Assembly: GCF_027941775.1 (NCBI RefSeq)
Contig: NZ_CP115917.1
Location: 2,089,001-2,153,000 of the forward strand
Length of the DNA: 64,000 bases
From: Tenacibaculum pacificus
GTDB taxonomy: Bacteria; Bacteroidota; Bacteroidia; Flavobacteriales; Flavobacteriaceae
Direction of reading: 5' to 3'
Positions 1-64,000 of the stretch are shown here, in pieces (positions within the stretch are counted from its first letter, which is position 1; each line of letters begins with the position of its first letter). Under the pieces are notes generated by a model. It was not told where the DNA came from, did not search any database, and saw nothing but the letters and a program-made list of their open reading frames with translations. The position numbers and the translations under genes were made by a program.

Positions 1-372
1 TTCTAAAATACCGTTTGCTATTAAAAATGAAGCGAGTCCATATATTAATCCACTAGCGCCAATATGATTTGCACTTCTAGCAAACATCCAAACAAGCATT
101 CCACCAACTAAAATTGTAAATATAATTACAGACAATGTTTTCTTCGGATAAAAATAATTAAGCACCGTTAATAAAACAATTAAAGGAAGTGTATTTGAAA
201 ATAAATGCCAAATATCAGCGTGTAAAAAAGGGGATGCAAAAACACCAATCAATCCATTAAAAGTACGTGGTATAATTCCAAATTTAGTAATCGGAATAAA
301 AAAACTTATGGCGTGAACAACATATAAAAAGACTATTAATTGAATAGTATATTTGTGTTTTTTAGAAATCAT
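1..372 (-). CDS. Rhomboid-family intramembrane serine protease, 3' part outside window
   Basis: Translating the minus strand from ATG 372-370 gives 124 residues open to the window edge. An HxxxxHxxxN motif (HADIWHLFSN) lies in the first third and the catalytic-serine motif GASG (HIGASGLIYG) near the visible end, both diagnostic of rhomboid proteases; the later catalytic His would be beyond base 1. Hydrophobic segments flank both motifs. Rhomboids cleave transmembrane helices inside the inner membrane; the substrate is unknown. The start overlaps the last 11 bases of the upstream K+ channel gene, so it is probably the promoter-distal gene of the PspA/DUF350/SpeE operon. Family assignment is firm; a role in that operon is inferred from overlap only. 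Confidence 0.85.
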   Translation of the reverse strand, partial: MISKKHKYTIQLIVFLYVVHAISFFIPITKFGIIPRTFNGLIGVFASPFLHADIWHLFSNTLPLIVLLTVLNYFYPKKTLSVIIFTILVGGMLVWMFARSANHIGASGLIYGLASFLIANGILE

Positions 373-1158
373 ACATTAATATTTTTTCCACAATGTGGAC
401 AATTACAATTTTTTCTTTAATTTTTTCTTCGGATTTTTTTAGCTGTTTTTCAGATTGAATTTTATCAATAAAAGCCGAACTAATAATTCCTGTAGGAAGC
501 GCAACAAAACCAATTCCGATTAACGCAATAACACCACCCAATAATTTACCCCAAGGCGTTACAGGATACACATCGCCATATCCAACGGTTGTTAATGTTG
601 CTACTGCCCACCAAAAAGCATCGCCAATGCTTGCAAATTTTTCTGGCTGGTCATCATGTTCTATATGATACATAAGCGTAGAGGATAAAACCATTAAAAC
701 AAAAGTTACAAAAATAGTAATAGACAACTCTGCTTTTGTTTCCTTAAATATATATTTTATGGTTTTTAAGGAGCTTGAATATCTACCTAATTTAAAAATT
801 CGTAACAACCTGAACAAACGAAGAATACGTATAATTCCTAAATCAAAAGGAAAAATTAATGGTAAATAAAAAGGAAGTATTGCTATTAAATCGATAATTC
901 CTGCAGTAGAAAAAGCAAAATTTAAGCGTTCTGTTTTATCTTCTTTTGTAATATCAGAAACCCAAATTCTGATAAAATATTCAATAGTAAATACTGTTAC
1001 CGAAAACAATTCAAAAAGATGAAAAAAAGCCCTATATTTTATATTTAATTAATGATAAGATTCAAGAATTAAAACAATAATATTCAACACAATAAGCGCA
1101 TAAATAAATTTGATAAAATACTTATTGTAAGTAATAAAATTACGTGCTTTTTTTTCAT
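362..1158 (-). pseudogene. Voltage-gated K+ channel, broken in its N-terminal part
   Basis: The intact part (362-1009) has S2/S3, an Arg-rich S4 (RILRLFRLLRIFKLGR) and the pore with selectivity filter TTVGYGD, so this is a six-helix Kv-type channel. The intact open frame lacks S1. Upstream DNA still codes in the same frame for an S1-like helix (KFIYALIVLNIIVLILESYH), then an in-frame TAA at 1049-1051, then LNIKYRAFFHLFEL leading into S2. The best start, ATG 1158-1156, overlaps the preceding stop as TAATG and reaches this frame only if the A8 run at about 1148-1155 had one more A. So there is one nonsense codon and one probable run deletion. A shorter protein from TTG 1009 is possible but would lack S1. 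Fifth-to-last step of the operon in position: it follows the DUF3592-like gene and overlaps the rhomboid gene by 11 bases. Confidence 0.8.
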
Positions 1159-1924
1159 TAAACCCAATTTTTCTTAATGTGTTTAGCAATTGACTTTGGT
1201 AAACTATTTACTACTAATGCTTTTTTAGGATTATTTTTATGATAAATAATCCATACTTTTTTAGTTCTAATTTTTTTAGAGTACCTAAACAAGTGGTTGC
1301 ATATTCTATTTCTTTATCCTCAGAAAAATAGGCGAATTTAATTCGATAACCACTTTCACCTTTTACATTATTAGAAAAATAGAGTTCTTTACCTAAATAT
1401 CTTCCTTCAGTAATAATACCATTACTTAAAATTGTAATTTCTTTTACTGTATTTCGAATATATAATCTAAAAATAAATAGGGTAATCAATGGAAATACCA
1501 AATAATAAAAAAATGGATTTCCGTTAGGTATGTAATCAAAATTTTTAATAACACTATACGTAGGTTTTTCAATGTTATAAATAACCTTTACTTCATCGCC
1601 TATTTTTAAATTAGCAATAGAATTATAAGACACCCATCTATGATATTCTTTATCAATTGTATATTCATATTCATAGGCTTTTACCATTGCCTGTAACTGG
1701 TCGTCTTCTATATCCGTAAAATAAACTTCTGTAATAGTTGCTTTTGTTTCGTTTGTATTAATATTCAAATAAAAACATTCTCTAAAATCAATATTTTTCA
1801 TATTAGATTTAAGCGATAAAAAACTAAAATAAAGAAGAATAAGTATAAAAATTGTAGAAAACCCTCTATAAAGCAATCGGATTTTTAAATTTACAGGAAG
1901 TGATTTTGTAATTTTTTTATGCAT
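1158..1924 (-). pseudogene. DUF3592-like membrane protein with a frameshift near its C-terminus
   Basis: ATG at 1924. One hydrophobic helix lies near residues 20-40 and another near 140-160, separated by an extracytoplasmic beta-rich part (AYEYEYTIDKEYHRW, then GDEVKVIYNIEKPTYSVI) of the kind found in DUF3592 proteins. The uninterrupted frame ends at 1214 with an atypical tail. Adding one A in the A7 run near 1269-1275 restores a plausible continuation (KKVWIIYHKNNPKKALVVNS) to a TAA at 1158-1160 that overlaps the channel ATG as TAATG. The reconstructed protein is 255 residues. The start overlaps the SpeD-like gene by 8 bases. Function is unknown; it sits in the membrane. The deletion may be a homopolymer sequencing error. 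Confidence 0.65.
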
Positions 1925-2222
1925 TTATATCATTAATTTTATCAATAAATAAATCTAGCTTTTCTTTACTACAACTGCTCAATTCAATATAACTTTTACC
2001 ACTTTCAGGAAACGTATGTATTGCTAAATGACTTTCACCTAACAACCAAAAACAGGTATATCCTTGCTCAGGAAAATGATGTTCATTAAAAAGAATAATT
2101 GTAAAACCAGCCTCTTTTAATAAATACTCATACCTTGTTTTTAGTGATTTTGGCACAGTACAACTATCCCAAATTTTATGACTGTATATATTTGCTTCTA
2201 TATGTTTGTAAGATGTATTCAT
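1917..2222 (-). CDS. S-adenosylmethionine decarboxylase-like protein (SpeD family)
   Basis: 101 residues from the ATG at 2222; a longer start at 2240 would run back into speE and is less likely. The core GESHLAIHTFPE matches the SpeD processing site: Glu63-Ser64 is where the family self-cleaves to form the pyruvoyl cofactor, His68 is the conserved His, and Cys84 (ELSSCS) matches the conserved catalytic Cys. SpeD makes decarboxylated S-adenosylmethionine, the aminopropyl donor for the neighbouring spermidine synthase. The gene begins 2 bases after the speE stop and overlaps the next gene by 8 bases, so it is translationally linked to both. Activity is inferred from motifs; short SpeD homologues in PspA/DUF350 clusters might use another substrate. 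Confidence 0.85.
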   Translation of the reverse strand: MNTSYKHIEANIYSHKIWDSCTVPKSLKTRYEYLLKEAGFTIILFNEHHFPEQGYTCFWLLGESHLAIHTFPESGKSYIELSSCSKEKLDLFIDKINDINA

Positions 2223-2224
2223 AA

Positions 2225-3783
2225 TTAATATAAATCCCAATTACCGTTTAAATAATATTTATAAAGAACGGGATTGTGTACTTTATTAACTTCAATACTA
2301 TCTTTAGAATTAAAAAATTCCTTTCCAAAAGATGTTATCAATTGCATTGCTTCGTTATTTATCCAATTGGTTTTAACATTTTTGAATTCAATTTTTTGCA
2401 ATTTATCTTTTAATTGATTCGAACTAATATTTTTATTTTTTGTTCCAAGTATCCAGCCCCATTCTCCCATCGATAATACTTGATTATGAAGTTTTACCGT
2501 ATTAAAATCAGCAGATCTTATTGTTTTATCAATACAATTATAGGCATTTGTTGCAAAATACGGACTTCCTGCTTGAGTGATAATTAATCCGTTAGGTCTT
2601 AATTTTCTGTTACAAAGTGAATAAAATTCATGTGAATATAATCTTCCTAATTCAATGTTTCTAGGGTCTGGTAAATCAATAATAATGATATCATAAAAAT
2701 CCGTTTTATTTTGCTCTAAATGAATATAAGCATCTTTGTTAAAAATGCTAAGTTTATCATTTTTCAGTGCTTTTTTTGTTGATTTTCTGTAATACAGAAT
2801 GATTTAATCCTAAATCGGTCATTTTCGGGTCTAAATCGACCATATCAATTTTTTCAACAGTCGGATATTTTAATATTTCACGAACAGCACAACCATCGCC
2901 ACCACCAAGAATTAATATTCGTTGCGGATTTGGATGTAATTGCATAATCGGATGCACCAACGGTTCAGTGATACATTTTTTCATCAATAGAACAAAATTG
3001 TAAGTTTCCGTTTAAGTATAACCAATGTTCATTTTTCCATTCGGTTACTACAATATTCTGATATTTTGTTTGTTCAGAATAAATAACTTTATCTTTATAT
3101 TTTTTTTGTTCTCCCCATTGAATAATCGGTTTTGTAAAAGAAATACCCGTAATTAAAAGTCCAAAAACAACGATTAAAACAGTTTTTAAACGAATAATTT
3201 TACGCTTATTTATCTTTTCTTTAAATCGATAAAAAACAATTAACGCAACTAAAAAATTAATGATTCCTAACACAAAAGGCGTGTATGCTAAACCTAATAT
3301 CGGCAGACCAATAAAAGCAAAAAATACACCTCCGATAAGACTTCCGTAATAATCTTTTTCTAAAATAGAGGAGATATTACTTTTTAAATCTTCATATTCT
3401 TTATTTATCCGAACAACTAACGGAATTTCTAACCCAATCAGTAAACCAATAAGCATACTTAAAGAATAAATAACAAATCCATAATAATCACTTACCGAAG
3501 CCAAGGTATAAACCAAAACTGAAGAAAATGCCACAATTAAAGAAAGTGATATTTCTAAGATTAAAAAATTTTGAATTAAGTTTTTTTTGATTAATTTACT
3601 CAATCGACTTCCTAAACCCGTACAAAAAAGCATCAGCGAAACAATCATCGTCCACTGAAAAATTGAATTTCCAATAAAATAAGTTGCTAAGGTAGATAAG
3701 GTATATTCGGCTACTATTCCTGCAAATCCTGTGGCAAAAATAGCAGCTTTTAATACAAAAGAATTCTGTTTTAAATACTCCAT
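2225..3783 (-). pseudogene. speE: Membrane-anchored spermidine synthase, two frameshifts
   Basis: The N-terminal half (3783 to about 2970) has about seven hydrophobic helices, followed by the synthase start WLYLNGNLQFCSIDE. The C-terminal half has the SAM-binding motif ILILGGGDG, VDLDP, the catalytic-region motif IIIDLPDPRN and the terminal GEWGW. Two one-base insertions break the frame: an extra base at about 2969 (CACTGAACCG where CATGAACCG or CACGAACCG gives YHEPLVHP) and an extra A in the A7 run 2771-2777. The span is 519 codons plus 2 bases; removing both gives 518 residues, normal for membrane-fused aminopropyltransferases. It would transfer aminopropyl groups from decarboxylated SAM (next gene) to putrescine or a related amine at the membrane. 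It overlaps the DUF350 gene by 13 bases. Confidence 0.85.
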
Positions 3784-4640
3784 GTAATTAATATCGCAGC
3801 ACCGATGTAAGCAAAAGCTTCCATTAAACCTGCACCAATATTTGGTTTTTCTTGATTGATAATTTCATCTGTAAGTTTTCTTCCTGGTAATAAAATTTTA
3901 TCAGCAAAAAGACGCATTATTGGCAATAATAAACAGCCTAATAATGTTTGTAAACTAATATCGATAAGCGTTGTTGTCCAGTCTAAAAATGGGTCTAAAA
4001 TTGCATTCATTGTGATAATTCCAATGGCAAGTATAGCGCCCGAAAAACTAACTCCAGCGGCAACATTGTCTTTTTCTATTTCATTATGAATATCATAACC
4101 CATCCAAGCAATAAACACTTTAGAACCGATTACAAGGACTATATTTCCTATAATCCAATAAATTAAAAAAGTTAAAATACCTGATATTAATGTTTCCGAT
4201 TCACCAATTAAAGCACCATATAAAATAAGTCCGTTTGCAATATAAATTGATGCTTCAATAACACCTGCACCTTCATTTTCATCAGTAATAATTTCTTTCT
4301 TTAAATCGAATTTATTTAAAATTACTTTATTGCTAATCCAAACAGATAAAAGCAATAACGCTATAGCAATTATTCCGTAGATAAAAATATGCTGAATATC
4401 AGTTATAAAACCATAACTTTCGCCAATAATAGCACCGCCAATAACAATAATTAAGGCAGTAAAATATCCGACATAAGAAATAATAAATGCAAAATTATCT
4501 TTTTCAACTAATTCATCTTGAATATTAATCTTCGGATTTAGCATTTTATACGCTATTTTTCCAAGGATAAAAATGATAAATCCACTTATAATATATCCTA
4601 ATGAATGATATATTTCTATAATATTTATATATTTTTCCAT
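3771..4640 (-). CDS. DUF350 membrane protein, two tandem DUF350 domains (YjfL-like)
   Basis: 289 residues with about eight hydrophobic helices in two related halves. Each half carries a basic/acidic loop followed by an N/A/GAGV...GA helix pair (NFAFIISYVGYF; NEGAGVIEASIYIANGLILYGA; NVAAGVSFSGAILAIGI; NIGAGLMEAFAYIGAAI), as in duplicated DUF350 proteins such as E. coli YjfL. No enzymatic residues are evident; the family is thought to be a membrane transporter or sensor component, not proven. The gene starts 18 bases after the lipoprotein gene and overlaps speE by 13 bases. Recurrent pairing of DUF350 with PspA, DUF4178 and spermidine synthase supports a shared membrane-stress role. Confidence 0.88.
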   Translation of the reverse strand: MEKYINIIEIYHSLGYIISGFIIFILGKIAYKMLNPKINIQDELVEKDNFAFIISYVGYFTALIIVIGGAIIGESYGFITDIQHIFIYGIIAIALLLLSVWISNKVILNKFDLKKEIITDENEGAGVIEASIYIANGLILYGALIGESETLISGILTFLIYWIIGNIVLVIGSKVFIAWMGYDIHNEIEKDNVAAGVSFSGAILAIGIITMNAILDPFLDWTTTLIDISLQTLLGCLLLPIMRLFADKILLPGRKLTDEIINQEKPNIGAGLMEAFAYIGAAILITWSI

Positions 4641-4658
4641 AATAATAATTTTGTAAGT

Positions 4659-5453
4659 TTATTTACCATATCCTCCACTTCTAGAGCGAGAAGAACTTGA
4701 ACTACTATATCTGTTGCTATTTCGTGTAGTTCGGCTAGAACTTCCATAACTTTTACTAGAACTATATCCTTTCGACCTTAAAGAAGTAGCACTTCGTTTT
4801 ACGTTGGTTCTTACCTTATCTTTAAATGATTGAGGTTTAGAATTCCAAGTACTACTAGTATTTCCTGTTGATGATGTTCCGTACGTATTATTTCTTCCGT
4901 AATAACTAGTTCTTCCTCGGTTATTAGTTCGATAATGGTCATAATCATTTCTTCCGTAACGATTAGACCCACCTAAAAGGCTACTCATAAAATGATACTG
5001 TCCATAAAATGCCCAAAAAGACGAACCGTTACTTTGTCTTTCCCAGCTTCCGTATTTTTGATTACCTACATAATTATTATAACCTGCAGGAGTCGATTTT
5101 TTATCTAAAACACCATTTTTCTTTGATAAAACGGTCATTCCTAAATCTTTTTGATGCTCTTCAAAAGTGATTGCAGAAACTTTTTTCCAATCAGTACGCT
5201 TTATATCAAAATCATCTTCAGTCGGTTTAGTTGTTTTATTATTTTTTTCAAGGATGATTTTATATTTATGAAAATAAGCATCGCTATCTTCTTTATAATC
5301 CATATCTGTTAAAATAACACTGTAATTTTCTACATCAATATAAGTAGTAATAATTTCATCTAAAGGAGATTTAAGGTACTTTTTTCGTTCTGCTCCACAA
5401 GAAACTATAAGTAGTAGTATGCTTGAAATAATTAATGTTTGGAATATTTTCAT
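4659..5453 (-). CDS. Lipoprotein with Ser/Arg/Gly-rich tail in the PspA/DUF350 operon
   Basis: 264 residues. The N-terminus has a short basic start, a hydrophobic core and lipobox LIVSC (Cys about residue 19), so it is a predicted lipoprotein. Residues about 25-140 form a charged globular part. After about residue 175 the protein is low complexity: Asn/Arg/Tyr/Gly repeats (RNDYDHYR, NNRGRTSYYGR) and then almost only Ser, Arg, Gly and Tyr to the end. By position and style it may replace the DUF1190 lipoprotein YjfM of enterobacterial clusters, but I cannot show homology. A basic, aromatic tail on a surface or periplasmic lipoprotein could bind polyanions; this is speculation. It sits between DUF4178 (36 bases upstream) and DUF350 (18 bases downstream). 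Confidence 0.75.
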   Translation of the reverse strand: MKIFQTLIISSILLLIVSCGAERKKYLKSPLDEIITTYIDVENYSVILTDMDYKEDSDAYFHKYKIILEKNNKTTKPTEDDFDIKRTDWKKVSAITFEEHQKDLGMTVLSKKNGVLDKKSTPAGYNNYVGNQKYGSWERQSNGSSFWAFYGQYHFMSSLLGGSNRYGRNDYDHYRTNNRGRTSYYGRNNTYGTSSTGNTSSTWNSKPQSFKDKVRTNVKRSATSLRSKGYSSSKSYGSSSRTTRNSNRYSSSSSSRSRSGGYGK

Positions 5454-5489
5454 TGTAATTAATTTGATACCAAATTTAGTATTTTAATA

Positions 5490-6041
5490 TTAATAAGTAT
5501 CTGCAACAGGTAATATATTAGAAACAGCAAGTTCACTAATAATAATCCCTTTAGTTACCTCAAATTCATCTTCTCCGTACTGTTCTATACAAAGTGTTTT
5601 TTGTTCATCTTCGTCTAAATAATCGTAAGAAATTAATTCTTCCCACTCTGAAGCATCTAATTCTTTACAAAAACCTGGTGATTTTTCATCTAAAAAATAA
5701 CGAGTTCCTTCAAAATCAATTTTTTTAGGTGGTTTTTGATTTTCATCAATATAATCACAAACCGTTTCGCCTAATTTTCTTAGTTTTATTTTTTCTGATA
5801 AAGTAACTACTAAACCTCCATCATCTTCAAGATGTAAAAACTTTTCCGTAGTTCCATTTTTGATAACAAATTCACGAGTAAAATAATCATCTCCCCAATC
5901 ATATTCAAACAAAGCTGTAACTGTCCAAGTTTCTATGGCATATTCAAAAATATATCCTTTTCCTAAATCTCTAATCGTAATATTAGTCGGATCAAAATGT
6001 CTTTCTGGTTCTTTTTTCTTTAAAAAATCAAATATTCCCAT
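5490..6041 (-). CDS. DUF4178 protein (YjfK/DUF2491-like position)
   Basis: 183 residues, no signal peptide, acidic. The pattern FDPTNITIRDLGKGYIFEYAIETW, then FEYDWGD and EKFLHLEDDGG, matches the beta-rich DUF4178 fold, which commonly accompanies PspA, DUF350 and spermidine synthase genes. The C-terminal third is strongly acidic (SYDYLDEDEQ, YGEDEFEV). It is probably cytoplasmic and may contact PspA or the membrane proteins, but no biochemical role is known. It follows PspA after a 164-base gap that holds a strong hairpin, so its level may differ from that of PspA, and precedes the lipoprotein gene by 36 bases. Confidence 0.8.
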   Translation of the reverse strand: MGIFDFLKKKEPERHFDPTNITIRDLGKGYIFEYAIETWTVTALFEYDWGDDYFTREFVIKNGTTEKFLHLEDDGGLVVTLSEKIKLRKLGETVCDYIDENQKPPKKIDFEGTRYFLDEKSPGFCKELDASEWEELISYDYLDEDEQKTLCIEQYGEDEFEVTKGIIISELAVSNILPVADTY

Positions 6042-6131
6042 GTTGTATTATTTTTTATAAAACTAAATAAATTTTGTTAAGTAACAACTTAATGATATTC
6101 ATTAAATTATTTTAATGTAACCTTTTTTAAC

Positions 6132-6168
6132 AAATAAGCTCTTCTTTATTAAAAGAAGAGCTTATTTT
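6132..6168. terminator. Hairpin between PspA and DUF4178 genes
   Basis: A near-perfect inverted repeat (AATAAGCTCTTCTTT / AAAGAAGAGCTTATT with a few loop bases) lies in the 164-base gap after the pspA-like stop. It has T-rich flanks on both sides. It may be a partial terminator or an RNA-processing hairpin that lowers expression of the distal operon relative to the first two genes. Whether it stops transcription cannot be told from sequence. Confidence 0.65.
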
Positions 6169-6205
6169 ATCAAATGAAATTATTGATAATTACTTTTAAA
6201 TAATT

Positions 6206-6904
6206 TTACAATCCCATTTGTTTTTTTAACTCTTCAAGATTGCTTGCTGCACTTGTTTTTTTAGAACCTAAAGCTTTATCAAGTTCTTCATCGATACTTT
6301 TCGATTCGTTAGCAATATCTCCATAAGCTTCGGCTAAAGCTTCTTCTTCGGATACTTTTTCTTTCATTTTTTCTAGCATATTTACAGTACTAGAACTATC
6401 GATTGCCGCCATTTGTTTGTTTAAATTCTTGGTTGCTTTCGAAACTTTTACACGAGCTTTAAGGGTTTTTAATTCATTTTCCCATTTACTGATGTTATTT
6501 CTCAAACTATTAACATTGGTTTCTAATTGAGAAACCGATTTCGAAAAATTAGTAACCTCAATAGTACAACGATTAACGTGTTCTGTATTTTCTTCTTTTT
6601 TAACTAAAGCTTCCGTTGCTAAACGATCTGCATTTTCAGCAGTAAGCTCTCCTTTTCCAGCTTTTTGTAAAATCAACATTGCCTTATTTTGATAATCTTT
6701 GGCTTTTGTTTCGAACTGTGTTTTATCATTTGTAGAACGAATTAACATGGCTTTTACCTGCGCAAGACCTTCCATCGCTTCTGTTAAGTCATTTTTAATG
6801 TCCTTAATACCCTGCTCTGTCATTTTGATAGGGTTTTCCATTTTGTCAATTGCAGAGTTTGCTTCTGCTTTTCCTACATTAAATAATCTTCTAAAGATAT
6901 TCAT
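6206..6904 (-). CDS. PspA/IM30 family protein (YjfJ-like)
   Basis: 232 residues, almost entirely alpha-helical with heptad-like coiled coil, no signal peptide. The start MNIFRRLFNVGKAEANSAIDKMENP is the amphipathic helix plus turn typical of PspA/IM30, followed by MTEQGIKDIKNDL and long charged helices to EELKKQMGL. PspA/IM30 proteins are ESCRT-III relatives that assemble on the inner membrane and protect it under stress. The neighbours (YjfI-like 42 bases upstream; DUF4178, DUF350 downstream) match the YjfJ branch rather than classical pspABC. Start chosen at ATG 6904 because it gives the canonical amphipathic N-terminus. Confidence 0.92.
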   Translation of the reverse strand: MNIFRRLFNVGKAEANSAIDKMENPIKMTEQGIKDIKNDLTEAMEGLAQVKAMLIRSTNDKTQFETKAKDYQNKAMLILQKAGKGELTAENADRLATEALVKKEENTEHVNRCTIEVTNFSKSVSQLETNVNSLRNNISKWENELKTLKARVKVSKATKNLNKQMAAIDSSSTVNMLEKMKEKVSEEEALAEAYGDIANESKSIDEELDKALGSKKTSAASNLEELKKQMGL

Positions 6905-6946
6905 AATATGTTTTTTTAGTGTGTGTGTGTTAATTTGTATTTTTAA

Positions 6947-7342
6947 TTATGCTTTAGAAAACTGAATGATGTTTTCTGAATATTCACTTAATAATAAACT
7001 CAAAGAATTTATAGAACCTTCCAATTCGTTTAAATCAAGGTTTTCAATTTGTAGCGTATCTCTAAAAATCACTTTCGTACCTGTTTCATCTAAAACAAAA
7101 GCACCATGAACGATGTCTCTATTTTTTTGTAATAATTGTTGAAAAATATTTTCATCAGGATTTGTGATTTTGAAGATATATTGTTCAATAATTAAAACTG
7201 GATTTGCAATTCCAATAATCAAATTATCAATACCTTCATCTTGATTTTGAATCATCAAAATACCTTCTTTTTTATCTTCATGAGTAATATTGTAATTTAA
7301 CTCAAGTAAGTAATTTTTAATAATGTTAAATTGTTTTTTCAT
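6947..7342 (-). CDS. YjfI/DUF2170-like small protein, first gene of the PspA operon
   Basis: 131 residues, cytoplasmic, acidic. The pattern (small alpha/beta domain, LLQKNRDIVHGAFVLDE, RDTLQIENLDLNELEGSI, C-terminal helix) resembles the DUF2170/YjfI family and, more loosely, type III secretion chaperone-like folds. These genes regularly sit directly before the yjfJ-type pspA gene, here 42 bases apart. A role as a PspA-binding or regulatory partner is inferred from context. It is the promoter-proximal gene of the minus-strand operon; the 178 bases upstream are shared with the divergent regulator. Confidence 0.7.
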   Translation of the reverse strand: MKKQFNIIKNYLLELNYNITHEDKKEGILMIQNQDEGIDNLIIGIANPVLIIEQYIFKITNPDENIFQQLLQKNRDIVHGAFVLDETGTKVIFRDTLQIENLDLNELEGSINSLSLLLSEYSENIIQFSKA

Positions 7343-7520
7343 CTATTTTATTCTTTTACAAAATTTCTTAAACTTATTAAGTGTTTTTTAGTTTCTCAGG
7401 ATTATTGCTAATAATTTTAGAATATCCAGCTATTCTGTAATTTTAGTTTGCTAATTTTAGTACTTTTGGTCTGTCAAATATAATCATATTTAAGTAATCT
7501 GCAAATAAAATTAGCACATC
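7343..7520. promoter_or_regulatory. Divergent control region between the PspA operon and the XRE/S24 regulator
   Basis: 178 AT-rich bases separate two divergent starts. On the plus strand TACTTTTG at 7461-7468 fits the Bacteroidota -7 motif TAnnTTTG; the nearest TTTG (7447-7450) is too close to be a standard -33 box, so the promoter is only tentative. A self-binding XRE regulator next to a divergent operon often controls both genes from such a region. No convincing long palindrome is visible. Confidence 0.45.
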
Positions 7521-8264
7521 ATGTCGTTTTTCGGAAAAAATATTAAAAAAATAAGAAGCGTAAAAGGACTTAGCCAACAAGCTTTTGCAGACATATTTTC
7601 TTTAAAAAGAGGAACTCTAGGTGCTTACGAAGAAAAAAGAAGCGAACCAAAAATTGACACCATCATAAAAGTTGCTAATTACTTTAGCATATCGATAGAT
7701 GATATTCTAACAAAAAACATTACAGTTAATCAATTATTAAGCTTTAACGAAATCATTACTACAGATATCAATCAAGTTGTAAAAGCTAGTTTTACTGATA
7801 TTCCTTTTGTAAACTCATTAAACAGTAAAATGTTTATCGATGATTTTAAAACCACAGAAAGCTATCAATCCTTACCTCTTATTAGAATGCCCGTAACAGC
7901 AAATGCTCCATTATTAGCATTTACAGTACAGGATTTATTTATGGTTTCTAATGAGGAAGGTTTATTTCCTGGTGATGTTGTAGTTGGTGAAAGCACTATT
8001 GCTGATGATTTAATTAAAGGAGATGTAGTAACTGTATTGGCAAATGATACGTTATTTATCAGACGTTATAACACTACAGATACAGGTTATCATTTATTAG
8101 CCGATCATATAAATATCGCTCCGATAAATATCCCTTATGGAACTGACATCCATTTTTGGAAAGTTTCTTATGTATTTTTAAAACAATATCCAAAATTCAA
8201 TTCAAAATTAGAAAATCAATTAAACCAATTAAATACCGAACTAAAACGGTTGTCATTAAAATAA
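7521..8264 (+). CDS. XRE-family regulator with S24/LexA-like C-terminal domain
   Basis: 247 residues. An HTH domain fills residues 5-65 (IKKIRSVKGLSQQAFADIFSLKRGTLGAYEEKRSEP). The C-terminal part (about 120-230) has the beta-rich S24 pattern (GLFPGDVVVGES, GDVVTVLANDTLFIRRY), but I do not see the usual GxSMxP serine motif, and Arg replaces the expected Lys in FIRRY. It is therefore probably a non-cleaving dimerisation or sensing domain, like many Bacteroidota XRE/S24 proteins. It is divergent from the PspA operon and is the only regulator nearby, so control of that operon is a reasonable guess. A hairpin terminator follows the stop. Confidence 0.85.
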   Translation: MSFFGKNIKKIRSVKGLSQQAFADIFSLKRGTLGAYEEKRSEPKIDTIIKVANYFSISIDDILTKNITVNQLLSFNEIITTDINQVVKASFTDIPFVNSLNSKMFIDDFKTTESYQSLPLIRMPVTANAPLLAFTVQDLFMVSNEEGLFPGDVVVGESTIADDLIKGDVVTVLANDTLFIRRYNTTDTGYHLLADHINIAPINIPYGTDIHFWKVSYVFLKQYPKFNSKLENQLNQLNTELKRLSLK

Positions 8265-8273
8265 TCTTTAAAC

Positions 8274-8306
8274 AAAAAAACACGAAGCAATTGCTTCGTG
8301 TTTTTT
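8274..8306. terminator. Bidirectional hairpin terminator, cassette 1 / XRE gene
   Basis: Perfect palindrome CACGAAGCAATTGCTTCGTG (8281-8300) flanked by A7 on the left and T6 on the right. It ends both the plus-strand regulator and the minus-strand OmpA gene. The same hairpin follows cassette 3 and, with one base changed in the loop, cassette 2. Confidence 0.92.
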
Positions 8307-8331
8307 ATTCATGTTAAAAATATAAATGTGA

Positions 8332-10276
8332 TTAATTATTCACTTTTACATTAGTATTTCCTTTGACAATGTAAAAATAAGAACGTCTATTTTTTTGATG
8401 TTCAGCCTCAGTACATTTGCTACTATTAGCATCATCACAATTATTTAATAAACTATCCTCTCCAAATCCAATTGCACTTGCTATCCTATCTGATGAAATT
8501 CCTCTTGATATTAAATAATCTCTTGTTGATTTCGCTCTTCTATCTGATAAACTTCTATTGTATGTTTTTGATCCTCGACTATCGGTATGTGATTCTATTT
8601 TGATAACTAAATCAACATTTGCTTTCATAACAGTTACGATATGTTCTAATTCGTATTCAGCATCTTCGCGAATATTTGATAAATCAAAATCAAAATAAAT
8701 AGGATTAATTACTATCTGATCTTTAACTATTAATGATTCTAAATTAAGATTAGCAACTACTACTTCTTTATTGATATCTAGTGTCTCTGTATCTTTATTC
8801 TTGTTTCTGTAATTTTCTTTAGATGCTACTACTACAAACTTCTTTTCACAATCCATTTTTTCAAATAAATAAGCGCCTGTTCGTCCTGTTTTTTGCTCTA
8901 AAATAACAGCTCCTTTTTCATCCATTAATTGAACTACTGCATTCTGTATTGGAGCTCCTGTTCGTGAATCAGTAATAATTCCTTTAACGTCTTCCTTACA
9001 TTTATAAATACTAAAACTATAAATATCATCATCGCCTAGACCACTTTTTCGGTTTGAGGAAAAGAATCCATAACTATGAGCATCATTTATTACAAATGCA
9101 AAGTCATCTGAAGATCCATTTACTGGTGCTCCTAAATTTACAGGGTTAGTATAAACTCCTGCTTCTATTTGTGATTCAAAAACATCCAAAGCTCCTAATC
9201 CTAAATGACCATCTGATGCAAAATATAATACATCATCACTTCCTACAAACGGAAACATTTCACGTCCTTCCGTATTAATAGTACGTCCTAAATTTTTCGG
9301 CTGACTAAACGTATTATTTTCTAAAATTGATACTTTATAAATATCGGTTGCTCCAAATCCATTTGGCATATCTGATACAAAGTACAATGTTTTTTCATCT
9401 GAACTTAAAGCGGCATGACCACGTGAAAATGAATCACTATTAAATGACAACTCAATTACATTACCCCATAATTCGCCTATTTTATCTGCACTATAAAGTT
9501 TTAAATGAGATACTTCATTTTTATCTCCTTTTAACCTTTTTCCATCATAATTATCTCGAGTAAAATAAGCTTTCTTACCGTTTTTTGTAATAATAATATT
9601 AGACTCATGATATTTTGAACTTAAATCCTCTAGCATCGTTTTCTTCTCGACATCTAAAATCTTCTTCTCTTTGATGTCTTTTTGCTTCGCTTTATAGATA
9701 TTCAAATAAGGTTGTTTATTCCATTTGTATAATTTCTTATCCTTATCTGTTTTTGGACTTGTCGATGCAAAATAGAAATCATCTTCATAAATAAATCCTC
9801 CAAAATCAGAATACTTAGTATTACTTGATAAATTATGAATATTGATATATGTTTTTTCTTTATTTGAATATTCTACAAAATAATTCGAATTATTCTCTAA
9901 AGAAGCAACACGGCTATCTGTCCCATTTTTTGATTTTAATTTCAGTAACCATTTATCTGATTCCTCATTTTTTCCGTTACTTTTCAAAACTTGAGCATAT
10001 CTAAATAAATGTTCTGAGGAAGCGATTTCTTCAGTGAAGACTCATCAGTTTTTTATAGTTTTCTTCTGCCTTAGCTAATTCGAAATTAAAATAATGGGAA
10101 TCGCCTAACCTACTTAAAACTAAATATGAATCATCTCCTTTATCATGAATCGATTGATAAAGTTCTCCAGATTTTTTATATGCAAATTCTTTAAAGTACC
10201 TATCAGCTGCATATTTTCGTTGACCGAAACTTGCAGTACTTAACAATAGGATTAATATGTATAGTATGTTTTTCAT
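8332..10276 (-). pseudogene. PD40/OmpA-family outer membrane protein, cassette 1, one frameshift
   Basis: Reconstructed length 647 residues. In order: signal peptide (MKNILYILILLLSTASFGQ), TPR-like N-terminus, PD40/WD40-like beta-propeller motifs (GHAALSSDEKTLYFVSDMP, REMFPFVGSDDVLYFASDG), a carboxypeptidase regulatory-like domain (KGIITDSRTGAPI) and a C-terminal OmpA domain (IYFDFDLSNIREDAE, ESHTDSRGSKTYNRSLSDRR) that should bind peptidoglycan. The frame is lost near 10034: CTTCACTGAAGAA should read CTT CAT/CAC GAA GAA (LHEEIASSEH), one extra base. Copy 2 has CATGAG at the same place. Both halves are otherwise intact, and 1945 bases equals 648 codons plus one. It lies 16 bases downstream of PorP1 and is last in its operon before the terminator. 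Confidence 0.85.
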
Positions 10277-10292
10277 TTTCCTAGTTTTTATA

Positions 10293-11207
10293 TTAAAAGA
10301 ATCTTGGTGATTTCAATGCTTGCTCTTTAAACATATCATATCGCAACATTACTTCATAAGTTCCTGAGTTATAATTACTATAATTTGAATTTGTTAAATC
10401 GTAAGCAAACCCTAAATACAAACTTTTACTTGCCTGAAAACCTAACAATGCACTGATTGAATCATCCCAACGCCAAGCCAAACCTGCCGTAAATTTCTCA
10501 TTGAACAAAAAGTTTCCGGATACATCTATTGATAATGGCGCTCCGTTTACTGCCTTAGCTAAAACTGCTGGTTTAAATTTGATGCTTTCACTTAAATCGA
10601 ATACATATCCTGCTATTAAGAATAAATGTAAACGTTCTTCAGCAACACTTCCGCCACCTTTAACATCATCATAATGTTCAGTACTTATAAAGTTTGGAAT
10701 CGCTGCTCCTAAATACCAATTACTTGTATAATAATACAATCCTGCTCCAACTGTTGGTAAAAACTTATTGATATTATTACCTAAGTTTTTATCATCTCCA
10801 TGTTGATATCTTCCCTTACTCCAATCTACATTTAAATGACGACCTCCTAGTTTTAATCCAAAAGCTAAATTTCCTTCATCACTGGTTCGAATTGTATAAG
10901 ATCCATTGATATCTAAAAATACTTCACTCGCTGGACCTATTCTATCATTCGTTAAATTGACTCCTAAACCAACACCGCTATATCCTAGCGGAGTGTCATA
11001 ACTTAAAGTTTGTGAATCTGGTGCTCCATCGACACCAACCCATTGGGTTCTTCCTAGTAAATTAATAATACTGTGTCCGTTGGACCCTGCATAAGCAGGG
11101 TTTACGGTCATTGTATTGTACATATATTGGGTGTACTGCGGATCTTGTTGTGCATTAATTCCGGCTATTACACATAGAATTAATAGTATTGAATATCTAA
11201 TTTTCAT
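10293..11207 (-). CDS. PorP/SprF family T9SS protein, cassette 1
   Basis: 304 residues with signal peptide ending INAQ and the family hallmark QDPQYTQYMYNTMTVNPAYAGSNG, then GRTQWVG and many amphipathic beta strands ending LRYDMFKEQALKSPRFF. These are outer membrane beta-barrel-like proteins needed for T9SS export of proteins with type B C-terminal domains (SprF for SprB in Flavobacterium johnsoniae). It is 10 bases downstream of its giant adhesin gene, so it is almost certainly the export or anchoring partner of that adhesin. Nearly identical to the PorP proteins of cassettes 2 and 3. Confidence 0.95.
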   Translation of the reverse strand: MKIRYSILLILCVIAGINAQQDPQYTQYMYNTMTVNPAYAGSNGHSIINLLGRTQWVGVDGAPDSQTLSYDTPLGYSGVGLGVNLTNDRIGPASEVFLDINGSYTIRTSDEGNLAFGLKLGGRHLNVDWSKGRYQHGDDKNLGNNINKFLPTVGAGLYYYTSNWYLGAAIPNFISTEHYDDVKGGGSVAEERLHLFLIAGYVFDLSESIKFKPAVLAKAVNGAPLSIDVSGNFLFNEKFTAGLAWRWDDSISALLGFQASKSLYLGFAYDLTNSNYSNYNSGTYEVMLRYDMFKEQALKSPRFF

Positions 11208-11217
11208 ATCGCTTTTT

Positions 11218-14200
11218 TTATCTATTAATGTATAACCATCCTACTTTTGGTTTTGAACCATCTCCTAAATCGATAACATAATAATAAGTTCCTGGTGGTA
11301 ATTTCTCATCAACACTAATGGTTGATCGTCCATTTGATATCCCTGTAAAGGCTACACTTTCATTATTATATCCTGAAGCTTTATAAACGGTATTTCCCCA
11401 TCTATTAAAAATCTCTACAGTATTCTTGGCATATTCTGGCTTGTCAATACATGAGATGAAAAAAGCATCATTATCTCCATCGTTATCTGGTGTCATAATA
11501 TTATATGGTGTACCACGTGGATTTGTATCTGTATTTACTAAAATAGTAACTGTTGCTATCTTACAGTTGATAGGTAATGCACCATTTTCACAAATTTGAT
11601 ATTCTAAAACATGAGTTCCTCCTTCTACATCTAAACCTATACTTATAGTTCCATCTGAATTAAAAGTAAACCCATCATTATTAGTTCCATTTGGATCTGG
11701 TAACAATGATACTTCTCCTACTCCTGTTCCTAAAGTAACTGGTATTCCATTTAATATATCATTAATTGTTACTGATGGAGTATCATTTCCTATCGTTATA
11801 GGTGTTGAAGTATAATTATCATCAATAGCAGTTATAGTATTAGGTAACTCAATTTTTACATCAATATCTGCAGTATCAGTTCCTCCGTTTCCATCACTAA
11901 TAGTATATGGGAAAGTAATTTCTGTTCCTGTTCCATCAGGTTGGATATCTAATGTTCCATTTGCTAATAATGTTACCGTTCCTCCTGTTACTGATATTGC
12001 TGTTCCTACAACTGGAATAGTTCCATTGATATCTGTAATTGTTAAAGGATCATTATCTACATCAGCATCAACGCCATTATCGTTATCTGCTAAAACATCT
12101 ACATTGACTAAAGCATCAATCGTTGTACTTGCTGTATCATCTTGTGCTACTGGTGCTGTATTTCCGATTGATACATCAACATTCGCTGTATCTGTTCCGC
12201 CATTTCCATCACTAATAGTATATGGGAAAGTAATTGCAGCTCCTGTTCCATCAGGTTGGATATCTAATGTTCCATTTGCTAATAATGTTACCGTTCCTCC
12301 TGTTACTGATATTGCTGTTCCTACAACTGGAGTAGTTCCATTGATATCTGTAATTGTTAAAGGATCATTATCTGCATCAGCATCAACGCCATTTCCGTTA
12401 GATGCTAAAACATCTAAATTTACTAAGGCATCAACTGTTGTACTTGCTGTATCATCTTGTGCTACTGGTGCTGTATTTCCGATTGATACATCAACATTCG
12501 CTGTATCTGTTCCGCCATTTCCATCACTAATAGTATATGGGAAAGTAATTGCAGCTCCTGTTCCATCAGGTTGGATATCTAATGTTCCATTTGCTAATAA
12601 TGTTACCGTTCCTCCTGTTACTGATATTGCTGTTCCTACAACTGGAGTAGTTCCATTGATATCTGTAATTGTTAAAGGATCATTGTCTGCATCAGCATCA
12701 ACGCCATTTCCGTTAGATGCTAAAACATCTAAATTTACTAAGGCATCAACTGTTGTACTTGCTGTATCATCTTGTGCTACTGGTGCTGTATTTCCGATTG
12801 ATACATCAACATTCGCTGTATCTGTTCCGCCATTTCCATCACTAATAGTATATGGAAAAGTAATTGCAGCTCCTGTTCCATCAGGTTGGATATCTAATGT
12901 TCCATTTGCTAATAATGTTACCGTTCCTCCTGTTACTGATATTGCTGTTCCTACAACTGGAGTAGTTCCATTGATATCTGTAATTGTTAAAGGATCATTG
13001 TCTGCATCAGCATCAACGCCATTTCCGTTAGATGCTAAAACATCTAAATTTACTAAGGCATCAACTGTTGTACTTGCTGTATCATCTTGTGCTACTGGTG
13101 CTGTATTTCCGATTGATACATCAACATTCGCTGTATCTGTTCCGCCATTTCCATCACTAATAGTATATGGGAAAGTAATTGCAGCTCCTGTTCCATCAGG
13201 TTGGATATCTAATGTTCCATTTGCTAATAATGTTACCGTTCCTCCTGTTACTGATATTGCTGTTCCTACAACTGGAGTAGTTCCATTGATATCTGTAATT
13301 GTTAAAGGATCATTGTCTGCATCAACATCAACGCCATTTCCGTTAGATGCTAAAACATCTAAATTTACTAAGGCATCAACTGTTGTACTTGCTGTATCAT
13401 CTTGTGCTACTGGTGCTGTATTTCCGATTGATACATCAACATTCGCTGTATCTGTCCCGCCATTTCCATCACTAATAGTATATGGGAAAGTAATTGCAGC
13501 TCCTGTTCCATCAGGTTGGATATCTAATGTTCCATTTGCTAATAATGTTACCGTTCCTCCTGTTACTGATATTGCTGTTCCTACAACTGGAGTAGTTCCA
13601 TTGATATCTGTAATTGTTAAAGGATCATTGTCTGCATCAACATCAACGCCATTTCCGTTAGATGCTAAAACATCTAAATTTACTAAGGCATCAACTGTTG
13701 TACTTGCTGTATCATCTTGTGCTACTGGTGCTGTATTTCCGATTGATACATCAACATTCGCTGTATCTGTCCCGCCATTTCCATCACTAATAGTATATGG
13801 GAAAGTAATTGCAGCTCCTGTTCCATCAGGTTGGATATCTAATGTTCCATTTGCTAATAATGTTACCGTTCCTCCTGTTACTGATATTGCTGTTCCTACA
13901 ACTGGAGTAGTTCCATTGATATCTGTAATTGTTAAAGGATCATTGTCTGCATCAGCATCAACGCCATTTCCGTTAGATGCTAAAACATCTAAATTTACTA
14001 AGGCATCAACTGTTGTACTTGCTGTATCATCTTGTGCTACTGGTGCTGTATTTCCGATTGATACATCAACATTCGCTGTATCTGTTCCGCCATTTCCATC
14101 ACTAATAGTATATGGGAAAGTAATTGCAGCTCCTGTTCCATCAGGTTGGATATCTAATGTTCCATTTGCTAATAATGTTACCGTTCCTCCTGTTACTGAT

Positions 14201-17200
14201 ATTGCTGTTCCTACAACTGGAGTAGTTCCATTGATATCTGTAATTGTTAAAGGATCATTATCTGCATCAGCATCAACGCCATTTCCGTTAGATGCTAAAA
14301 CATCTAAATTTACTAAAGCATCAACTGTTGTACTTACTGTATCATCTTGTGCTACTGGTGCTGTATTTCCGATTGATACATCAACATTCGCTGTATCTGT
14401 TCCGCCATTTCCATCACTAATAGTATATGGGAAAGTAATTGCAGCTCCTGTTCCATCAGGTTGGATATCTAATGTTCCATTTGCTAATAATGTTACCGTT
14501 CCTCCTGTTACTGATATTGCTGTTCCTACAACTGGAGTAGTTCCATTGATATCTGTAATTGTTAAAGGATCATTATCTGCATCAGCATCAACGCCATTTC
14601 CGTTAGATGCTAAAACATCTAAATTGACTAAAGCATCAACTGTTGTACTTGCTGTATCATCTTGTGCTACTGGTGCTGTATTTCCGATTGATACATCAAC
14701 ATTCGCTGTATCTGTTCCGCCATTTCCATCACTAATAGTATATGGGAAAGTAATTGCAGCTCCTGTTCCATCAGGTTGGATATCTAATGTTCCATTTGCT
14801 AATAATGTTACCGTTCCTCCTGTTACTGATATTGCTGTTCCTACAACTGGAGTAGTTCCATTGATATCTGTAATTGTTAAAGGATCATTATCTGCATCAA
14901 CATCAACGCCATTTCCGTTAGATGCTAAAACATCTAAATTTACTAAGGCATCAACTGTTGTACTTGCTGTATCATCTTGTGCTACTGGTGCTGTATTTCC
15001 GATTGATACATCAACATTCGCTGTATCTGTTCCGCCATTTCCATCACTAATAGTATATGGGAAAGTAATTGCAGCTCCTGTTCCATCAGGTTGGATATCT
15101 AATGTTCCATTTGCTAATAATGTTACCGTTCCTCCTGTTACTGATATTGCTGTTCCTACAACTGGAGTAGTTCCATTGATATCTGTAATTGTTAAAGGAT
15201 CATTATCTGCATCAGCATCAACGCCATTTCCGTTAGATGCTAAAACATCTAAATTTACTAAAGCATCAACTGTTGTACTTGCTGTATCATCTTGTGCTAC
15301 TGGTGCTGTATTTCCGATTGATACATCAACATTCGCTGTATCTGTCCCGCCATTTCCATCACTAATAGTATATGGGAAAGTAATTGCAGCTCCTGTTCCA
15401 TCAGGTTGGATATCTAATGTTCCATTTGCTAATAATGTTACCGTTCCTCCTGTTACTGATATTGCTGTTCCTACAACTGGAGTAGTTCCATTGATATCTG
15501 TAATTGTTAAAGGATCATTGTCTGCATCAGCATCAACGCCATTTCCGTTAGATGCTAAAACATCTAAATTTACTAAGGCATCAACTGTTGTACTTGCTGT
15601 ATCATCTTGTGCTACTGGTGCTGTATTTCCGATTGATACATCAACATTCGCTGTATCTGTCCCGCCATTTCCATCACTAATAGTATATGGGAAAGTAATT
15701 GCAGCTCCTGTTCCATCAGGTTGGATATCTAATGTTCCATTTGCTAATAATGTTACCGTTCCTCCTGTTACTGATATTGCTGTTCCTACAACTGGAGTAG
15801 TTCCATTGATATCTGTAATTGTTAAAGGATCATTGTCTGCATCAGCATCAACGCCATTTCCGTTAGATGCTAAAACATCTAAATTTACTAAGGCATCAAC
15901 TGTTGTACTTGCTGTATCATCTTGTGCTACTGGTGCTGTATTTCCGATTGATACATCAACATTCGCTGTATCTGTTCCGCCATTTCCATCACTAATAGTA
16001 TATGGGAAAGTAATTGCAGCTCCTGTTCCATCAGGTTGGATATCTAATGTTCCATTTGCTAATAATGTTACCGTTCCTCCTGTTACTGATATTGCTGTTC
16101 CTACAACTGGAGTAGTTCCATTGATATCTGTAATTGTTAAAGGATCATTGTCTGCATCAGCATCAACGCCATTTCCGTTAGATGCTAAAACATCTAAATT
16201 TACTAAGGCATCAACTGTTGTACTTGCTGTATCATCTTGTGCTACTGGTGCTGTATTTCCGATTGATACATCAACATTCGCTGTATCTGTTCCGCCATTT
16301 CCATCACTAATAGTATATGGGAAAGTAATTGCAGCTCCTGTTCCATCAGGTTGGATATCTAATGTTCCATTTGCTAATAATGTTACCGTTCCTCCTGTTA
16401 CTGATATTGCTGTTCCTACAACTGGAGTAGTTCCATTGATATCTGTAATTGTTAAAGGATCATTATCTGCATCAGCATCAACGCCATTTCCGTTAGATGC
16501 TAAAACATCTAAATTTACTAAAGCATCAACTGTTGTACTTACTGTATCATCTTGTGCTACTGGTGCTGTATTTCCGATTGATACATCAACATTCGCTGTA
16601 TCTGTTCCGCCATTTCCATCACTAATAGTATATGGGAAAGTAATTGCAGCTCCTGTTCCATCAGGTTGGATATCTAATGTTCCATTTGCTAATAATGTTA
16701 CCGTTCCTCCTGTTACTGATATTGCTGTTCCTACAACTGGAGTAGTTCCATTGATATCTGTAATTGTTAAAGGATCATTATCTGCATCAGCATCAACGCC
16801 ATTTCCGTTAGATGCTAAAACATCTAAATTGACTAAAGCATCAACTGTTGTACTTGCTGTATCATCTTGTGCTACTGGTGCTGTATTTCCGATTGATACA
16901 TCAACATTCGCTGTATCTGTTCCGCCATTTCCATCACTAATAGTATATGGGAAAGTAATTGCAGCTCCTGTTCCATCAGGTTGGATATCTAATGTTCCAT
17001 TTGCTAATAATGTTACCGTTCCTCCTGTTACTGATATTGCTGTTCCTACAACTGGAGTAGTTCCATTGATATCTGTAATTGTTAAAGGATCATTATCTGC
17101 ATCAACATCAACGCCATTTCCGTTAGATGCTAAAACATCTAAATTTACTAAGGCATCAACTGTTGTACTTGCTGTATCATCTTGTGCTACTGGTGCTGTA

Positions 17201-20200
17201 TTTCCGATTGATACATCAACATTCGCTGTATCTGTTCCGCCATTTCCATCACTAATAGTATATGGGAAAGTAATTGCAGCTCCTGTTCCATCAGGTTGGA
17301 TATCTAATGTTCCATTTGCTAATAATGTTACCGTTCCTCCTGTTACTGATATTGCTGTTCCTACAACTGGAGTAGTTCCATTGATATCTGTAATTGTTAA
17401 AGGATCATTATCTGCATCAGCATCAACGCCATTTCCGTTAGATGCTAAAACATCTAAATTTACTAAAGCATCAACTGTTGTACTTGCTGTATCATCTTGT
17501 GCTACTGGTGCTGTATTTCCGATTGATACATCAACATTCGCTGTATCTGTCCCGCCATTTCCATCACTAATAGTATATGGGAAAGTAATTGCAGCTCCTG
17601 TTCCATCAGGTTGGATATCTAATGTTCCATTTGCTAATAATGTTACCGTTCCTCCTGTTACTGATATTGCTGTTCCTACAACTGGAGTAGTTCCATTGAT
17701 ATCTGTAATTGTTAAAGGATCATTGTCTGCATCAGCATCAACGCCATTTCCGTTAGATGCTAAAACATCTAAATTTACTAAGGCATCAACTGTTGTACTT
17801 GCTGTATCATCTTGTGCTACTGGTGCTGTATTTCCGATTGATACATCAACATTCGCTGTATCTGTTCCGCCATTTCCATCACTAATAGTATATGGGAAAG
17901 TAATTGCAGCTCCTGTTCCATCAGGTTGGATATCTAATGTTCCATTTGCTAATAATGTTACCGTTCCTCCTGTTACTGATATTGCTGTTCCTACAACTGG
18001 AGTAGTTCCATTGATATCTGTAATTGTTAAAGGATCATTATCTGCATCAGCATCAACGCCATTTCCGTTAGATGCTAAAACATCTAAATTTACTAAGGCA
18101 TCAACTGTTGTACTTGCTGTATCATCTTGTGCTACTGGTGGACAGTTTGGTTGCGTATCAATAGTTATTGATAAGGCTGGAGAAGTACATCCAGCTGCAT
18201 TCGTCTCTGTTAAACTATACGTACCAGATGCTAAACTTGAAAAACTTGTTCCCGTTTGAGCTGCTACTACTGGCGCTGTTCCTGTTAATGTATATGTTGA
18301 TGTTCCTACTGGACTCGTTACACTTACACTTCCTGTTGCTACAGCACATGTTGGATCTACATCCGTTGCTGCTGGTGCACTTGGTGTTGCTGGTTGCGCA
18401 TCTATAGTAATTGTAGTTGCTGCTGAGATACATCCAGCTGCATTCGTCTCTGTTAAACTATACGTACCAGCTGCTAAAGTCGTAAAACTTGTACCTGTTT
18501 GAGCTACTACTACTGGCGCTGTTCCTGTTAATGTATATGTTGATGTTCCTACTGGACTCGTTACACTTACACTTCCTGTTGCTACAGCACATGTTGGATC
18601 TACATCCGTTGCTGCTGGTGCACTTGGTGTTGCTGGTTGCGCATCTATAGTAATTGTAGTTGCTGCTGAGATACATCCAGCTGCATTCGTCTCTGTTAAA
18701 CTATACGTACCAGATGCTAAACTTGAAAAACTTGTTCCCGTTTGAGCTGCTACTACTGGCGCTGTTCCTGTTAATGTATATGTTGATGTTCCTACTGGAC
18801 TCGTTACACTTACACTTCCTGTTGCTACAGCACATGTTGGATCTACATCCGTTACTGCTGGTACACTTGGTGTTGCTGGTTGCGCATCTATAGTAATTGT
18901 AGTTGCTGCTGAGATACATCCAGCTGCATTCGTCTCTGTTAAACTATACGTACCAGATGCTAAACTTGAAAAACTTGTTCCCGTTTGAGCTGCTACTACT
19001 GGCGCTGTTCCTGTTAATGTATATGTTGATGTTCCTACTGGACTCGTTACACTTACACTTCCTGTTGCTACAGCACATGTTGGATCTACATCCGTTGCTG
19101 CTGGTACACTTGGTGTTGCTGGTTGCGCATCTATAGTAATTGTAGTTGCTGCTGAGATACATCCAGCTGCATTCGTCTCTGTTAAACTATACGTACCAGA
19201 TGCTAAACTTGAAAAACTTGTTCCCGTTTGAGCTGCTACTACTGGCGCTGTTCCTGTTAATGTATATGTTGATGTTCCTACTGGACTCGTTACACTTACA
19301 CTTCCTGTTGCTACAGCACATGTTGGATCTACATCCGTTGCTGCTGGTGCACTTGGTGTTATATTTACTGTTACTGTTGATTTATCTGTTAATTCAACAT
19401 TACAAGCTCCATCAACCGCATATAAATTATAAACAGTTGTTGAGGCTGGTGTTACATTAAAAGTTAAATCAGCTCCTGCTCCTACTTGAGATGCTCCGAC
19501 ATTACTATCATTACTGTCTAAACGTAATTGATATGTAACACCTACTTGAGCACTTGTTAATGTTATAGTTCCTGTAGCTGTTGGGCAAATAGAATCATCA
19601 CTAACCGCTAAACTATCATCAGGGGAAGTACATACCGAACAAGCTGGTGCTTGTACACCTCCATCATAAGGAAAAGTACTAACATCTGCAGGTGTTGTAA
19701 GAATACCAGAATCTGGTGCTGTTTCTAAAGCATCATATAAACCATTATCTCCTACTGTTCCTGTTAAATTAGCAACGTCAATTCCTGCTTCAATAGAGTC
19801 ACTACAGCTATCTCCATCTGAATTTGTATTTGTATCATTTGTACATGAATCGTCTATCTCTCTTAAAGAAAAACCATCTACGACTATTACAGTTTCATTA
19901 TTTAACTGAAATCTATATTTAACTGTTGTTGATGTAGCTTCAAATACAATACGGTATTTTTTCCAATGTGGATCCCATTCTTCTGATACATCTGGTGTTG
20001 TAGCAGGGAAAGGATATATCGTAGTATCAAGAGGTGTTTCATATAAAACATTTGCACCTGTACCAGACCCACCATCAACAAAACCATAAACTATTTGTGT
20101 AGGATCATATGAGTATGCTGCTGGGTGATTTCTATAACTAGGTAAAGAACCCATTTCAAATTCCATTTGATAAGTCTTACCAATTGTTAGAGTCGTTATT

Positions 20201-21408
20201 TCATTTTCTAATCCTTCTCCACTTAATGAAAAAATAACAAAAGTACCTCCATTACCAGACGGTTTTACATTTATATTATACATATTAGGAGACCCTAACC
20301 TTGGATCATTTGGATCGGAACCTGCTAAATATTGTCCTTCTGACCAGTCTGGTGTTCCGAAATCAAAATTCCAACCTTCATACATACCTGTACTACCTGT
20401 TGTACCATTAAAATCTACTCCATTTATTCTATCTTTAAACTCTGTTACACCATCACGCCCTATAATTTTACCAGGTAATTCGGTATCTGTATAATTAAAA
20501 TTTCCACTTATAAAAAAATCTGACGTAGGACATTCAATAATATCTAAAATACCATCATTGTCATCATCTACATCTATAATGTCTTCAATACCATCATTAT
20601 CATTATCTGCTATCACATTAAAGACTGATGTATAGTAACTATAACAATCAGAGCCAGCATGATAATAAGCCGCATAATAAACACCTATTCCTGCACTAGA
20701 TGGTGTTGTCACTAAATTTATCGTAGTTGCTGGAGTAGCTGTATGCCAACTTACTGAAGTCCCCGAAGGGCCAGCTCCACTCATTACTGATGTTAAATCA
20801 AATGCAGGACTTCCTCCGCCTTTATTTACGCCTAAAACAGGAGCATCAGCACCTGCTTCACAAGTATAACAGGTTGGTGTTTCGACTGCTACTGCATCTA
20901 TATAAGATGCTAACCCTCCATCTCCACTAACACCTACACCTAATCTAATATATTTATATAAATCTGTTACTGATGAAGGGATAGTATATGTAAGTTCAAC
21001 ATAATCTGTTGATATTGGTAAATCAACATCTGGAAACACATCTGTTAGTGTTACAGCCGTCGTATAAGTAGAACCATCTGTACTAAATGAAATATTATAT
21101 GTTGAACCAACTGCATGAGCATAATCATTTCTTAACCTAGCTATTATTACAATAACAGCATCACCACTAAAGGTATCTGTATACTCTAAATCCGGGATAC
21201 TATACCAGTGTGATTGTTCAGTACCATTAGGAGCTCCTAAAGCATTAGTTGCAGAACCACCTGTTGCATACTGAATTTCATCATAGCTTCCATTAGCACA
21301 TTGGGCGGATACCAAAGAAGGCATCAGCATAAAAGCTGCTATTAAAAAAGCTACAAAATAGCTTTTTAACAACACTTTGTTTTTAATTAAATAGTAATAA
21401 TTCTCCAT
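11218..21408 (-). CDS. Giant T9SS-secreted repeat adhesin, cassette 1 (3396 aa)
   Basis: Signal peptide (hydrophobic to VSAQC, about residue 36); N-terminal region rich in beta strands with DNDNDGIEDIIDVDDDNDG calcium-binding TSP3-like repeats near 270-295; a lectin/galactose-binding-like section; five 81-residue Ig-like repeats (about 684-1089); twenty 105-residue cadherin-like repeats (about 1089-3189) containing VDADADNDPLTITDING and YTISDGNGGTDTANVDVSIG; one divergent Ig-like unit; and the gliding-motility/T9SS type B C-terminal domain ([19 protein letters not shown] ... [12 protein letters not shown] ... GWLYINR). A cell-surface adhesin or fibre needing the PorP/SprF partner encoded 10 bases downstream. 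The whole reading frame is intact. Binding target unknown. Confidence 0.95.
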   Translation of the reverse strand: MENYYYLIKNKVLLKSYFVAFLIAAFMLMPSLVSAQCANGSYDEIQYATGGSATNALGAPNGTEQSHWYSIPDLEYTDTFSGDAVIVIIARLRNDYAHAVGSTYNISFSTDGSTYTTAVTLTDVFPDVDLPISTDYVELTYTIPSSVTDLYKYIRLGVGVSGDGGLASYIDAVAVETPTCYTCEAGADAPVLGVNKGGGSPAFDLTSVMSGAGPSGTSVSWHTATPATTINLVTTPSSAGIGVYYAAYYHAGSDCYSYYTSVFNVIADNDNDGIEDIIDVDDDNDGILDIIECPTSDFFISGNFNYTDTELPGKIIGRDGVTEFKDRINGVDFNGTTGSTGMYEGWNFDFGTPDWSEGQYLAGSDPNDPRLGSPNMYNINVKPSGNGGTFVIFSLSGEGLENEITTLTIGKTYQMEFEMGSLPSYRNHPAAYSYDPTQIVYGFVDGGSGTGANVLYETPLDTTIYPFPATTPDVSEEWDPHWKKYRIVFEATSTTVKYRFQLNNETVIVVDGFSLREIDDSCTNDTNTNSDGDSCSDSIEAGIDVANLTGTVGDNGLYDALETAPDSGILTTPADVSTFPYDGGVQAPACSVCTSPDDSLAVSDDSICPTATGTITLTSAQVGVTYQLRLDSNDSNVGASQVGAGADLTFNVTPASTTVYNLYAVDGACNVELTDKSTVTVNITPSAPAATDVDPTCAVATGSVSVTSPVGTSTYTLTGTAPVVAAQTGTSFSSLASGTYSLTETNAAGCISAATTITIDAQPATPSVPAATDVDPTCAVATGSVSVTSPVGTSTYTLTGTAPVVAAQTGTSFSSLASGTYSLTETNAAGCISAATTITIDAQPATPSVPAVTDVDPTCAVATGSVSVTSPVGTSTYTLTGTAPVVAAQTGTSFSSLASGTYSLTETNAAGCISAATTITIDAQPATPSAPAATDVDPTCAVATGSVSVTSPVGTSTYTLTGTAPVVVAQTGTSFTTLAAGTYSLTETNAAGCISAATTITIDAQPATPSAPAATDVDPTCAVATGSVSVTSPVGTSTYTLTGTAPVVAAQTGTSFSSLASGTYSLTETNAAGCTSPALSITIDTQPNCPPVAQDDTASTTVDALVNLDVLASNGNGVDADADNDPLTITDINGTTPVVGTAISVTGGTVTLLANGTLDIQPDGTGAAITFPYTISDGNGGTDTANVDVSIGNTAPVAQDDTASTTVDALVNLDVLASNGNGVDADADNDPLTITDINGTTPVVGTAISVTGGTVTLLANGTLDIQPDGTGAAITFPYTISDGNGGTDTANVDVSIGNTAPVAQDDTASTTVDALVNLDVLASNGNGVDADADNDPLTITDINGTTPVVGTAISVTGGTVTLLANGTLDIQPDGTGAAITFPYTISDGNGGTDTANVDVSIGNTAPVAQDDTASTTVDALVNLDVLASNGNGVDVDADNDPLTITDINGTTPVVGTAISVTGGTVTLLANGTLDIQPDGTGAAITFPYTISDGNGGTDTANVDVSIGNTAPVAQDDTASTTVDALVNLDVLASNGNGVDADADNDPLTITDINGTTPVVGTAISVTGGTVTLLANGTLDIQPDGTGAAITFPYTISDGNGGTDTANVDVSIGNTAPVAQDDTVSTTVDALVNLDVLASNGNGVDADADNDPLTITDINGTTPVVGTAISVTGGTVTLLANGTLDIQPDGTGAAITFPYTISDGNGGTDTANVDVSIGNTAPVAQDDTASTTVDALVNLDVLASNGNGVDADADNDPLTITDINGTTPVVGTAISVTGGTVTLLANGTLDIQPDGTGAAITFPYTISDGNGGTDTANVDVSIGNTAPVAQDDTASTTVDALVNLDVLASNGNGVDADADNDPLTITDINGTTPVVGTAISVTGGTVTLLANGTLDIQPDGTGAAITFPYTISDGNGGTDTANVDVSIGNTAPVAQDDTASTTVDALVNLDVLASNGNGVDADADNDPLTITDINGTTPVVGTAISVTGGTVTLLANGTLDIQPDGTGAAITFPYTISDGNGGTDTANVDVSIGNTAPVAQDDTASTTVDALVNLDVLASNGNGVDADADNDPLTITDINGTTPVVGTAISVTGGTVTLLANGTLDIQPDGTGAAITFPYTISDGNGGTDTANVDVSIGNTAPVAQDDTASTTVDALVNLDVLASNGNGVDVDADNDPLTITDINGTTPVVGTAISVTGGTVTLLANGTLDIQPDGTGAAITFPYTISDGNGGTDTANVDVSIGNTAPVAQDDTASTTVDALVNLDVLASNGNGVDADADNDPLTITDINGTTPVVGTAISVTGGTVTLLANGTLDIQPDGTGAAITFPYTISDGNGGTDTANVDVSIGNTAPVAQDDTVSTTVDALVNLDVLASNGNGVDADADNDPLTITDINGTTPVVGTAISVTGGTVTLLANGTLDIQPDGTGAAITFPYTISDGNGGTDTANVDVSIGNTAPVAQDDTASTTVDALVNLDVLASNGNGVDADADNDPLTITDINGTTPVVGTAISVTGGTVTLLANGTLDIQPDGTGAAITFPYTISDGNGGTDTANVDVSIGNTAPVAQDDTASTTVDALVNLDVLASNGNGVDVDADNDPLTITDINGTTPVVGTAISVTGGTVTLLANGTLDIQPDGTGAAITFPYTISDGNGGTDTANVDVSIGNTAPVAQDDTASTTVDALVNLDVLASNGNGVDVDADNDPLTITDINGTTPVVGTAISVTGGTVTLLANGTLDIQPDGTGAAITFPYTISDGNGGTDTANVDVSIGNTAPVAQDDTASTTVDALVNLDVLASNGNGVDADADNDPLTITDINGTTPVVGTAISVTGGTVTLLANGTLDIQPDGTGAAITFPYTISDGNGGTDTANVDVSIGNTAPVAQDDTASTTVDALVNLDVLASNGNGVDADADNDPLTITDINGTTPVVGTAISVTGGTVTLLANGTLDIQPDGTGAAITFPYTISDGNGGTDTANVDVSIGNTAPVAQDDTASTTVDALVNLDVLASNGNGVDADADNDPLTITDINGTTPVVGTAISVTGGTVTLLANGTLDIQPDGTGAAITFPYTISDGNGGTDTANVDVSIGNTAPVAQDDTASTTIDALVNVDVLADNDNGVDADVDNDPLTITDINGTIPVVGTAISVTGGTVTLLANGTLDIQPDGTGTEITFPYTISDGNGGTDTADIDVKIELPNTITAIDDNYTSTPITIGNDTPSVTINDILNGIPVTLGTGVGEVSLLPDPNGTNNDGFTFNSDGTISIGLDVEGGTHVLEYQICENGALPINCKIATVTILVNTDTNPRGTPYNIMTPDNDGDNDAFFISCIDKPEYAKNTVEIFNRWGNTVYKASGYNNESVAFTGISNGRSTISVDEKLPPGTYYYVIDLGDGSKPKVGWLYINR
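11842..18142 (-). repeat. Tandem array of about twenty 315-bp (105-aa) repeats in adhesin 1
   Basis: Landmarks such as the VDADAD codons recur exactly every 315 bases (12371, 12686, 13001...). The unit nearest the C-terminus is divergent; the others differ by a few bases. Marked variants repeat 2205 bases apart (seven units): DDTVSTTVD at 14333 and 16538, VDVDAD at 14896 and 17101, and a TCTGTCCCG variant at 15341 and 17546. So a block of seven units was duplicated recently. Confidence 0.95.
18142..19356 (-). repeat. Five 243-bp (81-aa) repeats in adhesin 1
   Basis: Five copies of a domain beginning PAATDVDPTCAVATGSVSV and ending TITIDAQP, spaced 243 bases. Each has one Cys near the start and one near the end (AAGC), consistent with Ig-like folds closed by a disulphide. 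Units are nearly identical; the one at about 18430-18670 has VVVAQTGTSFTTLAAG in place of VVAAQTGTSFSSLASG. Confidence 0.92.
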
Positions 21409-21489
21409 AAAAAAAATTTTTAAAATTAAACTTCTGTATCATCTTTAAAAAATGATAAGTACCGTAAATAAGATTAATATTTATTAACC

Positions 21490-21531
21490 ATTATATAAAT
21501 TAACTTATAGCAAAAAGTTAATTTATATAAT
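21490..21531. promoter_or_regulatory. 17-bp perfect inverted repeat upstream of adhesin 1
   Basis: ATTATATAAATTAACTT (21490-21506) and its exact reverse complement (21515-21531) are separated by 8 bases, about 80 bases upstream of the adhesin 1 start. The AT-rich dyad could be an operator or a 5' UTR hairpin on the adhesin transcript. No such dyad was seen upstream of adhesins 2 and 3. The rest of 21409-21798 is AT-rich, without a gene. Confidence 0.55.
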
Positions 21532-21798
21532 GAGCTAATTTAATTAAATTTATAATATACTGATTATTAAGTATATTTTTTTGTTTAACATTTTTGATTT
21601 CAAAAAAATACAATAAGTATTATTTTTTACTAAAAATAGGAATAAATACTCAAAAAACAACTAATTTTATTAAATAATAACACACAAAAAAACCTTTTCA
21701 CTAAAGATTCAAAAAAAAACAAAAAAATAAGAATAAATTAAATTACAATTTAATAACATTAAAGAGCAATACTTTAAAAGTTTTAAAAAAAATAAAAC

Positions 21799-21832
21799 AA
21801 AAAACACGAAGCAAATGCTTCGTGTTTTTTTT
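21799..21832. terminator. Hairpin terminator after cassette 2
   Basis: CACGAAGCAAATGCTTCGTG (21805-21824) preceded by A-rich and followed by T8 sequence: the same hairpin as after cassettes 1 and 3, with one loop base changed. On the minus strand it ends the cassette 2 operon and separates it from the adhesin 1 promoter region. Confidence 0.88.
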
Positions 21833-21853
21833 ATAAACCTAAAATAAATCGTA

Positions 21854-23802
21854 TTAATTATTCACTTTTACTTTATTCTTGTTTCCTTTTACAATGTAAA
21901 AATAAGAACGTCTGTTTTTTTGATGTTCAGCCTCAGTACATTGACTACTATTAGCATCATCACAATTATTTAATAAATTATCTTCGCCAAATCCAATTGC
22001 ACTTTCTATCCTTTCTGATGAAATCCCTCGTGATATTAAATAATCTCTTGTTGATTTTGCTCTCCTATCTGATAAACTTCTGTTGTAATTCTTTGAACCT
22101 CTACTATCAGTATGCGATTCTATTTTGATAACTAAATCAACATTCGATTTCATTACTGTTACAATATGTTCTAATTCATACTCTGCATCTTCGCGAATAT
22201 TTGATAAATCAAAATCAAAATAAATTGGATTAATTACTATCTGATCTTTAACTATTAATGATTCTAAACTAAGATTCGCTACAACTACTTCTTTATTGAT
22301 ATCTAATGTTTCGGTATCTTTATTCTTGTTCCTGTAATTTTCTTTTGATGCTACAACTACAAACTTCTTTTCACAATCCATTTTTTCAAATAAATAAGCG
22401 CCTGTTCGTCCTGTCTTTTGCTCTAAAATAACCGCTCCTTTTTCATCCATTAATTGAACTGCTGCATTCTGTATTGGTACTCCTGTTCGTGAATCTGTAA
22501 TAATTCCTTTGACATCTTCCTTACATTTATAGATACTAAAACTATAAATATCATCATCGCCTAGACCACTTTTTCGGTTTGAGGAAAAGAATCCATAACT
22601 ATGAGCATCATTTATTACAAATGCAAAGTCATCTGAAGATCCATTGATTGGAGCTCCTAAATTTACTGGATTAGTATAAACTCCTGCTTCTATTTGTGAT
22701 TCAAAAACATCCAAAGCTCCTAATCCTAAATGACCATCTGATGCAAAATATAATATATCATCACTTCCTACAAACGGAAACATTTCGCGTCCTTCGGTAT
22801 TAATAGTTCGTCCTAAATTTTCTGGTGTACCAAAAGTATTATTTTCTAAAACAGAAACTTTATAAATATCTGTAGCTCCAAATCCATTTGGCATATCTGA
22901 TACAAAATACAACGTTTTCTCATCTGAACTTAAAGCTGCATGACCACATTGAAAATGAATCACTATTAAATGGTAATTCAGTTACATTTTTCCATTGAAT
23001 CATCTATTTTATCGGCACTATAAAGCTTTAAATGAGATACTTCATTTTTATCTCCTTTTAATCGTTTTCCATCATAATTATCTCTTGTAAAATAAGCTCT
23101 ATTACCATCTTTTGTCATAATTATATTTGAATCATGATACTTTGAACTTAAATCTGACAACATCGTTTTTTTCTCGACATCTAATGTCTTTTTATCTTTG
23201 ATATCTTTTTGCTTCGCTTTATAGATATTCAAATAAGGTTGTTTATTCCATTTGTATAATTTTTTATCCTTATCTGTTTTTGGACTTGTCGATGCAAAAT
23301 AAAAATCATCTTCATAAATAAATCCGCCAAAATCAGAATACTTAGTATTACTCGATAAATTATGAATATTAATATAAGTCTTTGCTTTATTCGAATATTC
23401 TACAAAATAATTCGAATTATTCTCTAAAGCTGCAACTCGGCTATCAGTACCATTTTTTGTTTTTAACTTCAGTAACCATTTATCTGATTCTGAATTCTTA
23501 CCATTACTTTTTAAAACTTGTGAGTACCTGAATAAATGCTTTGATAAAGCTACTGACTCATGAGAAGCCATTAATTTACGATAGCTATCTTCTGCTTTTG
23601 TTAATTCAAAATTATGATAATATGAATCTCCTAAGCGACTTAAAACTAAATATGAATCATCGCCTTTATCATTAATTGATTGATATAATTCTGATGATTT
23701 TTTGTATGCAAATTCCTTAAAGTAACGATTCGCAGCATATTTTCGTTGACCAAAAATAGAGCTACTTATCAATAAAATTAATATGTATAGTGTGTTTTTC
23801 AT
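21854..23802 (-). pseudogene. PD40/OmpA-family protein, cassette 2, two frameshifts
   Basis: Same domain order as the cassette 1 copy (signal peptide ending SSIFGQ, TPR-like, PD40 propeller, regulatory-like domain, OmpA). The frame changes twice within about 60 bases. Near 22995 the DNA reads GATGATTCAATGGAAAAATG, one base longer than cassette 1 at that place, so ADKIDD loses the frame before WKNVTELPFNSDSFS. Near 22953 TTTTCAATGTGGTCATG has one base more than cassette 3 (TTTTCATGTGGTCATG, SFSCGHAAL). Removing both gives 648 residues. The N-terminal (22978-23802) and C-terminal (21854-22963) parts remain open. It lies 16 bases after PorP2. Confidence 0.85.
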
Positions 23803-23818
23803 GTTGCTATTTTTTTTG

Positions 23819-24733
23819 TTAAAAGAATCTTGGTGACTTTAAAGCTTGCTCTTTAAACATCTCATAACGCAGCATTACTTCATAAGTACCTGAGTTATAA
23901 TTACTATAATTTGAATTCGTTAAATCATAAGCTAATCCTAAATATAAGCTTTTATTTGCTTGAAATCCTAACAACGCACTAATAGAATCATCCCATCTCC
24001 AAGCCAATCCTGCTGTAAATTTTTCATTGAATAAAAAGTTAGCTGAAACATCTATTGATAAAGGAGCTCCTTTTACTGCTTTACTTAAAACTGCTGGTTT
24101 AAATTTGATGCTTTCACTTAAATCGAATACATATCCTGCTATTAAAAATAAGTGTAAACGCTCTTCGGCAACACTTCCTCCTTTTTGAACATCGTCATAA
24201 TGTTCGGTACTTATAAAGTTTGGAATCGCTGCTCCTAAATACCAATTACTTGTATAATAATACAATCCTGCTCCAACTGTTGGTAAAAACTTATTGATAT
24301 TATTACCTAAGTTTTTATCATCTCCATGTTGATATCTTCCCTTACTCCAATCTACATTTAAATGACGACCTCCTAATTTTAATCCAAATGATAAATTTCC
24401 GTCATCACTAGTTCGAATTGTATAAGATCCATTAATATCTAAATAAATTTCATTGGATGGACCGATTCTATCATTTGTTAAATTTACTCCTAAACCAACA
24501 CCACTATATCCTAGCGGAGTATCATAACTTAAGGTTTGAGAATCTGGTGCTCCATCTACTCCAACCCATTGAGTTCGTCCTAATAAATTTATGATACGAT
24601 GTCCGTTAGACCCTGCATAAGCAGGGTTTACGGTCATTGTGTTATACATATACTGTGTGTACTGTGGATCTTGTTGTGCATTAATTCCTATTACAACGAA
24701 TAGAATTAATAATATTGAATATTTAATTTTCAT
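23819..24733 (-). CDS. PorP/SprF family T9SS protein, cassette 2
   Basis: 304 residues, signal peptide ending GINAQ, hallmark QDPQYTQYMYNTMTVNPAYAGSNG, end LRYEMFKEQALKSPRFF. It differs from PorP1 at scattered residues (for example PSNEIYLDING for PASEVFLDING, DDVQKGG for DDVKGGG). It lies 10 bases after adhesin 2 and 16 bases before its OmpA gene. Expected role: outer membrane partner for T9SS export or anchoring of adhesin 2. Confidence 0.95.
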   Translation of the reverse strand: MKIKYSILLILFVVIGINAQQDPQYTQYMYNTMTVNPAYAGSNGHRIINLLGRTQWVGVDGAPDSQTLSYDTPLGYSGVGLGVNLTNDRIGPSNEIYLDINGSYTIRTSDDGNLSFGLKLGGRHLNVDWSKGRYQHGDDKNLGNNINKFLPTVGAGLYYYTSNWYLGAAIPNFISTEHYDDVQKGGSVAEERLHLFLIAGYVFDLSESIKFKPAVLSKAVKGAPLSIDVSANFLFNEKFTAGLAWRWDDSISALLGFQANKSLYLGLAYDLTNSNYSNYNSGTYEVMLRYEMFKEQALKSPRFF

Positions 24734-24743
24734 ATCGCTTTTT

Positions 24744-27700
24744 TTATCTGTTAATGTATAACCATCCTACTTTTGGTTTTGAACCATCACCTAAATTTAT
24801 TATATAATAATAAGTACCTGGTGGTAATTTCTCATCAACACTAATTGTTAAACTTCCATTTGAAATTCCTTTAAAGGATACATCTTTATTATTATATCCT
24901 GAAGCTTGGTAAACAGTATTACCCCATCTATTGAAAATCTCTACAGTATTATTTGCATATTCTGGTTTATCAATACACGAAATGTAAAAAGAATCATTAT
25001 CTCCATCATTATCAGGAGTTATAATATTATATGGAATACCACATGGATTTGTAGGATTATTAACAAAAACAGTTACAGTTGCTGTATCACAATTAGTTGG
25101 TATTTCTCCATTTTCACATATTTGATACTCTAAATCATATATTCCTGATATCATATTTAAATCTACAGTAATAGTTCCATCAGAATTAAAAGTAAATCCA
25201 GGTTCATTGTTTGAATCAGCTATTAAAGTTGCCTCTCCTAATTCAGTACCTAAAATAACAGGTAATCCATTTAATGTATCATTTGTTGTTACATCTATAT
25301 TAGTGTCAATAATATTGATATCTGTATAATCATCATCCATTGCTTCAATTGGATCTATAACAGAATTAACTGTAATTAGAATATTAGCATCATCAATATT
25401 AACTCCATCTGTTACAATATAATTAATTACTGGTAGTACTCCATTATAATTTAATACAGGTTCAAAAAGCAATACACCATCTGTATTTAATGTTATTTCT
25501 CCAATTCCATTTAATAATGTAACTGTATCTAACGGTAATACATCTGAAATTCCATCTCCATCAATATCTACTGTTGCACTAGCAACTGTTAACAAATCAT
25601 TTTCTGTATCACTATCTATTCCATTTCCATTATCTTCAGTTATAATATTACCTGTTATATCATAATCTTCATCTCCAGTAAAATTATCATCTGTAGCTAT
25701 TGTAATACATAATGGTTGTGTATCTACTACAATATTTGAACTTGCTGTTGATGTACATCCTGTCCCATCTGTATCTGTTACTGTAAATGTATACGTTCCT
25801 TCATTTGCTGTTACTAATCCTGTTGATGAAATATTTACTACCGATGGAGTAAATACATAAGTATCACCTGAATCATAACTTGTAATTTGAAAACTTCCTG
25901 TAGCTACTGTACACATTGGCTGTGTTACTGCTCCTACAACTGGTGCTAATGGAGTAGCTGGTTGTGTATTTACTACAATATTTGAACTTGCTGTTGATGT
26001 ACATCCTGTCCCATCTGTATCTGTTACTGTAAATGTATACGTTCCTTCATTTGCTATTACTAATCCTGTTGATGAAATATTTACTACTGATGGAGTAAAT
26101 ACATAAGTATCACCTGAATCATAACTTGTAATTTGAAAACTTCCTGTAGCTACTGTACACATTGGCTGTGTTACTGCTCCTACAACTGGTGCTAATGGAG
26201 TAGCTGGTTGTGTATTTACTACAATATTTGAACTTGCTGTTGATGTACATCCTGTCCCATCTGTATCTGTTACTGTAAATGTATACGTTCCTTCATTTGC
26301 TGTTACTAATCCTGTTGATGAAATATTTACTACTGATGGAGTAAATACATAAGTATCATCTGAATCATAACTTGTAATTTGAAAACTTCCTGTAACTACT
26401 GTACACGTTGGCTGTGTTACTACTCCTGCTATTGGTGCTAATGGAGTAACTGGTTGTGTATCTACTACAATATTTGAGCTTACTGTTGATGTACATCCTG
26501 TTCCATCTGTATCTGTTACTGTAAATGTATACGTTCCTTCATTTGCTGTTACTAATCCTGTTGATGAAATATTTACTACCGATGGAGTAAATACATAAGT
26601 ATCACCTGAATCATAACCTGTAATTTGAAAATTTCCTGTAACTACAGTACACGTTGGCTGTGTTACTAATCCTACTATTGGTGCTGATGGAGTAGCTGGT
26701 TGTATATCTACTACAATATTTGAACTTGCTAATGAAGTACATCCTGTTCCATCTGTATCTGTTACTGTAAATGTATACGTTCCTTCATTTGCTGTTACTA
26801 ATCCTGTTGATGAAATATTTACTACCGATGGAGTAAATACATAAGTATCACCTGAATCATAACCTGTAATTTGAAAACTTCCTGTAGCTACTGTACATGT
26901 TGGCTGTGTTACTAATCCTACAACTGGTGCTGATGGTAAAGTATTAACTGTTACCGTTGCTTTATCTACTAACTCTACATTACAAGTTCCATCAACTGCA
27001 TACACATTATATGTTGTTGTATTTAATGGAGTTACATTAAAAATTAAATCAGCTCCTGTTCCTAATTGAGAAGCTCCTATATTAGTATCATTACTATCTA
27101 AACGTAATTGATATACTACTCCTACTTGAGTATTTGTTAAGGTTATTACACCTGTTTCTGTAGGACAAATTACATCATCACTAACAGTTAAATTATCATT
27201 TGGTATAGTACAACAAATAGGTGATTGAACAGTACTATCATAAGGATATGTATTAATATCTGCTAATTTTATAAGAATACCTGAATCAGGAAAAGTTTCT
27301 AAGCTATCATATATACCATTAGTTCCTACTGGTCCTGTTAAATTTACTAAATCAACTCCTGCTTCTGTAGAATCATTACAACCATCATTATCTGAATCAA
27401 GATCTAAATAATCAGGTATGGTATCATTATCTGTATCCCTAATAATACAATCAGGAGCTGTTGTTTCGCCTGAAGTTTCTATTTTAAATACAAAGCCACC
27501 TAAAGAAGCTCCATTTGTTAAACGAATTTCGACAACCTGACCTGGAGAAACTGGTGAATTAATAACTTTAGATAAAGGTAAACTAGGTGAAAATTCATCA
27601 ATAGAATCTACTAAAACGCCATCAATAAATAACTCTGCAAAATCATCAAAATATCCATTAGCTTCTCCTATTTGTATATTTCCATTATTCTCTATTGTAC

Positions 27701-29327
27701 GTTTATAAATAATAGTCCACGCACCACTAGTAGTTGGAGTATAAGGTATTACTTCTTTAATATTAACACCACTAGCAATAATACTTTCCATTGGATTATC
27801 AGGAACTGCATTATCTATATTCTGATCATTAAACTCATATGTTTTTCCATTTGAAGTATAAAATCCATAACCGTAAAGTGTTGGTGTTCCTATATTATTG
27901 TTTTCATCTTTAGGGTCTCTATCTATAGGATTTACAGCATTTTGCACTCCGAAATGCCCAGCATAATAAGACACTTCCCAAGCACCTACCGGATTTGTAG
28001 TATTAATTTCACAAACTCCTTCATAAATATCTAAAATACCATCATTATCATCATCTAAATCAATAGAATCTATAATTCCATCTAAATCATTATCTGGTAA
28101 TACTGTAACAGTTACAATAGAAGATTTACAATTAGAAGGTGATGGCCTACAAGCGTTATAAACTAAAGTATATACTCCTGGTGTTGTTCCTTCAGCTACA
28201 TTTACAGCTCCCGTAGTAGTATCTAAAGTTACTCCAGCTCCTGTAGAACTCACCTGAAATAAATCTACATTTACTAAAGAAGGATTTAATACTCCAGCTA
28301 CAACATCATTTACCAAAACAGAAGGTAATGCAACTCCTCCTTGTTGTGTGATACTACATACATCATCTTGAGTTTCAATTATCGGAACACCTCGAACCCC
28401 TGAAAGAAACACTCCTGAATCATAAGTTGCGTCACCAACATCTGCAATTGCAATTTTCATATGATAAATAACACCTATTTCTAAATCTATATCTGTTTTT
28501 AATTTTTTTGTAATTCCATTAAATTCAACATGTACTGGAAAAGGTCCAGGATTTGTATTTTGAGGACCTGCATTATTAGGATCTGTATCATTATCTGGGG
28601 TATGTCCATTATTAATATACAAATCACTCTGATCTAAAAAAGTAATATTTGATAAGCTACTTCCTGCAGAACCTCTAAAACCACCATTTATATTATTTAT
28701 AGATACTGCATTATTAGTTCCAGGGACAATTGCTAAATTCAAAGCAGGTTGCTCTGTCATGTCATACATATTATCACCATTTAAATCACCATCTGGTACA
28801 TTTGGATCTGCCCCTGTAGGATCAGAAACAAAAAAACCAAATACATCATTATAAACAGAACCTACATAATTAGGATACTCATCTGACCCAAATTGATACT
28901 CTACTAAAACCCCTTTATAATTTGCTAATCTTTCAAAATCAAATTCAAAAATAACAACATCATCTGTTGCTGTAGGATTAATAAGTCTAAGATCCATATC
29001 AAATACTCTTACACCATTAGCTGGCTTATCACCACTCTGCAATAAATTATTTGTAGAAAAAGCACTTGTTACTGTTGAAGTTGTTAAAGCAATACCGCTA
29101 TCTATTTCAAGACCCGCACCAGCAATACCATCAGAAAACACAGCCATTTGAGTACCTACTCCATTTCTTATTACAGGGTTTGTTATAGTAATACCTGTAG
29201 ATTGTAGCTTTGCTGCTAAAGCTGCTGCTATTGGGTTTTCTGTAAATGTAGCTTGAGAGTAAACACTTTGTAAACTAATAAGAAATAAAAAAAACAGTTT
29301 GTTTTTTTTGAGGAAATAAGCTTTCAT
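24744..29327 (-). CDS. T9SS-secreted repeat adhesin, cassette 2 (about 1527 aa)
   Basis: Start taken at ATG 29327 (MKAYFLKKNKLFFLFLISLQ...SQA) because it gives a clean signal peptide; the frame is open 12 codons further. Residues about 25-320 match the choice-of-anchor L domain ([44 protein letters not shown]). Then TSP3-like calcium motifs (DNDLDGIIDSIDLDDDNDG), a PA14-like or carbohydrate-binding section (GAWEVSYYAG ... GYFDDFAELFIDG), five 82-residue repeats with paired Cys, two cadherin/Ig-like units and the type B T9SS C-terminal domain ([19 protein letters not shown] ... GWLYINR). A surface adhesin paired with PorP2. Confidence 0.93.
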   Translation of the reverse strand: MKAYFLKKNKLFFLFLISLQSVYSQATFTENPIAAALAAKLQSTGITITNPVIRNGVGTQMAVFSDGIAGAGLEIDSGIALTTSTVTSAFSTNNLLQSGDKPANGVRVFDMDLRLINPTATDDVVIFEFDFERLANYKGVLVEYQFGSDEYPNYVGSVYNDVFGFFVSDPTGADPNVPDGDLNGDNMYDMTEQPALNLAIVPGTNNAVSINNINGGFRGSAGSSLSNITFLDQSDLYINNGHTPDNDTDPNNAGPQNTNPGPFPVHVEFNGITKKLKTDIDLEIGVIYHMKIAIADVGDATYDSGVFLSGVRGVPIIETQDDVCSITQQGGVALPSVLVNDVVAGVLNPSLVNVDLFQVSSTGAGVTLDTTTGAVNVAEGTTPGVYTLVYNACRPSPSNCKSSIVTVTVLPDNDLDGIIDSIDLDDDNDGILDIYEGVCEINTTNPVGAWEVSYYAGHFGVQNAVNPIDRDPKDENNNIGTPTLYGYGFYTSNGKTYEFNDQNIDNAVPDNPMESIIASGVNIKEVIPYTPTTSGAWTIIYKRTIENNGNIQIGEANGYFDDFAELFIDGVLVDSIDEFSPSLPLSKVINSPVSPGQVVEIRLTNGASLGGFVFKIETSGETTAPDCIIRDTDNDTIPDYLDLDSDNDGCNDSTEAGVDLVNLTGPVGTNGIYDSLETFPDSGILIKLADINTYPYDSTVQSPICCTIPNDNLTVSDDVICPTETGVITLTNTQVGVVYQLRLDSNDTNIGASQLGTGADLIFNVTPLNTTTYNVYAVDGTCNVELVDKATVTVNTLPSAPVVGLVTQPTCTVATGSFQITGYDSGDTYVFTPSVVNISSTGLVTANEGTYTFTVTDTDGTGCTSLASSNIVVDIQPATPSAPIVGLVTQPTCTVVTGNFQITGYDSGDTYVFTPSVVNISSTGLVTANEGTYTFTVTDTDGTGCTSTVSSNIVVDTQPVTPLAPIAGVVTQPTCTVVTGSFQITSYDSDDTYVFTPSVVNISSTGLVTANEGTYTFTVTDTDGTGCTSTASSNIVVNTQPATPLAPVVGAVTQPMCTVATGSFQITSYDSGDTYVFTPSVVNISSTGLVIANEGTYTFTVTDTDGTGCTSTASSNIVVNTQPATPLAPVVGAVTQPMCTVATGSFQITSYDSGDTYVFTPSVVNISSTGLVTANEGTYTFTVTDTDGTGCTSTASSNIVVDTQPLCITIATDDNFTGDEDYDITGNIITEDNGNGIDSDTENDLLTVASATVDIDGDGISDVLPLDTVTLLNGIGEITLNTDGVLLFEPVLNYNGVLPVINYIVTDGVNIDDANILITVNSVIDPIEAMDDDYTDINIIDTNIDVTTNDTLNGLPVILGTELGEATLIADSNNEPGFTFNSDGTITVDLNMISGIYDLEYQICENGEIPTNCDTATVTVFVNNPTNPCGIPYNIITPDNDGDNDSFYISCIDKPEYANNTVEIFNRWGNTVYQASGYNNKDVSFKGISNGSLTISVDEKLPPGTYYYIINLGDGSKPKVGWLYINR
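25710..26940 (-). repeat. Five 246-bp (82-aa) repeats in adhesin 2
   Basis: Repeats of a unit with TQP(M/T)CTV(A/V)TG, YVFTPSVVNISSTGLV and TFTVTDTDGTGCTS, spaced 246 bases (25801, 26047, 26293...). Two Cys per unit. Function: spacer domains of the surface fibre. Confidence 0.9.
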
Positions 29328-29842
29328 ATTTAATAATTTAAATTGTATAAAACTAAACACCATATTGGTTTTAGTTTAAAAAATAGATTTAATTATATTC
29401 CCTTAATAATTTATTTAATATTAAAAATTCATTACAAAAAAGGAATCATACACATATTAATAAAAAAGGAATCATTATAAAAAATCTTAAAATCTAATTT
29501 ATTAACATTAAAACAAAGATTAACTAAATATATATTCTATAATAAATTAGTCTTTTGTACACTATTTTTTTTAAGGAGATAAAAAAGAAAGTCATTTGAT
29601 AAAGTAAAAATCAATATGATTTATTTCACTTTTACTAGAAATTATAAAAATTCAATATTTTTATTAAAAAAAAGCAAAATTACAACTTAAAAGCGAAAAC
29701 ATAAAGTAAAAACACACATATTTAACATATTTTAACACAAAAAATAAATATCCAACAATAACAAACTTCTCTAATGAGTTTTTTATAAATAATAAATTTT
29801 GCCAAAAAAATAATTATCCATTTTTAAAAACTTGTTCTAAAC
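29328..29842. other. Intergenic region upstream of adhesin 2
   Basis: About 500 very AT-rich bases between the adhesin 2 start and the cassette 3 terminator. It must hold the cassette 2 promoter on the minus strand; I could not place a good TTTG / TAnnTTTG pair. No coding sequence, tRNA or long palindrome seen. Confidence 0.5.
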
Positions 29843-29875
29843 AAAAAAACACGAAGCAATTGCTTCGTGTTTTTT
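29843..29875. terminator. Hairpin terminator after cassette 3
   Basis: CACGAAGCAATTGCTTCGTG (29850-29869) with A7 before and T6 after; identical to the cassette 1 terminator, and the identity continues through the following bases into the OmpA gene end. Confidence 0.9.
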
Positions 29876-29900
29876 ATTCATGTTAAAAATATAAATGTGA

Positions 29901-31846
29901 TTAATTATTCACTTTTACATTAGTATTTCCTTTGACAATATAAAAATAAGAACGTCTATTTTTTTGATGTTCAGCCTCAGTACATTGACTACTATTAGCA
30001 TCATCACAATTATTTAATAAACTATCCTCTCCAAATCCAATTGCACTTTCTATCCTTTCTGATGAAATTCCTCTTGATATTAAATAATCTCTTGTTGATT
30101 TCGCTCTTCTATCTGATAAACTTCTATTGTATGTTTTTGATCCTCGACTATCGGTATGTGATTCTATTTTGATAACTAAATCAACATTTGCTTTCATAAC
30201 AGTTACGATATGTTCTAATTCATATTCAGCATCTTCGCGAATATTTGATAAATCAAAATCAAAATAAATAGGATTAATTACTATCTGATCTTCCACTATT
30301 AATGATTCTAAATTAAGATTAGCCACAACTACTTCTTTATTGATATCAAGAGTTTCTGTATCTTTATTCTTGTTTCGGTAATTTTCTTTTGATGCTACTA
30401 CTACAAACTTCTTTTCACAATCCATTTTCTCAAATAAATAAGCGCCTGTTCGTCCTGTCTTTTGCTCTAAAATAACCGCTCCTTTTTCATCCATTAATTG
30501 AACTACAGCATTCTGTATTGGTGCTCCTGTTCGTGAATCTGTAATAATTCCTTTGACATCTTCCTTACATTTATAGATACTAAAACTATAAATATCATCA
30601 TCGCCTAGACCACTTTTTCGGTTTGAGGAAAAGAATCCATAACTATGAGCATCATTTATTACAAATGCAAAGTCATCTGATGATCCATTTACTGGTGCTC
30701 CTAAATTTACAGGGTTAGTATAAACTCCTGCTTCTATTTGTGATTCAAAAACATCCAAAGCACCTAATCCTAAATGACCATCTGATGCAAAATATAATAC
30801 ATCATCACTTCCTACAAACGGAAACATTTCACGTCCTTCCGTATTAATAGTACGTCCTAAATTTTCTGGTGTACCAAAAGTATTATTTTCTAAAACAGAA
30901 ACTTTATAAATATCTGTAGCTCCAAATCCATTTGGCATATCTGATACAAAGTACAACGTTTTCTCATCTGAACTTAAAGCTGCATGACCACATGAAAATG
31001 AATCACTATTAAATGATAACTCAATTACATTTTTCCATTTAATCATCTATTTTATCTGCACTATAAAGTTTTAAATGAGATACTTCATTTTTATCTCCTT
31101 TTAATCTTTTTCCATCATAATTATCTCGAGTAAAATAAGCTTTCTTACCGTTTTTTGTAATAATAATATTAGACTCATGATATTTTGAACTTAAATCTGA
31201 CAACATCGTTTTTTTCTCGACATCTAAAATCTTCTTCTCTTTGATGTCTTTTTGCTTCGCTTTATAGATATTCAAATAAGGTTGTTTATTCCATTTGTAT
31301 AATTTCTTATCCTTATCTGTTTTTGGACTTGTCGATGCAAAATAGAAATCATCTTCATAAATAAATCCTCCAAAATCGGAATACTTAGTATTACTTGATA
31401 AATTATGAATATTGATATATGTTTTTTCTTTATTTGAATATTCTACAAAATAATTCGAATTATTCTCTAAAGAAGCAACACGGCTATCTGTTCCATTTTT
31501 TGATTTCAATTTCAATAACCATTTATCTGATTCCTCGTTTTTTCCATTACTTTTTAAAACTTGAGCATATCTAAATAAATGTTCTGAGGAAGCGATATCT
31601 TCATTAAGATTCATCAATTTTCTATAGTTTTCTTCTGCCTTATCTAATTCGAAATTAAAATAATGTGCATCGCCTAATCTACTTAAAACTAAATAAGAAT
31701 CATCGCCTTTTTCATTGAATTGATTGATAAAGTTCTGAAGCTTTTTTATATGCAAATTCTTTAAAATACCTATCAGCTGCATATTTTCGTTGACCGAAAC
31801 TGGCAGTACTTATCAATAGGATTAATATATATATCGTGTTTTTCAT
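29901..31846 (-). pseudogene. PD40/OmpA-family protein, cassette 3, two frameshifts
   Basis: Starts at ATG 31846 (MKNTIYILILLISTASFGQ) 16 bases after PorP3. The first lesion is near 31717: ATTCAATGAAAAAGGC where cassette 1 has ATTCATGATAAAGGA, so LYQSI is followed by TGA instead of HEKGDDSYL. The second is near 31042: GATGATTAAATGG ends the frame in TAA, one base longer than cassette 1; an ATG overlapping this stop by 8 bases (31046) reopens the frame (MIKWKNVIELSF) and reads to the end of the OmpA domain. Removing both extra bases gives 647 residues. The second position is shared with cassette 2, so it may be inherited; a split protein with coupled translation is possible. Confidence 0.83.
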
Positions 31847-31862
31847 TTCCCTAGTTTTTATA

Positions 31863-32777
31863 TTAAAAGAATCTTGGTGATTTCAATGCTTGCTCTTTAA
31901 ACATCTCATATCGTAACATTACTTCATAAGTTCCTGAATTATAGTTACTATAATTTGAATTTGTTAAATCGTAAGCAAACCCTAAATATAAACTTTTACT
32001 TGCTTGAAAACCTAACAATGCACTGATTGAATCATCCCAACGCCAAGCCAATCCTGCTGTAAACTTCTCATTAAACAAAAAGTTTCCTGATACATCTATT
32101 GATAATGGCGCTCCGTTTACTGCCTTAGCTAAAACTGCTGGTTTAAATTTGATGCTTTCACTTAAATCGAATACATATCCTGCTATTAAGAATAAATGTA
32201 AACGTTCTTGAGCTACGCTTCCGCCATTTTTAACGTCATCATAATGTTCTGTACTTATAAAGTTTGGAATTGCGGCTCCTAAATACCAGTTATTTGTATA
32301 ATAATATAATCCTGCTCCAACAGTTGGTAAAAACTTATTAATATTGGTTGCTAAGTTTTGATCATCACTATGTTGAGAAAGCCCTTTACTCCAATCTACA
32401 TTTAAATGACGACCTCCTAGTTTTAATCCAAAAGCTAAATTTCCTTCATCACTGGTTCGAATTGTATAAGATCCGTTGATATCTAAAAATATTTCGCTTG
32501 CTGGACCTATTCTATCATTTGTTAAATTGATTCCTAAACCAACACCACTATATCCTAGCGGAGTGTCATAACTTAAAGTTTGTGAATCTGGTGCTCCATC
32601 GACACCAACCCATTGGGTTCTTCCTAGTAAATTAATAATACTGTGTCCGTTGGACCCTGCATAAGCAGGGTTTACGGTCATTGTATTGTACATATATTGG
32701 GTGTACTGCGGATCTTGTTGTGCATTAATTCCGGCTATTACACATAGAATTAATAGTATTGAATATCTAATTTTCAT
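31863..32777 (-). CDS. PorP/SprF family T9SS protein, cassette 3
   Basis: 304 residues with the same signal peptide as PorP1 (ending GINAQ) and the same family hallmark at the mature start. It is closest to PorP1; a cluster of changes (SKGLSQHSDDQNLATNINKF against SKGRYQHGDDKNLGNNINKF) suggests either local divergence or conversion from another copy. It lies 11 bases after adhesin 3 and 16 before its OmpA gene. Probable dedicated export or anchoring partner of adhesin 3. Confidence 0.95.
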   Translation of the reverse strand: MKIRYSILLILCVIAGINAQQDPQYTQYMYNTMTVNPAYAGSNGHSIINLLGRTQWVGVDGAPDSQTLSYDTPLGYSGVGLGINLTNDRIGPASEIFLDINGSYTIRTSDEGNLAFGLKLGGRHLNVDWSKGLSQHSDDQNLATNINKFLPTVGAGLYYYTNNWYLGAAIPNFISTEHYDDVKNGGSVAQERLHLFLIAGYVFDLSESIKFKPAVLAKAVNGAPLSIDVSGNFLFNEKFTAGLAWRWDDSISALLGFQASKSLYLGFAYDLTNSNYSNYNSGTYEVMLRYEMFKEQALKSPRFF

Positions 32778-32788
32778 ATCGCTTTTTT

Positions 32789-35700
32789 TTATCTATTAAT
32801 GTATAACCATCCTACTTTTGGTTTTGAACCATCTCCTAAATCGATAACATAATAATAAGTTCCTGGTGGTAATTTCTCATCAACACTAATGGTTGATCGT
32901 CCATTTGATATCCCTGTAAAGGCTACACTTTCATTATTATATCCTGAAGCTTTATAAACGGTATTTCCCCATCTATTAAAAATCTCTACAGTATTCTTAG
33001 CATATTCTGGCTTGTCAATACATGAGATGAAAAACACATCATTATCTCCATCATTATCTGGTGTCATAATATTATATGGCGTACCACATGGGTTTGCATC
33101 AGCATCTAAATAATCTGGAATACCATTTTCGTTAGTATCCATAGAATCATTTGTTGTAATATCATCATCACCAGGATTTTCATCAATAGTATTTATTCCA
33201 TCATTATCATCATCAATGTCTTGATAATCAAATGTACCATCACCATCAGTATCTGAAGGATTGGTTGGAACTCCTCCGTTATCAGTATCAAATACATCAT
33301 CTAATCCGTCTAAATCAGTATCAACTCCACTTGGAATTATATCTGGAATACCATTTCCATCAACATCATTTCCTTCTATAATATCTAATACGCTATCATT
33401 ATCACTATCAGTATCTAAACTATCTGGAATACCATCACTATCAGTGTCTATTGTACCATCTCCTTCATTTGTATCTAAAATACCATCGTTATCATCATCG
33501 ATATCATCTGTATTTAAAATACCATCTCCATCAGTATCAACTCCAACTAGTATTGTAACTGTTGCTATATTACATTTTATTGGTGTTGAACCATTTTCGC
33601 AAATTTGATACTCCAATGTATAATCTCCTGAAGCTATAACTGTACTTATTGCTATAGTTCCATCTGAATTAAAGGTAAAACCTAAAGGGTTTGTTCCATT
33701 TGGATTTCCTGATAAAGTAACCTCTCCTACTCCTGTACCTATTATTACTGAATTACCATCTAATAGATCATTAATAAGAACGCTTGGTGTCACACTTCCA
33801 GCTGCTAAAGGATTATTACTATAATCATCATTAATAGCATCTATTGGATTTGCAACAATAACAGTAGCAACTGCTATTTGGCAATTTTCTGGATTAGCTC
33901 CATTTTCACAAATCTGATATTCAAAAGCATAAGTTCCTGAAGGTATATTAGCTTCAACAGTTATTGTTCCATTTGGATTTAAAATAAACCCTGATGGATT
34001 TGTTCCGTTTGGATCTGCTGATAGAGTAATTTCACCAACTCCAGAACCTACAATTATTAGAGTACTGTTTAATGTATCGTTATCTGTTACACTTGAAGTA
34101 GTACCTCCTGATGTAATTGGAGTTAAAATATCACTACTTGCTAATAACTCTCCAACTACTTCTACCGTTACGGTTGCTGTTGTACAGTTTGCTGGATTCG
34201 CACCACTTTCACAAATTGTATACGTTACAGGATAACTTCCTGTTGGCGTATTTGCTACGATAGTTACATTTCCGTCGGCATCTATTAAGATGTTTCCTGT
34301 CGTTACTGGCGTTACATCTGTATTTACTGTCGTTACTTGAACGCCATTTAAAGTATCGCCTGTTAAAACTTCACCTGCAGAAACATCCGTTGCTCCTGAT
34401 GCTAATGGTGCTAAAGCTGTTCCTAAAATATCATCATCCGCTAATAACTCTCCAACTACTTCTACCGTTACGGTTGCTGTTGTACAGTTTGCTGGATTCG
34501 CGCCACTTTCACAAATCGTATACGTTACAGGATAACTTCCTGTTGGCGTATTTGCTACGATAGTTACATTTCCGTCGGCATCTATTAAGATGTTTCCTGT
34601 AGTTACTGGCGTTACATCTGTATTTGCTGTCGTTACTTGAACGCCATTTAAAGTATCTCCTGTTAAAACTTCACCAGCAGAAACATCCGTTGCTCCTGAT
34701 GCTAATGGTACTAAAGCTGTTCCTAAAATATCATCATCCGCTAATAACTCTCCAACTACTTCTACCGTTACGGTTGCTGTTGTACAGTTTGCTGGATTCG
34801 CGCCACTTTCACAAATTGTATACGTTACAGGATAACTTCCTGTTGGCGTATTTGCTACGATAGTTACATTTCCGTCGGCATCTATTAAGATGTTTCCTGT
34901 CGTTATTGGCGTTACATCTGTATTTGCTGTCGTTACTTGAACGCCATTTAAAGTATCGCCTGTTAAAACTTCACCTGCAGAAACATCCGTTGTTCCTGAT
35001 GCTAATGGTGCTAAAGCTGTTCCTAAAATATCATCATCCGCTAATAACTCTCCAACTACTTCTACCGTTACGGTTGCTGTTGTACAGTTTGCTGGATTCG
35101 CGCCACTTTCACAAATTGTATACGTTACAGGATAACTTCCTGTTGGCGTATTTGCTACGATAGTTACATTTCCATCGGCATCTATTAAGATGTTTCCTGT
35201 AGTTACTGGCGTTACATCTGTATTTGCTGTCGTTACTTGAACGCCATTTAAAGTATCGCCTGTTAAAACTTCACCAGCAGAAACATCCGTTGCTCCTGAT
35301 GCTAATGGTACTAAAGCTGTTCCTAAAATATCATCATCCGCTAATAACTCTCCAACTACTTCTACCGTTACGGTTGCTGTTGTACAGTTTGCTGGATTCG
35401 CGCCACTTTCACAAATTGTATACGTTACAGGATAACTTCCTGTTGGCGTATTTGCTACGATAGTTACATTTCCGTCGGCATCTATTAAGATGTTTCCTGT
35501 CGTTACTGGCGTTACATCTGTATTTGCTGTCGTTACTTGAACGCCATTTAAAGTATCGCCTGTTAAAACTTCACCTGCAGAAACATCCGTTGCTCCTGAT
35601 GCTAATGGTGCTAAAGCTGTTCCTAAAATATCATCATCAGCTAATAACTCTCCAACTACTTCTACAGTTACGGTTGCTGTTGTACAGTTTGCTGGATTCG

Positions 35701-38700
35701 CGCCACTTTCACAAATCGTATACGTTACAGGATAACTTCCTGTTGGCGTATTTGCTACGATAGTTACATTTCCGTCGGCATCTATTAAGATGTTTCCTGT
35801 TGTTACTGGCGTTACATCGGTATTTGCTGTCGTTACTTGAACGCCATTTAAGGTATCGCCTGTTAAAACTTCACCAGCAGAAACATCCGTTGTTCCTGAT
35901 GCTAATGGTACTAAAGCTGTTCCTAAAACATCATCATCCGCTAATAACTCTCCAACTACTTCTACAGTTACGGTTGCTGTTGTACAGTTTGCTGGATTCG
36001 CGCCACTTTCACAAATCGTATACGTTACAGGATAACTTCCTGTTGGCGTATTTGCTACGATAGTTACATTTCCATCGGCATCTATTAAGATGTTTCCTGT
36101 CGTTACTGGCGTTACATCGGTATTTGCTGTCGTTACTTGAACGCCATTTAAAGTATCGCCTGTTAAAACTTCACCTGCAGAAACATCCGTTGCTCCTGAT
36201 GCTAATGGTGCTAAAGCTGTTCCTAAAATATCATCATCCGCTAATAACTCTCCAACTACTTCTACAGTTACGGTTGCTGTTGTACAGTTTGCTGGATTCG
36301 CGCCACTTTCACAAATTGTATACGTTACAGGATAACTTCCTGTTGGCGTATTTGCTACGATAGTTACATTTCCGTCGGCATCTATTAAGATGTTTCCTGT
36401 AGTTACTGGCGTTACATCGGTATTTGCTGTCGTTACTTGAACGCCATTTAAGGTATCGCCTGTTAAAACTTCACCTGCAGAAACATACGTTGCTCCTGAT
36501 GCTAATGGTGCTAAAGCTGTTCCTAAAATATCATCATCAGCTAATAACTCTCCAACTACTTCTACAGTTACGGTTGCTGTTGTACAGTTTGCTGGATTCG
36601 CGCCACTTTCACAAATTGTATACGTTACAGGATAACTTCCTGTTGGCGTATTTGCTACGATAGTTACATTTCCGTCGGCATCTATTAAGATGTTTCCTGT
36701 TGTTACTGGCGTTACATCGGTATTTGCTGTCGTTACTTGAACGCCATTTAAGGTATCGCCTGTTAAAACTTCACCTGCAGAAACATCCGTTGTTCCTGAT
36801 GCTAATGGTGCTAAAGCTGTTCCTAAAATATCATCATCCGCTAATAACTCTCCAACTACTTCTACCGTTACGGTTGCTGTTGTACAGTTTGCTGGATTCG
36901 CGCCACTTTCACAAATCGTATACGTTACAGGATAACTTCCTGTTGGCGTATTTGCTACGATAGTTACATTTCCATCGGCATCTATTAAGATGTTTCCTGT
37001 TGTTACTGGCGTTACATCGGTATTTGCTGTCGTTACTTGAACGCCATTTAAAGTATCGCCTGTTAAAATTTCACCAGCAGAAACATCCGTTGTTCCTGAT
37101 GCTAATGGTACTAAAGCTGTTCCTAAAATATCATCATCCGCTAATAACTCTCCAACTACTTCTACCGTTACGGTTGCTGTTGTACAGTTTGCTGGATTCG
37201 CGCCACTTTCACAAATTGTATACGTTACAGGATAACTTCCTGTTGGCGTATTTGCTACGATAGTTACATTTCCGTCGGCATCTATTAAGATGTTTCCTGT
37301 CGTTACTGGCGTTACATCTGTATTTGCTGTCGTTACTTGAACGCCATTTAAAGTATCACCTGTTAAAACTTCACCTGCAGAAACATCCGTTGCTCCTGAT
37401 GCTAATGGTGCTAAAGCTGTTCCTAAAATATCATCATCCGCTAATAACTCTCCAACTACTTCTACAGTTACGGTTGCTGTTGTACAGTTTGCTGGATTCG
37501 CGCCACTTTCACAAATTGTATACGTTATAGGATAACTTCCTGTTGGCGTATTTGCTACGATAGTTACATTTCCATCGGCATCTATTAAGATGTTTCCTGT
37601 AGTTACTGGCGTTACATCTGTATTTGCTGTCGTTACTTGAACGCCATTTAAGGTATCGCCTGTTAAAACTTCACCAGCAGAAACATCCGTTGTTCCTGAT
37701 GCTAATGGTACTAAAGCTGTTCCTAAAACATCATCATCCGCTAATAACTCTCCAACTACTTCTACAGTTACGGTTGCTGTTGTACAGTTTGCTGGATTCG
37801 CGCCACTTTCACAAATCGTATACGTTACAGGATAACTTCCTGTTGGCGTATTTGCTACGATAGTTACATTTCCGTCGGCATCTATTAAGATGTTTCCTGT
37901 CGTTACTGGCGTTACATCTGTATTTGCTGTCGTTACTTGAACGCCATTTAAAGTATCGCCTGTTAAAACTTCACCAGCAGAAACATCCGTTGCTCCTGAT
38001 GCTAATGGTACTAAAGCTGTTCCTAAAATATCATCATCCGCTAATAACTCTCCAACTACTTCTACCGTTACGGTTGCTGTTGTACAGTTTGCTGGATTCG
38101 CGCCACTTTCACAAATTGTATACGTTACAGGATAACTTCCTGTTGGCGTATTTGCTACGATAGTTACATTTCCGTCGGCATCTATTAAGATGTTTCCTGT
38201 CGTTATTGGCGTTACATCTGTATTTGCTGTCGTTACTTGAACGCCATTTAAAGTATCGCCTGTTAAAACTTCACCTGCAGAAACATCCGTTGCTCCTGAT
38301 GCTAATGGTGCTAAAGCTGTTCCTAAAATATCATCATCCGCTAATAACTCTCCAACTACTTCTACCGTTACGGTTGCTGTTGTACAGTTTGCTGGATTCG
38401 CGCCGCTTTCACAAATTGTATACGTTACAGGATAACTTCCTGTTGGCGTATTTGCTACGATAGTTACATTTCCATCGGCATCTATTAAGATGTTTCCTGT
38501 AGTTACTGGCGTTACATCTGTATTTGCTGTCGTTACTTGAACGCCATTTAAAGTATCGCCTGTTAAAACTTCACCAGCAGAAACATCCGTTGCTCCTGAT
38601 GCTAATGGTACTAAAGCTGTTCCTAAAATATCATCATCAGCTAATAACTCTCCAACTACTTCTACCGTTACGGTTGCTGTTGTACAGTTTGCTGGATTCG

Positions 38701-41700
38701 CGCCACTTTCACAAATTGTATACGTTACAGGATAACTTCCTGTTGGCGTATTTGCTACGATAGTTACATTTCCGTCGGCATCTATTAAGATGTTTCCTGT
38801 CGTTACTGGCGTTACATCTGTATTTGCTGTCGTTACTTGAACGCCATTTAAAGTATCGCCTGTTAAAACTTCACCTGCAGAAACATCCGTTGCTCCTGAT
38901 GCTAATGGTGCTAAAGCTGTTCCTAAAATATCATCATCCGCTAATAACTCTCCAACTACTTCTACAGTTACGGTTGCTGTTGTACAGTTTGCTGGATTCG
39001 CGCCACTTTCACAAATTGTATACGTTACAGGATAACTTCCTGTTGGCGTATTTGCTACGATAGTTACATTTCCGTCGGCATCTATTAAGATGTTTCCTGT
39101 TGTTACTGGCGTTACATCGGTATTTGCTGTCGTTACTTGAACGCCATTTAAGGTATCGCCTGTTAAAACTTCACCAGCAGAAACATCCGTTGTTCCTGAT
39201 GCTAATGGTACTAAAGCTGTTCCTAAAACATCATCATCCGCTAATAACTCTCCAACTACTTCTACAGTTACGGTTGCTGTTGTACAGTTTGCTGGATTCG
39301 CACCACTTTCACAAATCGTATACGTTACAGGATAACTTCCTGTTGGCGTATTTGCTACGATAGTTACATTTCCATCGGCATCTATTAAGATGTTTCCTGT
39401 CGTTACTGGCGTTACATCGGTATTTGCTGTCGTTACTTGAACGCCATTTAAAGTATCGCCTGTTAAAACTTCACCTGCAGAAACATCCGTTGCTCCTGAT
39501 GCTAATGGTGCTAAAGCTGTTCCTAAAATATCATCATCAGCTAATAACTCTCCAACTACTTCTACAGTTACGGTTGCTGTTGTACAGTTTGCTGGATTCG
39601 CGCCACTTTCACAAATTGTATACGTTACAGGATAACTTCCTGTTGGCGTATTTGCTACGATAGTTACATTTCCGTCGGCATCTATTAAGATGTTTCCTGT
39701 TGTTACTGGCGTTACATCGGTATTTGCTGTCGTTACTTGAACGCCATTTAAGGTATCGCCTGTTAAAACTTCACCTGCAGAAACATCCGTTGTTCCTGAT
39801 GCTAATGGTGCTAAAGCTGTTCCTAAAATATCATCATCCGCTAATAACTCTCCAACTACTTCTACCGTTACGGTTGCTGTTGTACAGTTTGCTGGATTCG
39901 CGCCACTTTCACAAATCGTATACGTTACAGGATAACTTCCTGTTGGCGTATTTGCTACGATAGTTACATTTCCATCGGCATCTATTAAGATGTTTCCTGT
40001 TGTTACTGGCGTTACATCGGTATTTGCTGTCGTTACTTGAACGCCATTTAAAGTATCGCCTGTTAAAATTTCACCAGCAGAAACATCCGTTGTTCCTGAT
40101 GCTAATGGTACTAAAGCTGTTCCTAAAATATCATCATCCGCTAATAACTCTCCAACTACTTCTACCGTTACGGTTGCTGTTGTACAGTTTGCTGGATTCG
40201 CGCCACTTTCACAAATTGTATACGTTACAGGATAACTTCCTGTTGGCGTATTTGCTACGATAGTTACATTTCCGTCGGCATCTATTAAGATGTTTCCTGT
40301 CGTTACTGGCGTTACATCTGTATTTGCTGTCGTTACTTGAACGCCATTTAAAGTATCACCTGTTAAAACTTCACCTGCAGAAACATCCGTTGCTCCTGAT
40401 GCTAATGGTGCTAAAGCTGTTCCTAAAATATCATCATCCGCTAATAACTCTCCAACTACTTCTACAGTTACGGTTGCTGTTGTACAGTTTGCTGGATTCG
40501 CGCCACTTTCACAAATTGTATACGTTATAGGATAACTTCCTGTTGGCGTATTTGCTACGATAGTTACATTTCCATCGGCATCTATTAAGATGTTTCCTGT
40601 CGTTACTGGCGTTACATCTGTATTTGCTGTCGTTACTTGAACGCCATTTAAAGTATCGCCTGTTAAAACTTCACCAGCAGAAACATCCGTTGCTCCTGAT
40701 GCTAATGGTACTAAAGCTGTTCCTAAAATATCATCATCCGCTAATAACTCTCCAACTACTTCTACCGTTACGGTTGCTGTTGTACAGTTTGCTGGATTCG
40801 CGCCACTTTCACAAATTGTATACGTTACAGGATAACTTCCTGTTGGCGTATTTGCTACGATAGTTACATTTCCGTCGGCATCTATTAAGATGTTTCCTGT
40901 CGTTACTGGCGTTACATCTGTATTTACTGTCGTTACTTGAACGCCATTTAAAGTATCGCCTGTTAAAACTTCACCTGCAGAAACATCCGTTGCTCCTGAT
41001 GCTAATGGTGCTAAAGCTGTTCCTAAAATATCATCATCCGCTAATAACTCTCCAACTACTTCTACCGTTACGGTTGCTGTTGTACAGTTTGCTGGATTCG
41101 CGCCACTTTCACAAATCGTATACGTTACAGGATAACTTCCTGTTGGCGTATTTGCTACGATAGTTACATTTCCGTCGGCATCTATTAAGATGTTTCCTGT
41201 AGTTACTGGCGTTACATCTGTATTTGCTGTCGTTACTTGAACGCCATTTAAAGTATCTCCTGTTAAAACTTCACCAGCAGAAACATCCGTTGCTCCTGAT
41301 GCTAATGGTACTAAAGCTGTTCCTAAAATATCATCATCCGCTAATAACTCTCCAACTACTTCTACCGTTACGGTTGCTGTTGTACAGTTTGCTGGATTCG
41401 CGCCACTTTCACAAATTGTATACGTTACAGGATAACTTCCTGTTGGCGTATTTGCTACGATAGTTACATTTCCGTCGGCATCTATTAAGATGTTTCCTGT
41501 CGTTATTGGCGTTACATCTGTATTTGCTGTCGTTACTTGAACGCCATTTAAAGTATCGCCTGTTAAAACTTCACCTGCAGAAACATCCGTTGTTCCTGAT
41601 GCTAATGGTGCTAAAGCTGTTCCTAAAATATCATCATCCGCTAATAACTCTCCAACTACTTCTACCGTTACGGTTGCTGTTGTACAGTTTGCTGGATTCG

Positions 41701-44700
41701 CGCCACTTTCACAAATTGTATACGTTACAGGATAACTTCCTGTTGGCGTATTTGCTACGATAGTTACATTTCCATCGGCATCTATTAAGATGTTTCCTGT
41801 AGTTACTGGCGTTACATCTGTATTTGCTGTCGTTACTTGAACGCCATTTAAAGTATCGCCTGTTAAAACTTCACCAGCAGAAACATCCGTTGCTCCTGAT
41901 GCTAATGGTACTAAAGCTGTTCCTAAAATATCATCATCCGCTAATAACTCTCCAACTACTTCTACCGTTACGGTTGCTGTTGTACAGTTTGCTGGATTCG
42001 CGCCACTTTCACAAATTGTATACGTTACAGGATAACTTCCTGTTGGCGTATTTGCTACGATAGTTACATTTCCGTCGGCATCTATTAAGATGTTTCCTGT
42101 TGTTACTGGCGTTACATCGGTATTTGCTGTCGTTACTTGAACGCCATTTAAGGTATCGCCTGTTAAAACTTCACCTGCAGAAACATCCGTTGTTCCTGAT
42201 GCTAATGGTGCTAAAGCTGTTCCTAAAACATCATCATCCGCTAATAACTCTCCAACTACTTCTACAGTTACGGTTGCTGTTGTACAGTTTGCTGGATTCG
42301 CGCCACTTTCACAAATCGTATACGTTACAGGATAACTTCCTGTTGGCGTATTTGCTACGATAGTTACATTTCCATCGGCATCTATTAAGATGTTTCCTGT
42401 CGTTACTGGCGTTACATCGGTATTTGCTGTCGTTACTTGAACGCCATTTAAAGTATCGCCTGTTAAAACTTCACCTGCAGAAACATCCGTTGCTCCTGAT
42501 GCTAATGGTGCTAAAGCTGTTCCTAAAATATCATCATCAGCTAATAACTCTCCAACTACTTCTACAGTTACGGTTGCTGTTGTACAGTTTGCTGGATTCG
42601 CGCCACTTTCACAAATTGTATACGTTACAGGATAACTTCCTGTTGGCGTATTTGCTACGATAGTTACATTTCCGTCGGCATCTATTAAGATGTTTCCTGT
42701 TGTTACTGGCGTTACATCGGTATTTGCTGTCGTTACTTGAACGCCATTTAAGGTATCGCCTGTTAAAACTTCACCTGCAGAAACATCCGTTGTTCCTGAT
42801 GCTAATGGTGCTAAAGCTGTTCCTAAAATATCATCATCCGCTAATAACTCTCCAACTACTTCTACCGTTACGGTTGCTGTTGTACAGTTTGCTGGATTCG
42901 CGCCACTTTCACAAATCGTATACGTTACAGGATAACTTCCTGTTGGTGTATTTGCTACGATAGTTACATTTCCATCGGCATCTATTAAGATGTTTCCTGT
43001 TGTTACTGGCGTTACATCGGTATTTGCTGTCGTTACTTGAACGCCATTTAAAGTATCGCCTGTTAAAACTTCACCAGCAGAAACATCCGTTGTTCCTGAT
43101 GCTAATGGTACTAAAGCTGTTCCTAATGTATCATCATTTGCTACTAAAATATTAACAACATATAATGTTGCACAATTAATCTCTCTAATACAAATATTAT
43201 TATCACGAGTTATTAAAACACAATATTCTGTTGCATCTAACCCCGTTACACTAGTTATATTTAATGTATTTGTTGTAAAATCTGTATAATTAGTATCTGT
43301 TCCATCTATAATTGTTCCTCCTGAATCTGGATTACCAATATACCATTGATAATTAATACCAGCATTAGCATTGCCTAAAGCTCCATAAGTTGGTGCTCCT
43401 GTTACATAACTAGTCGCAGTATCTGCTGTTCCCACAACACTAAAGCTACCTGATTCTCCAAAAACCTTTGTTTGATTAACAGGTGCTGTAACAATCATCA
43501 ATCTTGTTGCATTGATTACTGAAACCGTAGTTCCCTGAGGACTTCCTGTTGCTGTTGGTATTCCTGTTATAAGATCTACCGTAGTTCCTAAATTTAATGA
43601 ACTACCACCAGTACTACCCCCTATTAGTGTAGTTAAGCCTGTTATTATATTATTTGCTGCTTCTGATGCATCAGGACAACCATCATTATCACTATCAGTA
43701 TCAAAACTATCAATAATTCCATCATCATCAGTATCAACAGCTCCTTCAACAGTATCTAAAATACCATCATTATCATCATCCTGATCTACAGAATCCTGAA
43801 TTCCATCTAAATCATTATCAGGTAAAACTGTTACAGTAACAGTAGAGTTACTGCAGTTAGTTGGAGAAGGCTTACAAGCATTATATACTAATGTATAAAT
43901 CCCTGCATTTGTGCCTGATGCAACTTCTACAGCACCTGTAGTTGTATTTAATGTTACCCCTGCATTTGTTGAACTTACCTCAAATAAATCAACATCTGCT
44001 AAAGGTGGATTTGTAGTTCCTCCTACAGTATCATTCACTAAAACATTAGCTACTGCAATACCTCCTGATTCTGTAAGCGTACCTGCATCATCATTTGTTA
44101 TAATTATAGGTGTACCACCTACTCCTGAAACAAACACTCCTGAATCATACCAATCATCTCCTACATCAGCAATGGCTATTTTCATATGATAAACAACTCC
44201 TACTGTTAAATTTATATTTGTAGAAAACTTTTTTGTTATTCCATTAAATTCAGTATGAATAGGAAAAGGACCTGGATTTGTATTACCTGGTCCTGAATTA
44301 TTAGGGTCAGCATCATTATCTAAAACACGCCCATTATTTATATATAATGCGCTTTGAGTTAAATCAGTTACGTTTGTTAAACTCCCTCCTTGAGAACCTC
44401 TAAAACCTGCATTTACATTATTAATAGATACAGGATTAGATGTTCCTGGTACTATTGCTAAGTTTAGCGCAGGAGTTTCTCCTAAATCGTATGCACCATT
44501 ATTATTAATATCTCCATCTGGTACTGTAGCATCTACTCCAGTAGGATCAGATACAAAAAAGCCAAATACATCATTAAAACTAGAACCTACATAGTCTGGA
44601 AATTCTTCTGAAGCAAATTGATACTCAACTAAAACACCTGTATAATTAGGTAATGCTTGAAAATCAAATTCAAAAATTACTACATCATTTCTAGCTCTGG

Positions 44701-45055
44701 AATCAATATTAACTAAATCCATATCATCTAAGACACCTGCTGCACCAAGTTTATCACTATGTCCATTAGATCTATTCGTAGAAAAGGCATTTACTATTGT
44801 TGATGTAGTTAAAGCAATACCACTATCAAGTTCTAAACCAGCACCTGCTTTTCCATTTGAGAAAACACCTACACGCTCTATATCTCCCTTAGTTATAACA
44901 GGGTTCGTTATTAACACACCGGAGGCCTGTAGTTGAGCTGCTAATTGAACAGCTGTTTGACTGTCTGTAAATGTTGCTTGGGCGTAAGTGCTATTAACAC
45001 CTATTAGCAACAAAACAAAAAACAGTACGTTTTTTAAAAAGTAGTTTTTTTTCAT
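32789..45055 (-). CDS. Giant T9SS-secreted repeat adhesin, cassette 3 (4088 aa)
   Basis: Signal peptide ([19 protein letters not shown]...TYAQ); choice-of-anchor L domain to about residue 330 ([41 protein letters not shown]); TSP3-like calcium motifs about 420-480; one Ig-like domain about 530-630 ([14 protein letters not shown] ... [12 protein letters not shown]); thirty 100-residue repeats (about 638-3638); two divergent related units to about 3840; a long TSP3-like region ([19 protein letters not shown] ... [15 protein letters not shown]); and the type B T9SS C-terminal domain. The frame is intact for 12.3 kb. This is probably a long calcium-stiffened surface fibre exported with PorP3; the N-terminal domain is the likely tip. 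Confidence 0.95.
34140..43140 (-). repeat. Tandem array of thirty 300-bp (100-aa) repeats in adhesin 3
   Basis: The unit recurs at exactly 300 bases from 34140 to 43140. Its protein has GTAL(A/V)[42 protein letters not shown] and [12 protein letters not shown], with two Cys. Rare variants show higher-order copying: GTTATAGG at 37526 and 40526 (10 units apart), CGTTATTGG in the units at 34861, 38161 and 41461 (11 units apart), TATTTACTG at 34321 and 40921 and GTATCTCC near 34650 and 41250 (22 units apart). Confidence 0.95.
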
Positions 45056-45330
45056 AAGTAATAATTTAAAAAATTGATTAAATCAAAAACACAACTGCTA
45101 TTTAAAGATGTTATACTTCTAATTTAAGAAAGGATTTATTATTTTATATAGCTATTATTTAAGACGTTAAATATATTATTTTTTTTTAAAAAAATAGACA
45201 ATACATTTATTATCAAATGCTATATCATTTTATAATAATTATGACACATTTTATATCAAAAAGTCACAAAAAATATTAAATATCAATAATATTATACCTA
45301 TTTTTATTAATCCTAATTTTTTACATAAAG

Positions 45331-45776
45331 ATGAATATTAATTTCAAAGCGATTAAAAAAGAAGAAATACTTACTATTCTTCCGATAATGCAAAAAGTAA
45401 ACACAACAACGCCTTCTAATATACTAAAAAAAGGATATTAGAAATGTCAAACTACAACACTTATGAATGTGTTGGTATTTTTGATGATGATTTGCTAATC
45501 GGTATTTCTGGCTTATGGTATAGTACACGTCATTACATAGGAAAAAGTGTAGAACCTGATCATGTTTTTATAGATGAAACTTACCGTGGAAAAAAATTAG
45601 GAAAGCAATTTTTTAGCTGGATTTACGAATACACCAAAGAAAAAGGCTGTGAAGCCATGGAATTAAACACGTATACGGCTAATAGAAAGTCTCATAAATT
45701 TTATTATAACGAAGGCTTTGAAATCTATGGCTTTCATTTTCTGAAAGTTATGAGAAAAGATCAAAGTTTTTATTAA
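45331..45776 (+). pseudogene. GNAT-family N-acetyltransferase with a 5' frameshift
   Basis: Reconstructed 148 residues from ATG 45331 (MNINFKAIKKEEILTILPIM). The frame breaks in an A7 run near 45426-45432; with one more A it continues KKRILEMSNYNTYECVGIF. The intact part (from 45444) has the GNAT acetyl-CoA motif region VFIDETYRGKKLGKQFFSWI (R/QxxGxG/A-type loop as RGKKLG) and the C-terminal strand AMELNTYTANRKSHKFYYNEGFEIYGFHF. It acetylates an unknown amine. It is divergent from adhesin 3, with 275 AT-rich bases between that hold both promoters. Probably a run-length sequencing error, or a true frameshift. Confidence 0.75.
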
Positions 45777-45792
45777 ATTTATTCAAAAAATG

Positions 45793-45823
45793 TTTGCAGA
45801 TTACAGAAACAGTGTTATATTTG
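45793..45823 (+). promoter_or_regulatory. Bacteroidota promoter of the tRNA-Gly operon
   Basis: TTTG at 45793-45796 and TATATTTG at 45816-45823 are separated by 19 bases, matching the Bacteroidota primary sigma consensus (TTTG, 19-21 bases, TAnnTTTG). The first tRNA-Gly begins 70 bases after the -7 box. Confidence 0.85.
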
Positions 45824-45893
45824 CAACCGCTTAACGATATAAGCTTTTTATATCAAAAGCATTACAAGTAATTGTAATTAAATCTTTACCAAT

Positions 45894-45966
45894 GCGAAAG
45901 TAGCTCAGTTGGTAGAGCGTCAGCCTTCCAAGCTGAATGTCGCCAGTTCGAACCTGGTCTTTCGCT
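45894..45966 (+). tRNA. tRNA-Gly (anticodon TCC), copy 1
   Basis: 73 bases with acceptor GCGAAAG pairing CTTTCGC, D-arm TAGCTCAGTTGGTAGAGC, anticodon loop CTTCCAA (TCC) and T-arm GTTCGAAC. CCA is not encoded. First of three identical copies. Confidence 0.97.
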
Positions 45967-46010
45967 CTAAAGTCTTTAAAAGATAGACTCTAAAATCTCT
46001 ATTTACCAAT

Positions 46011-46083
46011 GCGAAAGTAGCTCAGTTGGTAGAGCGTCAGCCTTCCAAGCTGAATGTCGCCAGTTCGAACCTGGTCTTTCGCT
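46011..46083 (+). tRNA. tRNA-Gly (anticodon TCC), copy 2
   Basis: Identical in sequence to the copy at 45894; the 44-base spacer before it closely matches the 43-base spacer after it, so tRNA plus spacer were duplicated together. Confidence 0.97.
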
Positions 46084-46126
46084 CACAGTCTTTAAAAGAT
46101 AGACTTTAAAATCTTTATTTACCAAT

Positions 46127-46199
46127 GCGAAAGTAGCTCAGTTGGTAGAGCGTCAGCCTTCCAAGCTGAATGTCGCCAGTTCGAACCTGGTCTTTCGCT
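46127..46199 (+). tRNA. tRNA-Gly (anticodon TCC), copy 3
   Basis: Identical to copies 1 and 2. It is directly followed by a strong terminator, so the three are one transcript. Confidence 0.97.
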
Positions 46200-46201
46200 C
46201 A

Positions 46202-46235
46202 AAAATCCGAAAACATTATGTTTTCGGATTTTTTT
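46202..46235 (+). terminator. Terminator of the tRNA-Gly operon
   Basis: AATCCGAAAACATTATGTTTTCGGATT-type hairpin (stem about 11 bp, AATCCGAAAAC / GTTTTCGGATT) followed by T8; begins two bases after the last tRNA. Confidence 0.93.
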
Positions 46236-46270
46236 TGTTTTATACATATTTCAAAAGAAAAATGATTTGT

Positions 46271-46358
46271 AGCTATTTCCCGCTTTCCGCACTCGCTTTT
46301 TTTATTTTTTCAAAAGAAAAATAAAAAAGAGCTCAAACAATTGCTTCAATCGGGGCTA
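46271..46358 (+). repeat. Interspersed intergenic element, copy 1
   Basis: About 88 bases beginning AGCTATTTCCCGCTTTCCGC and ending AATTGCTTCAATCGGGGCTA, with an A/T-rich centre (T-run, AAAAGAAAAA, A-run, GAGCTC). Near-identical copies at 52488-52580 (inverted) and 57257-57348. All three lie between genes. The ends TAGC..CCCG and CGGG..GCTA are partly complementary, so the RNA could fold. Probably a REP-like element of Flavobacteriaceae. Confidence 0.88.
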
Positions 46359-46421
46359 GACTTATTTACTAAATTTAGTCATCAATTTAAAAGCCTGTTC
46401 ATATCTACAGAATATATCAGC

Positions 46422-46453
46422 AAAAAAAATAACCTCACAAAGAAGTTATTTTT
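46422..46453 (-). terminator. Hairpin terminator downstream of the rhomboid gene
   Basis: AATAAC-CTC / GAAGTTATT imperfect stem with flanking A and T runs, about 50 bases beyond the minus-strand rhomboid stop. Confidence 0.6.
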
Positions 46454-46499
46454 TCACCAATTTTATAAAATCAAAATATTATCTATAAATAATATTTCA

Positions 46500-47147
46500 C
46501 TATTTATTTCCTTTTAATTTATCACCAAACAAAAACAAGCCAACAATAATAACTCCGATAACACCTATTAATAACATATTATTATTAATTACACTTGGTC
46601 TTAAAATCAAGGTTATTAAGTATCCACCAATTGCACCACCTAAATGTGCAGAATGACCAACATTACCAACGTTATTTTTCATTCCATAAATAGAGTACAA
46701 TAAATATCCGATTCCAAAAACATAACCAGGTAAAGGAATTGGAATAGGAAACATTACCAATGTCATATCTGGATACAACATAATTGCAGAAAAAACAATT
46801 CCCGACACAGCTCCCGAAGCTCCTACCGCACTATAATAAAATTCATTTTTATGCTGATATAAAGAATATAAACTTCCAGCAAGTAAACTAACCAAATAGA
46901 TTCCTATAAAATATCCAGTACCAAAATTAACCTGCACTACTTTTCCAAAAAGATATAAAGCATACATATTAAATCCTAAATGCATCCAATCGGTACGTAA
47001 AAAACCTGAGGTTATCATTCTGATTTTTTCACCACTAAGTATTTTTTGTATCTGAAATTTATATCTATCAAAAAAAATGACATCATTAAACCCTTTATAA
47101 GAAACGATAACGTTTATCGCTATTAATATTAAAATAATTTGATTCAT
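46500..47147 (-). CDS. Rhomboid-family intramembrane serine protease
   Basis: 215 residues, six hydrophobic helices. Catalytic Ser in VGASGAVSGIVF (GASG), catalytic His in the last-helix motif GHSAHLGGAIGG, and the Asn/His region WMHLGFNMYALYLFG. It cleaves membrane-anchored proteins within the inner membrane; the substrate is not predictable. It stands alone on the minus strand between the tRNA-Gly cluster and a small Cys-rich gene. Length is usual for the short bacterial form without extra domains. All catalytic residues are present, so it should be active. Confidence 0.93.
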   Translation of the reverse strand: MNQIILILIAINVIVSYKGFNDVIFFDRYKFQIQKILSGEKIRMITSGFLRTDWMHLGFNMYALYLFGKVVQVNFGTGYFIGIYLVSLLAGSLYSLYQHKNEFYYSAVGASGAVSGIVFSAIMLYPDMTLVMFPIPIPLPGYVFGIGYLLYSIYGMKNNVGNVGHSAHLGGAIGGYLITLILRPSVINNNMLLIGVIGVIIVGLFLFGDKLKGNK

Positions 47148-47340
47148 AGTATCGTATTTACGTATGATTAATTGCTTGTTTTAAACACTAAAATTGGTAA
47201 AGAATGTAATCGAAAATCTGCGAGTAATCTTACAACTAAAATTAATTACACATGATTTTAGCAAATCGTTGTTCTTATCCTAAAATACATACCAGAGTAA
47301 AAAAACAGATCAAGTAATACATTTAATTAGTAGCACTTAA

Positions 47341-47509
47341 TTATTCACAAGGAGGTTTTATATTACAAGGATAATTTATAGAGCTATTTTGATTCACTAT
47401 TTGTCCACCATTCCATCCTTGTGATTCATATGTACAAGTACACACCCCTTCATCAGTACATTTAATACATTAAAAATAAAACAAAAAACAAGAGTAAATA
47501 ATTTTTCAT
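47341..47509 (-). pseudogene. Small Cys-rich exported peptide, one frameshift (55 aa if repaired)
   Basis: ATG at 47509 opens MKNYLLLFFVLFL, a short basic-hydrophobic export signal, then stops. One base out of frame the DNA continues CIKCTDEGVCTCTYESQGWN ... NSSINYPCNIKPPCE with six Cys and a TAA at 47341-47343. The span is 56 codons plus one base, so removing one base near 47473 joins the signal to the Cys-rich part. The first Cys might be a lipidation site, but the preceding residues are not a good lipobox. No known family. Small exported Cys-rich peptides are common in Flavobacteriaceae. The rest of 47148-47692 shows nothing else convincing. Confidence 0.5.
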
Positions 47510-47631
47510 AAAGTTTAAATTTTAAACGTAAAGATAATAAATTTTTAAAATAACAGCTTTTGAAAAAGCTAATAATCAAAAGTAAATGATTCGTAATTTA
47601 ATACGATATTTGCATTTTTAAAATTTAACAC

Positions 47632-48544
47632 ATGTAAGTTTTTAAGTTTCGCAATTGTATATCCTTTTATTTGGGTATCTTCAAGATTACCAATGCGTAT
47701 CTTGTATATTTTTTCTGATTTCTTTTTCTTAATTTTATATTATATTGTTGGCTACCGAAAAAAAGTAGTTGAAGCTAATATAAAAATAGCTTTTCCAACT
47801 AAAAATGAGAGTGAAATAAACAAAATATCTAAAAAATTCTTTAAACATTTTGTTGATTTAATTTTTGAGAGTATTAAAGCTTTTTCTATCAGTAAAAAAG
47901 AAATAGACAAACGCTACAAATACACAAATGCATCATTAATTAACAACTACGCCAAACAAGGAAAAAGCATTGTTCTATTAGGTGCGCATCAAGCAAATTG
48001 GGAATGGGTATTTGCCCTACCTCAACATTTAAATATTAGTTGCTACGGAGCTTATACAAAATTACAGAATCCTTATTTTGAAAAAGTAATAAAAAGCTCG
48101 AGACGTAAATACGGTTTTGATGGAGTTCCTAGTCAATTATTCAATAAAAGAATAAACGAAAGACAAGCAAAAGGCATACAAAGTTTATACATACTACTTA
48201 GCGACCAATCACCTCAACTACACAGAGCAAGATATTGGACTAATTTTTTAAATGAAAAAGTTCCTGTACACACAGGTGCGGAAGTATTAGCCAAAAAATA
48301 TGATTTAGTAGTTATCAACATGAATACTACTAAAATTAAAAGAGGTTACTTTGAAACAACATTTGAATTAATAACCGACAATGCTAAAGATTTTGACAAA
48401 AATCAAATTACTGATAAATTTTTAGAAGTAACCGAAAGAAATATAAAAGCACAACCCGAATGTTATTTATGGTCTCATAAACGTTTTAAACATAAAGGAA
48501 AATATAACGAGTGGTTAGAAAAGACTAAAAAGCATCGAAATTAA
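47632..48544 (+). CDS. LpxL/HtrB-like lysophospholipid acyltransferase; 5' end uncertain
   Basis: The clear frame starts at ATG 47693 (283 residues), but the preceding in-frame codons read IVYPFIWVSSRLPMRILYIFSDF, the usual membrane N-terminus of this family. An ATG at 47632 reaches that frame if one base is removed after it (ATG-T-AAGTTT), giving 303 residues and 913 bases = 304 codons plus one. The catalytic motif is GAHQANWEW (HxxxxxE type; His acts as base), followed by conserved blocks around SDQSPQ and the C-terminal PECYLWSHKRFK. It adds a secondary acyl chain to lipid A or a related lipid at the inner membrane. A hairpin terminator overlaps the stop. Confidence 0.85.
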
Positions 48545-48561
48545 TTTCGATGCTTTTTTTG
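48529..48561 (+). terminator. Terminator of the acyltransferase gene
   Basis: AAGCATCGAAATTAATTTCGATGCTT palindrome followed by T8; it overlaps the last codons and stop of the gene. Confidence 0.93.
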
Positions 48562-48584
48562 ATTTAATTTTAAATTTTACGTAC

Positions 48585-48618
48585 AAAAAAATCCTTCTTA
48601 AAAAGAAGGATTTAATTT
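48585..48618. terminator. Hairpin downstream of tRNA-His
   Basis: AATCCTTCTT / AAGAAGGATT stem with short A-rich loop, A-rich before and T-rich after on both strands; lies directly beyond the 3' end of tRNA-His (minus strand). Confidence 0.8.
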
Positions 48619-48621
48619 TTG

Positions 48622-48696
48622 GGTGGAAGACGGGATTCGAACCCGCGACCCTCGGTACCACAAACCGATACTCTAACCAACTGAGCTACAACCACC
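48622..48696 (-). tRNA. tRNA-His (anticodon GTG)
   Basis: On the minus strand: acceptor GTGGTTG, D-arm TAGCTCAGTTGGTTAGAGT, anticodon stem TCGGT/ACCGA with loop TTGTGGT (GTG), T-arm GGGTTCGAATCCC. A G at position -1 opposite C73 is the identity signal of tRNA-His. CCA is not encoded. Confidence 0.96.
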
Positions 48697-48762
48697 ATTT
48701 AATTGCGAGTGCAAATATATAACTCTTTTACTGTTCCACCAAACTTTTTTTGAAGTTTTTTT

Positions 48763-49479
48763 TTAAATTAATTCACTTATTTTCTCAACAGCAACATAAC
48801 GTTCTGATGTAAAGCCCTCTGCAAAATCGACACCAATCAACCTACCTAAATCTTTTGCTCTATAATTTATACTATCCGTAAAATTCTTACTTGTAATTGG
48901 TGTTTCAGGCTCATTACTGTTCGGATTAAAAAATTGAGAAGCGTATGCTAATACCGATTTTTCCTTTTTTTCCATAAAACCTGTAACATCTACCACAAAA
49001 TCTGGCTCAATATTTTTCCACTGTATATAATGATACACCAACTTAGGTCGCCACTTTTCTTGATTAACTCCATCTATCGATGTTTCAATTTTTAATAACC
49101 CACTTAAAAAACAAGCATTCGATACTAAATCACTTCCTTTAGGATGATCAATATGTCTATCATCAATAGCATTACATAATACAATATCTGGTTTATATTT
49201 ACGAATCATTTTTATAACCTCCAATTGATGTTCTTTATCATTTTTAAAAAAACCATCGGAAAACCCTAAATTTTCACGCAGAGAAACACCTAAAATATTA
49301 GCGGCATTTGTTGCTTCTATATCTCTTAACTTCGCAGAACCTCTTGTACCAAGCTCTCCCCTAGTTAAATCTACAATCCCTACTTTTTTACCAAACGATA
49401 TTTCTTTCGCAATTGTAGCACCACAACCTAACTCTACGTCATCGGGATGCGCTCCAAATGCTAATATATCTAACTTCAT
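48763..49479 (-). CDS. bshB1: Bacillithiol biosynthesis deacetylase BshB1
   Basis: 238 residues. The zinc-binding LmbE/PIG-L motif AFGAHPDDVELGCG is at the N-terminus, followed by DLTRGELGTRG and NAIDDRHIDHPKGSDL with the third zinc-binding His, all typical of BshB1. The enzyme removes acetate from GlcNAc-malate to make GlcN-malate, the second step of bacillithiol synthesis. Length and motifs fit the family. Single gene on the minus strand, divergent from the DUF2520 gene. Confidence 0.95.
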   Translation of the reverse strand: MKLDILAFGAHPDDVELGCGATIAKEISFGKKVGIVDLTRGELGTRGSAKLRDIEATNAANILGVSLRENLGFSDGFFKNDKEHQLEVIKMIRKYKPDIVLCNAIDDRHIDHPKGSDLVSNACFLSGLLKIETSIDGVNQEKWRPKLVYHYIQWKNIEPDFVVDVTGFMEKKEKSVLAYASQFFNPNSNEPETPITSKNFTDSINYRAKDLGRLIGVDFAEGFTSERYVAVEKISELI

Positions 49480-49595
49480 GTTTCTTTATTTTGATAGGCT
49501 AATTTACAAAACTAGTAATAAACCATTCTTGTTTTATAATTCTCTTTTTTTTAATACCCGAATCACTATAACATAAATTCAATATCTTCGTCGCT

Positions 49596-50354
49596 ATGAT
49601 TAGAATTGTTATTATAGGAGGCGGAAATGTCGCCTTACATTTAGCCAATGCTTTTTCTAAAACGAAAGAAATTTCTTTGGTACAAATGTATGCTAGAAAC
49701 ATACAGCAACTTGAATCGTTAAAAAAACAGGTTGATATAACTGATGATATAACTTTATTAGTGGATGCTGATATTTATATCATTGCAGTATCTGATGATG
49801 CTATTTCTGAAGTTTCGTCAAAAATAAAGAAGGAACATAGTTTGGTTGTTCATACTTCAGGAAGTGTTTCTTTAAATTCGTTAAAAAATAACGGACGAAA
49901 AGGCGTCTTCTATCTATTACAAAGTTTTTCTAAGGATAAAGAAGTTGTTTTTGATAAAATTCCATTTTGCTTAGAAGCCGAAAACAACGAAGATTTTAAT
50001 CGTTTAAATAAATTAGCTAAATCAATAGGAAAAAAAACATATCCAATTAACTCTCAACAGCGAAAAGCAATACATTTATCAGCGGTTTTTGTTAATAATT
50101 TCACCAATCATTTATATAAAATTGGTGATGATATTTGTAGAGAACATGAAGTTCCTTTTGAAATTTTACATCCTTTAATTGAAGAAACTGCTAAAAAAAT
50201 TCAGAAATTAACTCCCGAAAAAGCACAAACTGGTCCAGCAAAAAGAAACGACAAAAAAACAATTCAAAATCATTTAGAATTACTAAATAAAGAACAACAA
50301 GATATTTATAAACTTATAACAAAATCAATACAAAAAAATGGAAAAAAGCTATAA
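49596..50354 (+). CDS. Rossmann-fold / DUF2520 dehydrogenase-like protein
   Basis: 252 residues. N-terminal NAD(P)-binding motif IRIVIIGGGNVALHLANAF; the first half is a Rossmann domain (VHTSGSVSLNSL), the second half is the helical DUF2520 domain (KAIHLSAVFVNNFTNHLYKI, TGPAKRNDKKTIQNHLELL). The family resembles ketopantoate/F420-type oxidoreductases, but the substrate is not known. It overlaps kdsC by 17 bases, a very common pairing in Flavobacteriaceae. Confidence 0.88.
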   Translation: MIRIVIIGGGNVALHLANAFSKTKEISLVQMYARNIQQLESLKKQVDITDDITLLVDADIYIIAVSDDAISEVSSKIKKEHSLVVHTSGSVSLNSLKNNGRKGVFYLLQSFSKDKEVVFDKIPFCLEAENNEDFNRLNKLAKSIGKKTYPINSQQRKAIHLSAVFVNNFTNHLYKIGDDICREHEVPFEILHPLIEETAKKIQKLTPEKAQTGPAKRNDKKTIQNHLELLNKEQQDIYKLITKSIQKNGKKL

Positions 50355-50865
50355 AGAAATACTACCTCAAATAAATACTTTTATTTTTGATGTAGACGGT
50401 GTATTAACAAACGGAATTGTTACCGTCTTCCCTAATGGTGAATTAGTACGTCAAATGAATATTAAAGATGGATACGCCTTAAAAGCAGCCGTAAAAGCAG
50501 GTTTTAGAGTATGTATTATTTCTGGAGGAAAAAATGAAGGCGTACGTACTCGCTTGGCTAATTTAGGTATTTCTGATATTTACTTAGGTGCTCATGATAA
50601 AATTAAGCAATTTAATGAAATCATCAGTAAATATGATTTAAAGCCAGAAAACGTATTATATATGGGTGATGATATTCCTGATTATCCTGTAATGAAATTA
50701 GTTGGTATGCCATGTTGCCCGAATGATGCTGTTAGAGAAATTCAACAAGTATCTAAATATATTTCTGATAAAAATGGCGGAGAAGGTTGCGCTCGTGATG
50801 TCTTAGAGCAAGTATTAAGAGTACAAGGAAAATGGGTAGAAAATTTTGATGCTCAATACGATTAA
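50338..50865 (+). CDS. kdsC: 3-deoxy-D-manno-octulosonate 8-phosphate phosphatase (KdsC)
   Basis: 175 residues, a HAD hydrolase without a cap. Nucleophile and acid/base in FDVDGVLTNG, motif II in IISGGKN, motif III/IV in YMGDDIPDYPVM, and the conserved tail GGEGCARDVLEQVL. It hydrolyses Kdo-8-phosphate to Kdo for the lipopolysaccharide inner core. The start lies within the end of the DUF2520 gene, so translation is coupled. All catalytic Asp residues are present. Confidence 0.95.
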   Translation: MEKSYKEILPQINTFIFDVDGVLTNGIVTVFPNGELVRQMNIKDGYALKAAVKAGFRVCIISGGKNEGVRTRLANLGISDIYLGAHDKIKQFNEIISKYDLKPENVLYMGDDIPDYPVMKLVGMPCCPNDAVREIQQVSKYISDKNGGEGCARDVLEQVLRVQGKWVENFDAQYD

Positions 50866-50899
50866 TTAATAATATTAAATTTCTATAAAAATTACACAA

Positions 50900-51322
50900 A
50901 TGAAAAAGATACTTTTTACACTTTTAATTATCAGCAACTTATCAATTAACGCTCAATCTGTTTTTGGAAAATGGGAAAACTGGGATGAAGAAGAAAACAG
51001 AGTGAATTCTGTTATTGAAATCTACGAAAAAGATGGACTAGCTTTTGGTAAAATAATTAAAATCACACATAAAGATAGACAAGGTGCTGTCTGTGATAAA
51101 TGTAAAGGAGAGCGTAAAAATATGCCTATTTTAAATATGACTATTTTATCTGGATTAAAAAAAGAAGGTAATCAATGGATCGGTGGTACTATCGTAGATG
51201 TTAAAAATGGTAAAGAATACAAATGTTATATTACACTTGAAAACGAAAATAAATTAAAAATTCGTGGATATTTTGGTTTTGTTGCCTTTGGTAGAACTGC
51301 TTATTGGTGTCGAAAAAAATAA
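50900..51322 (+). CDS. DUF2147 secreted protein
   Basis: 140 residues with signal peptide (MKKILFTLLIISNLSINAQ). The mature part VFGKWENWDEEENRVNSVIEIYEKDG, CDKCKGERKNMPILNMTIL and IGGTIVDVKNGKEYKCYI is the DUF2147 lipocalin-like beta-barrel, common in Bacteroidota and Proteobacteria. It is probably periplasmic; function unknown, a CxxC pair (CDKC) is present. It follows kdsC by 34 bases and is closed by a terminator. Confidence 0.9.
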   Translation: MKKILFTLLIISNLSINAQSVFGKWENWDEEENRVNSVIEIYEKDGLAFGKIIKITHKDRQGAVCDKCKGERKNMPILNMTILSGLKKEGNQWIGGTIVDVKNGKEYKCYITLENENKLKIRGYFGFVAFGRTAYWCRKK

Positions 51323-51342
51323 AATACAACTATTTTCTAATA

Positions 51343-51383
51343 AAAAAACTCCAAAGAAATTCGGTTTCTCTGGAGTTTTTTTT
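51343..51383. terminator. Convergent terminator after DUF2147 gene
   Basis: ACTCCAAAGAAA / TTTCTCTGGAGT imperfect hairpin with A7 before and T8 after; separates the plus-strand DUF2147 gene from the minus-strand gene at 51406. Confidence 0.85.
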
Positions 51384-51405
51384 GATATATAACTAATATA
51401 AAAAA

Positions 51406-52302
51406 TTAATAAGGAATTTCTAATTGCCCATGATTTTCTATATGACTTGGCGGAATTACCGTTATTATTTTTGTTGCTTCATAAGTAACTCTTGGTTTTT
51501 GCATACTAGACGAAGTTGTATGAATTATCTTTAAATTAAACTTCAAATAATCATTTGGTTGAATTACAACTTTTCTGTTATGATAATCATCTAACCAAGC
51601 CTCATCTGTAATTTTAACGTCAATAGGTATGCCTTCTCTTTTCAATTTCCAACAAGAACTATCTGATAATAAATCCATTGTTTTTATCTTTAAAACCTCA
51701 ACTCTTTCTTGTGCTATACTTGCATCCCCTAATTCATTTAAAATTTTAGGAACATCTACAAAACTTTTATTAGTTAGCTTTGCTTTATTTCGTCCACTTT
51801 TAAAACAAAAATATTCGCCTCTTTTTAACTTACTTGTTTGTACACTAATTTCTTTAACGGTATTTAAAATGTAATAGTTATTCACCGAAAAAAACAATAA
51901 ATGACTTGGTGTTTCTTTTTTTATTTTTCTGTTGATTTCATTGGTAAGCTTATCTAAACCTGCTTTTGATGATATCTGTTGTAATTCTATCGCTTTTAAA
52001 GTTTTATATTTTACATACACCAATAAATCACCTAACCAATTGGTTGGCTTTACACCTTCTTTCGGATAATCACCCGGTGTATTTACTAGTATTTGCTTAA
52101 TTTTAGTGGCAACAGATTCAAATTGAATATCAACTAAATCATAATCAACTTTAGCATCTACAGAAATATTGTAAACGATATGTCTATCTAAAACGAGTAA
52201 TTTATCATAAAAACCAGATAAATGATTAAATACTTCTGATGGATTTTTAGTACCTTTTAATTCAAGATTTAGTTCAAAATCATATGCTGTCATCATTTCC
52301 AT
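51406..52302 (-). CDS. Hypothetical protein, 298 aa, no family recognised
   Basis: No signal peptide; ATG at 52302 (MEMMTAYDF). The protein is mixed alpha/beta and charged. Notable stretches are HLLFFSVNNYYILNTVKEIS, KRGEYFCFKSGRNKAKL and the C-terminal strand-rich part KVVIQPNDYLKFNLKIIH, which might be an Ig- or OB-like fold. I see no catalytic motif or repeated domain. It is a single gene, convergent with DUF2147 and followed upstream by a 366-base gap that contains an interspersed element. Coding status is likely from codon use and length. Confidence 0.65.
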   Translation of the reverse strand: MEMMTAYDFELNLELKGTKNPSEVFNHLSGFYDKLLVLDRHIVYNISVDAKVDYDLVDIQFESVATKIKQILVNTPGDYPKEGVKPTNWLGDLLVYVKYKTLKAIELQQISSKAGLDKLTNEINRKIKKETPSHLLFFSVNNYYILNTVKEISVQTSKLKRGEYFCFKSGRNKAKLTNKSFVDVPKILNELGDASIAQERVEVLKIKTMDLLSDSSCWKLKREGIPIDVKITDEAWLDDYHNRKVVIQPNDYLKFNLKIIHTTSSSMQKPRVTYEATKIITVIPPSHIENHGQLEIPY

Positions 52303-52487
52303 ATATTAAATTTTTCATACAATCGCTATCTCTTTAACTCTCAGATTGTACAACTGCTATACCATTTATAACTAGGTTTTTTCAGACCGATAAAATTACT
52401 ACTTTTTGAACTATTTTACTAATGTTTTTATTAGTTGATTTTTTTAATTAAACAAGTAACTAAAATTTATAAATATAGTAAAATGCC

Positions 52488-52580
52488 TAGCCCCGATTGA
52501 AGCAATTGTTTGAGCTCTTTTTTGTTTTTTTCTTTTCGAAAAAATAAAAAAAGCGAGTGCGGAAAGCGGGAAATTGCTTC
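52488..52580 (-). repeat. Interspersed intergenic element, copy 2 (inverted)
   Basis: Starts TAGCCCCGATTGAAGCAATT and ends GCGGAAAGCGGGAAATTGCTTC; reverse complement of the copies at 46271 and 57257. It lies in the 52303-52668 gap; the rest of the gap is AT-rich without a gene. Confidence 0.88.
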
Positions 52581-52668
52581 AAAAAAAAACTATCACATTT
52601 ATTTAAAAATGGATAGTTTTTTAATCGATAGTAAATATCAAAAGATGAAAATTTCTTCTGATGAAAAA

Positions 52669-53226
52669 TTAACGAAATATTTTATTTGATAAAAACTGAT
52701 ATAATTTAGCCGCTAAATAACCTATTGTTAATCCGTTTATAAAACCACAAAGTATATCAATAGGAAAATGAACTCCTAAGTACAATCTACTATATGCAAA
52801 AATTAGTGGAAACAACACCAAATATTTAATAGATGGCACATATTTTCTTAAAAGCATGATTAAAAAAACCGTAATAACCGTAGATGTAGTTGTACGACCA
52901 GACACAAAACTATAATTCTGCGGATTTATTAATGTTCTTAACGAATCTTGTATTGCCAGATTATTATTTGGTCTTAACCTTTCAAAAGTACGTCTAATCG
53001 CATTTGTTAATTGGTCAGAAAAAGTAATTAAAATAGCTATGAATAACAATGTAAACACTGCTTTTTTCCAGCCAAGATGTTTAAAAAGCAAGAATATTAA
53101 AAATATAAATAAAGGAATCCAATTAAACTGATTTGTAATTCCTAACCAAAGCCAATCCCATTGTTCACTTCCTAAATTATTTAAATAGATAAGAAGTTGT
53201 TGGTCTTTTTGTATGATATCTTCCAT
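52669..53226 (-). CDS. PAP2-family membrane phosphatase with altered catalytic motifs
   Basis: 185 residues, about five helices. It matches PAP2 lipid phosphatases: motif C1 region RRTFERLRP, C2 region SFVSGRTT and C3 SRLYLGVHFPID. C3 has the expected Arg, His and Asp, but the usual His of C2 (SGH) is Arg (codon CGT), and the Lys of C1 appears to be Arg. A normal member would dephosphorylate undecaprenyl pyrophosphate or lipid phosphates at the outer face of the inner membrane; this one may be inactive. It begins 4 bases after the cyclophilin/FKBP gene, so probably cotranscribed. Confidence 0.85.
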   Translation of the reverse strand: MEDIIQKDQQLLIYLNNLGSEQWDWLWLGITNQFNWIPLFIFLIFLLFKHLGWKKAVFTLLFIAILITFSDQLTNAIRRTFERLRPNNNLAIQDSLRTLINPQNYSFVSGRTTTSTVITVFLIMLLRKYVPSIKYLVLFPLIFAYSRLYLGVHFPIDILCGFINGLTIGYLAAKLYQFLSNKIFR

Positions 53227-53230
53227 AAAA

Positions 53231-54277
53231 CTACTTCCCTACTTTTAATACTTCAATTTCGAAAATTAAATCAGATTTTGGAGCAATTGGACCTAAACCG
53301 CTTTCTCCATAACCTAAATAATAAGGAATAAAAAATATTGATTTATCACCTTCTTTCATAGTTTTTACACCTTCTTTCCAACCTCCAATTAAAGGTATGT
53401 TAGGGTCGTTAAGCGTAAAAGTAAAAGGCGCTTTTTTATCTAAACTAGAATCTATTTTTTTTCCATCAGTTAAATACAATGTATAATGAACTGTTGTAGG
53501 TATTGCAGGATTTACCTTTTTACCTGTTCCTTCTTTTAATTTTAATATTTTTAATCCAGAATTAGTTTTAACAGCCTTATTAATTCCTTTTTCTTCTTGA
53601 AATTTACGTTTTAATTCAGCTAATACCTCTTTACGTTCGGCTTCTTTCTTTACTACGTTGGTTAATTCGTATTCAAAAACAGTTGCTGCTTTAAACTTTT
53701 TAGCTTCTTTACCGATTCTAATGATATCTACGACATTAATATAATCGTTCTGTTGAATGGTATCAACTACATTTTGTCCTTCTAATACTTTTCCAAAAAT
53801 TGAATGCTTACCATTTAACCAAGGAGTCGCTTTATGAGTAATAAAAAACTGACTAGAATTACTAGCTTTTCCTGAATTTGCCATAGACAATATTCCTGGA
53901 GCATCATGTTTATAAATTAATTCTCCTTTTTCATTCATAGGAAATTCATCGCCAAATTTATAACCAGCATTACCTCTACCTGTACCTGTAATATCACCTC
54001 CTTGCACCATAAAGTCTTTAATTACTCTATGAAATTTGGTATTATCATAATAAGGTTTTCCTTTTAAAGAATCCGCTACTTTAGGATTATCTCCTTCAGC
54101 TAACGATACAAAGTTAGCCACTGTCATTGGAACTTCTTTTGCATGTAATCTAATTAAAATATCTCCACGATTGGTTTGTATATCTGCATACAATCCATTT
54201 TCTAAGTCAGGATATTTAACTGATTTACATGATGAAATAATTAACGTCAGTACTATCAAATATTTTAAAAACTTCAT
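53231..54277 (-). CDS. Cyclophilin-FKBP fusion peptidyl-prolyl isomerase lipoprotein
   Basis: 348 residues. Lipobox LIISSC at the start, then a cyclophilin domain about 30-190 (KFHRVIKDFMVQGGD, SQFFITHKATPWLNGKHSIFG) and a C-terminal FKBP domain about 250-348 (VHYTLYLTDGKKIDSS, GWKEGVKTMKEGDKSIFFIPYYLGYGESG). Both are proline cis-trans isomerases; as a lipoprotein it should act in the periplasm on exported proteins. It is third in the nrnA - gldI - FKBP - fusion - PAP2 series on the minus strand. Fusion of both isomerase folds in one lipoprotein is known in Bacteroidota. Confidence 0.93.
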   Translation of the reverse strand: MKFLKYLIVLTLIISSCKSVKYPDLENGLYADIQTNRGDILIRLHAKEVPMTVANFVSLAEGDNPKVADSLKGKPYYDNTKFHRVIKDFMVQGGDITGTGRGNAGYKFGDEFPMNEKGELIYKHDAPGILSMANSGKASNSSQFFITHKATPWLNGKHSIFGKVLEGQNVVDTIQQNDYINVVDIIRIGKEAKKFKAATVFEYELTNVVKKEAERKEVLAELKRKFQEEKGINKAVKTNSGLKILKLKEGTGKKVNPAIPTTVHYTLYLTDGKKIDSSLDKKAPFTFTLNDPNIPLIGGWKEGVKTMKEGDKSIFFIPYYLGYGESGLGPIAPKSDLIFEIEVLKVGK

Positions 54278-54297
54278 TTGGTTTAATATTTAAAGTG

Positions 54298-54330
54298 AAA
54301 GACACCAACTTTATATTGATGTCTTTTATT
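54298..54330 (-). terminator. Hairpin between two isomerase genes
   Basis: AAAGACA(c/t)CAA stem pairing with TTGATGTCTTT around a short loop, followed by T/A-rich sequence; lies between the FKBP gene and the fusion gene. It may be a partial terminator. Confidence 0.6.
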
Positions 54331-54332
54331 TT

Positions 54333-55112
54333 TTATCTATGTCCGTGTCCATCTCCTTTTGAGTGTCCCGCTCCTAGACCTTGTTGTGTTACATCAAGTA
54401 ACTCTACTTCAAAAACTAAAGCTGCAAAGGGTTTAATTTTACCTCCTGATCTTGGTGTTGCTCCGTATGCTAAATCTTGAGGAATAAAGAATTTATATTT
54501 TGCTCCTGTTTTCATTAATTGTAACCCTTCAGTCCAACCTTTAATAACTTGACCAACTCCAAATTCACTTGGTGTTCCTCTATCAACAGAACTATCAAAA
54601 ACAGTTCCGTCAGTTAACGTACCATGATAATGAACTTTAACTTTTGAACTTGCTGTTGGCACAGCTCCTTTACCTTCTTTTAAAACAAGGTATTGTAAAC
54701 CTGTAGCAGTTGTTTTTACACCTGGTTTTAATTTGTTTTCAGCTAAGAATTTTTCACCTTCTTTTTTATAATCTCCGAACTCAGCAGATGCTTTTTTAGC
54801 TTGTGCTGCTTGTTGTTCTTTCATTTTTTCTTGTTGTTTCTTCTGAAAAAATGATCTTAAAATCCCATTAATATCCTTAGAGTCAAGCAAAAGATTTGTA
54901 GAATCCATTCCATTTTTAAACCCTTGAACAAATAAATCTTGATCTAAATCTTCAAAATTCATTTTAATTTTATTAGCCATATCTAAACCTATACCGTAGC
55001 TTACCGAATCTACCTCTGTAGCTAATGAACTTTTGGTTTTAAACTGACTATTACCACATGATACAACTGATAATGTTACAACTGTTGCTGCTAAAGCTTT
55101 AATTAATTTCAT
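54333..55112 (-). CDS. FKBP-type peptidyl-prolyl isomerase lipoprotein
   Basis: 259 residues, lipobox TLSVVSCGN. An FKBP_N dimerisation domain ([20 protein letters not shown]) is followed by a Gln/Lys/Ala-rich helix and the FKBP domain ([48 protein letters not shown]). The C-terminus is His/Gly-rich ([13 protein letters not shown]), which may bind metal ions. A periplasmic, MIP/FkpA-like folding factor. It lies between gldI (13 bases upstream) and the cyclophilin-FKBP gene. Confidence 0.93.
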
Positions 55113-55125
55113 TTTTATTTATTTG

Positions 55126-55650
55126 TTATTTAATTTCAATTAATGTTACTGTACTTTGTATAGGTTGATTTACCATAATTTTTTCTCCATCGCCTATAAC
55201 ACCAAAAGCCCTATATGATGGAATGACAAATGTAATAATTTCACCCTTTTTCATCAACTTTATTCCATCTTGTAATGCAGGAATAAAATCTTCTTGATCT
55301 ACTTTATACGTTTTTTCTTGCTTCTGATAAATAATATTTCCGTGTATATCTGAAATATCATAAGATATCAACACACTACTTTTAGCCTTTGGTTGTACTA
55401 AATTTACCGAATCTTTTACAACATATCTGTACCAGAATCCATTTTTAGAAGCTTTATATGTATGAACAGTATCTTTAGAAATCCAATTTTCTAAACGCTT
55501 TTTTTCTAAAGCATTTAACTTTTTATTTTTCTTGACTACTTCTTTATAAAAGTTAACAGTACCTTGTTTTTTTGGTCTTCTAGCTTCGGTATCTTTACAA
55601 GAAACTACCGTTAAAATAATCAATAAGAAAAAAATAAGATTACATTTCAT
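55126..55650 (-). CDS. gldI: Gliding motility-associated peptidyl-prolyl isomerase GldI
   Basis: 174 residues, lipobox TVVSCKD. The order EARRPKKQGTVNFYKE, KRLENWISKDTVHTYKASKNGFWYRYV and an FKBP-like domain (PALQDGIKLMKKGEIITFVIPSYRAFG) matches GldI, an FKBP lipoprotein needed for gliding and T9SS function in Flavobacterium. It overlaps nrnA by 11 bases, as in many Flavobacteriaceae. Its presence fits the large T9SS cargo genes earlier in the window. Catalytic competence as an isomerase is uncertain. Confidence 0.92.
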   Translation of the reverse strand: MKCNLIFFLLIILTVVSCKDTEARRPKKQGTVNFYKEVVKKNKKLNALEKKRLENWISKDTVHTYKASKNGFWYRYVVKDSVNLVQPKAKSSVLISYDISDIHGNIIYQKQEKTYKVDQEDFIPALQDGIKLMKKGEIITFVIPSYRAFGVIGDGEKIMVNQPIQSTVTLIEIK

Positions 55651-56668
55651 AAGACGCTGCTAATTCTTTTTCGTAAGTAGGTAATAACGCTGTAAAAGTT
55701 GCAATAGTATCTTCCATAGAAACATCACTTTTTCCACCAGCGGCATTATCACGTCCACCACCATCAAAATGATTTCTTGCAAACTGATTTACAGAAAATT
55801 TTCCTTTACTACGAAGCGACATTTTAATAATACCTTGCTCTTTATCTTCAATAAAAATAGCTGCAAATACGATTCCTTTTAAAGAAAGTGCATAATTTAC
55901 AACGCCTTCGGTATCTCCTTTTTCGTAATTAAATTTTTTCTTTTCTTCTTCTGATAAAGTAATAAAAGCGGTTTTATATTCAGGATACAATTTCATATTA
56001 CTTAATGCTTGTCCTAATAAAAGTAAACGACTGTACGAATTAGCATCAAGAACATTACTATGAATTTTATCATTTTCGGCACCTTTGTCTATTAAATCGG
56101 CAATAATACGGTGTGTCGTACTTGTGGTCGATCTAAAACGGAAAGAGCCTGTATCTGTCATAATACCTGTATATAAACAGGTCGCAATATTTTTATCAAT
56201 CAAGGCAACATCGCCCATCATTTCGATAAAATTATAAACCATTTGACAAGTTGACGACATTGAAGTATCAGAATACATATATTCGAAATCATCAGGTTGC
56301 TGATGATGATCTATCAAAGCAAAATCATTTTCATATTTTTCTAAGGTTTTTTGCATATCGCCACCAACTCTGTGCAATGCATTAAAATCTAATAAGAAAA
56401 TTAAATCTGAATTATCTAAAGCACGATGACTTTGTTTATTTTGGCGATCAAAACGAAGTACGTTTTCAGAGCCTGGTATCCAATGTAAAAAATCAGGATA
56501 TTCATTTGGCATCACTACTTGAGTGGTGTGTCCTTTTTTATCAAGATAATGTTTCAATCCTAAGGTTGAGCCAACTGCATCTCCATCAGGATTTCTATGA
56601 CCTATTATTACAATGTTTTTAGGTTGTAATAAAGATTCTTTTAGTTCTGTAAAGTGTTTTAAAATCAT
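55640..56668 (-). CDS. DHH/DHHA1 phosphoesterase, NrnA-like
   Basis: 342 residues. DHH motifs: IIGHRNPDGDAVGSTLGL (motif I), FLLDFNALHRVG (II), ALIDHHQQPD (III, the DHH triad) and TGIMTDTGSFRFRSTT (IV); DHHA1 domain with FDGGGRDNAAGG at the end. Such proteins degrade short oligoribonucleotides and 3'-phosphoadenosine 5'-phosphate (NrnA) or cyclic dinucleotides; which one here is not resolved. First gene of the nrnA-gldI-FKBP operon, divergent from ndk. Confidence 0.93.
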   Translation of the reverse strand: MILKHFTELKESLLQPKNIVIIGHRNPDGDAVGSTLGLKHYLDKKGHTTQVVMPNEYPDFLHWIPGSENVLRFDRQNKQSHRALDNSDLIFLLDFNALHRVGGDMQKTLEKYENDFALIDHHQQPDDFEYMYSDTSMSSTCQMVYNFIEMMGDVALIDKNIATCLYTGIMTDTGSFRFRSTTSTTHRIIADLIDKGAENDKIHSNVLDANSYSRLLLLGQALSNMKLYPEYKTAFITLSEEEKKKFNYEKGDTEGVVNYALSLKGIVFAAIFIEDKEQGIIKMSLRSKGKFSVNQFARNHFDGGGRDNAAGGKSDVSMEDTIATFTALLPTYEKELAASYEM

Positions 56669-56762
56669 ATCCTGCGAAGATACAAATTAATTAAAAAAAT
56701 TATGTATTTTCGCGCCGATTTTGTGTGACACTCACACGTATAACTATTAAATAAATTTTAGA

Positions 56763-57182
56763 ATGGCTACAAATAGAACTTTTACGATGATTAAACCAGA
56801 TGGTGTTGAAAACGGACACACTGGAGCAATTTTAGACAAAATTAATGCTGCAGGTTTTAGAATCGTAGCTTTGAAAAAAACGCAAATGACTAAAAGTGAT
56901 GCAGAAGCTTTTTATGCTGTGCACAACGAACGTCCTTTTTTCGGAGAATTAGTTGAATTTATGACTCGTGGTCCTATTGTGGCTGCTATCTTAGAAAAAG
57001 ACAACGCTGTTGAAGATTTTAGAACTTTAATCGGTGCTACTAATCCTGCTGAAGCTGCTGAAGGAACAATCCGTAAAATGTTTGCTACTTCTATCGGTGA
57101 AAACGCTGTTCACGGATCTGATTCTGATGAAAATGCTGCTATCGAAGGTGCTTTTCATTTTTCTGGAAGAGAAATGTTTTAA
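56763..57182 (+). CDS. ndk: Nucleoside-diphosphate kinase
   Basis: 139 residues, the normal length. Starts [19 protein letters not shown], contains [19 protein letters not shown] and the catalytic His in [19 protein letters not shown]. It equilibrates nucleoside di- and triphosphates in the cytoplasm. Single gene closed by a terminator. A possible -7 box TATTTTCG lies near 56704, but the -33 box is unclear. Confidence 0.98.
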
Positions 57183-57206
57183 GACCAACATTCTTTTTAA
57201 ATATAT

Positions 57207-57243
57207 AAAAACTCGCTACATTTATTGTAACGAGTTTTTTTTA
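57207..57243 (+). terminator. Terminator of ndk
   Basis: AAAACTCGCTACA / TGTAACGAGTTTT imperfect hairpin followed by T8. Confidence 0.88.
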
Positions 57244-57256
57244 TAATTATTTTTTT

Positions 57257-57348
57257 GAAGCTATTTCCCGCTTTCCGCACTCGCTTTTTTTATTTTTTTA
57301 AAAGAAAAAAACAAAAAAGAGCTCAAACAATTGCTTCAATCGGGGCTA
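57257..57348 (+). repeat. Interspersed intergenic element, copy 3
   Basis: Same element as at 46271-46358: begins GAAGCTATTTCCCGCTTTCC, ends TTGCTTCAATCGGGGCTA, with slightly longer A/T runs. It lies between ndk and the HAD gene. Confidence 0.88.
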
Positions 57349-57353
57349 AAAAA

Positions 57354-58016
57354 CTACACAACATCTTTTACTAAGTCGTATTTTATTTCATTATAATCTG
57401 CAATTACTTTTTGAGCTAACGAATAATCTTGCGCTTTAGAATGTTCGCTTTTATAAGCAACACAATAAATTCCACCATCGTAAGCGGCTTTTATTCCGTT
57501 TGTCGAATCTTCAATTACTAAACATTCTTTTTTATCGAAACCAGCAATATCGGCTGCTTTTAAAAAAATTTCAGGATGTGGTTTTGATGCTTTTAAATCT
57601 GCACCACTAATTTTTCCTTTAAAATATTTATTTAAATCGAATTTATTAAAAACGTTATCAATAGTAACCATCGATGCCGAAGAAGCCAAAACTAAGGTAA
57701 CGCCATTATTATAATAATCTTTAATTAAATCTAAAACTCCCGATAATAACTGTAAATCATTTTTATCAGAAAAAAATAATTCTTTAAAAAAAGCACGTTT
57801 ATAATTTACTAATTCGGTAGCATCAATAGTTAAATTAAATTTAGCTACTAAATCTTTGCAAATTTCTAAAGTTGATTGTCCTGTGTAAGAATTATAAAGC
57901 TCTTGAGAAACTTTAATTTCTACTTTATCAAACATTAAAAAATATGCTTGTTTGTGTAACGGTTCGGTATCAACAATTACACCATCCATATCGAATAAAA
58001 CTGCTTTTAAAGCCAT
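57354..58016 (-). CDS. HAD-superfamily phosphatase, beta-phosphoglucomutase-like
   Basis: 220 residues from ATG 58016 (MALKAVLFDMDGVIVDTEPLH); the frame is open 12 codons further, but the catalytic DxDGV motif would then be unusually far from the start. Motifs: FDMDGVIVDTEPLH (nucleophile), VLASSAS (motif II), KPHPEIFLKAA (motif III Lys) and VIEDSTNGIKAAYDGG (motif IV). A cap domain lies between. It dephosphorylates or isomerises a small sugar phosphate; the exact substrate is not predictable from sequence. Confidence 0.9.
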   Translation of the reverse strand: MALKAVLFDMDGVIVDTEPLHKQAYFLMFDKVEIKVSQELYNSYTGQSTLEICKDLVAKFNLTIDATELVNYKRAFFKELFFSDKNDLQLLSGVLDLIKDYYNNGVTLVLASSASMVTIDNVFNKFDLNKYFKGKISGADLKASKPHPEIFLKAADIAGFDKKECLVIEDSTNGIKAAYDGGIYCVAYKSEHSKAQDYSLAQKVIADYNEIKYDLVKDVV

Positions 58017-58103
58017 AGTATTTAGTTTGTATTGTCTTGCAAAAATAACCATTTGACCTCAGAGAAAAGACTATTTATATTGACATTTTGTTCAATAACT
58101 GTA

Positions 58104-58523
58104 TTACTTTACATTAATTGTTAATACTACATTTTCAGAAACTTTAAATTTTGCATCTTTATATTTTGGAGGTCCCATAAAACCTTTGGCATCATTAGAA
58201 ATACCAATTGGTTCTTTAGGAATACCTATAAAATTAGTATCCATTTTCTTGTTATCATTTACATCATTAAAAGCCGAAACTGCATACGTTCCTACTGTAA
58301 TATCTTTTAATACTACCCTTGCTTTTTTATCAATAATTTTTATAATACTTCCTTTTAAAGGTTCTTTTAAAAAACGATCCTCTTTATTATAAATAGCAAT
58401 GTATAAACTACCTTTATCTGATTTCATTCCTTTAAAATGCAATGTAACCGTGTGTTTTTCTTGACTTATTCCATTTAAAATTCCGATTATAATAAATATT
58501 CCTGTTAAAATAATTTTCTCCAT
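58104..58523 (-). CDS. DUF2141 secreted protein
   Basis: 139 residues with signal peptide (MEKIILTGIFIIIGILNGIS). The mature part VTLHFKGMKSDKGSLYIAIYN, VVLKDITVGTYAVSAFNDVNDNKKMDTNFIG and GPPKYKDAKFKV is the DUF2141 domain, a short beta-sandwich of periplasmic or outer-membrane proteins. Function unknown; the DVNDNKKMD segment may bind calcium. Confidence 0.88.
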   Translation of the reverse strand: MEKIILTGIFIIIGILNGISQEKHTVTLHFKGMKSDKGSLYIAIYNKEDRFLKEPLKGSIIKIIDKKARVVLKDITVGTYAVSAFNDVNDNKKMDTNFIGIPKEPIGISNDAKGFMGPPKYKDAKFKVSENVVLTINVK

Positions 58524-58882
58524 AATTTTATTTTTATTAATAATTTAAATATTTAGACTTTATTTATTTTTAACATTAAAACGCTATTTAAAATATTTTC
58601 TATCAAAAAAGTTTTTCATACTGCTTTAATATAAATAAAAAATGATTAATTCTATTCGTATTTTATATCCATAAATCACTATCATTTTAAAACTTAACGT
58701 AAAAATACCTACTTAACTTTATAAAATTAATAGTTAACTATTTTTTATCATAAACTTTAACACTAATAAGCGGATATCCCTATGTAATGTTAATATTTCT
58801 TTACTATTCTTTCTAAATTTTCTATTGAAATCGTTTAAATATTTGATAAAAAATGTATTTTTACATAGTATAAAAAATAATA
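58524..58882. other. Divergent intergenic region, no gene seen
   Basis: 359 AT-rich bases between the DUF2141 gene (minus) and pdxH (plus). No tRNA, strong hairpin or convincing small coding sequence. Must contain promoters for both; not located. Confidence 0.5.
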
Positions 58883-59530
58883 ATGTCACACGATTTAAGT
58901 AATTATAGAAAATCATACGAAAAAAAAGAGTTGCTAAAAAGTAACTGTCCTGAAAACCCTATTGAATTATTTAGAGATTGGTTTTTTGCTGCTGATGCAT
59001 CAGAAATGGTTGTTGAAAGTAACGCCATGAATGTTTCATCAATAGGTTTAGATGGTTTTCCTAAAAACAGAATTGTATTATTAAAAAAATATACTTGGGA
59101 AGGGTTTATTTTTTACACAAATTACAATTCAGAAAAAGGAAAAGCAATACTTAATAACGGTAATGTTTGTTTATCTTTTTTTTGGGCAGGCTTAGAACAA
59201 CAAATAATCATTAAAGGAAAAGCCGAGAAATTAGCTGAGAATTTATCAGATGGATATTTTGAGTCAAGACCAGATGGAAGTAAATTAGGTGCTTGGGCAT
59301 CTAACCAAAGTGAGACCGTTAACTCTCGTAAACAACTTGATACACAATTAAAAGAAACCTCTGATAAATTTGAAGGAAAAGAAATTACACGTCCACCACA
59401 TTGGGGCGGATTTATTGTAAAACCTATTTCAATTGAATTTTGGCAAGGACGACCTAACAGAATGCATGATCGTATAAGATATACTTTAGAAGAAGATTTC
59501 TCTTGGAAAATGGAACGTTTAGCTCCTTAA
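58883..59530 (+). CDS. pdxH: Pyridoxamine 5'-phosphate oxidase
   Basis: 215 residues, the family length. Conserved blocks: NPIELFRDWFFAAD, PKNRIVLLKKYTWEGFIFYTNY, FFWAGLEQQIIIKGKAEK, PDGSKLGAWASNQSE and the C-terminal PPHWGGFIVKPISIEFWQGRPNRMHDR. This FMN enzyme oxidises pyridoxamine or pyridoxine phosphate to pyridoxal 5'-phosphate. First of three same-strand genes with sixA-like and ppx-like. Confidence 0.97.
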   Translation: MSHDLSNYRKSYEKKELLKSNCPENPIELFRDWFFAADASEMVVESNAMNVSSIGLDGFPKNRIVLLKKYTWEGFIFYTNYNSEKGKAILNNGNVCLSFFWAGLEQQIIIKGKAEKLAENLSDGYFESRPDGSKLGAWASNQSETVNSRKQLDTQLKETSDKFEGKEITRPPHWGGFIVKPISIEFWQGRPNRMHDRIRYTLEEDFSWKMERLAP

Positions 59531-59559
59531 ATTACATATTTACATATCTTTAAAATTAA

Positions 59560-60048
59560 ATGAAAACACTTTATATTGTTCGTCACGCAAAATCATCTTG
59601 GTTATACGAAGGTATAGAAGATATCGATAGACCTTTAAAAGAACGTGGTATTAATGACGCACATCTTTTCTCAAAATATTTAGCTAAAGAAATTATAAGG
59701 CCAGATGTTTTTGTTTCTAGTAGTGCTAATAGAGCTTTACATACTGCTATTATATTTTGTGATAACTTTAAATATCCGCTTTCTAACCTGCAGATAAAAC
59801 GTCAATTATATAATTTTAGTGATGGATATTTAGTAAAAGTAGTAAATGCTTTAGATGATAATTTTGATAGTGCAATTATATTTAGTCACGATCATGGCAT
59901 TAATACTTTTGTAAATAAATTTGGTGATAAACCAATATTACACGTACCTACCTGCGGAATTATTGGTATTCAGTTTAAAGATAATCATTGGAAAAACTTA
60001 AAAAAGGGAAACACTATTTTAGTAGATTTCCCTAAAAATCATAGATAA
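59560..60048 (+). CDS. SixA-like histidine phosphatase
   Basis: 162 residues. The phosphatase motif LYIVRHAKSSW (RHG-type with the nucleophilic His) is at the start; a second catalytic His in IIFSHDHGINTFVNKFG. The closest known group is SixA, which removes phosphate from phosphohistidine in HPt domains. Target unknown here. Lies 29 bases after pdxH and 11 before the Ppx/GppA gene, so likely cotranscribed. Confidence 0.9.
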   Translation: MKTLYIVRHAKSSWLYEGIEDIDRPLKERGINDAHLFSKYLAKEIIRPDVFVSSSANRALHTAIIFCDNFKYPLSNLQIKRQLYNFSDGYLVKVVNALDDNFDSAIIFSHDHGINTFVNKFGDKPILHVPTCGIIGIQFKDNHWKNLKKGNTILVDFPKNHR

Positions 60049-60059
60049 AATTATATATT

Positions 60060-60953
60060 TTGAAAATTAAAAAATATGGCGCTATAGATATTGGTTCTAA
60101 TGCCGTAAGACTCTTAATATCAAATGTTATTGAGCAAAAAGACAAAGAACCTTTATTTAAAAAATCATCTCTAGTACGAGTTCCAATTCGTTTAGGTAGT
60201 GACTCCTTTGTTTCTGGTATAATATCAAAAGAAAATATCGATCGAATGGTTGATGCTATGGCTGCTTTTAAACTGATAATGAAAGTTCACGGTGTTGAAA
60301 AATATAAAGCATGCGCTACCTCAGCTATGAGGGAAGCTGAAAATGGAACGGAAGTTATAGACACTATTTTTAAAGAAACCGAAATTCAAATTGATGTTAT
60401 TAACGGTAAAAAAGAAGCTGCTATTATTTTCTCTACAGATTTACACCACTTAATTAAATCGGAATCAACCTATCTTTATGTTGATGTTGGTGGTGGTAGT
60501 ACAGAGTTTACCTTATTTTCAAAAGGTAGAATTGTAAAATCAAAGTCTTTTAAAATAGGTACTGTTCGATTAATTAATAATAAAAAAACAGAAAACAATA
60601 TTATTTTTAAAGAAGTACAAGAATGGGTTGAAGAGAATACTAAAAACTACAAACGAATTTCTCTTATTGGTTCTGGTGGAAATATTAATAAAATATTTAA
60701 AATGTCAGGTAGAGAAGTTGGAAAACCAATCTCTTATATTTATTTAAATGCACAGTATCAATTTTTAAAAAATATGACTTATAAAGATCGAATTTCTGAG
60801 TTAAGTTTAAACCCTGATAGAGCTGATGTTATTGTTCCTGCAACTAAAATATACCTTTCTGCAATGAAATGGAGTGGTGCTAGAAAAATATTTGTACCTA
60901 AAATAGGACTATCAGATGGTATCATTAAAAGCTTATATTTCAACAACCTATAA
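60060..60953 (+). CDS. Ppx/GppA-family phosphatase
   Basis: 297 residues, only the actin-like catalytic core, shorter than E. coli Ppx. Phosphate-binding motifs YGAIDIGSNAVRLLI, ATSAMREAENG and YLYVDVGGGSTEFTLF are present, with LIGSGGNINKIF near the end. It cleaves polyphosphate or (p)ppGpp. The start is TTG at 60060; no ATG is closer in frame before the first motif, and the neighbouring gene ends 11 bases before. Confidence 0.92.
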   Translation: MKIKKYGAIDIGSNAVRLLISNVIEQKDKEPLFKKSSLVRVPIRLGSDSFVSGIISKENIDRMVDAMAAFKLIMKVHGVEKYKACATSAMREAENGTEVIDTIFKETEIQIDVINGKKEAAIIFSTDLHHLIKSESTYLYVDVGGGSTEFTLFSKGRIVKSKSFKIGTVRLINNKKTENNIIFKEVQEWVEENTKNYKRISLIGSGGNINKIFKMSGREVGKPISYIYLNAQYQFLKNMTYKDRISELSLNPDRADVIVPATKIYLSAMKWSGARKIFVPKIGLSDGIIKSLYFNNL

Positions 60954-60969
60954 TTAACTTTAACATAGC

Positions 60970-60999
60970 TTTAAGACTTCTTAAAAAATGTTATATTTG
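60970..60999 (+). promoter_or_regulatory. Promoter of the repeat-rich OmpA gene
   Basis: TTTA at 60970-60973 and TATATTTG at 60992-60999, 18 bases apart, fit the Bacteroidota promoter. Transcription would start near 61006, downstream of the upstream ATG at 60988, which supports the start at 61072. Confidence 0.75.
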
Positions 61000-61071
61000 T
61001 TTATATGTGACTTTCAATTATGTTGTGTGTCACATAACAAACTAATAATCTTTAAAAAAATTTTACTTATT

Positions 61072-63156
61072 ATGAAAAAACTACTATTAACGGGAGCTTT
61101 ATTAGCTTTCTACTTCACTGCCTCGGCACAAGATTTGCCGACAAATGCAGAACCCGGAAAATGTTATGTACGTTGTAAAACTCCAGAAGTATGGAAAAAC
61201 CAAGATGTAACTATTGAAATAGCGCCAGCCTATAAAAGAATTGTTACACATCCAACTGAGTACAAATCTGTAACTGAAAGCGTTTTAGTTGACGAAGGAA
61301 GTCAGAAATTGGTTATTGTACCAGCTAAATACACAACTGAAACATATTCTGTTGTTAGTAAAGAAGCTAGTCAGCGTATTGAAAGAGCTTTATCTAAACC
61401 TTCTTCTGCTACAGAAACTATAGTAACAAAAGAAGCATCACAAAGATTACAATTAGTTCCAGCTAAATATGAAATGCGTGATGTTGTTGTTGTTACTAAA
61501 GAAGCTTCTCAACGTTTAGAAATTGTTCCAGCTAAATACGAAACAAGAGATGTTGTTGTTGTTACTAGAGAAGCTAGTCAACGTTTAGTTAAGATACCTG
61601 CTAAATCAAGTGTTGTAACTGAATCAATTGTTGTTAAAGAAGCTGCTCAACGTTTAGAAATTGTTCCAGCTAAATATGAAATGCGTGATGTTGTTGTTAC
61701 TGTTAAAGAAGCATCTCAACGTATTGAAGTTGTACCTGCTAAATATGAAATGCGTGATGTTACTGTAATGGTAAAAGAAGCTTCTCAGCGTTTAGTTGTA
61801 GTTCCTGCTGTTTACGGAACTGAAACTATTTCTTACAAGAAAAGAGATTACGGTTCTAAATTAAGTGTTATACCTGCTTCATTTAATAACGATAGTGAAA
61901 CTATTGAAATTAAAGCAAAATCTGCTAGATGGCAAATGAGCGAAAAAGCACCTGATTGTGAATCTTCTGACCCTAACGACTGTCGTTACTGGTGTTATAA
62001 AGAAGTACCTGCACAATACCAAACAATTAATAAAACTGTTTTAGGTAAAGATGCTGCTGTTGTTTCTACTCCTGAGTGTAATGAAAGTACTTCTCCTAAT
62101 GGATGTGGTAATGCTACTTATACAAAAAGAGTTGTTAAAACACCTCCTACGACTAGAGTTGTTGATATCCCTGAAGTAACTAAAGTTATTAAGAAAAGAG
62201 TTATGGTAACTCCTCCTACAACTAGAGCTATTGATGTTCCTGCTATAACTAAAGTTATCAAGAAAAGAGTTATGACAACTCCTCCTTCAACTAGAACTAT
62301 AGCTATTCCTGAAGTAACTCAAACAGTAAAAAGAACTGTTATTACTCCTGAAACAACTAGAGTTGTTGAAATTCCTGAAATAACTAAAATAGTTAAGAAA
62401 ACAGTTATGGTAACTCCTCCATCAACTAGAACAATAGCTATTCCTGAGGTAACAAAAATTATTAAGAAAAGAGTAATGGTAACTCCTCCAACTACAAGAG
62501 TTATTGCCATTCCTGAAGTAACTACTACAATTGCAAGAGTTATTCCTGCGGTTACTACAACTAAAGTTATTGATATTCCTGAAGTAACTACTACATTACA
62601 GAAAACTGTAATGGCTACTCCTCCTACATCTAAAGAGATTAAAGGAAAAGCTGTTTATAGAACTTTAAAGAAAACTGTTTTAGTAAAAGATGCTTGGAAA
62701 GAAGAAATTCCTGTAGCTGCTAAATATAAATCAATTAGTCAAGAAGTATTAGTTTCTAAAGGTGGATTAACATCTTGGAAAGAAGTTGAATGTAAATTAG
62801 TTGAAAATACTCTGTTACCAATTAACTGGAACTTAGGTAGTTCAACATTAACTTCTGGTGCTAAACGTTTAATTGATACTAGGTTATTACCAATTTTAAA
62901 AACTGGTGTAGCTGCAGCTGTTGAATCTCATACAGATGCAAGAGGTAGTAATGTAAACAACCAATCTTTATCTGAAAAAAGAGCAAGATCAGTTGTAAAC
63001 TATTTAATCTCTAAAGGAGTTAATGCTAGTCAATTAACTGCTAACGGTTATGGTGAAAGTAAATTAACTAACAGATGTGCTGATGGTGTTTCTTGTACAG
63101 AACGTGAGCACGCTGCTAACCGTAGAACAACTTTTAGAGTTATTAATCAGAAATAA
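61072..63156 (+). CDS. OmpA-family outer membrane protein with two internal repeat arrays
   Basis: 694 residues from ATG 61072, chosen because it gives a proper signal peptide (MKKLLLTGALLAFYFTASAQ) and lies after the promoter. Residues about 50-280 hold roughly ten copies of a 20-25-residue unit (KEASQRLEIVPAKYEMRDVV). A Cys-containing linker follows (DCESSDPNDCRYWCYKEVPA). Residues about 370-540 hold about eight copies of a unit (RVMVTPPTTRVIAIPEVTKV). The C-terminal OmpA domain (INWNLGSSTLTSGAKRLID, VESHTDARGSNVNNQSLSEK) should bind peptidoglycan. Probably links the outer membrane to the cell wall; the repeats likely form an extended stalk. Codon use resembles highly expressed genes (uniform, few rare codons). 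Confidence 0.9.
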   Translation: MKKLLLTGALLAFYFTASAQDLPTNAEPGKCYVRCKTPEVWKNQDVTIEIAPAYKRIVTHPTEYKSVTESVLVDEGSQKLVIVPAKYTTETYSVVSKEASQRIERALSKPSSATETIVTKEASQRLQLVPAKYEMRDVVVVTKEASQRLEIVPAKYETRDVVVVTREASQRLVKIPAKSSVVTESIVVKEAAQRLEIVPAKYEMRDVVVTVKEASQRIEVVPAKYEMRDVTVMVKEASQRLVVVPAVYGTETISYKKRDYGSKLSVIPASFNNDSETIEIKAKSARWQMSEKAPDCESSDPNDCRYWCYKEVPAQYQTINKTVLGKDAAVVSTPECNESTSPNGCGNATYTKRVVKTPPTTRVVDIPEVTKVIKKRVMVTPPTTRAIDVPAITKVIKKRVMTTPPSTRTIAIPEVTQTVKRTVITPETTRVVEIPEITKIVKKTVMVTPPSTRTIAIPEVTKIIKKRVMVTPPTTRVIAIPEVTTTIARVIPAVTTTKVIDIPEVTTTLQKTVMATPPTSKEIKGKAVYRTLKKTVLVKDAWKEEIPVAAKYKSISQEVLVSKGGLTSWKEVECKLVENTLLPINWNLGSSTLTSGAKRLIDTRLLPILKTGVAAAVESHTDARGSNVNNQSLSEKRARSVVNYLISKGVNASQLTANGYGESKLTNRCADGVSCTEREHAANRRTTFRVINQK

Positions 63157-63186
63157 TTCTGAATATTACTTCTAAAAAATAAATAA

Positions 63187-63214
63187 AAAAAACCGAGCTT
63201 ATGCTCGGTTTTTT
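63187..63214. terminator. Terminator after the OmpA gene
   Basis: AAAAAACCGAGC / GCTCGGTTTTTT hairpin with a 4-base loop, A-run before and T-run after; usable in both directions, between the plus-strand OmpA and minus-strand barrel genes. Confidence 0.93.
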
Positions 63215-63302
63215 GCTTTTAAAATAGTTTTTTATCGCTAAAAAATCGAATCTGTCAAACTAAATTTATTTCAGTTTCGCATCCTGATTTTCCGTAGTTT
63301 TA

Positions 63303-64000
63303 TCAAAAACGATATTTTAATCCAATATTTGCTTGTAATTGATTCCCTACTCTATTATTACTAAGTTCTTCTGTTAAATAACCAAGCCTTACTGATACGT
63401 TATAATTATGACCTACTGATTTTGTAGCTCCTAAATTTATATAATAAGAATTTAAATCTGGATTAGGTATAACCTGTGTAAATCTTGACGATTCATCAGG
63501 AGAAATACCTGTTCCTACTCTTAAAAATAAATAATCTTCGGCACTTTTATAATAATAACGAATATTTGCTTGATAATTCTGTATAAAATCATCACCTATT
63601 TTGGGTCCAATAAATACACGAGCATTTAAATAAAATTTATTTTGATAAGAAGTAACTCCAATTACATAAGATGTAAAATCATCTGTATTATAACTTAAAT
63701 AACGAAAACCAGCTTCAACCTCAAGCCACTTTAAAACAGTATAATATATTGATGATTTTATCCCTAAATTTTGAAAAAAATCTGATTTAGAAGAACCACT
63801 AACATTAACAAATCCATATGTTTTTTGATTAAATACAGGATACGATTCTAGCTCATATAAAAATGCATCATCAATAAAACGTTTGCTATGAGTTACACGT
63901 ACTCCTACTGAATGCATCCCTATAAAATTCATGTATTCTAATTGAGTAGTATGCCACGTTTTTTGAGTTGAGTATTCTTTTTTAAAAGTAGTTATATCGT
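63303..64000 (-). CDS. YaiO-type outer membrane beta-barrel protein, 5' part outside window
   Basis: The frame is open to the right edge (232 codons visible); the internal ATG at 63932 is not the start, since STQKTWHTTQLEYMNFIG continues upstream in frame. Alternating hydrophobic/polar strands (WLEVEAGFRYLSYN, FYLNARVFIGPKIG, YLFLRVGTGISPDESSRF, YNVSVRLGYLTEE) and the terminal aromatic LKYRF show an outer membrane barrel; the SPDE..R.. and Y.N.G patterns fit the YaiO-like domain often found at the end of glycan-associated or TPR-containing proteins. Function unknown. Confidence 0.8.
   Translation of the reverse strand, partial: DITTFKKEYSTQKTWHTTQLEYMNFIGMHSVGVRVTHSKRFIDDAFLYELESYPVFNQKTYGFVNVSGSSKSDFFQNLGIKSSIYYTVLKWLEVEAGFRYLSYNTDDFTSYVIGVTSYQNKFYLNARVFIGPKIGDDFIQNYQANIRYYYKSAEDYLFLRVGTGISPDESSRFTQVIPNPDLNSYYINLGATKSVGHNYNVSVRLGYLTEELSNNRVGNQLQANIGLKYRF

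Follow-up and report, generated by a model that had tools for sequence, protein, structure and literature searches.

The window, the whole 64,000-nucleotide stretch of the Tenacibaculum pacificus genome that was analysed, opens inside a cluster of minus-strand genes that lies beside a divergent regulator. Profile searches of the window proteins, and of the copies in genome G018 for some genes, confirmed the order, strand and families of the cluster (window coordinates):

7521..8264, plus strand: divergent regulator of the XRE type whose C-terminal half weakly resembles S24; 81% identical copy in G018
6947..7342, minus strand: CesT/Tir-like chaperone, superfamily of YjfI (PF22550, CesT_Tir_1, E 7.3e-57)
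6206..6904, minus strand: PspA of the YjfJ type (PF04012, PspA_IM30, E 1.7e-41)
6110..6175, minus strand: terminator- or attenuator-like hairpin between two units, from folding energy
5490..6041, minus strand: DUF4178 protein, 90% identical to the G018 copy (PF13785, E 9.2e-18)
4659..5453, minus strand: predicted lipoprotein with a lipobox-like SCG (by eye) and an S/R/G/Y-rich tail
3771..4640, minus strand: DUF350 membrane protein with two repeats (E 4e-50, two stretches)
2225..3783, minus strand: SpeE, membrane-fused aminopropyltransferase, split over three frames here; the G018 counterpart (518 aa) is intact
1917..2240, minus strand: SpeD, short class-1b-like AdoMet decarboxylase (PF02675, E 1.2e-13)
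1158..1924, minus strand: DUF3592-like protein whose frame shifts close to the C-terminus here (Pfam score and G018 comparison)
362..1207, minus strand: Kv-like 6TM K+ channel with a TVGYGD filter (E 1.3e-31); here a stop interrupts the frame and the tail is altered
1..372, minus strand: N-terminal part of a rhomboid protease; the gene runs past the window to genome position 2088833

The original prediction described ten minus-strand genes with overlapping ends. Families, order and strand hold, as do the overlaps of 13 (3771-3783), 8 (1917-1924) and 11 bases (362-372); an overlap of 1 base was not reproduced, and the genes are not ten intact ones, SpeE, DUF3592 and the channel being frame-broken. 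SpeE and SpeD overlap by 16 bases with a TTG start or lie 2 apart with an ATG start. The pspA gene is the only over-cut-off PspA copy in the genome. The G018 copy of the regulator matches HTH_19 (E 2.3e-11) and scores 14.4 bits against Peptidase_S24, below the cut-off; this regulator adjoins CesT-PspA in all 12 dyad-annotated loci (L003, L017, L036-L045). The lipoprotein-like protein matched zero Pfam families over cut-off in the window and G018 scans. An AF2 model of the L050 copy of DUF350 contains eight long helices (pLDDT 89); neither DUF350 nor the TM domain of SpeE received a fold assignment. Against the DUF3592 profile the window copy scores 24.9 bits (cut-off 25.3) and the intact G018 copy 31.4. 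The rhomboid gene, cut by the window start, is complete at 179 aa in L003 and has its Pfam match on the G018 copy; the GASG Ser and the His, which we take to be the catalytic GxSG Ser and His, are present in 8/8 loci carrying the gene.

Read from the sequence, the cluster appears to be two units: unit A, the divergent XRE regulator with CesT-PspA, and unit B, running from DUF4178 through the lipoprotein, DUF350, SpeE, SpeD, DUF3592 and the channel to the rhomboid. A single operon from the YjfI-like gene to the rhomboid, as first proposed, was not confirmed, in view of the hairpin after pspA and of the separation of the halves in other genomes, since CesT-PspA and the genes from DUF4178 onward sit apart there and adjoin in some relatives only. 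The hairpin folds at -22.7 kcal/mol (z -6.8, 0/200 shuffles as stable), with counterparts in L050 (z -4.7), L051 (-5.6), L053 (-2.8) and L054 (-5.2); a consensus terminator scan did not list the pspA-DUF4178 hairpin.

The frame breaks bear on whether unit B works in this genome. SpeE is split over three frames, DUF3592 shifts frame close to its C-terminus, and the channel reading frame is interrupted by a stop near 1050 and has an altered tail, so the module here may be dead or mis-sequenced. That unit B is here a group of decaying pseudogenes and no longer functions has a real chance of being correct, clearly short of even: 4/7 compared genes at 2085738-2092783 are broken versus 1/22 elsewhere along the syntenic stretch (Fisher p 0.007), and one lesion at minimum consists of a stop codon inside a single frame, not of a length change. 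Against decay, the same broken stretch includes the nearby ccoNO, a cytochrome oxidase fusion that is frame-broken in the window assembly and intact in L050-L052, and the gene pieces retain 87-100% amino-acid identity to G018. Genome completeness is also 95.5%, versus 98-100% in 12 other single-contig genomes of the genus, which suggests sequence errors. Intact one-frame copies occupy the same place in G018 and L050-L052, and speE, DUF3592, the channel gene and ccoNO are intact in T. finnmarkense and T. dicentrarchi.

In intact SpeE (L017/L050) an N-terminal membrane domain and a spermidine-synthase-like domain form one fused protein. The L050 copy scores 586 bits against NF002956 (cut-off 472), aminopropyltransferase motifs are kept, and the predicted model has a complete spermidine-synthase fold preceded by helices at 7-36, 40-64, 69-97, 101-129, 137-186 and 193-229. 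SpeD scores 51.7 bits against PF02675 (cut-off 25), and the L050 copy falls below the cut-off of NCBIfam TIGR03330 (46.6 versus 75.65 bits). Ser, His and Cys of the G018 copy, presumably the catalytic residues with the Ser as the pyruvoyl Ser, align with those of T. maritima AdoMetDC (1tlu/1vr7), and the pattern recurs in 43/59 SpeD-like ORFs, including all 35 related loci with SpeD. The sequences show purifying selection and conserved catalytic residues. The retained SpeD residues and SpeE motifs, the modelled fold and the NF002956 name, polyamine aminopropyltransferase, would all suit an ordinary SpeD-SpeE spermidine pathway that is incidentally membrane-tethered and near pspA. We consider this unlikely, because SpeD protein matches occur in just 6/36 genomes of the genus (E below 1e-20), by contrast with a deoxyhypusine-synthase-family gene in 15/17, and SpeE and SpeD are regularly accompanied by membrane partners. 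Li et al. 2019 reportedly found no complementation, which likewise speaks against an ordinary pathway. They are also said to have described AdoMetDC with an MFS-SpdSyn fusion and DUF350, a set that would share SpeD, fused SpeE and DUF350 with this locus.

The core of CesT, PspA, DUF4178, lipoprotein, DUF350 and fused SpeE is an already published type. Ravi et al. 2024, who cite Li et al. 2019, delineate in their main text (PMC11237479) a second major group comprising CesT/Tir-PspA, 7TM-SpeE, DUF350 (8TM), a lipoprotein and DUF4178. The same families occur here, including the adjacent CesT/Tir-PspA dyad, the fused SpeE, a two-repeat, 8TM-type DUF350 and a DUF4178 protein. The SpeE membrane domain has six model helices, one of them 50 residues long that could span twice; seven is the paper's count. 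The lipoprotein here carries a lipobox-like Cys, and the libraries searched showed no Ctha_1186 model for comparison with the group 2 lipoprotein. An RHH regulator is the optional last gene of some group 2 members (PMC11237479); none of the scanned proteins had a Pfam match to it, and the regulator seen is the divergent XRE type. Unlike group 2 as presented there, the window locus has SpeD and a K+ channel downstream of SpeE: the passages of PMC11237479 consulted on that group name neither, and its main text lacks the word 'rhomboid' and uses 'channel' once, in another group. The likeness to the E. coli yjf layout first proposed gives way to this CesT-PspA/fused-SpeE layout. The yjf type, the third group in the main text of PMC11237479, combines CesT-PspA, ATP-grasp, K+ channel, DUF350 (4TM), DUF1190 and DUF2491. 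PspA, a CesT-like protein, DUF350 and a K+ channel are shared with it, and its channel, described there as sensing an intracellular ligand, resembles the RCK channels of relatives of the window locus. The enzyme here is instead an aminopropyltransferase, and the window and G018 proteins scanned gave zero Pfam matches to the glutathionylspermidine-synthetase-like ATP-grasp, DUF1190 or DUF2491. The P. aeruginosa bac operon, in the parts of PMC10948618 consulted, likewise places a YjfI-family chaperone next to a PspA-like protein, with no spermidine synthase in or around the operon; the solved structure of BacA is chaperone-like.

The first group of Ravi et al. 2024 contains CesT-PspA, flotillin, a YqiJ/YuaF-like protein and an AAA+ ATPase (PMC11237479, main text). 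Genomes G002, G003 and G068 carry such a flotillin/AAA+ block after CesT-PspA, followed by unit B, so that one locus unites the published groups 1 and 2. Zero matches to the block came from L050-L054 and L017, which represent the window lineage. The proposed tie between the SpeE module and PspA was borne out: PspA occurs in 16/17 genomes of the module's SpeE clade versus 4/35 without fused SpeE, lying inside the examined stretch at some loci only.

Co-occurrence of SpeE/SpeD with the channel likewise extends beyond one strain. The channel adjoins SpeE-SpeD in 26/40 scorable related loci, in a query that favours close relatives, and lies within 5 kb in 10/45 genomes versus 0.28 expected with ancestry ignored, a comparison that sets chance aside as the cause for the family as a whole. 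In the 45-genome count some positions were rounded and five genomes added by hand; where G144, G348, G294 and G465 had more than one fused locus, the copy nearer SpeD was used, that of G144 being partial at a contig end. SpeD was near in 10/10 channel-near genomes, and the channel was near in 10/32 genomes with SpeD near versus 0/13 without (Fisher p only 0.04). The intact window-type channel (L017/L050) is a 6TM Ion_trans protein with an Arg-rich S4 and a TVGYGD filter; across loci the slot holds two architectures, Kv-like 6TM and MthK-like 2TM-RCK, in two gene orders and with short gaps or overlaps with SpeD. The channel is absent from 14/40 scorable loci, where L085 and L086 have less than 1.3 kb upstream and could hide an other-order channel, and from 7/17 genomes of the module's own SpeE clade; it is therefore not obligatory. 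A Kv gene 1.5 kb upstream in L091 groups with unlinked Kv proteins and was not counted.

Because many relatives keep a channel there though its type changes, the enzymes and channel probably work together, and because the enzymes are often followed by either architecture, what the loci have in common seems to be a need for K+ flow or membrane potential, not for one channel protein. A reading in which the channel, DUF3592 and rhomboid ride along in an expanding cassette and share no function is quite improbable as a whole. It suits DUF3592 (3/45 loci) and rhomboid (8/45, one SpeE clade), which on this distribution are local additions and not, as first proposed, parts of the joint system. The channel is missing from enough loci to lend it some support, yet the filling of one slot by two architectures, the two gene orders, a frequency above chance and the close spacing with SpeD run counter to it. 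Least probable is that a membrane-made polyamine plugs the neighbouring pore and so gates the channel: the linkage in two gene orders would accord with it, but the slot takes channels with a voltage sensor and others with an RCK ligand domain, which counts against generality, the Kv inner helix lacks by eye an acidic cavity residue, Kir channels with their acidic site being the comparison for polyamine block, and, should homospermidine be the bulk polyamine here as in Flavobacterium, a blocker would exist regardless. Its precedent is the block of eukaryotic inward rectifiers by cytoplasmic polyamines, as passages of PMC7243266 and PMC4145359 describe.

We favour, with slightly less than even confidence, a membrane-surface stress module of two adjacent units in which an anchored aminopropyltransferase would modify a putative local acceptor, coupled to K+ flux. 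From unit A, with its XRE regulator and CesT-like chaperone, PspA would form an ESCRT-III-like coat with its partner, and we infer that the cluster senses membrane damage. In unit B, a dedicated SpeD would supply decarboxylated AdoMet to the aminopropyltransferase, predicted to be tied to the inner membrane by its helical domain, usually in the company of DUF350, the lipoprotein and DUF4178 and frequently of the K+ channel as well. Aminopropyl groups may be added to this acceptor rather than to the bulk polyamine pool, a candidate being an amine-bearing lipid, perhaps phosphatidylethanolamine or ornithine lipid. Aminopropylation would raise positive charge at the damaged membrane, and the channel would reset membrane potential through K+ flow.

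A more specific version, a long shot by analogy with MprF, which we take as the comparison for the fused SpeE/SpeD pair, is that the pair aminopropylates an inner-membrane amine lipid of this kind and the membrane domain carries the resulting cationic product to the other side. PspA-CesT, with flotillin/AAA+ in relatives, would place the pair at damage sites, and the linked channel of either gating type would couple surface charge to membrane potential; if true, the module would be a membrane-charge response built on polyamines. Li et al. 2019 are said to have raised the question of polyamine-type enzymes recurring beside PspA. The main text of PMC11237479 raises it too, and the Flavobacteriaceae narrow it, a K+ channel of one or the other architecture commonly coming after their enzymes. 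The locus joining the flotillin/AAA+ and SpeE groups offers non-pathogenic organisms for tests, some of which naturally have and others naturally lack each block.

The gene families and order proposed for the minus-strand cluster at window 1-7342 of the T. pacificus genome (G000, a single 2.79 Mb contig; the window spans G000:C1:2089001-2153000) proved correct by sequence, Pfam and locus annotation. T. dicentrarchi and T. finnmarkense, both fish-associated, are near relatives: this DNA shares 93.4% identity with T. dicentrarchi TDCHD05 (L052) and 90% with L050 and L051, both T. finnmarkense. In this assembly speE is spread over three reading frames, DUF3592 shifts frame close to its end, and the channel gene has an in-frame stop and an altered tail, whereas each is a single open frame in relative G018 and in L050-L052. 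Relative to G018, 5 of 29 genes compared across the syntenic stretch are broken: 4 of 7 in 2085738-2092783 (ccoNO, channel, DUF3592, speE) versus 1 of 22 elsewhere. We lean slightly towards local sequence error over recent real decay because ccoNO, within this stretch, is disrupted as well, the fragments retain 87-100% amino-acid identity, and genome completeness is 95.5% versus 98-100% in 12 other single-contig genus genomes. The ccoNO gene (cytochrome cbb3 oxidase fusion; G000:C1:2085738-2087934, L003 4732-6934) is split with a stop here and encodes a 732-aa single frame in G018.

One scan, with four aligned fused SpeE proteins (aminopropyltransferases with an N-terminal membrane domain) as query, gave 45 loci, mostly from Flavobacteriaceae as expected of such a query, which were annotated with HMMs built in this analysis. 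Besides Tenacibaculum, the order DUF4178-lipoprotein-DUF350-SpeE-SpeD-channel (unit B) occurs in Polaribacter, Flavicella, Wenyingzhuangia and Aquimarina, mostly with gaps below 30 bases, and a Kordia MAG shares it in a locus cut before the lipoprotein. Five loci stop at SpeE (L075, L079, L089, L093, L094), leaving 40 scorable, and SpeD adjoins SpeE or lies in its unit in 35 of these. The predicted pairing of channel and polyamine genes extends well beyond one strain: a channel is present in 26 of the 40 related loci, the other 14 lacking one (L064, L069, L072, L076-L078, L080, L081, L083, L085-L087, L091, L092).

Channel type and position in the 26 channel loci
After SpeD, 2TM-RCK type: 17 of 26
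After SpeD, Kv-like: 7 of 26
Between SpeD and DUF4178, Kv-like: 2 of 26 (L082, L084, both MAGs)

Rhomboid genes are present in 8 of the 45 loci (L050-L056, L064) and DUF3592 in 3 (L050-L052). Between L050 and L052, synonymous divergence is 0.14-0.27 in DUF350, SpeE, SpeD, DUF3592 and Kv versus 0.47-0.58 in CesT, PspA, DUF4178 and rhomboid, as if the enzyme-channel block (DUF350 to Kv) had been exchanged as one unit between T. finnmarkense and T. dicentrarchi.

The SpeE alignment matched 65 of 396 genomes of the class, 40 with the fused form as judged from the match table and fetched loci; in these and in five genus genomes already known to have the locus, channels were sought with PF07885 (121 genes) and SpeD with PF02675. 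Co-occurrence of SpeE and channel exceeded chance, with a channel within 5 kb of fused SpeE in 10 of 45 genomes versus 0.28 expected at random placement with shared ancestry ignored (6 of 40 without the five added genomes); SpeD was that close in 32 of 45. All 10 channel-near genomes fall in the SpeE clade containing the window's (10/17), versus 0/28 in the other fused group, where a short DUF350-like protein is all that most loci carry. PspA was found in 16/17 window-clade genomes, 10/28 of the other group and 4/35 genomes without fused SpeE, the last a convenience rather than a random sample, with 15 counted as lacking a match because they were not among the matches listed. Within the genus, SpeD of this type (E <1e-20) occurs in 6 of 36 genomes, all six among the 10 with this PspA.

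In the window's relatives the unbroken channel is Kv-like, with 6TM, an Arg-rich S4, a TVGYGD filter and a Cys-containing tail; the Aquimarina/Tenacibaculum type joins a 2TM pore to TrkA_N, and its one scanned member gave MthK as top PDB match. In a quick-method tree of 85 SpeE rows, with SH-aLRT as the only support measure, the Kv clade (97) lies inside a 97 clade together with two RCK groups (99 and 90), and two further RCK rows fall outside. Channel architecture thus switched at least once while the slot persisted. In a 25-row Kv tree, the window-type linked channels (6 rows, 100/99) and those of other gene order (5 rows, 99/95) are separate from 10 unlinked Kv (100/100); placement is unsure for two more unlinked and two more linked rows, and linked Kv may have arisen once or more than once. 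Locus L153 (G365:C1:2969025) encodes a 435-aa relative of the linked RCK channels (340 bits) with no fused SpeE adjoining.

The core gene set is group 2 of the Psp survey of Ravi et al. 2024 (PMC11237479). Passages of that survey assign the K+ channel to the ATP-grasp group and AdoMetDC to variants without the CesT-PspA dyad, and already propose a role for PspA systems in monitoring polyamine concentration or aminopropylation. Neither the SpeE-SpeD-channel set nor a join of groups 1 and 2 was found in literature searches or in these main-text passages; the channel link may already be in print in Li et al. 2019.

A larger arrangement occurs in genomes G002, G003 and G068, in the order CesT-PspA, YuaF-like, flotillin-like, AAA+ ATPase (~1600 aa) and a unit B whose channel is of RCK type. 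The names flotillin and YuaF follow the description in passages of PMC11237479, a band-7 match on a neighbouring ORF, and position, the two proteins themselves having no Pfam matches; the L055 counterpart of the ATPase scores DUF3686 and AAA. The ATPase lies upstream of unit B in 14 of 45 SpeE loci. Seven genus loci (L039-L045) carry the regulator-CesT-PspA unit with this block, and unit B genes were not found in the 1-2 kb fetched past their ATPase; in one of these genomes (G035) unit B is located elsewhere. The block has no match in the window lineage (L050-L054).

A stable hairpin (z -6.8) separates pspA from DUF4178, with counterparts at the same position in all four relatives folded (L050, L051, L053, L054); it is absent from the list of a simple terminator scan. 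Upstream lies one regulator:

Start 7521, opposite direction to CesT-PspA: divergent XRE-type regulator

Its counterpart borders CesT-PspA in 12/12 loci with the dyad annotated (L003, L017, L036-L045), L032 being a cut locus. The S24-like half scores under the Pfam S24 cut-off and, by eye, does not retain the Ser/Lys pair.

Downstream of other fused SpeE genes, an oxidoreductase-like protein is encoded whose start is twin-arginine-like (L082 11530-14095, L110 10603-13276, L118 6467-9200), possibly an exported polyamine oxidase; the L082 protein has FAD-type Pfam matches, and those of L110 and L118 were judged by position and start. A 353-356-aa membrane-like protein also follows these genes, with no Pfam match in L082. 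In the short-DUF350 group, 13 SpeD-like ORFs (L110, L111, L113-L115, L117-L119, L122-L126), aligned by eye, have Ser at the expected catalytic Cys of AdoMet decarboxylase.

Elsewhere, the window contains:

11218-21408, minus strand: giant ORF, 3396 aa, ~20 near-identical tandem copies of 315 bp at 99%
24744-29363: third large ORF, 1539 aa
32789-45055, minus strand: giant ORF, 4088 aa, 30 near-identical tandem copies of 300 bp at 97%
45894-46199: three tRNA genes of identical score in a 116-bp tandem array
46272-46361, 52485-52577 and 57260-57351: three Flavo-1 RNAs (RF01705), over gathering score

Each of the three large ORFs adjoins a 304-aa ORF, an arrangement that may resemble gliding-adhesin/PorP-SprF sets.
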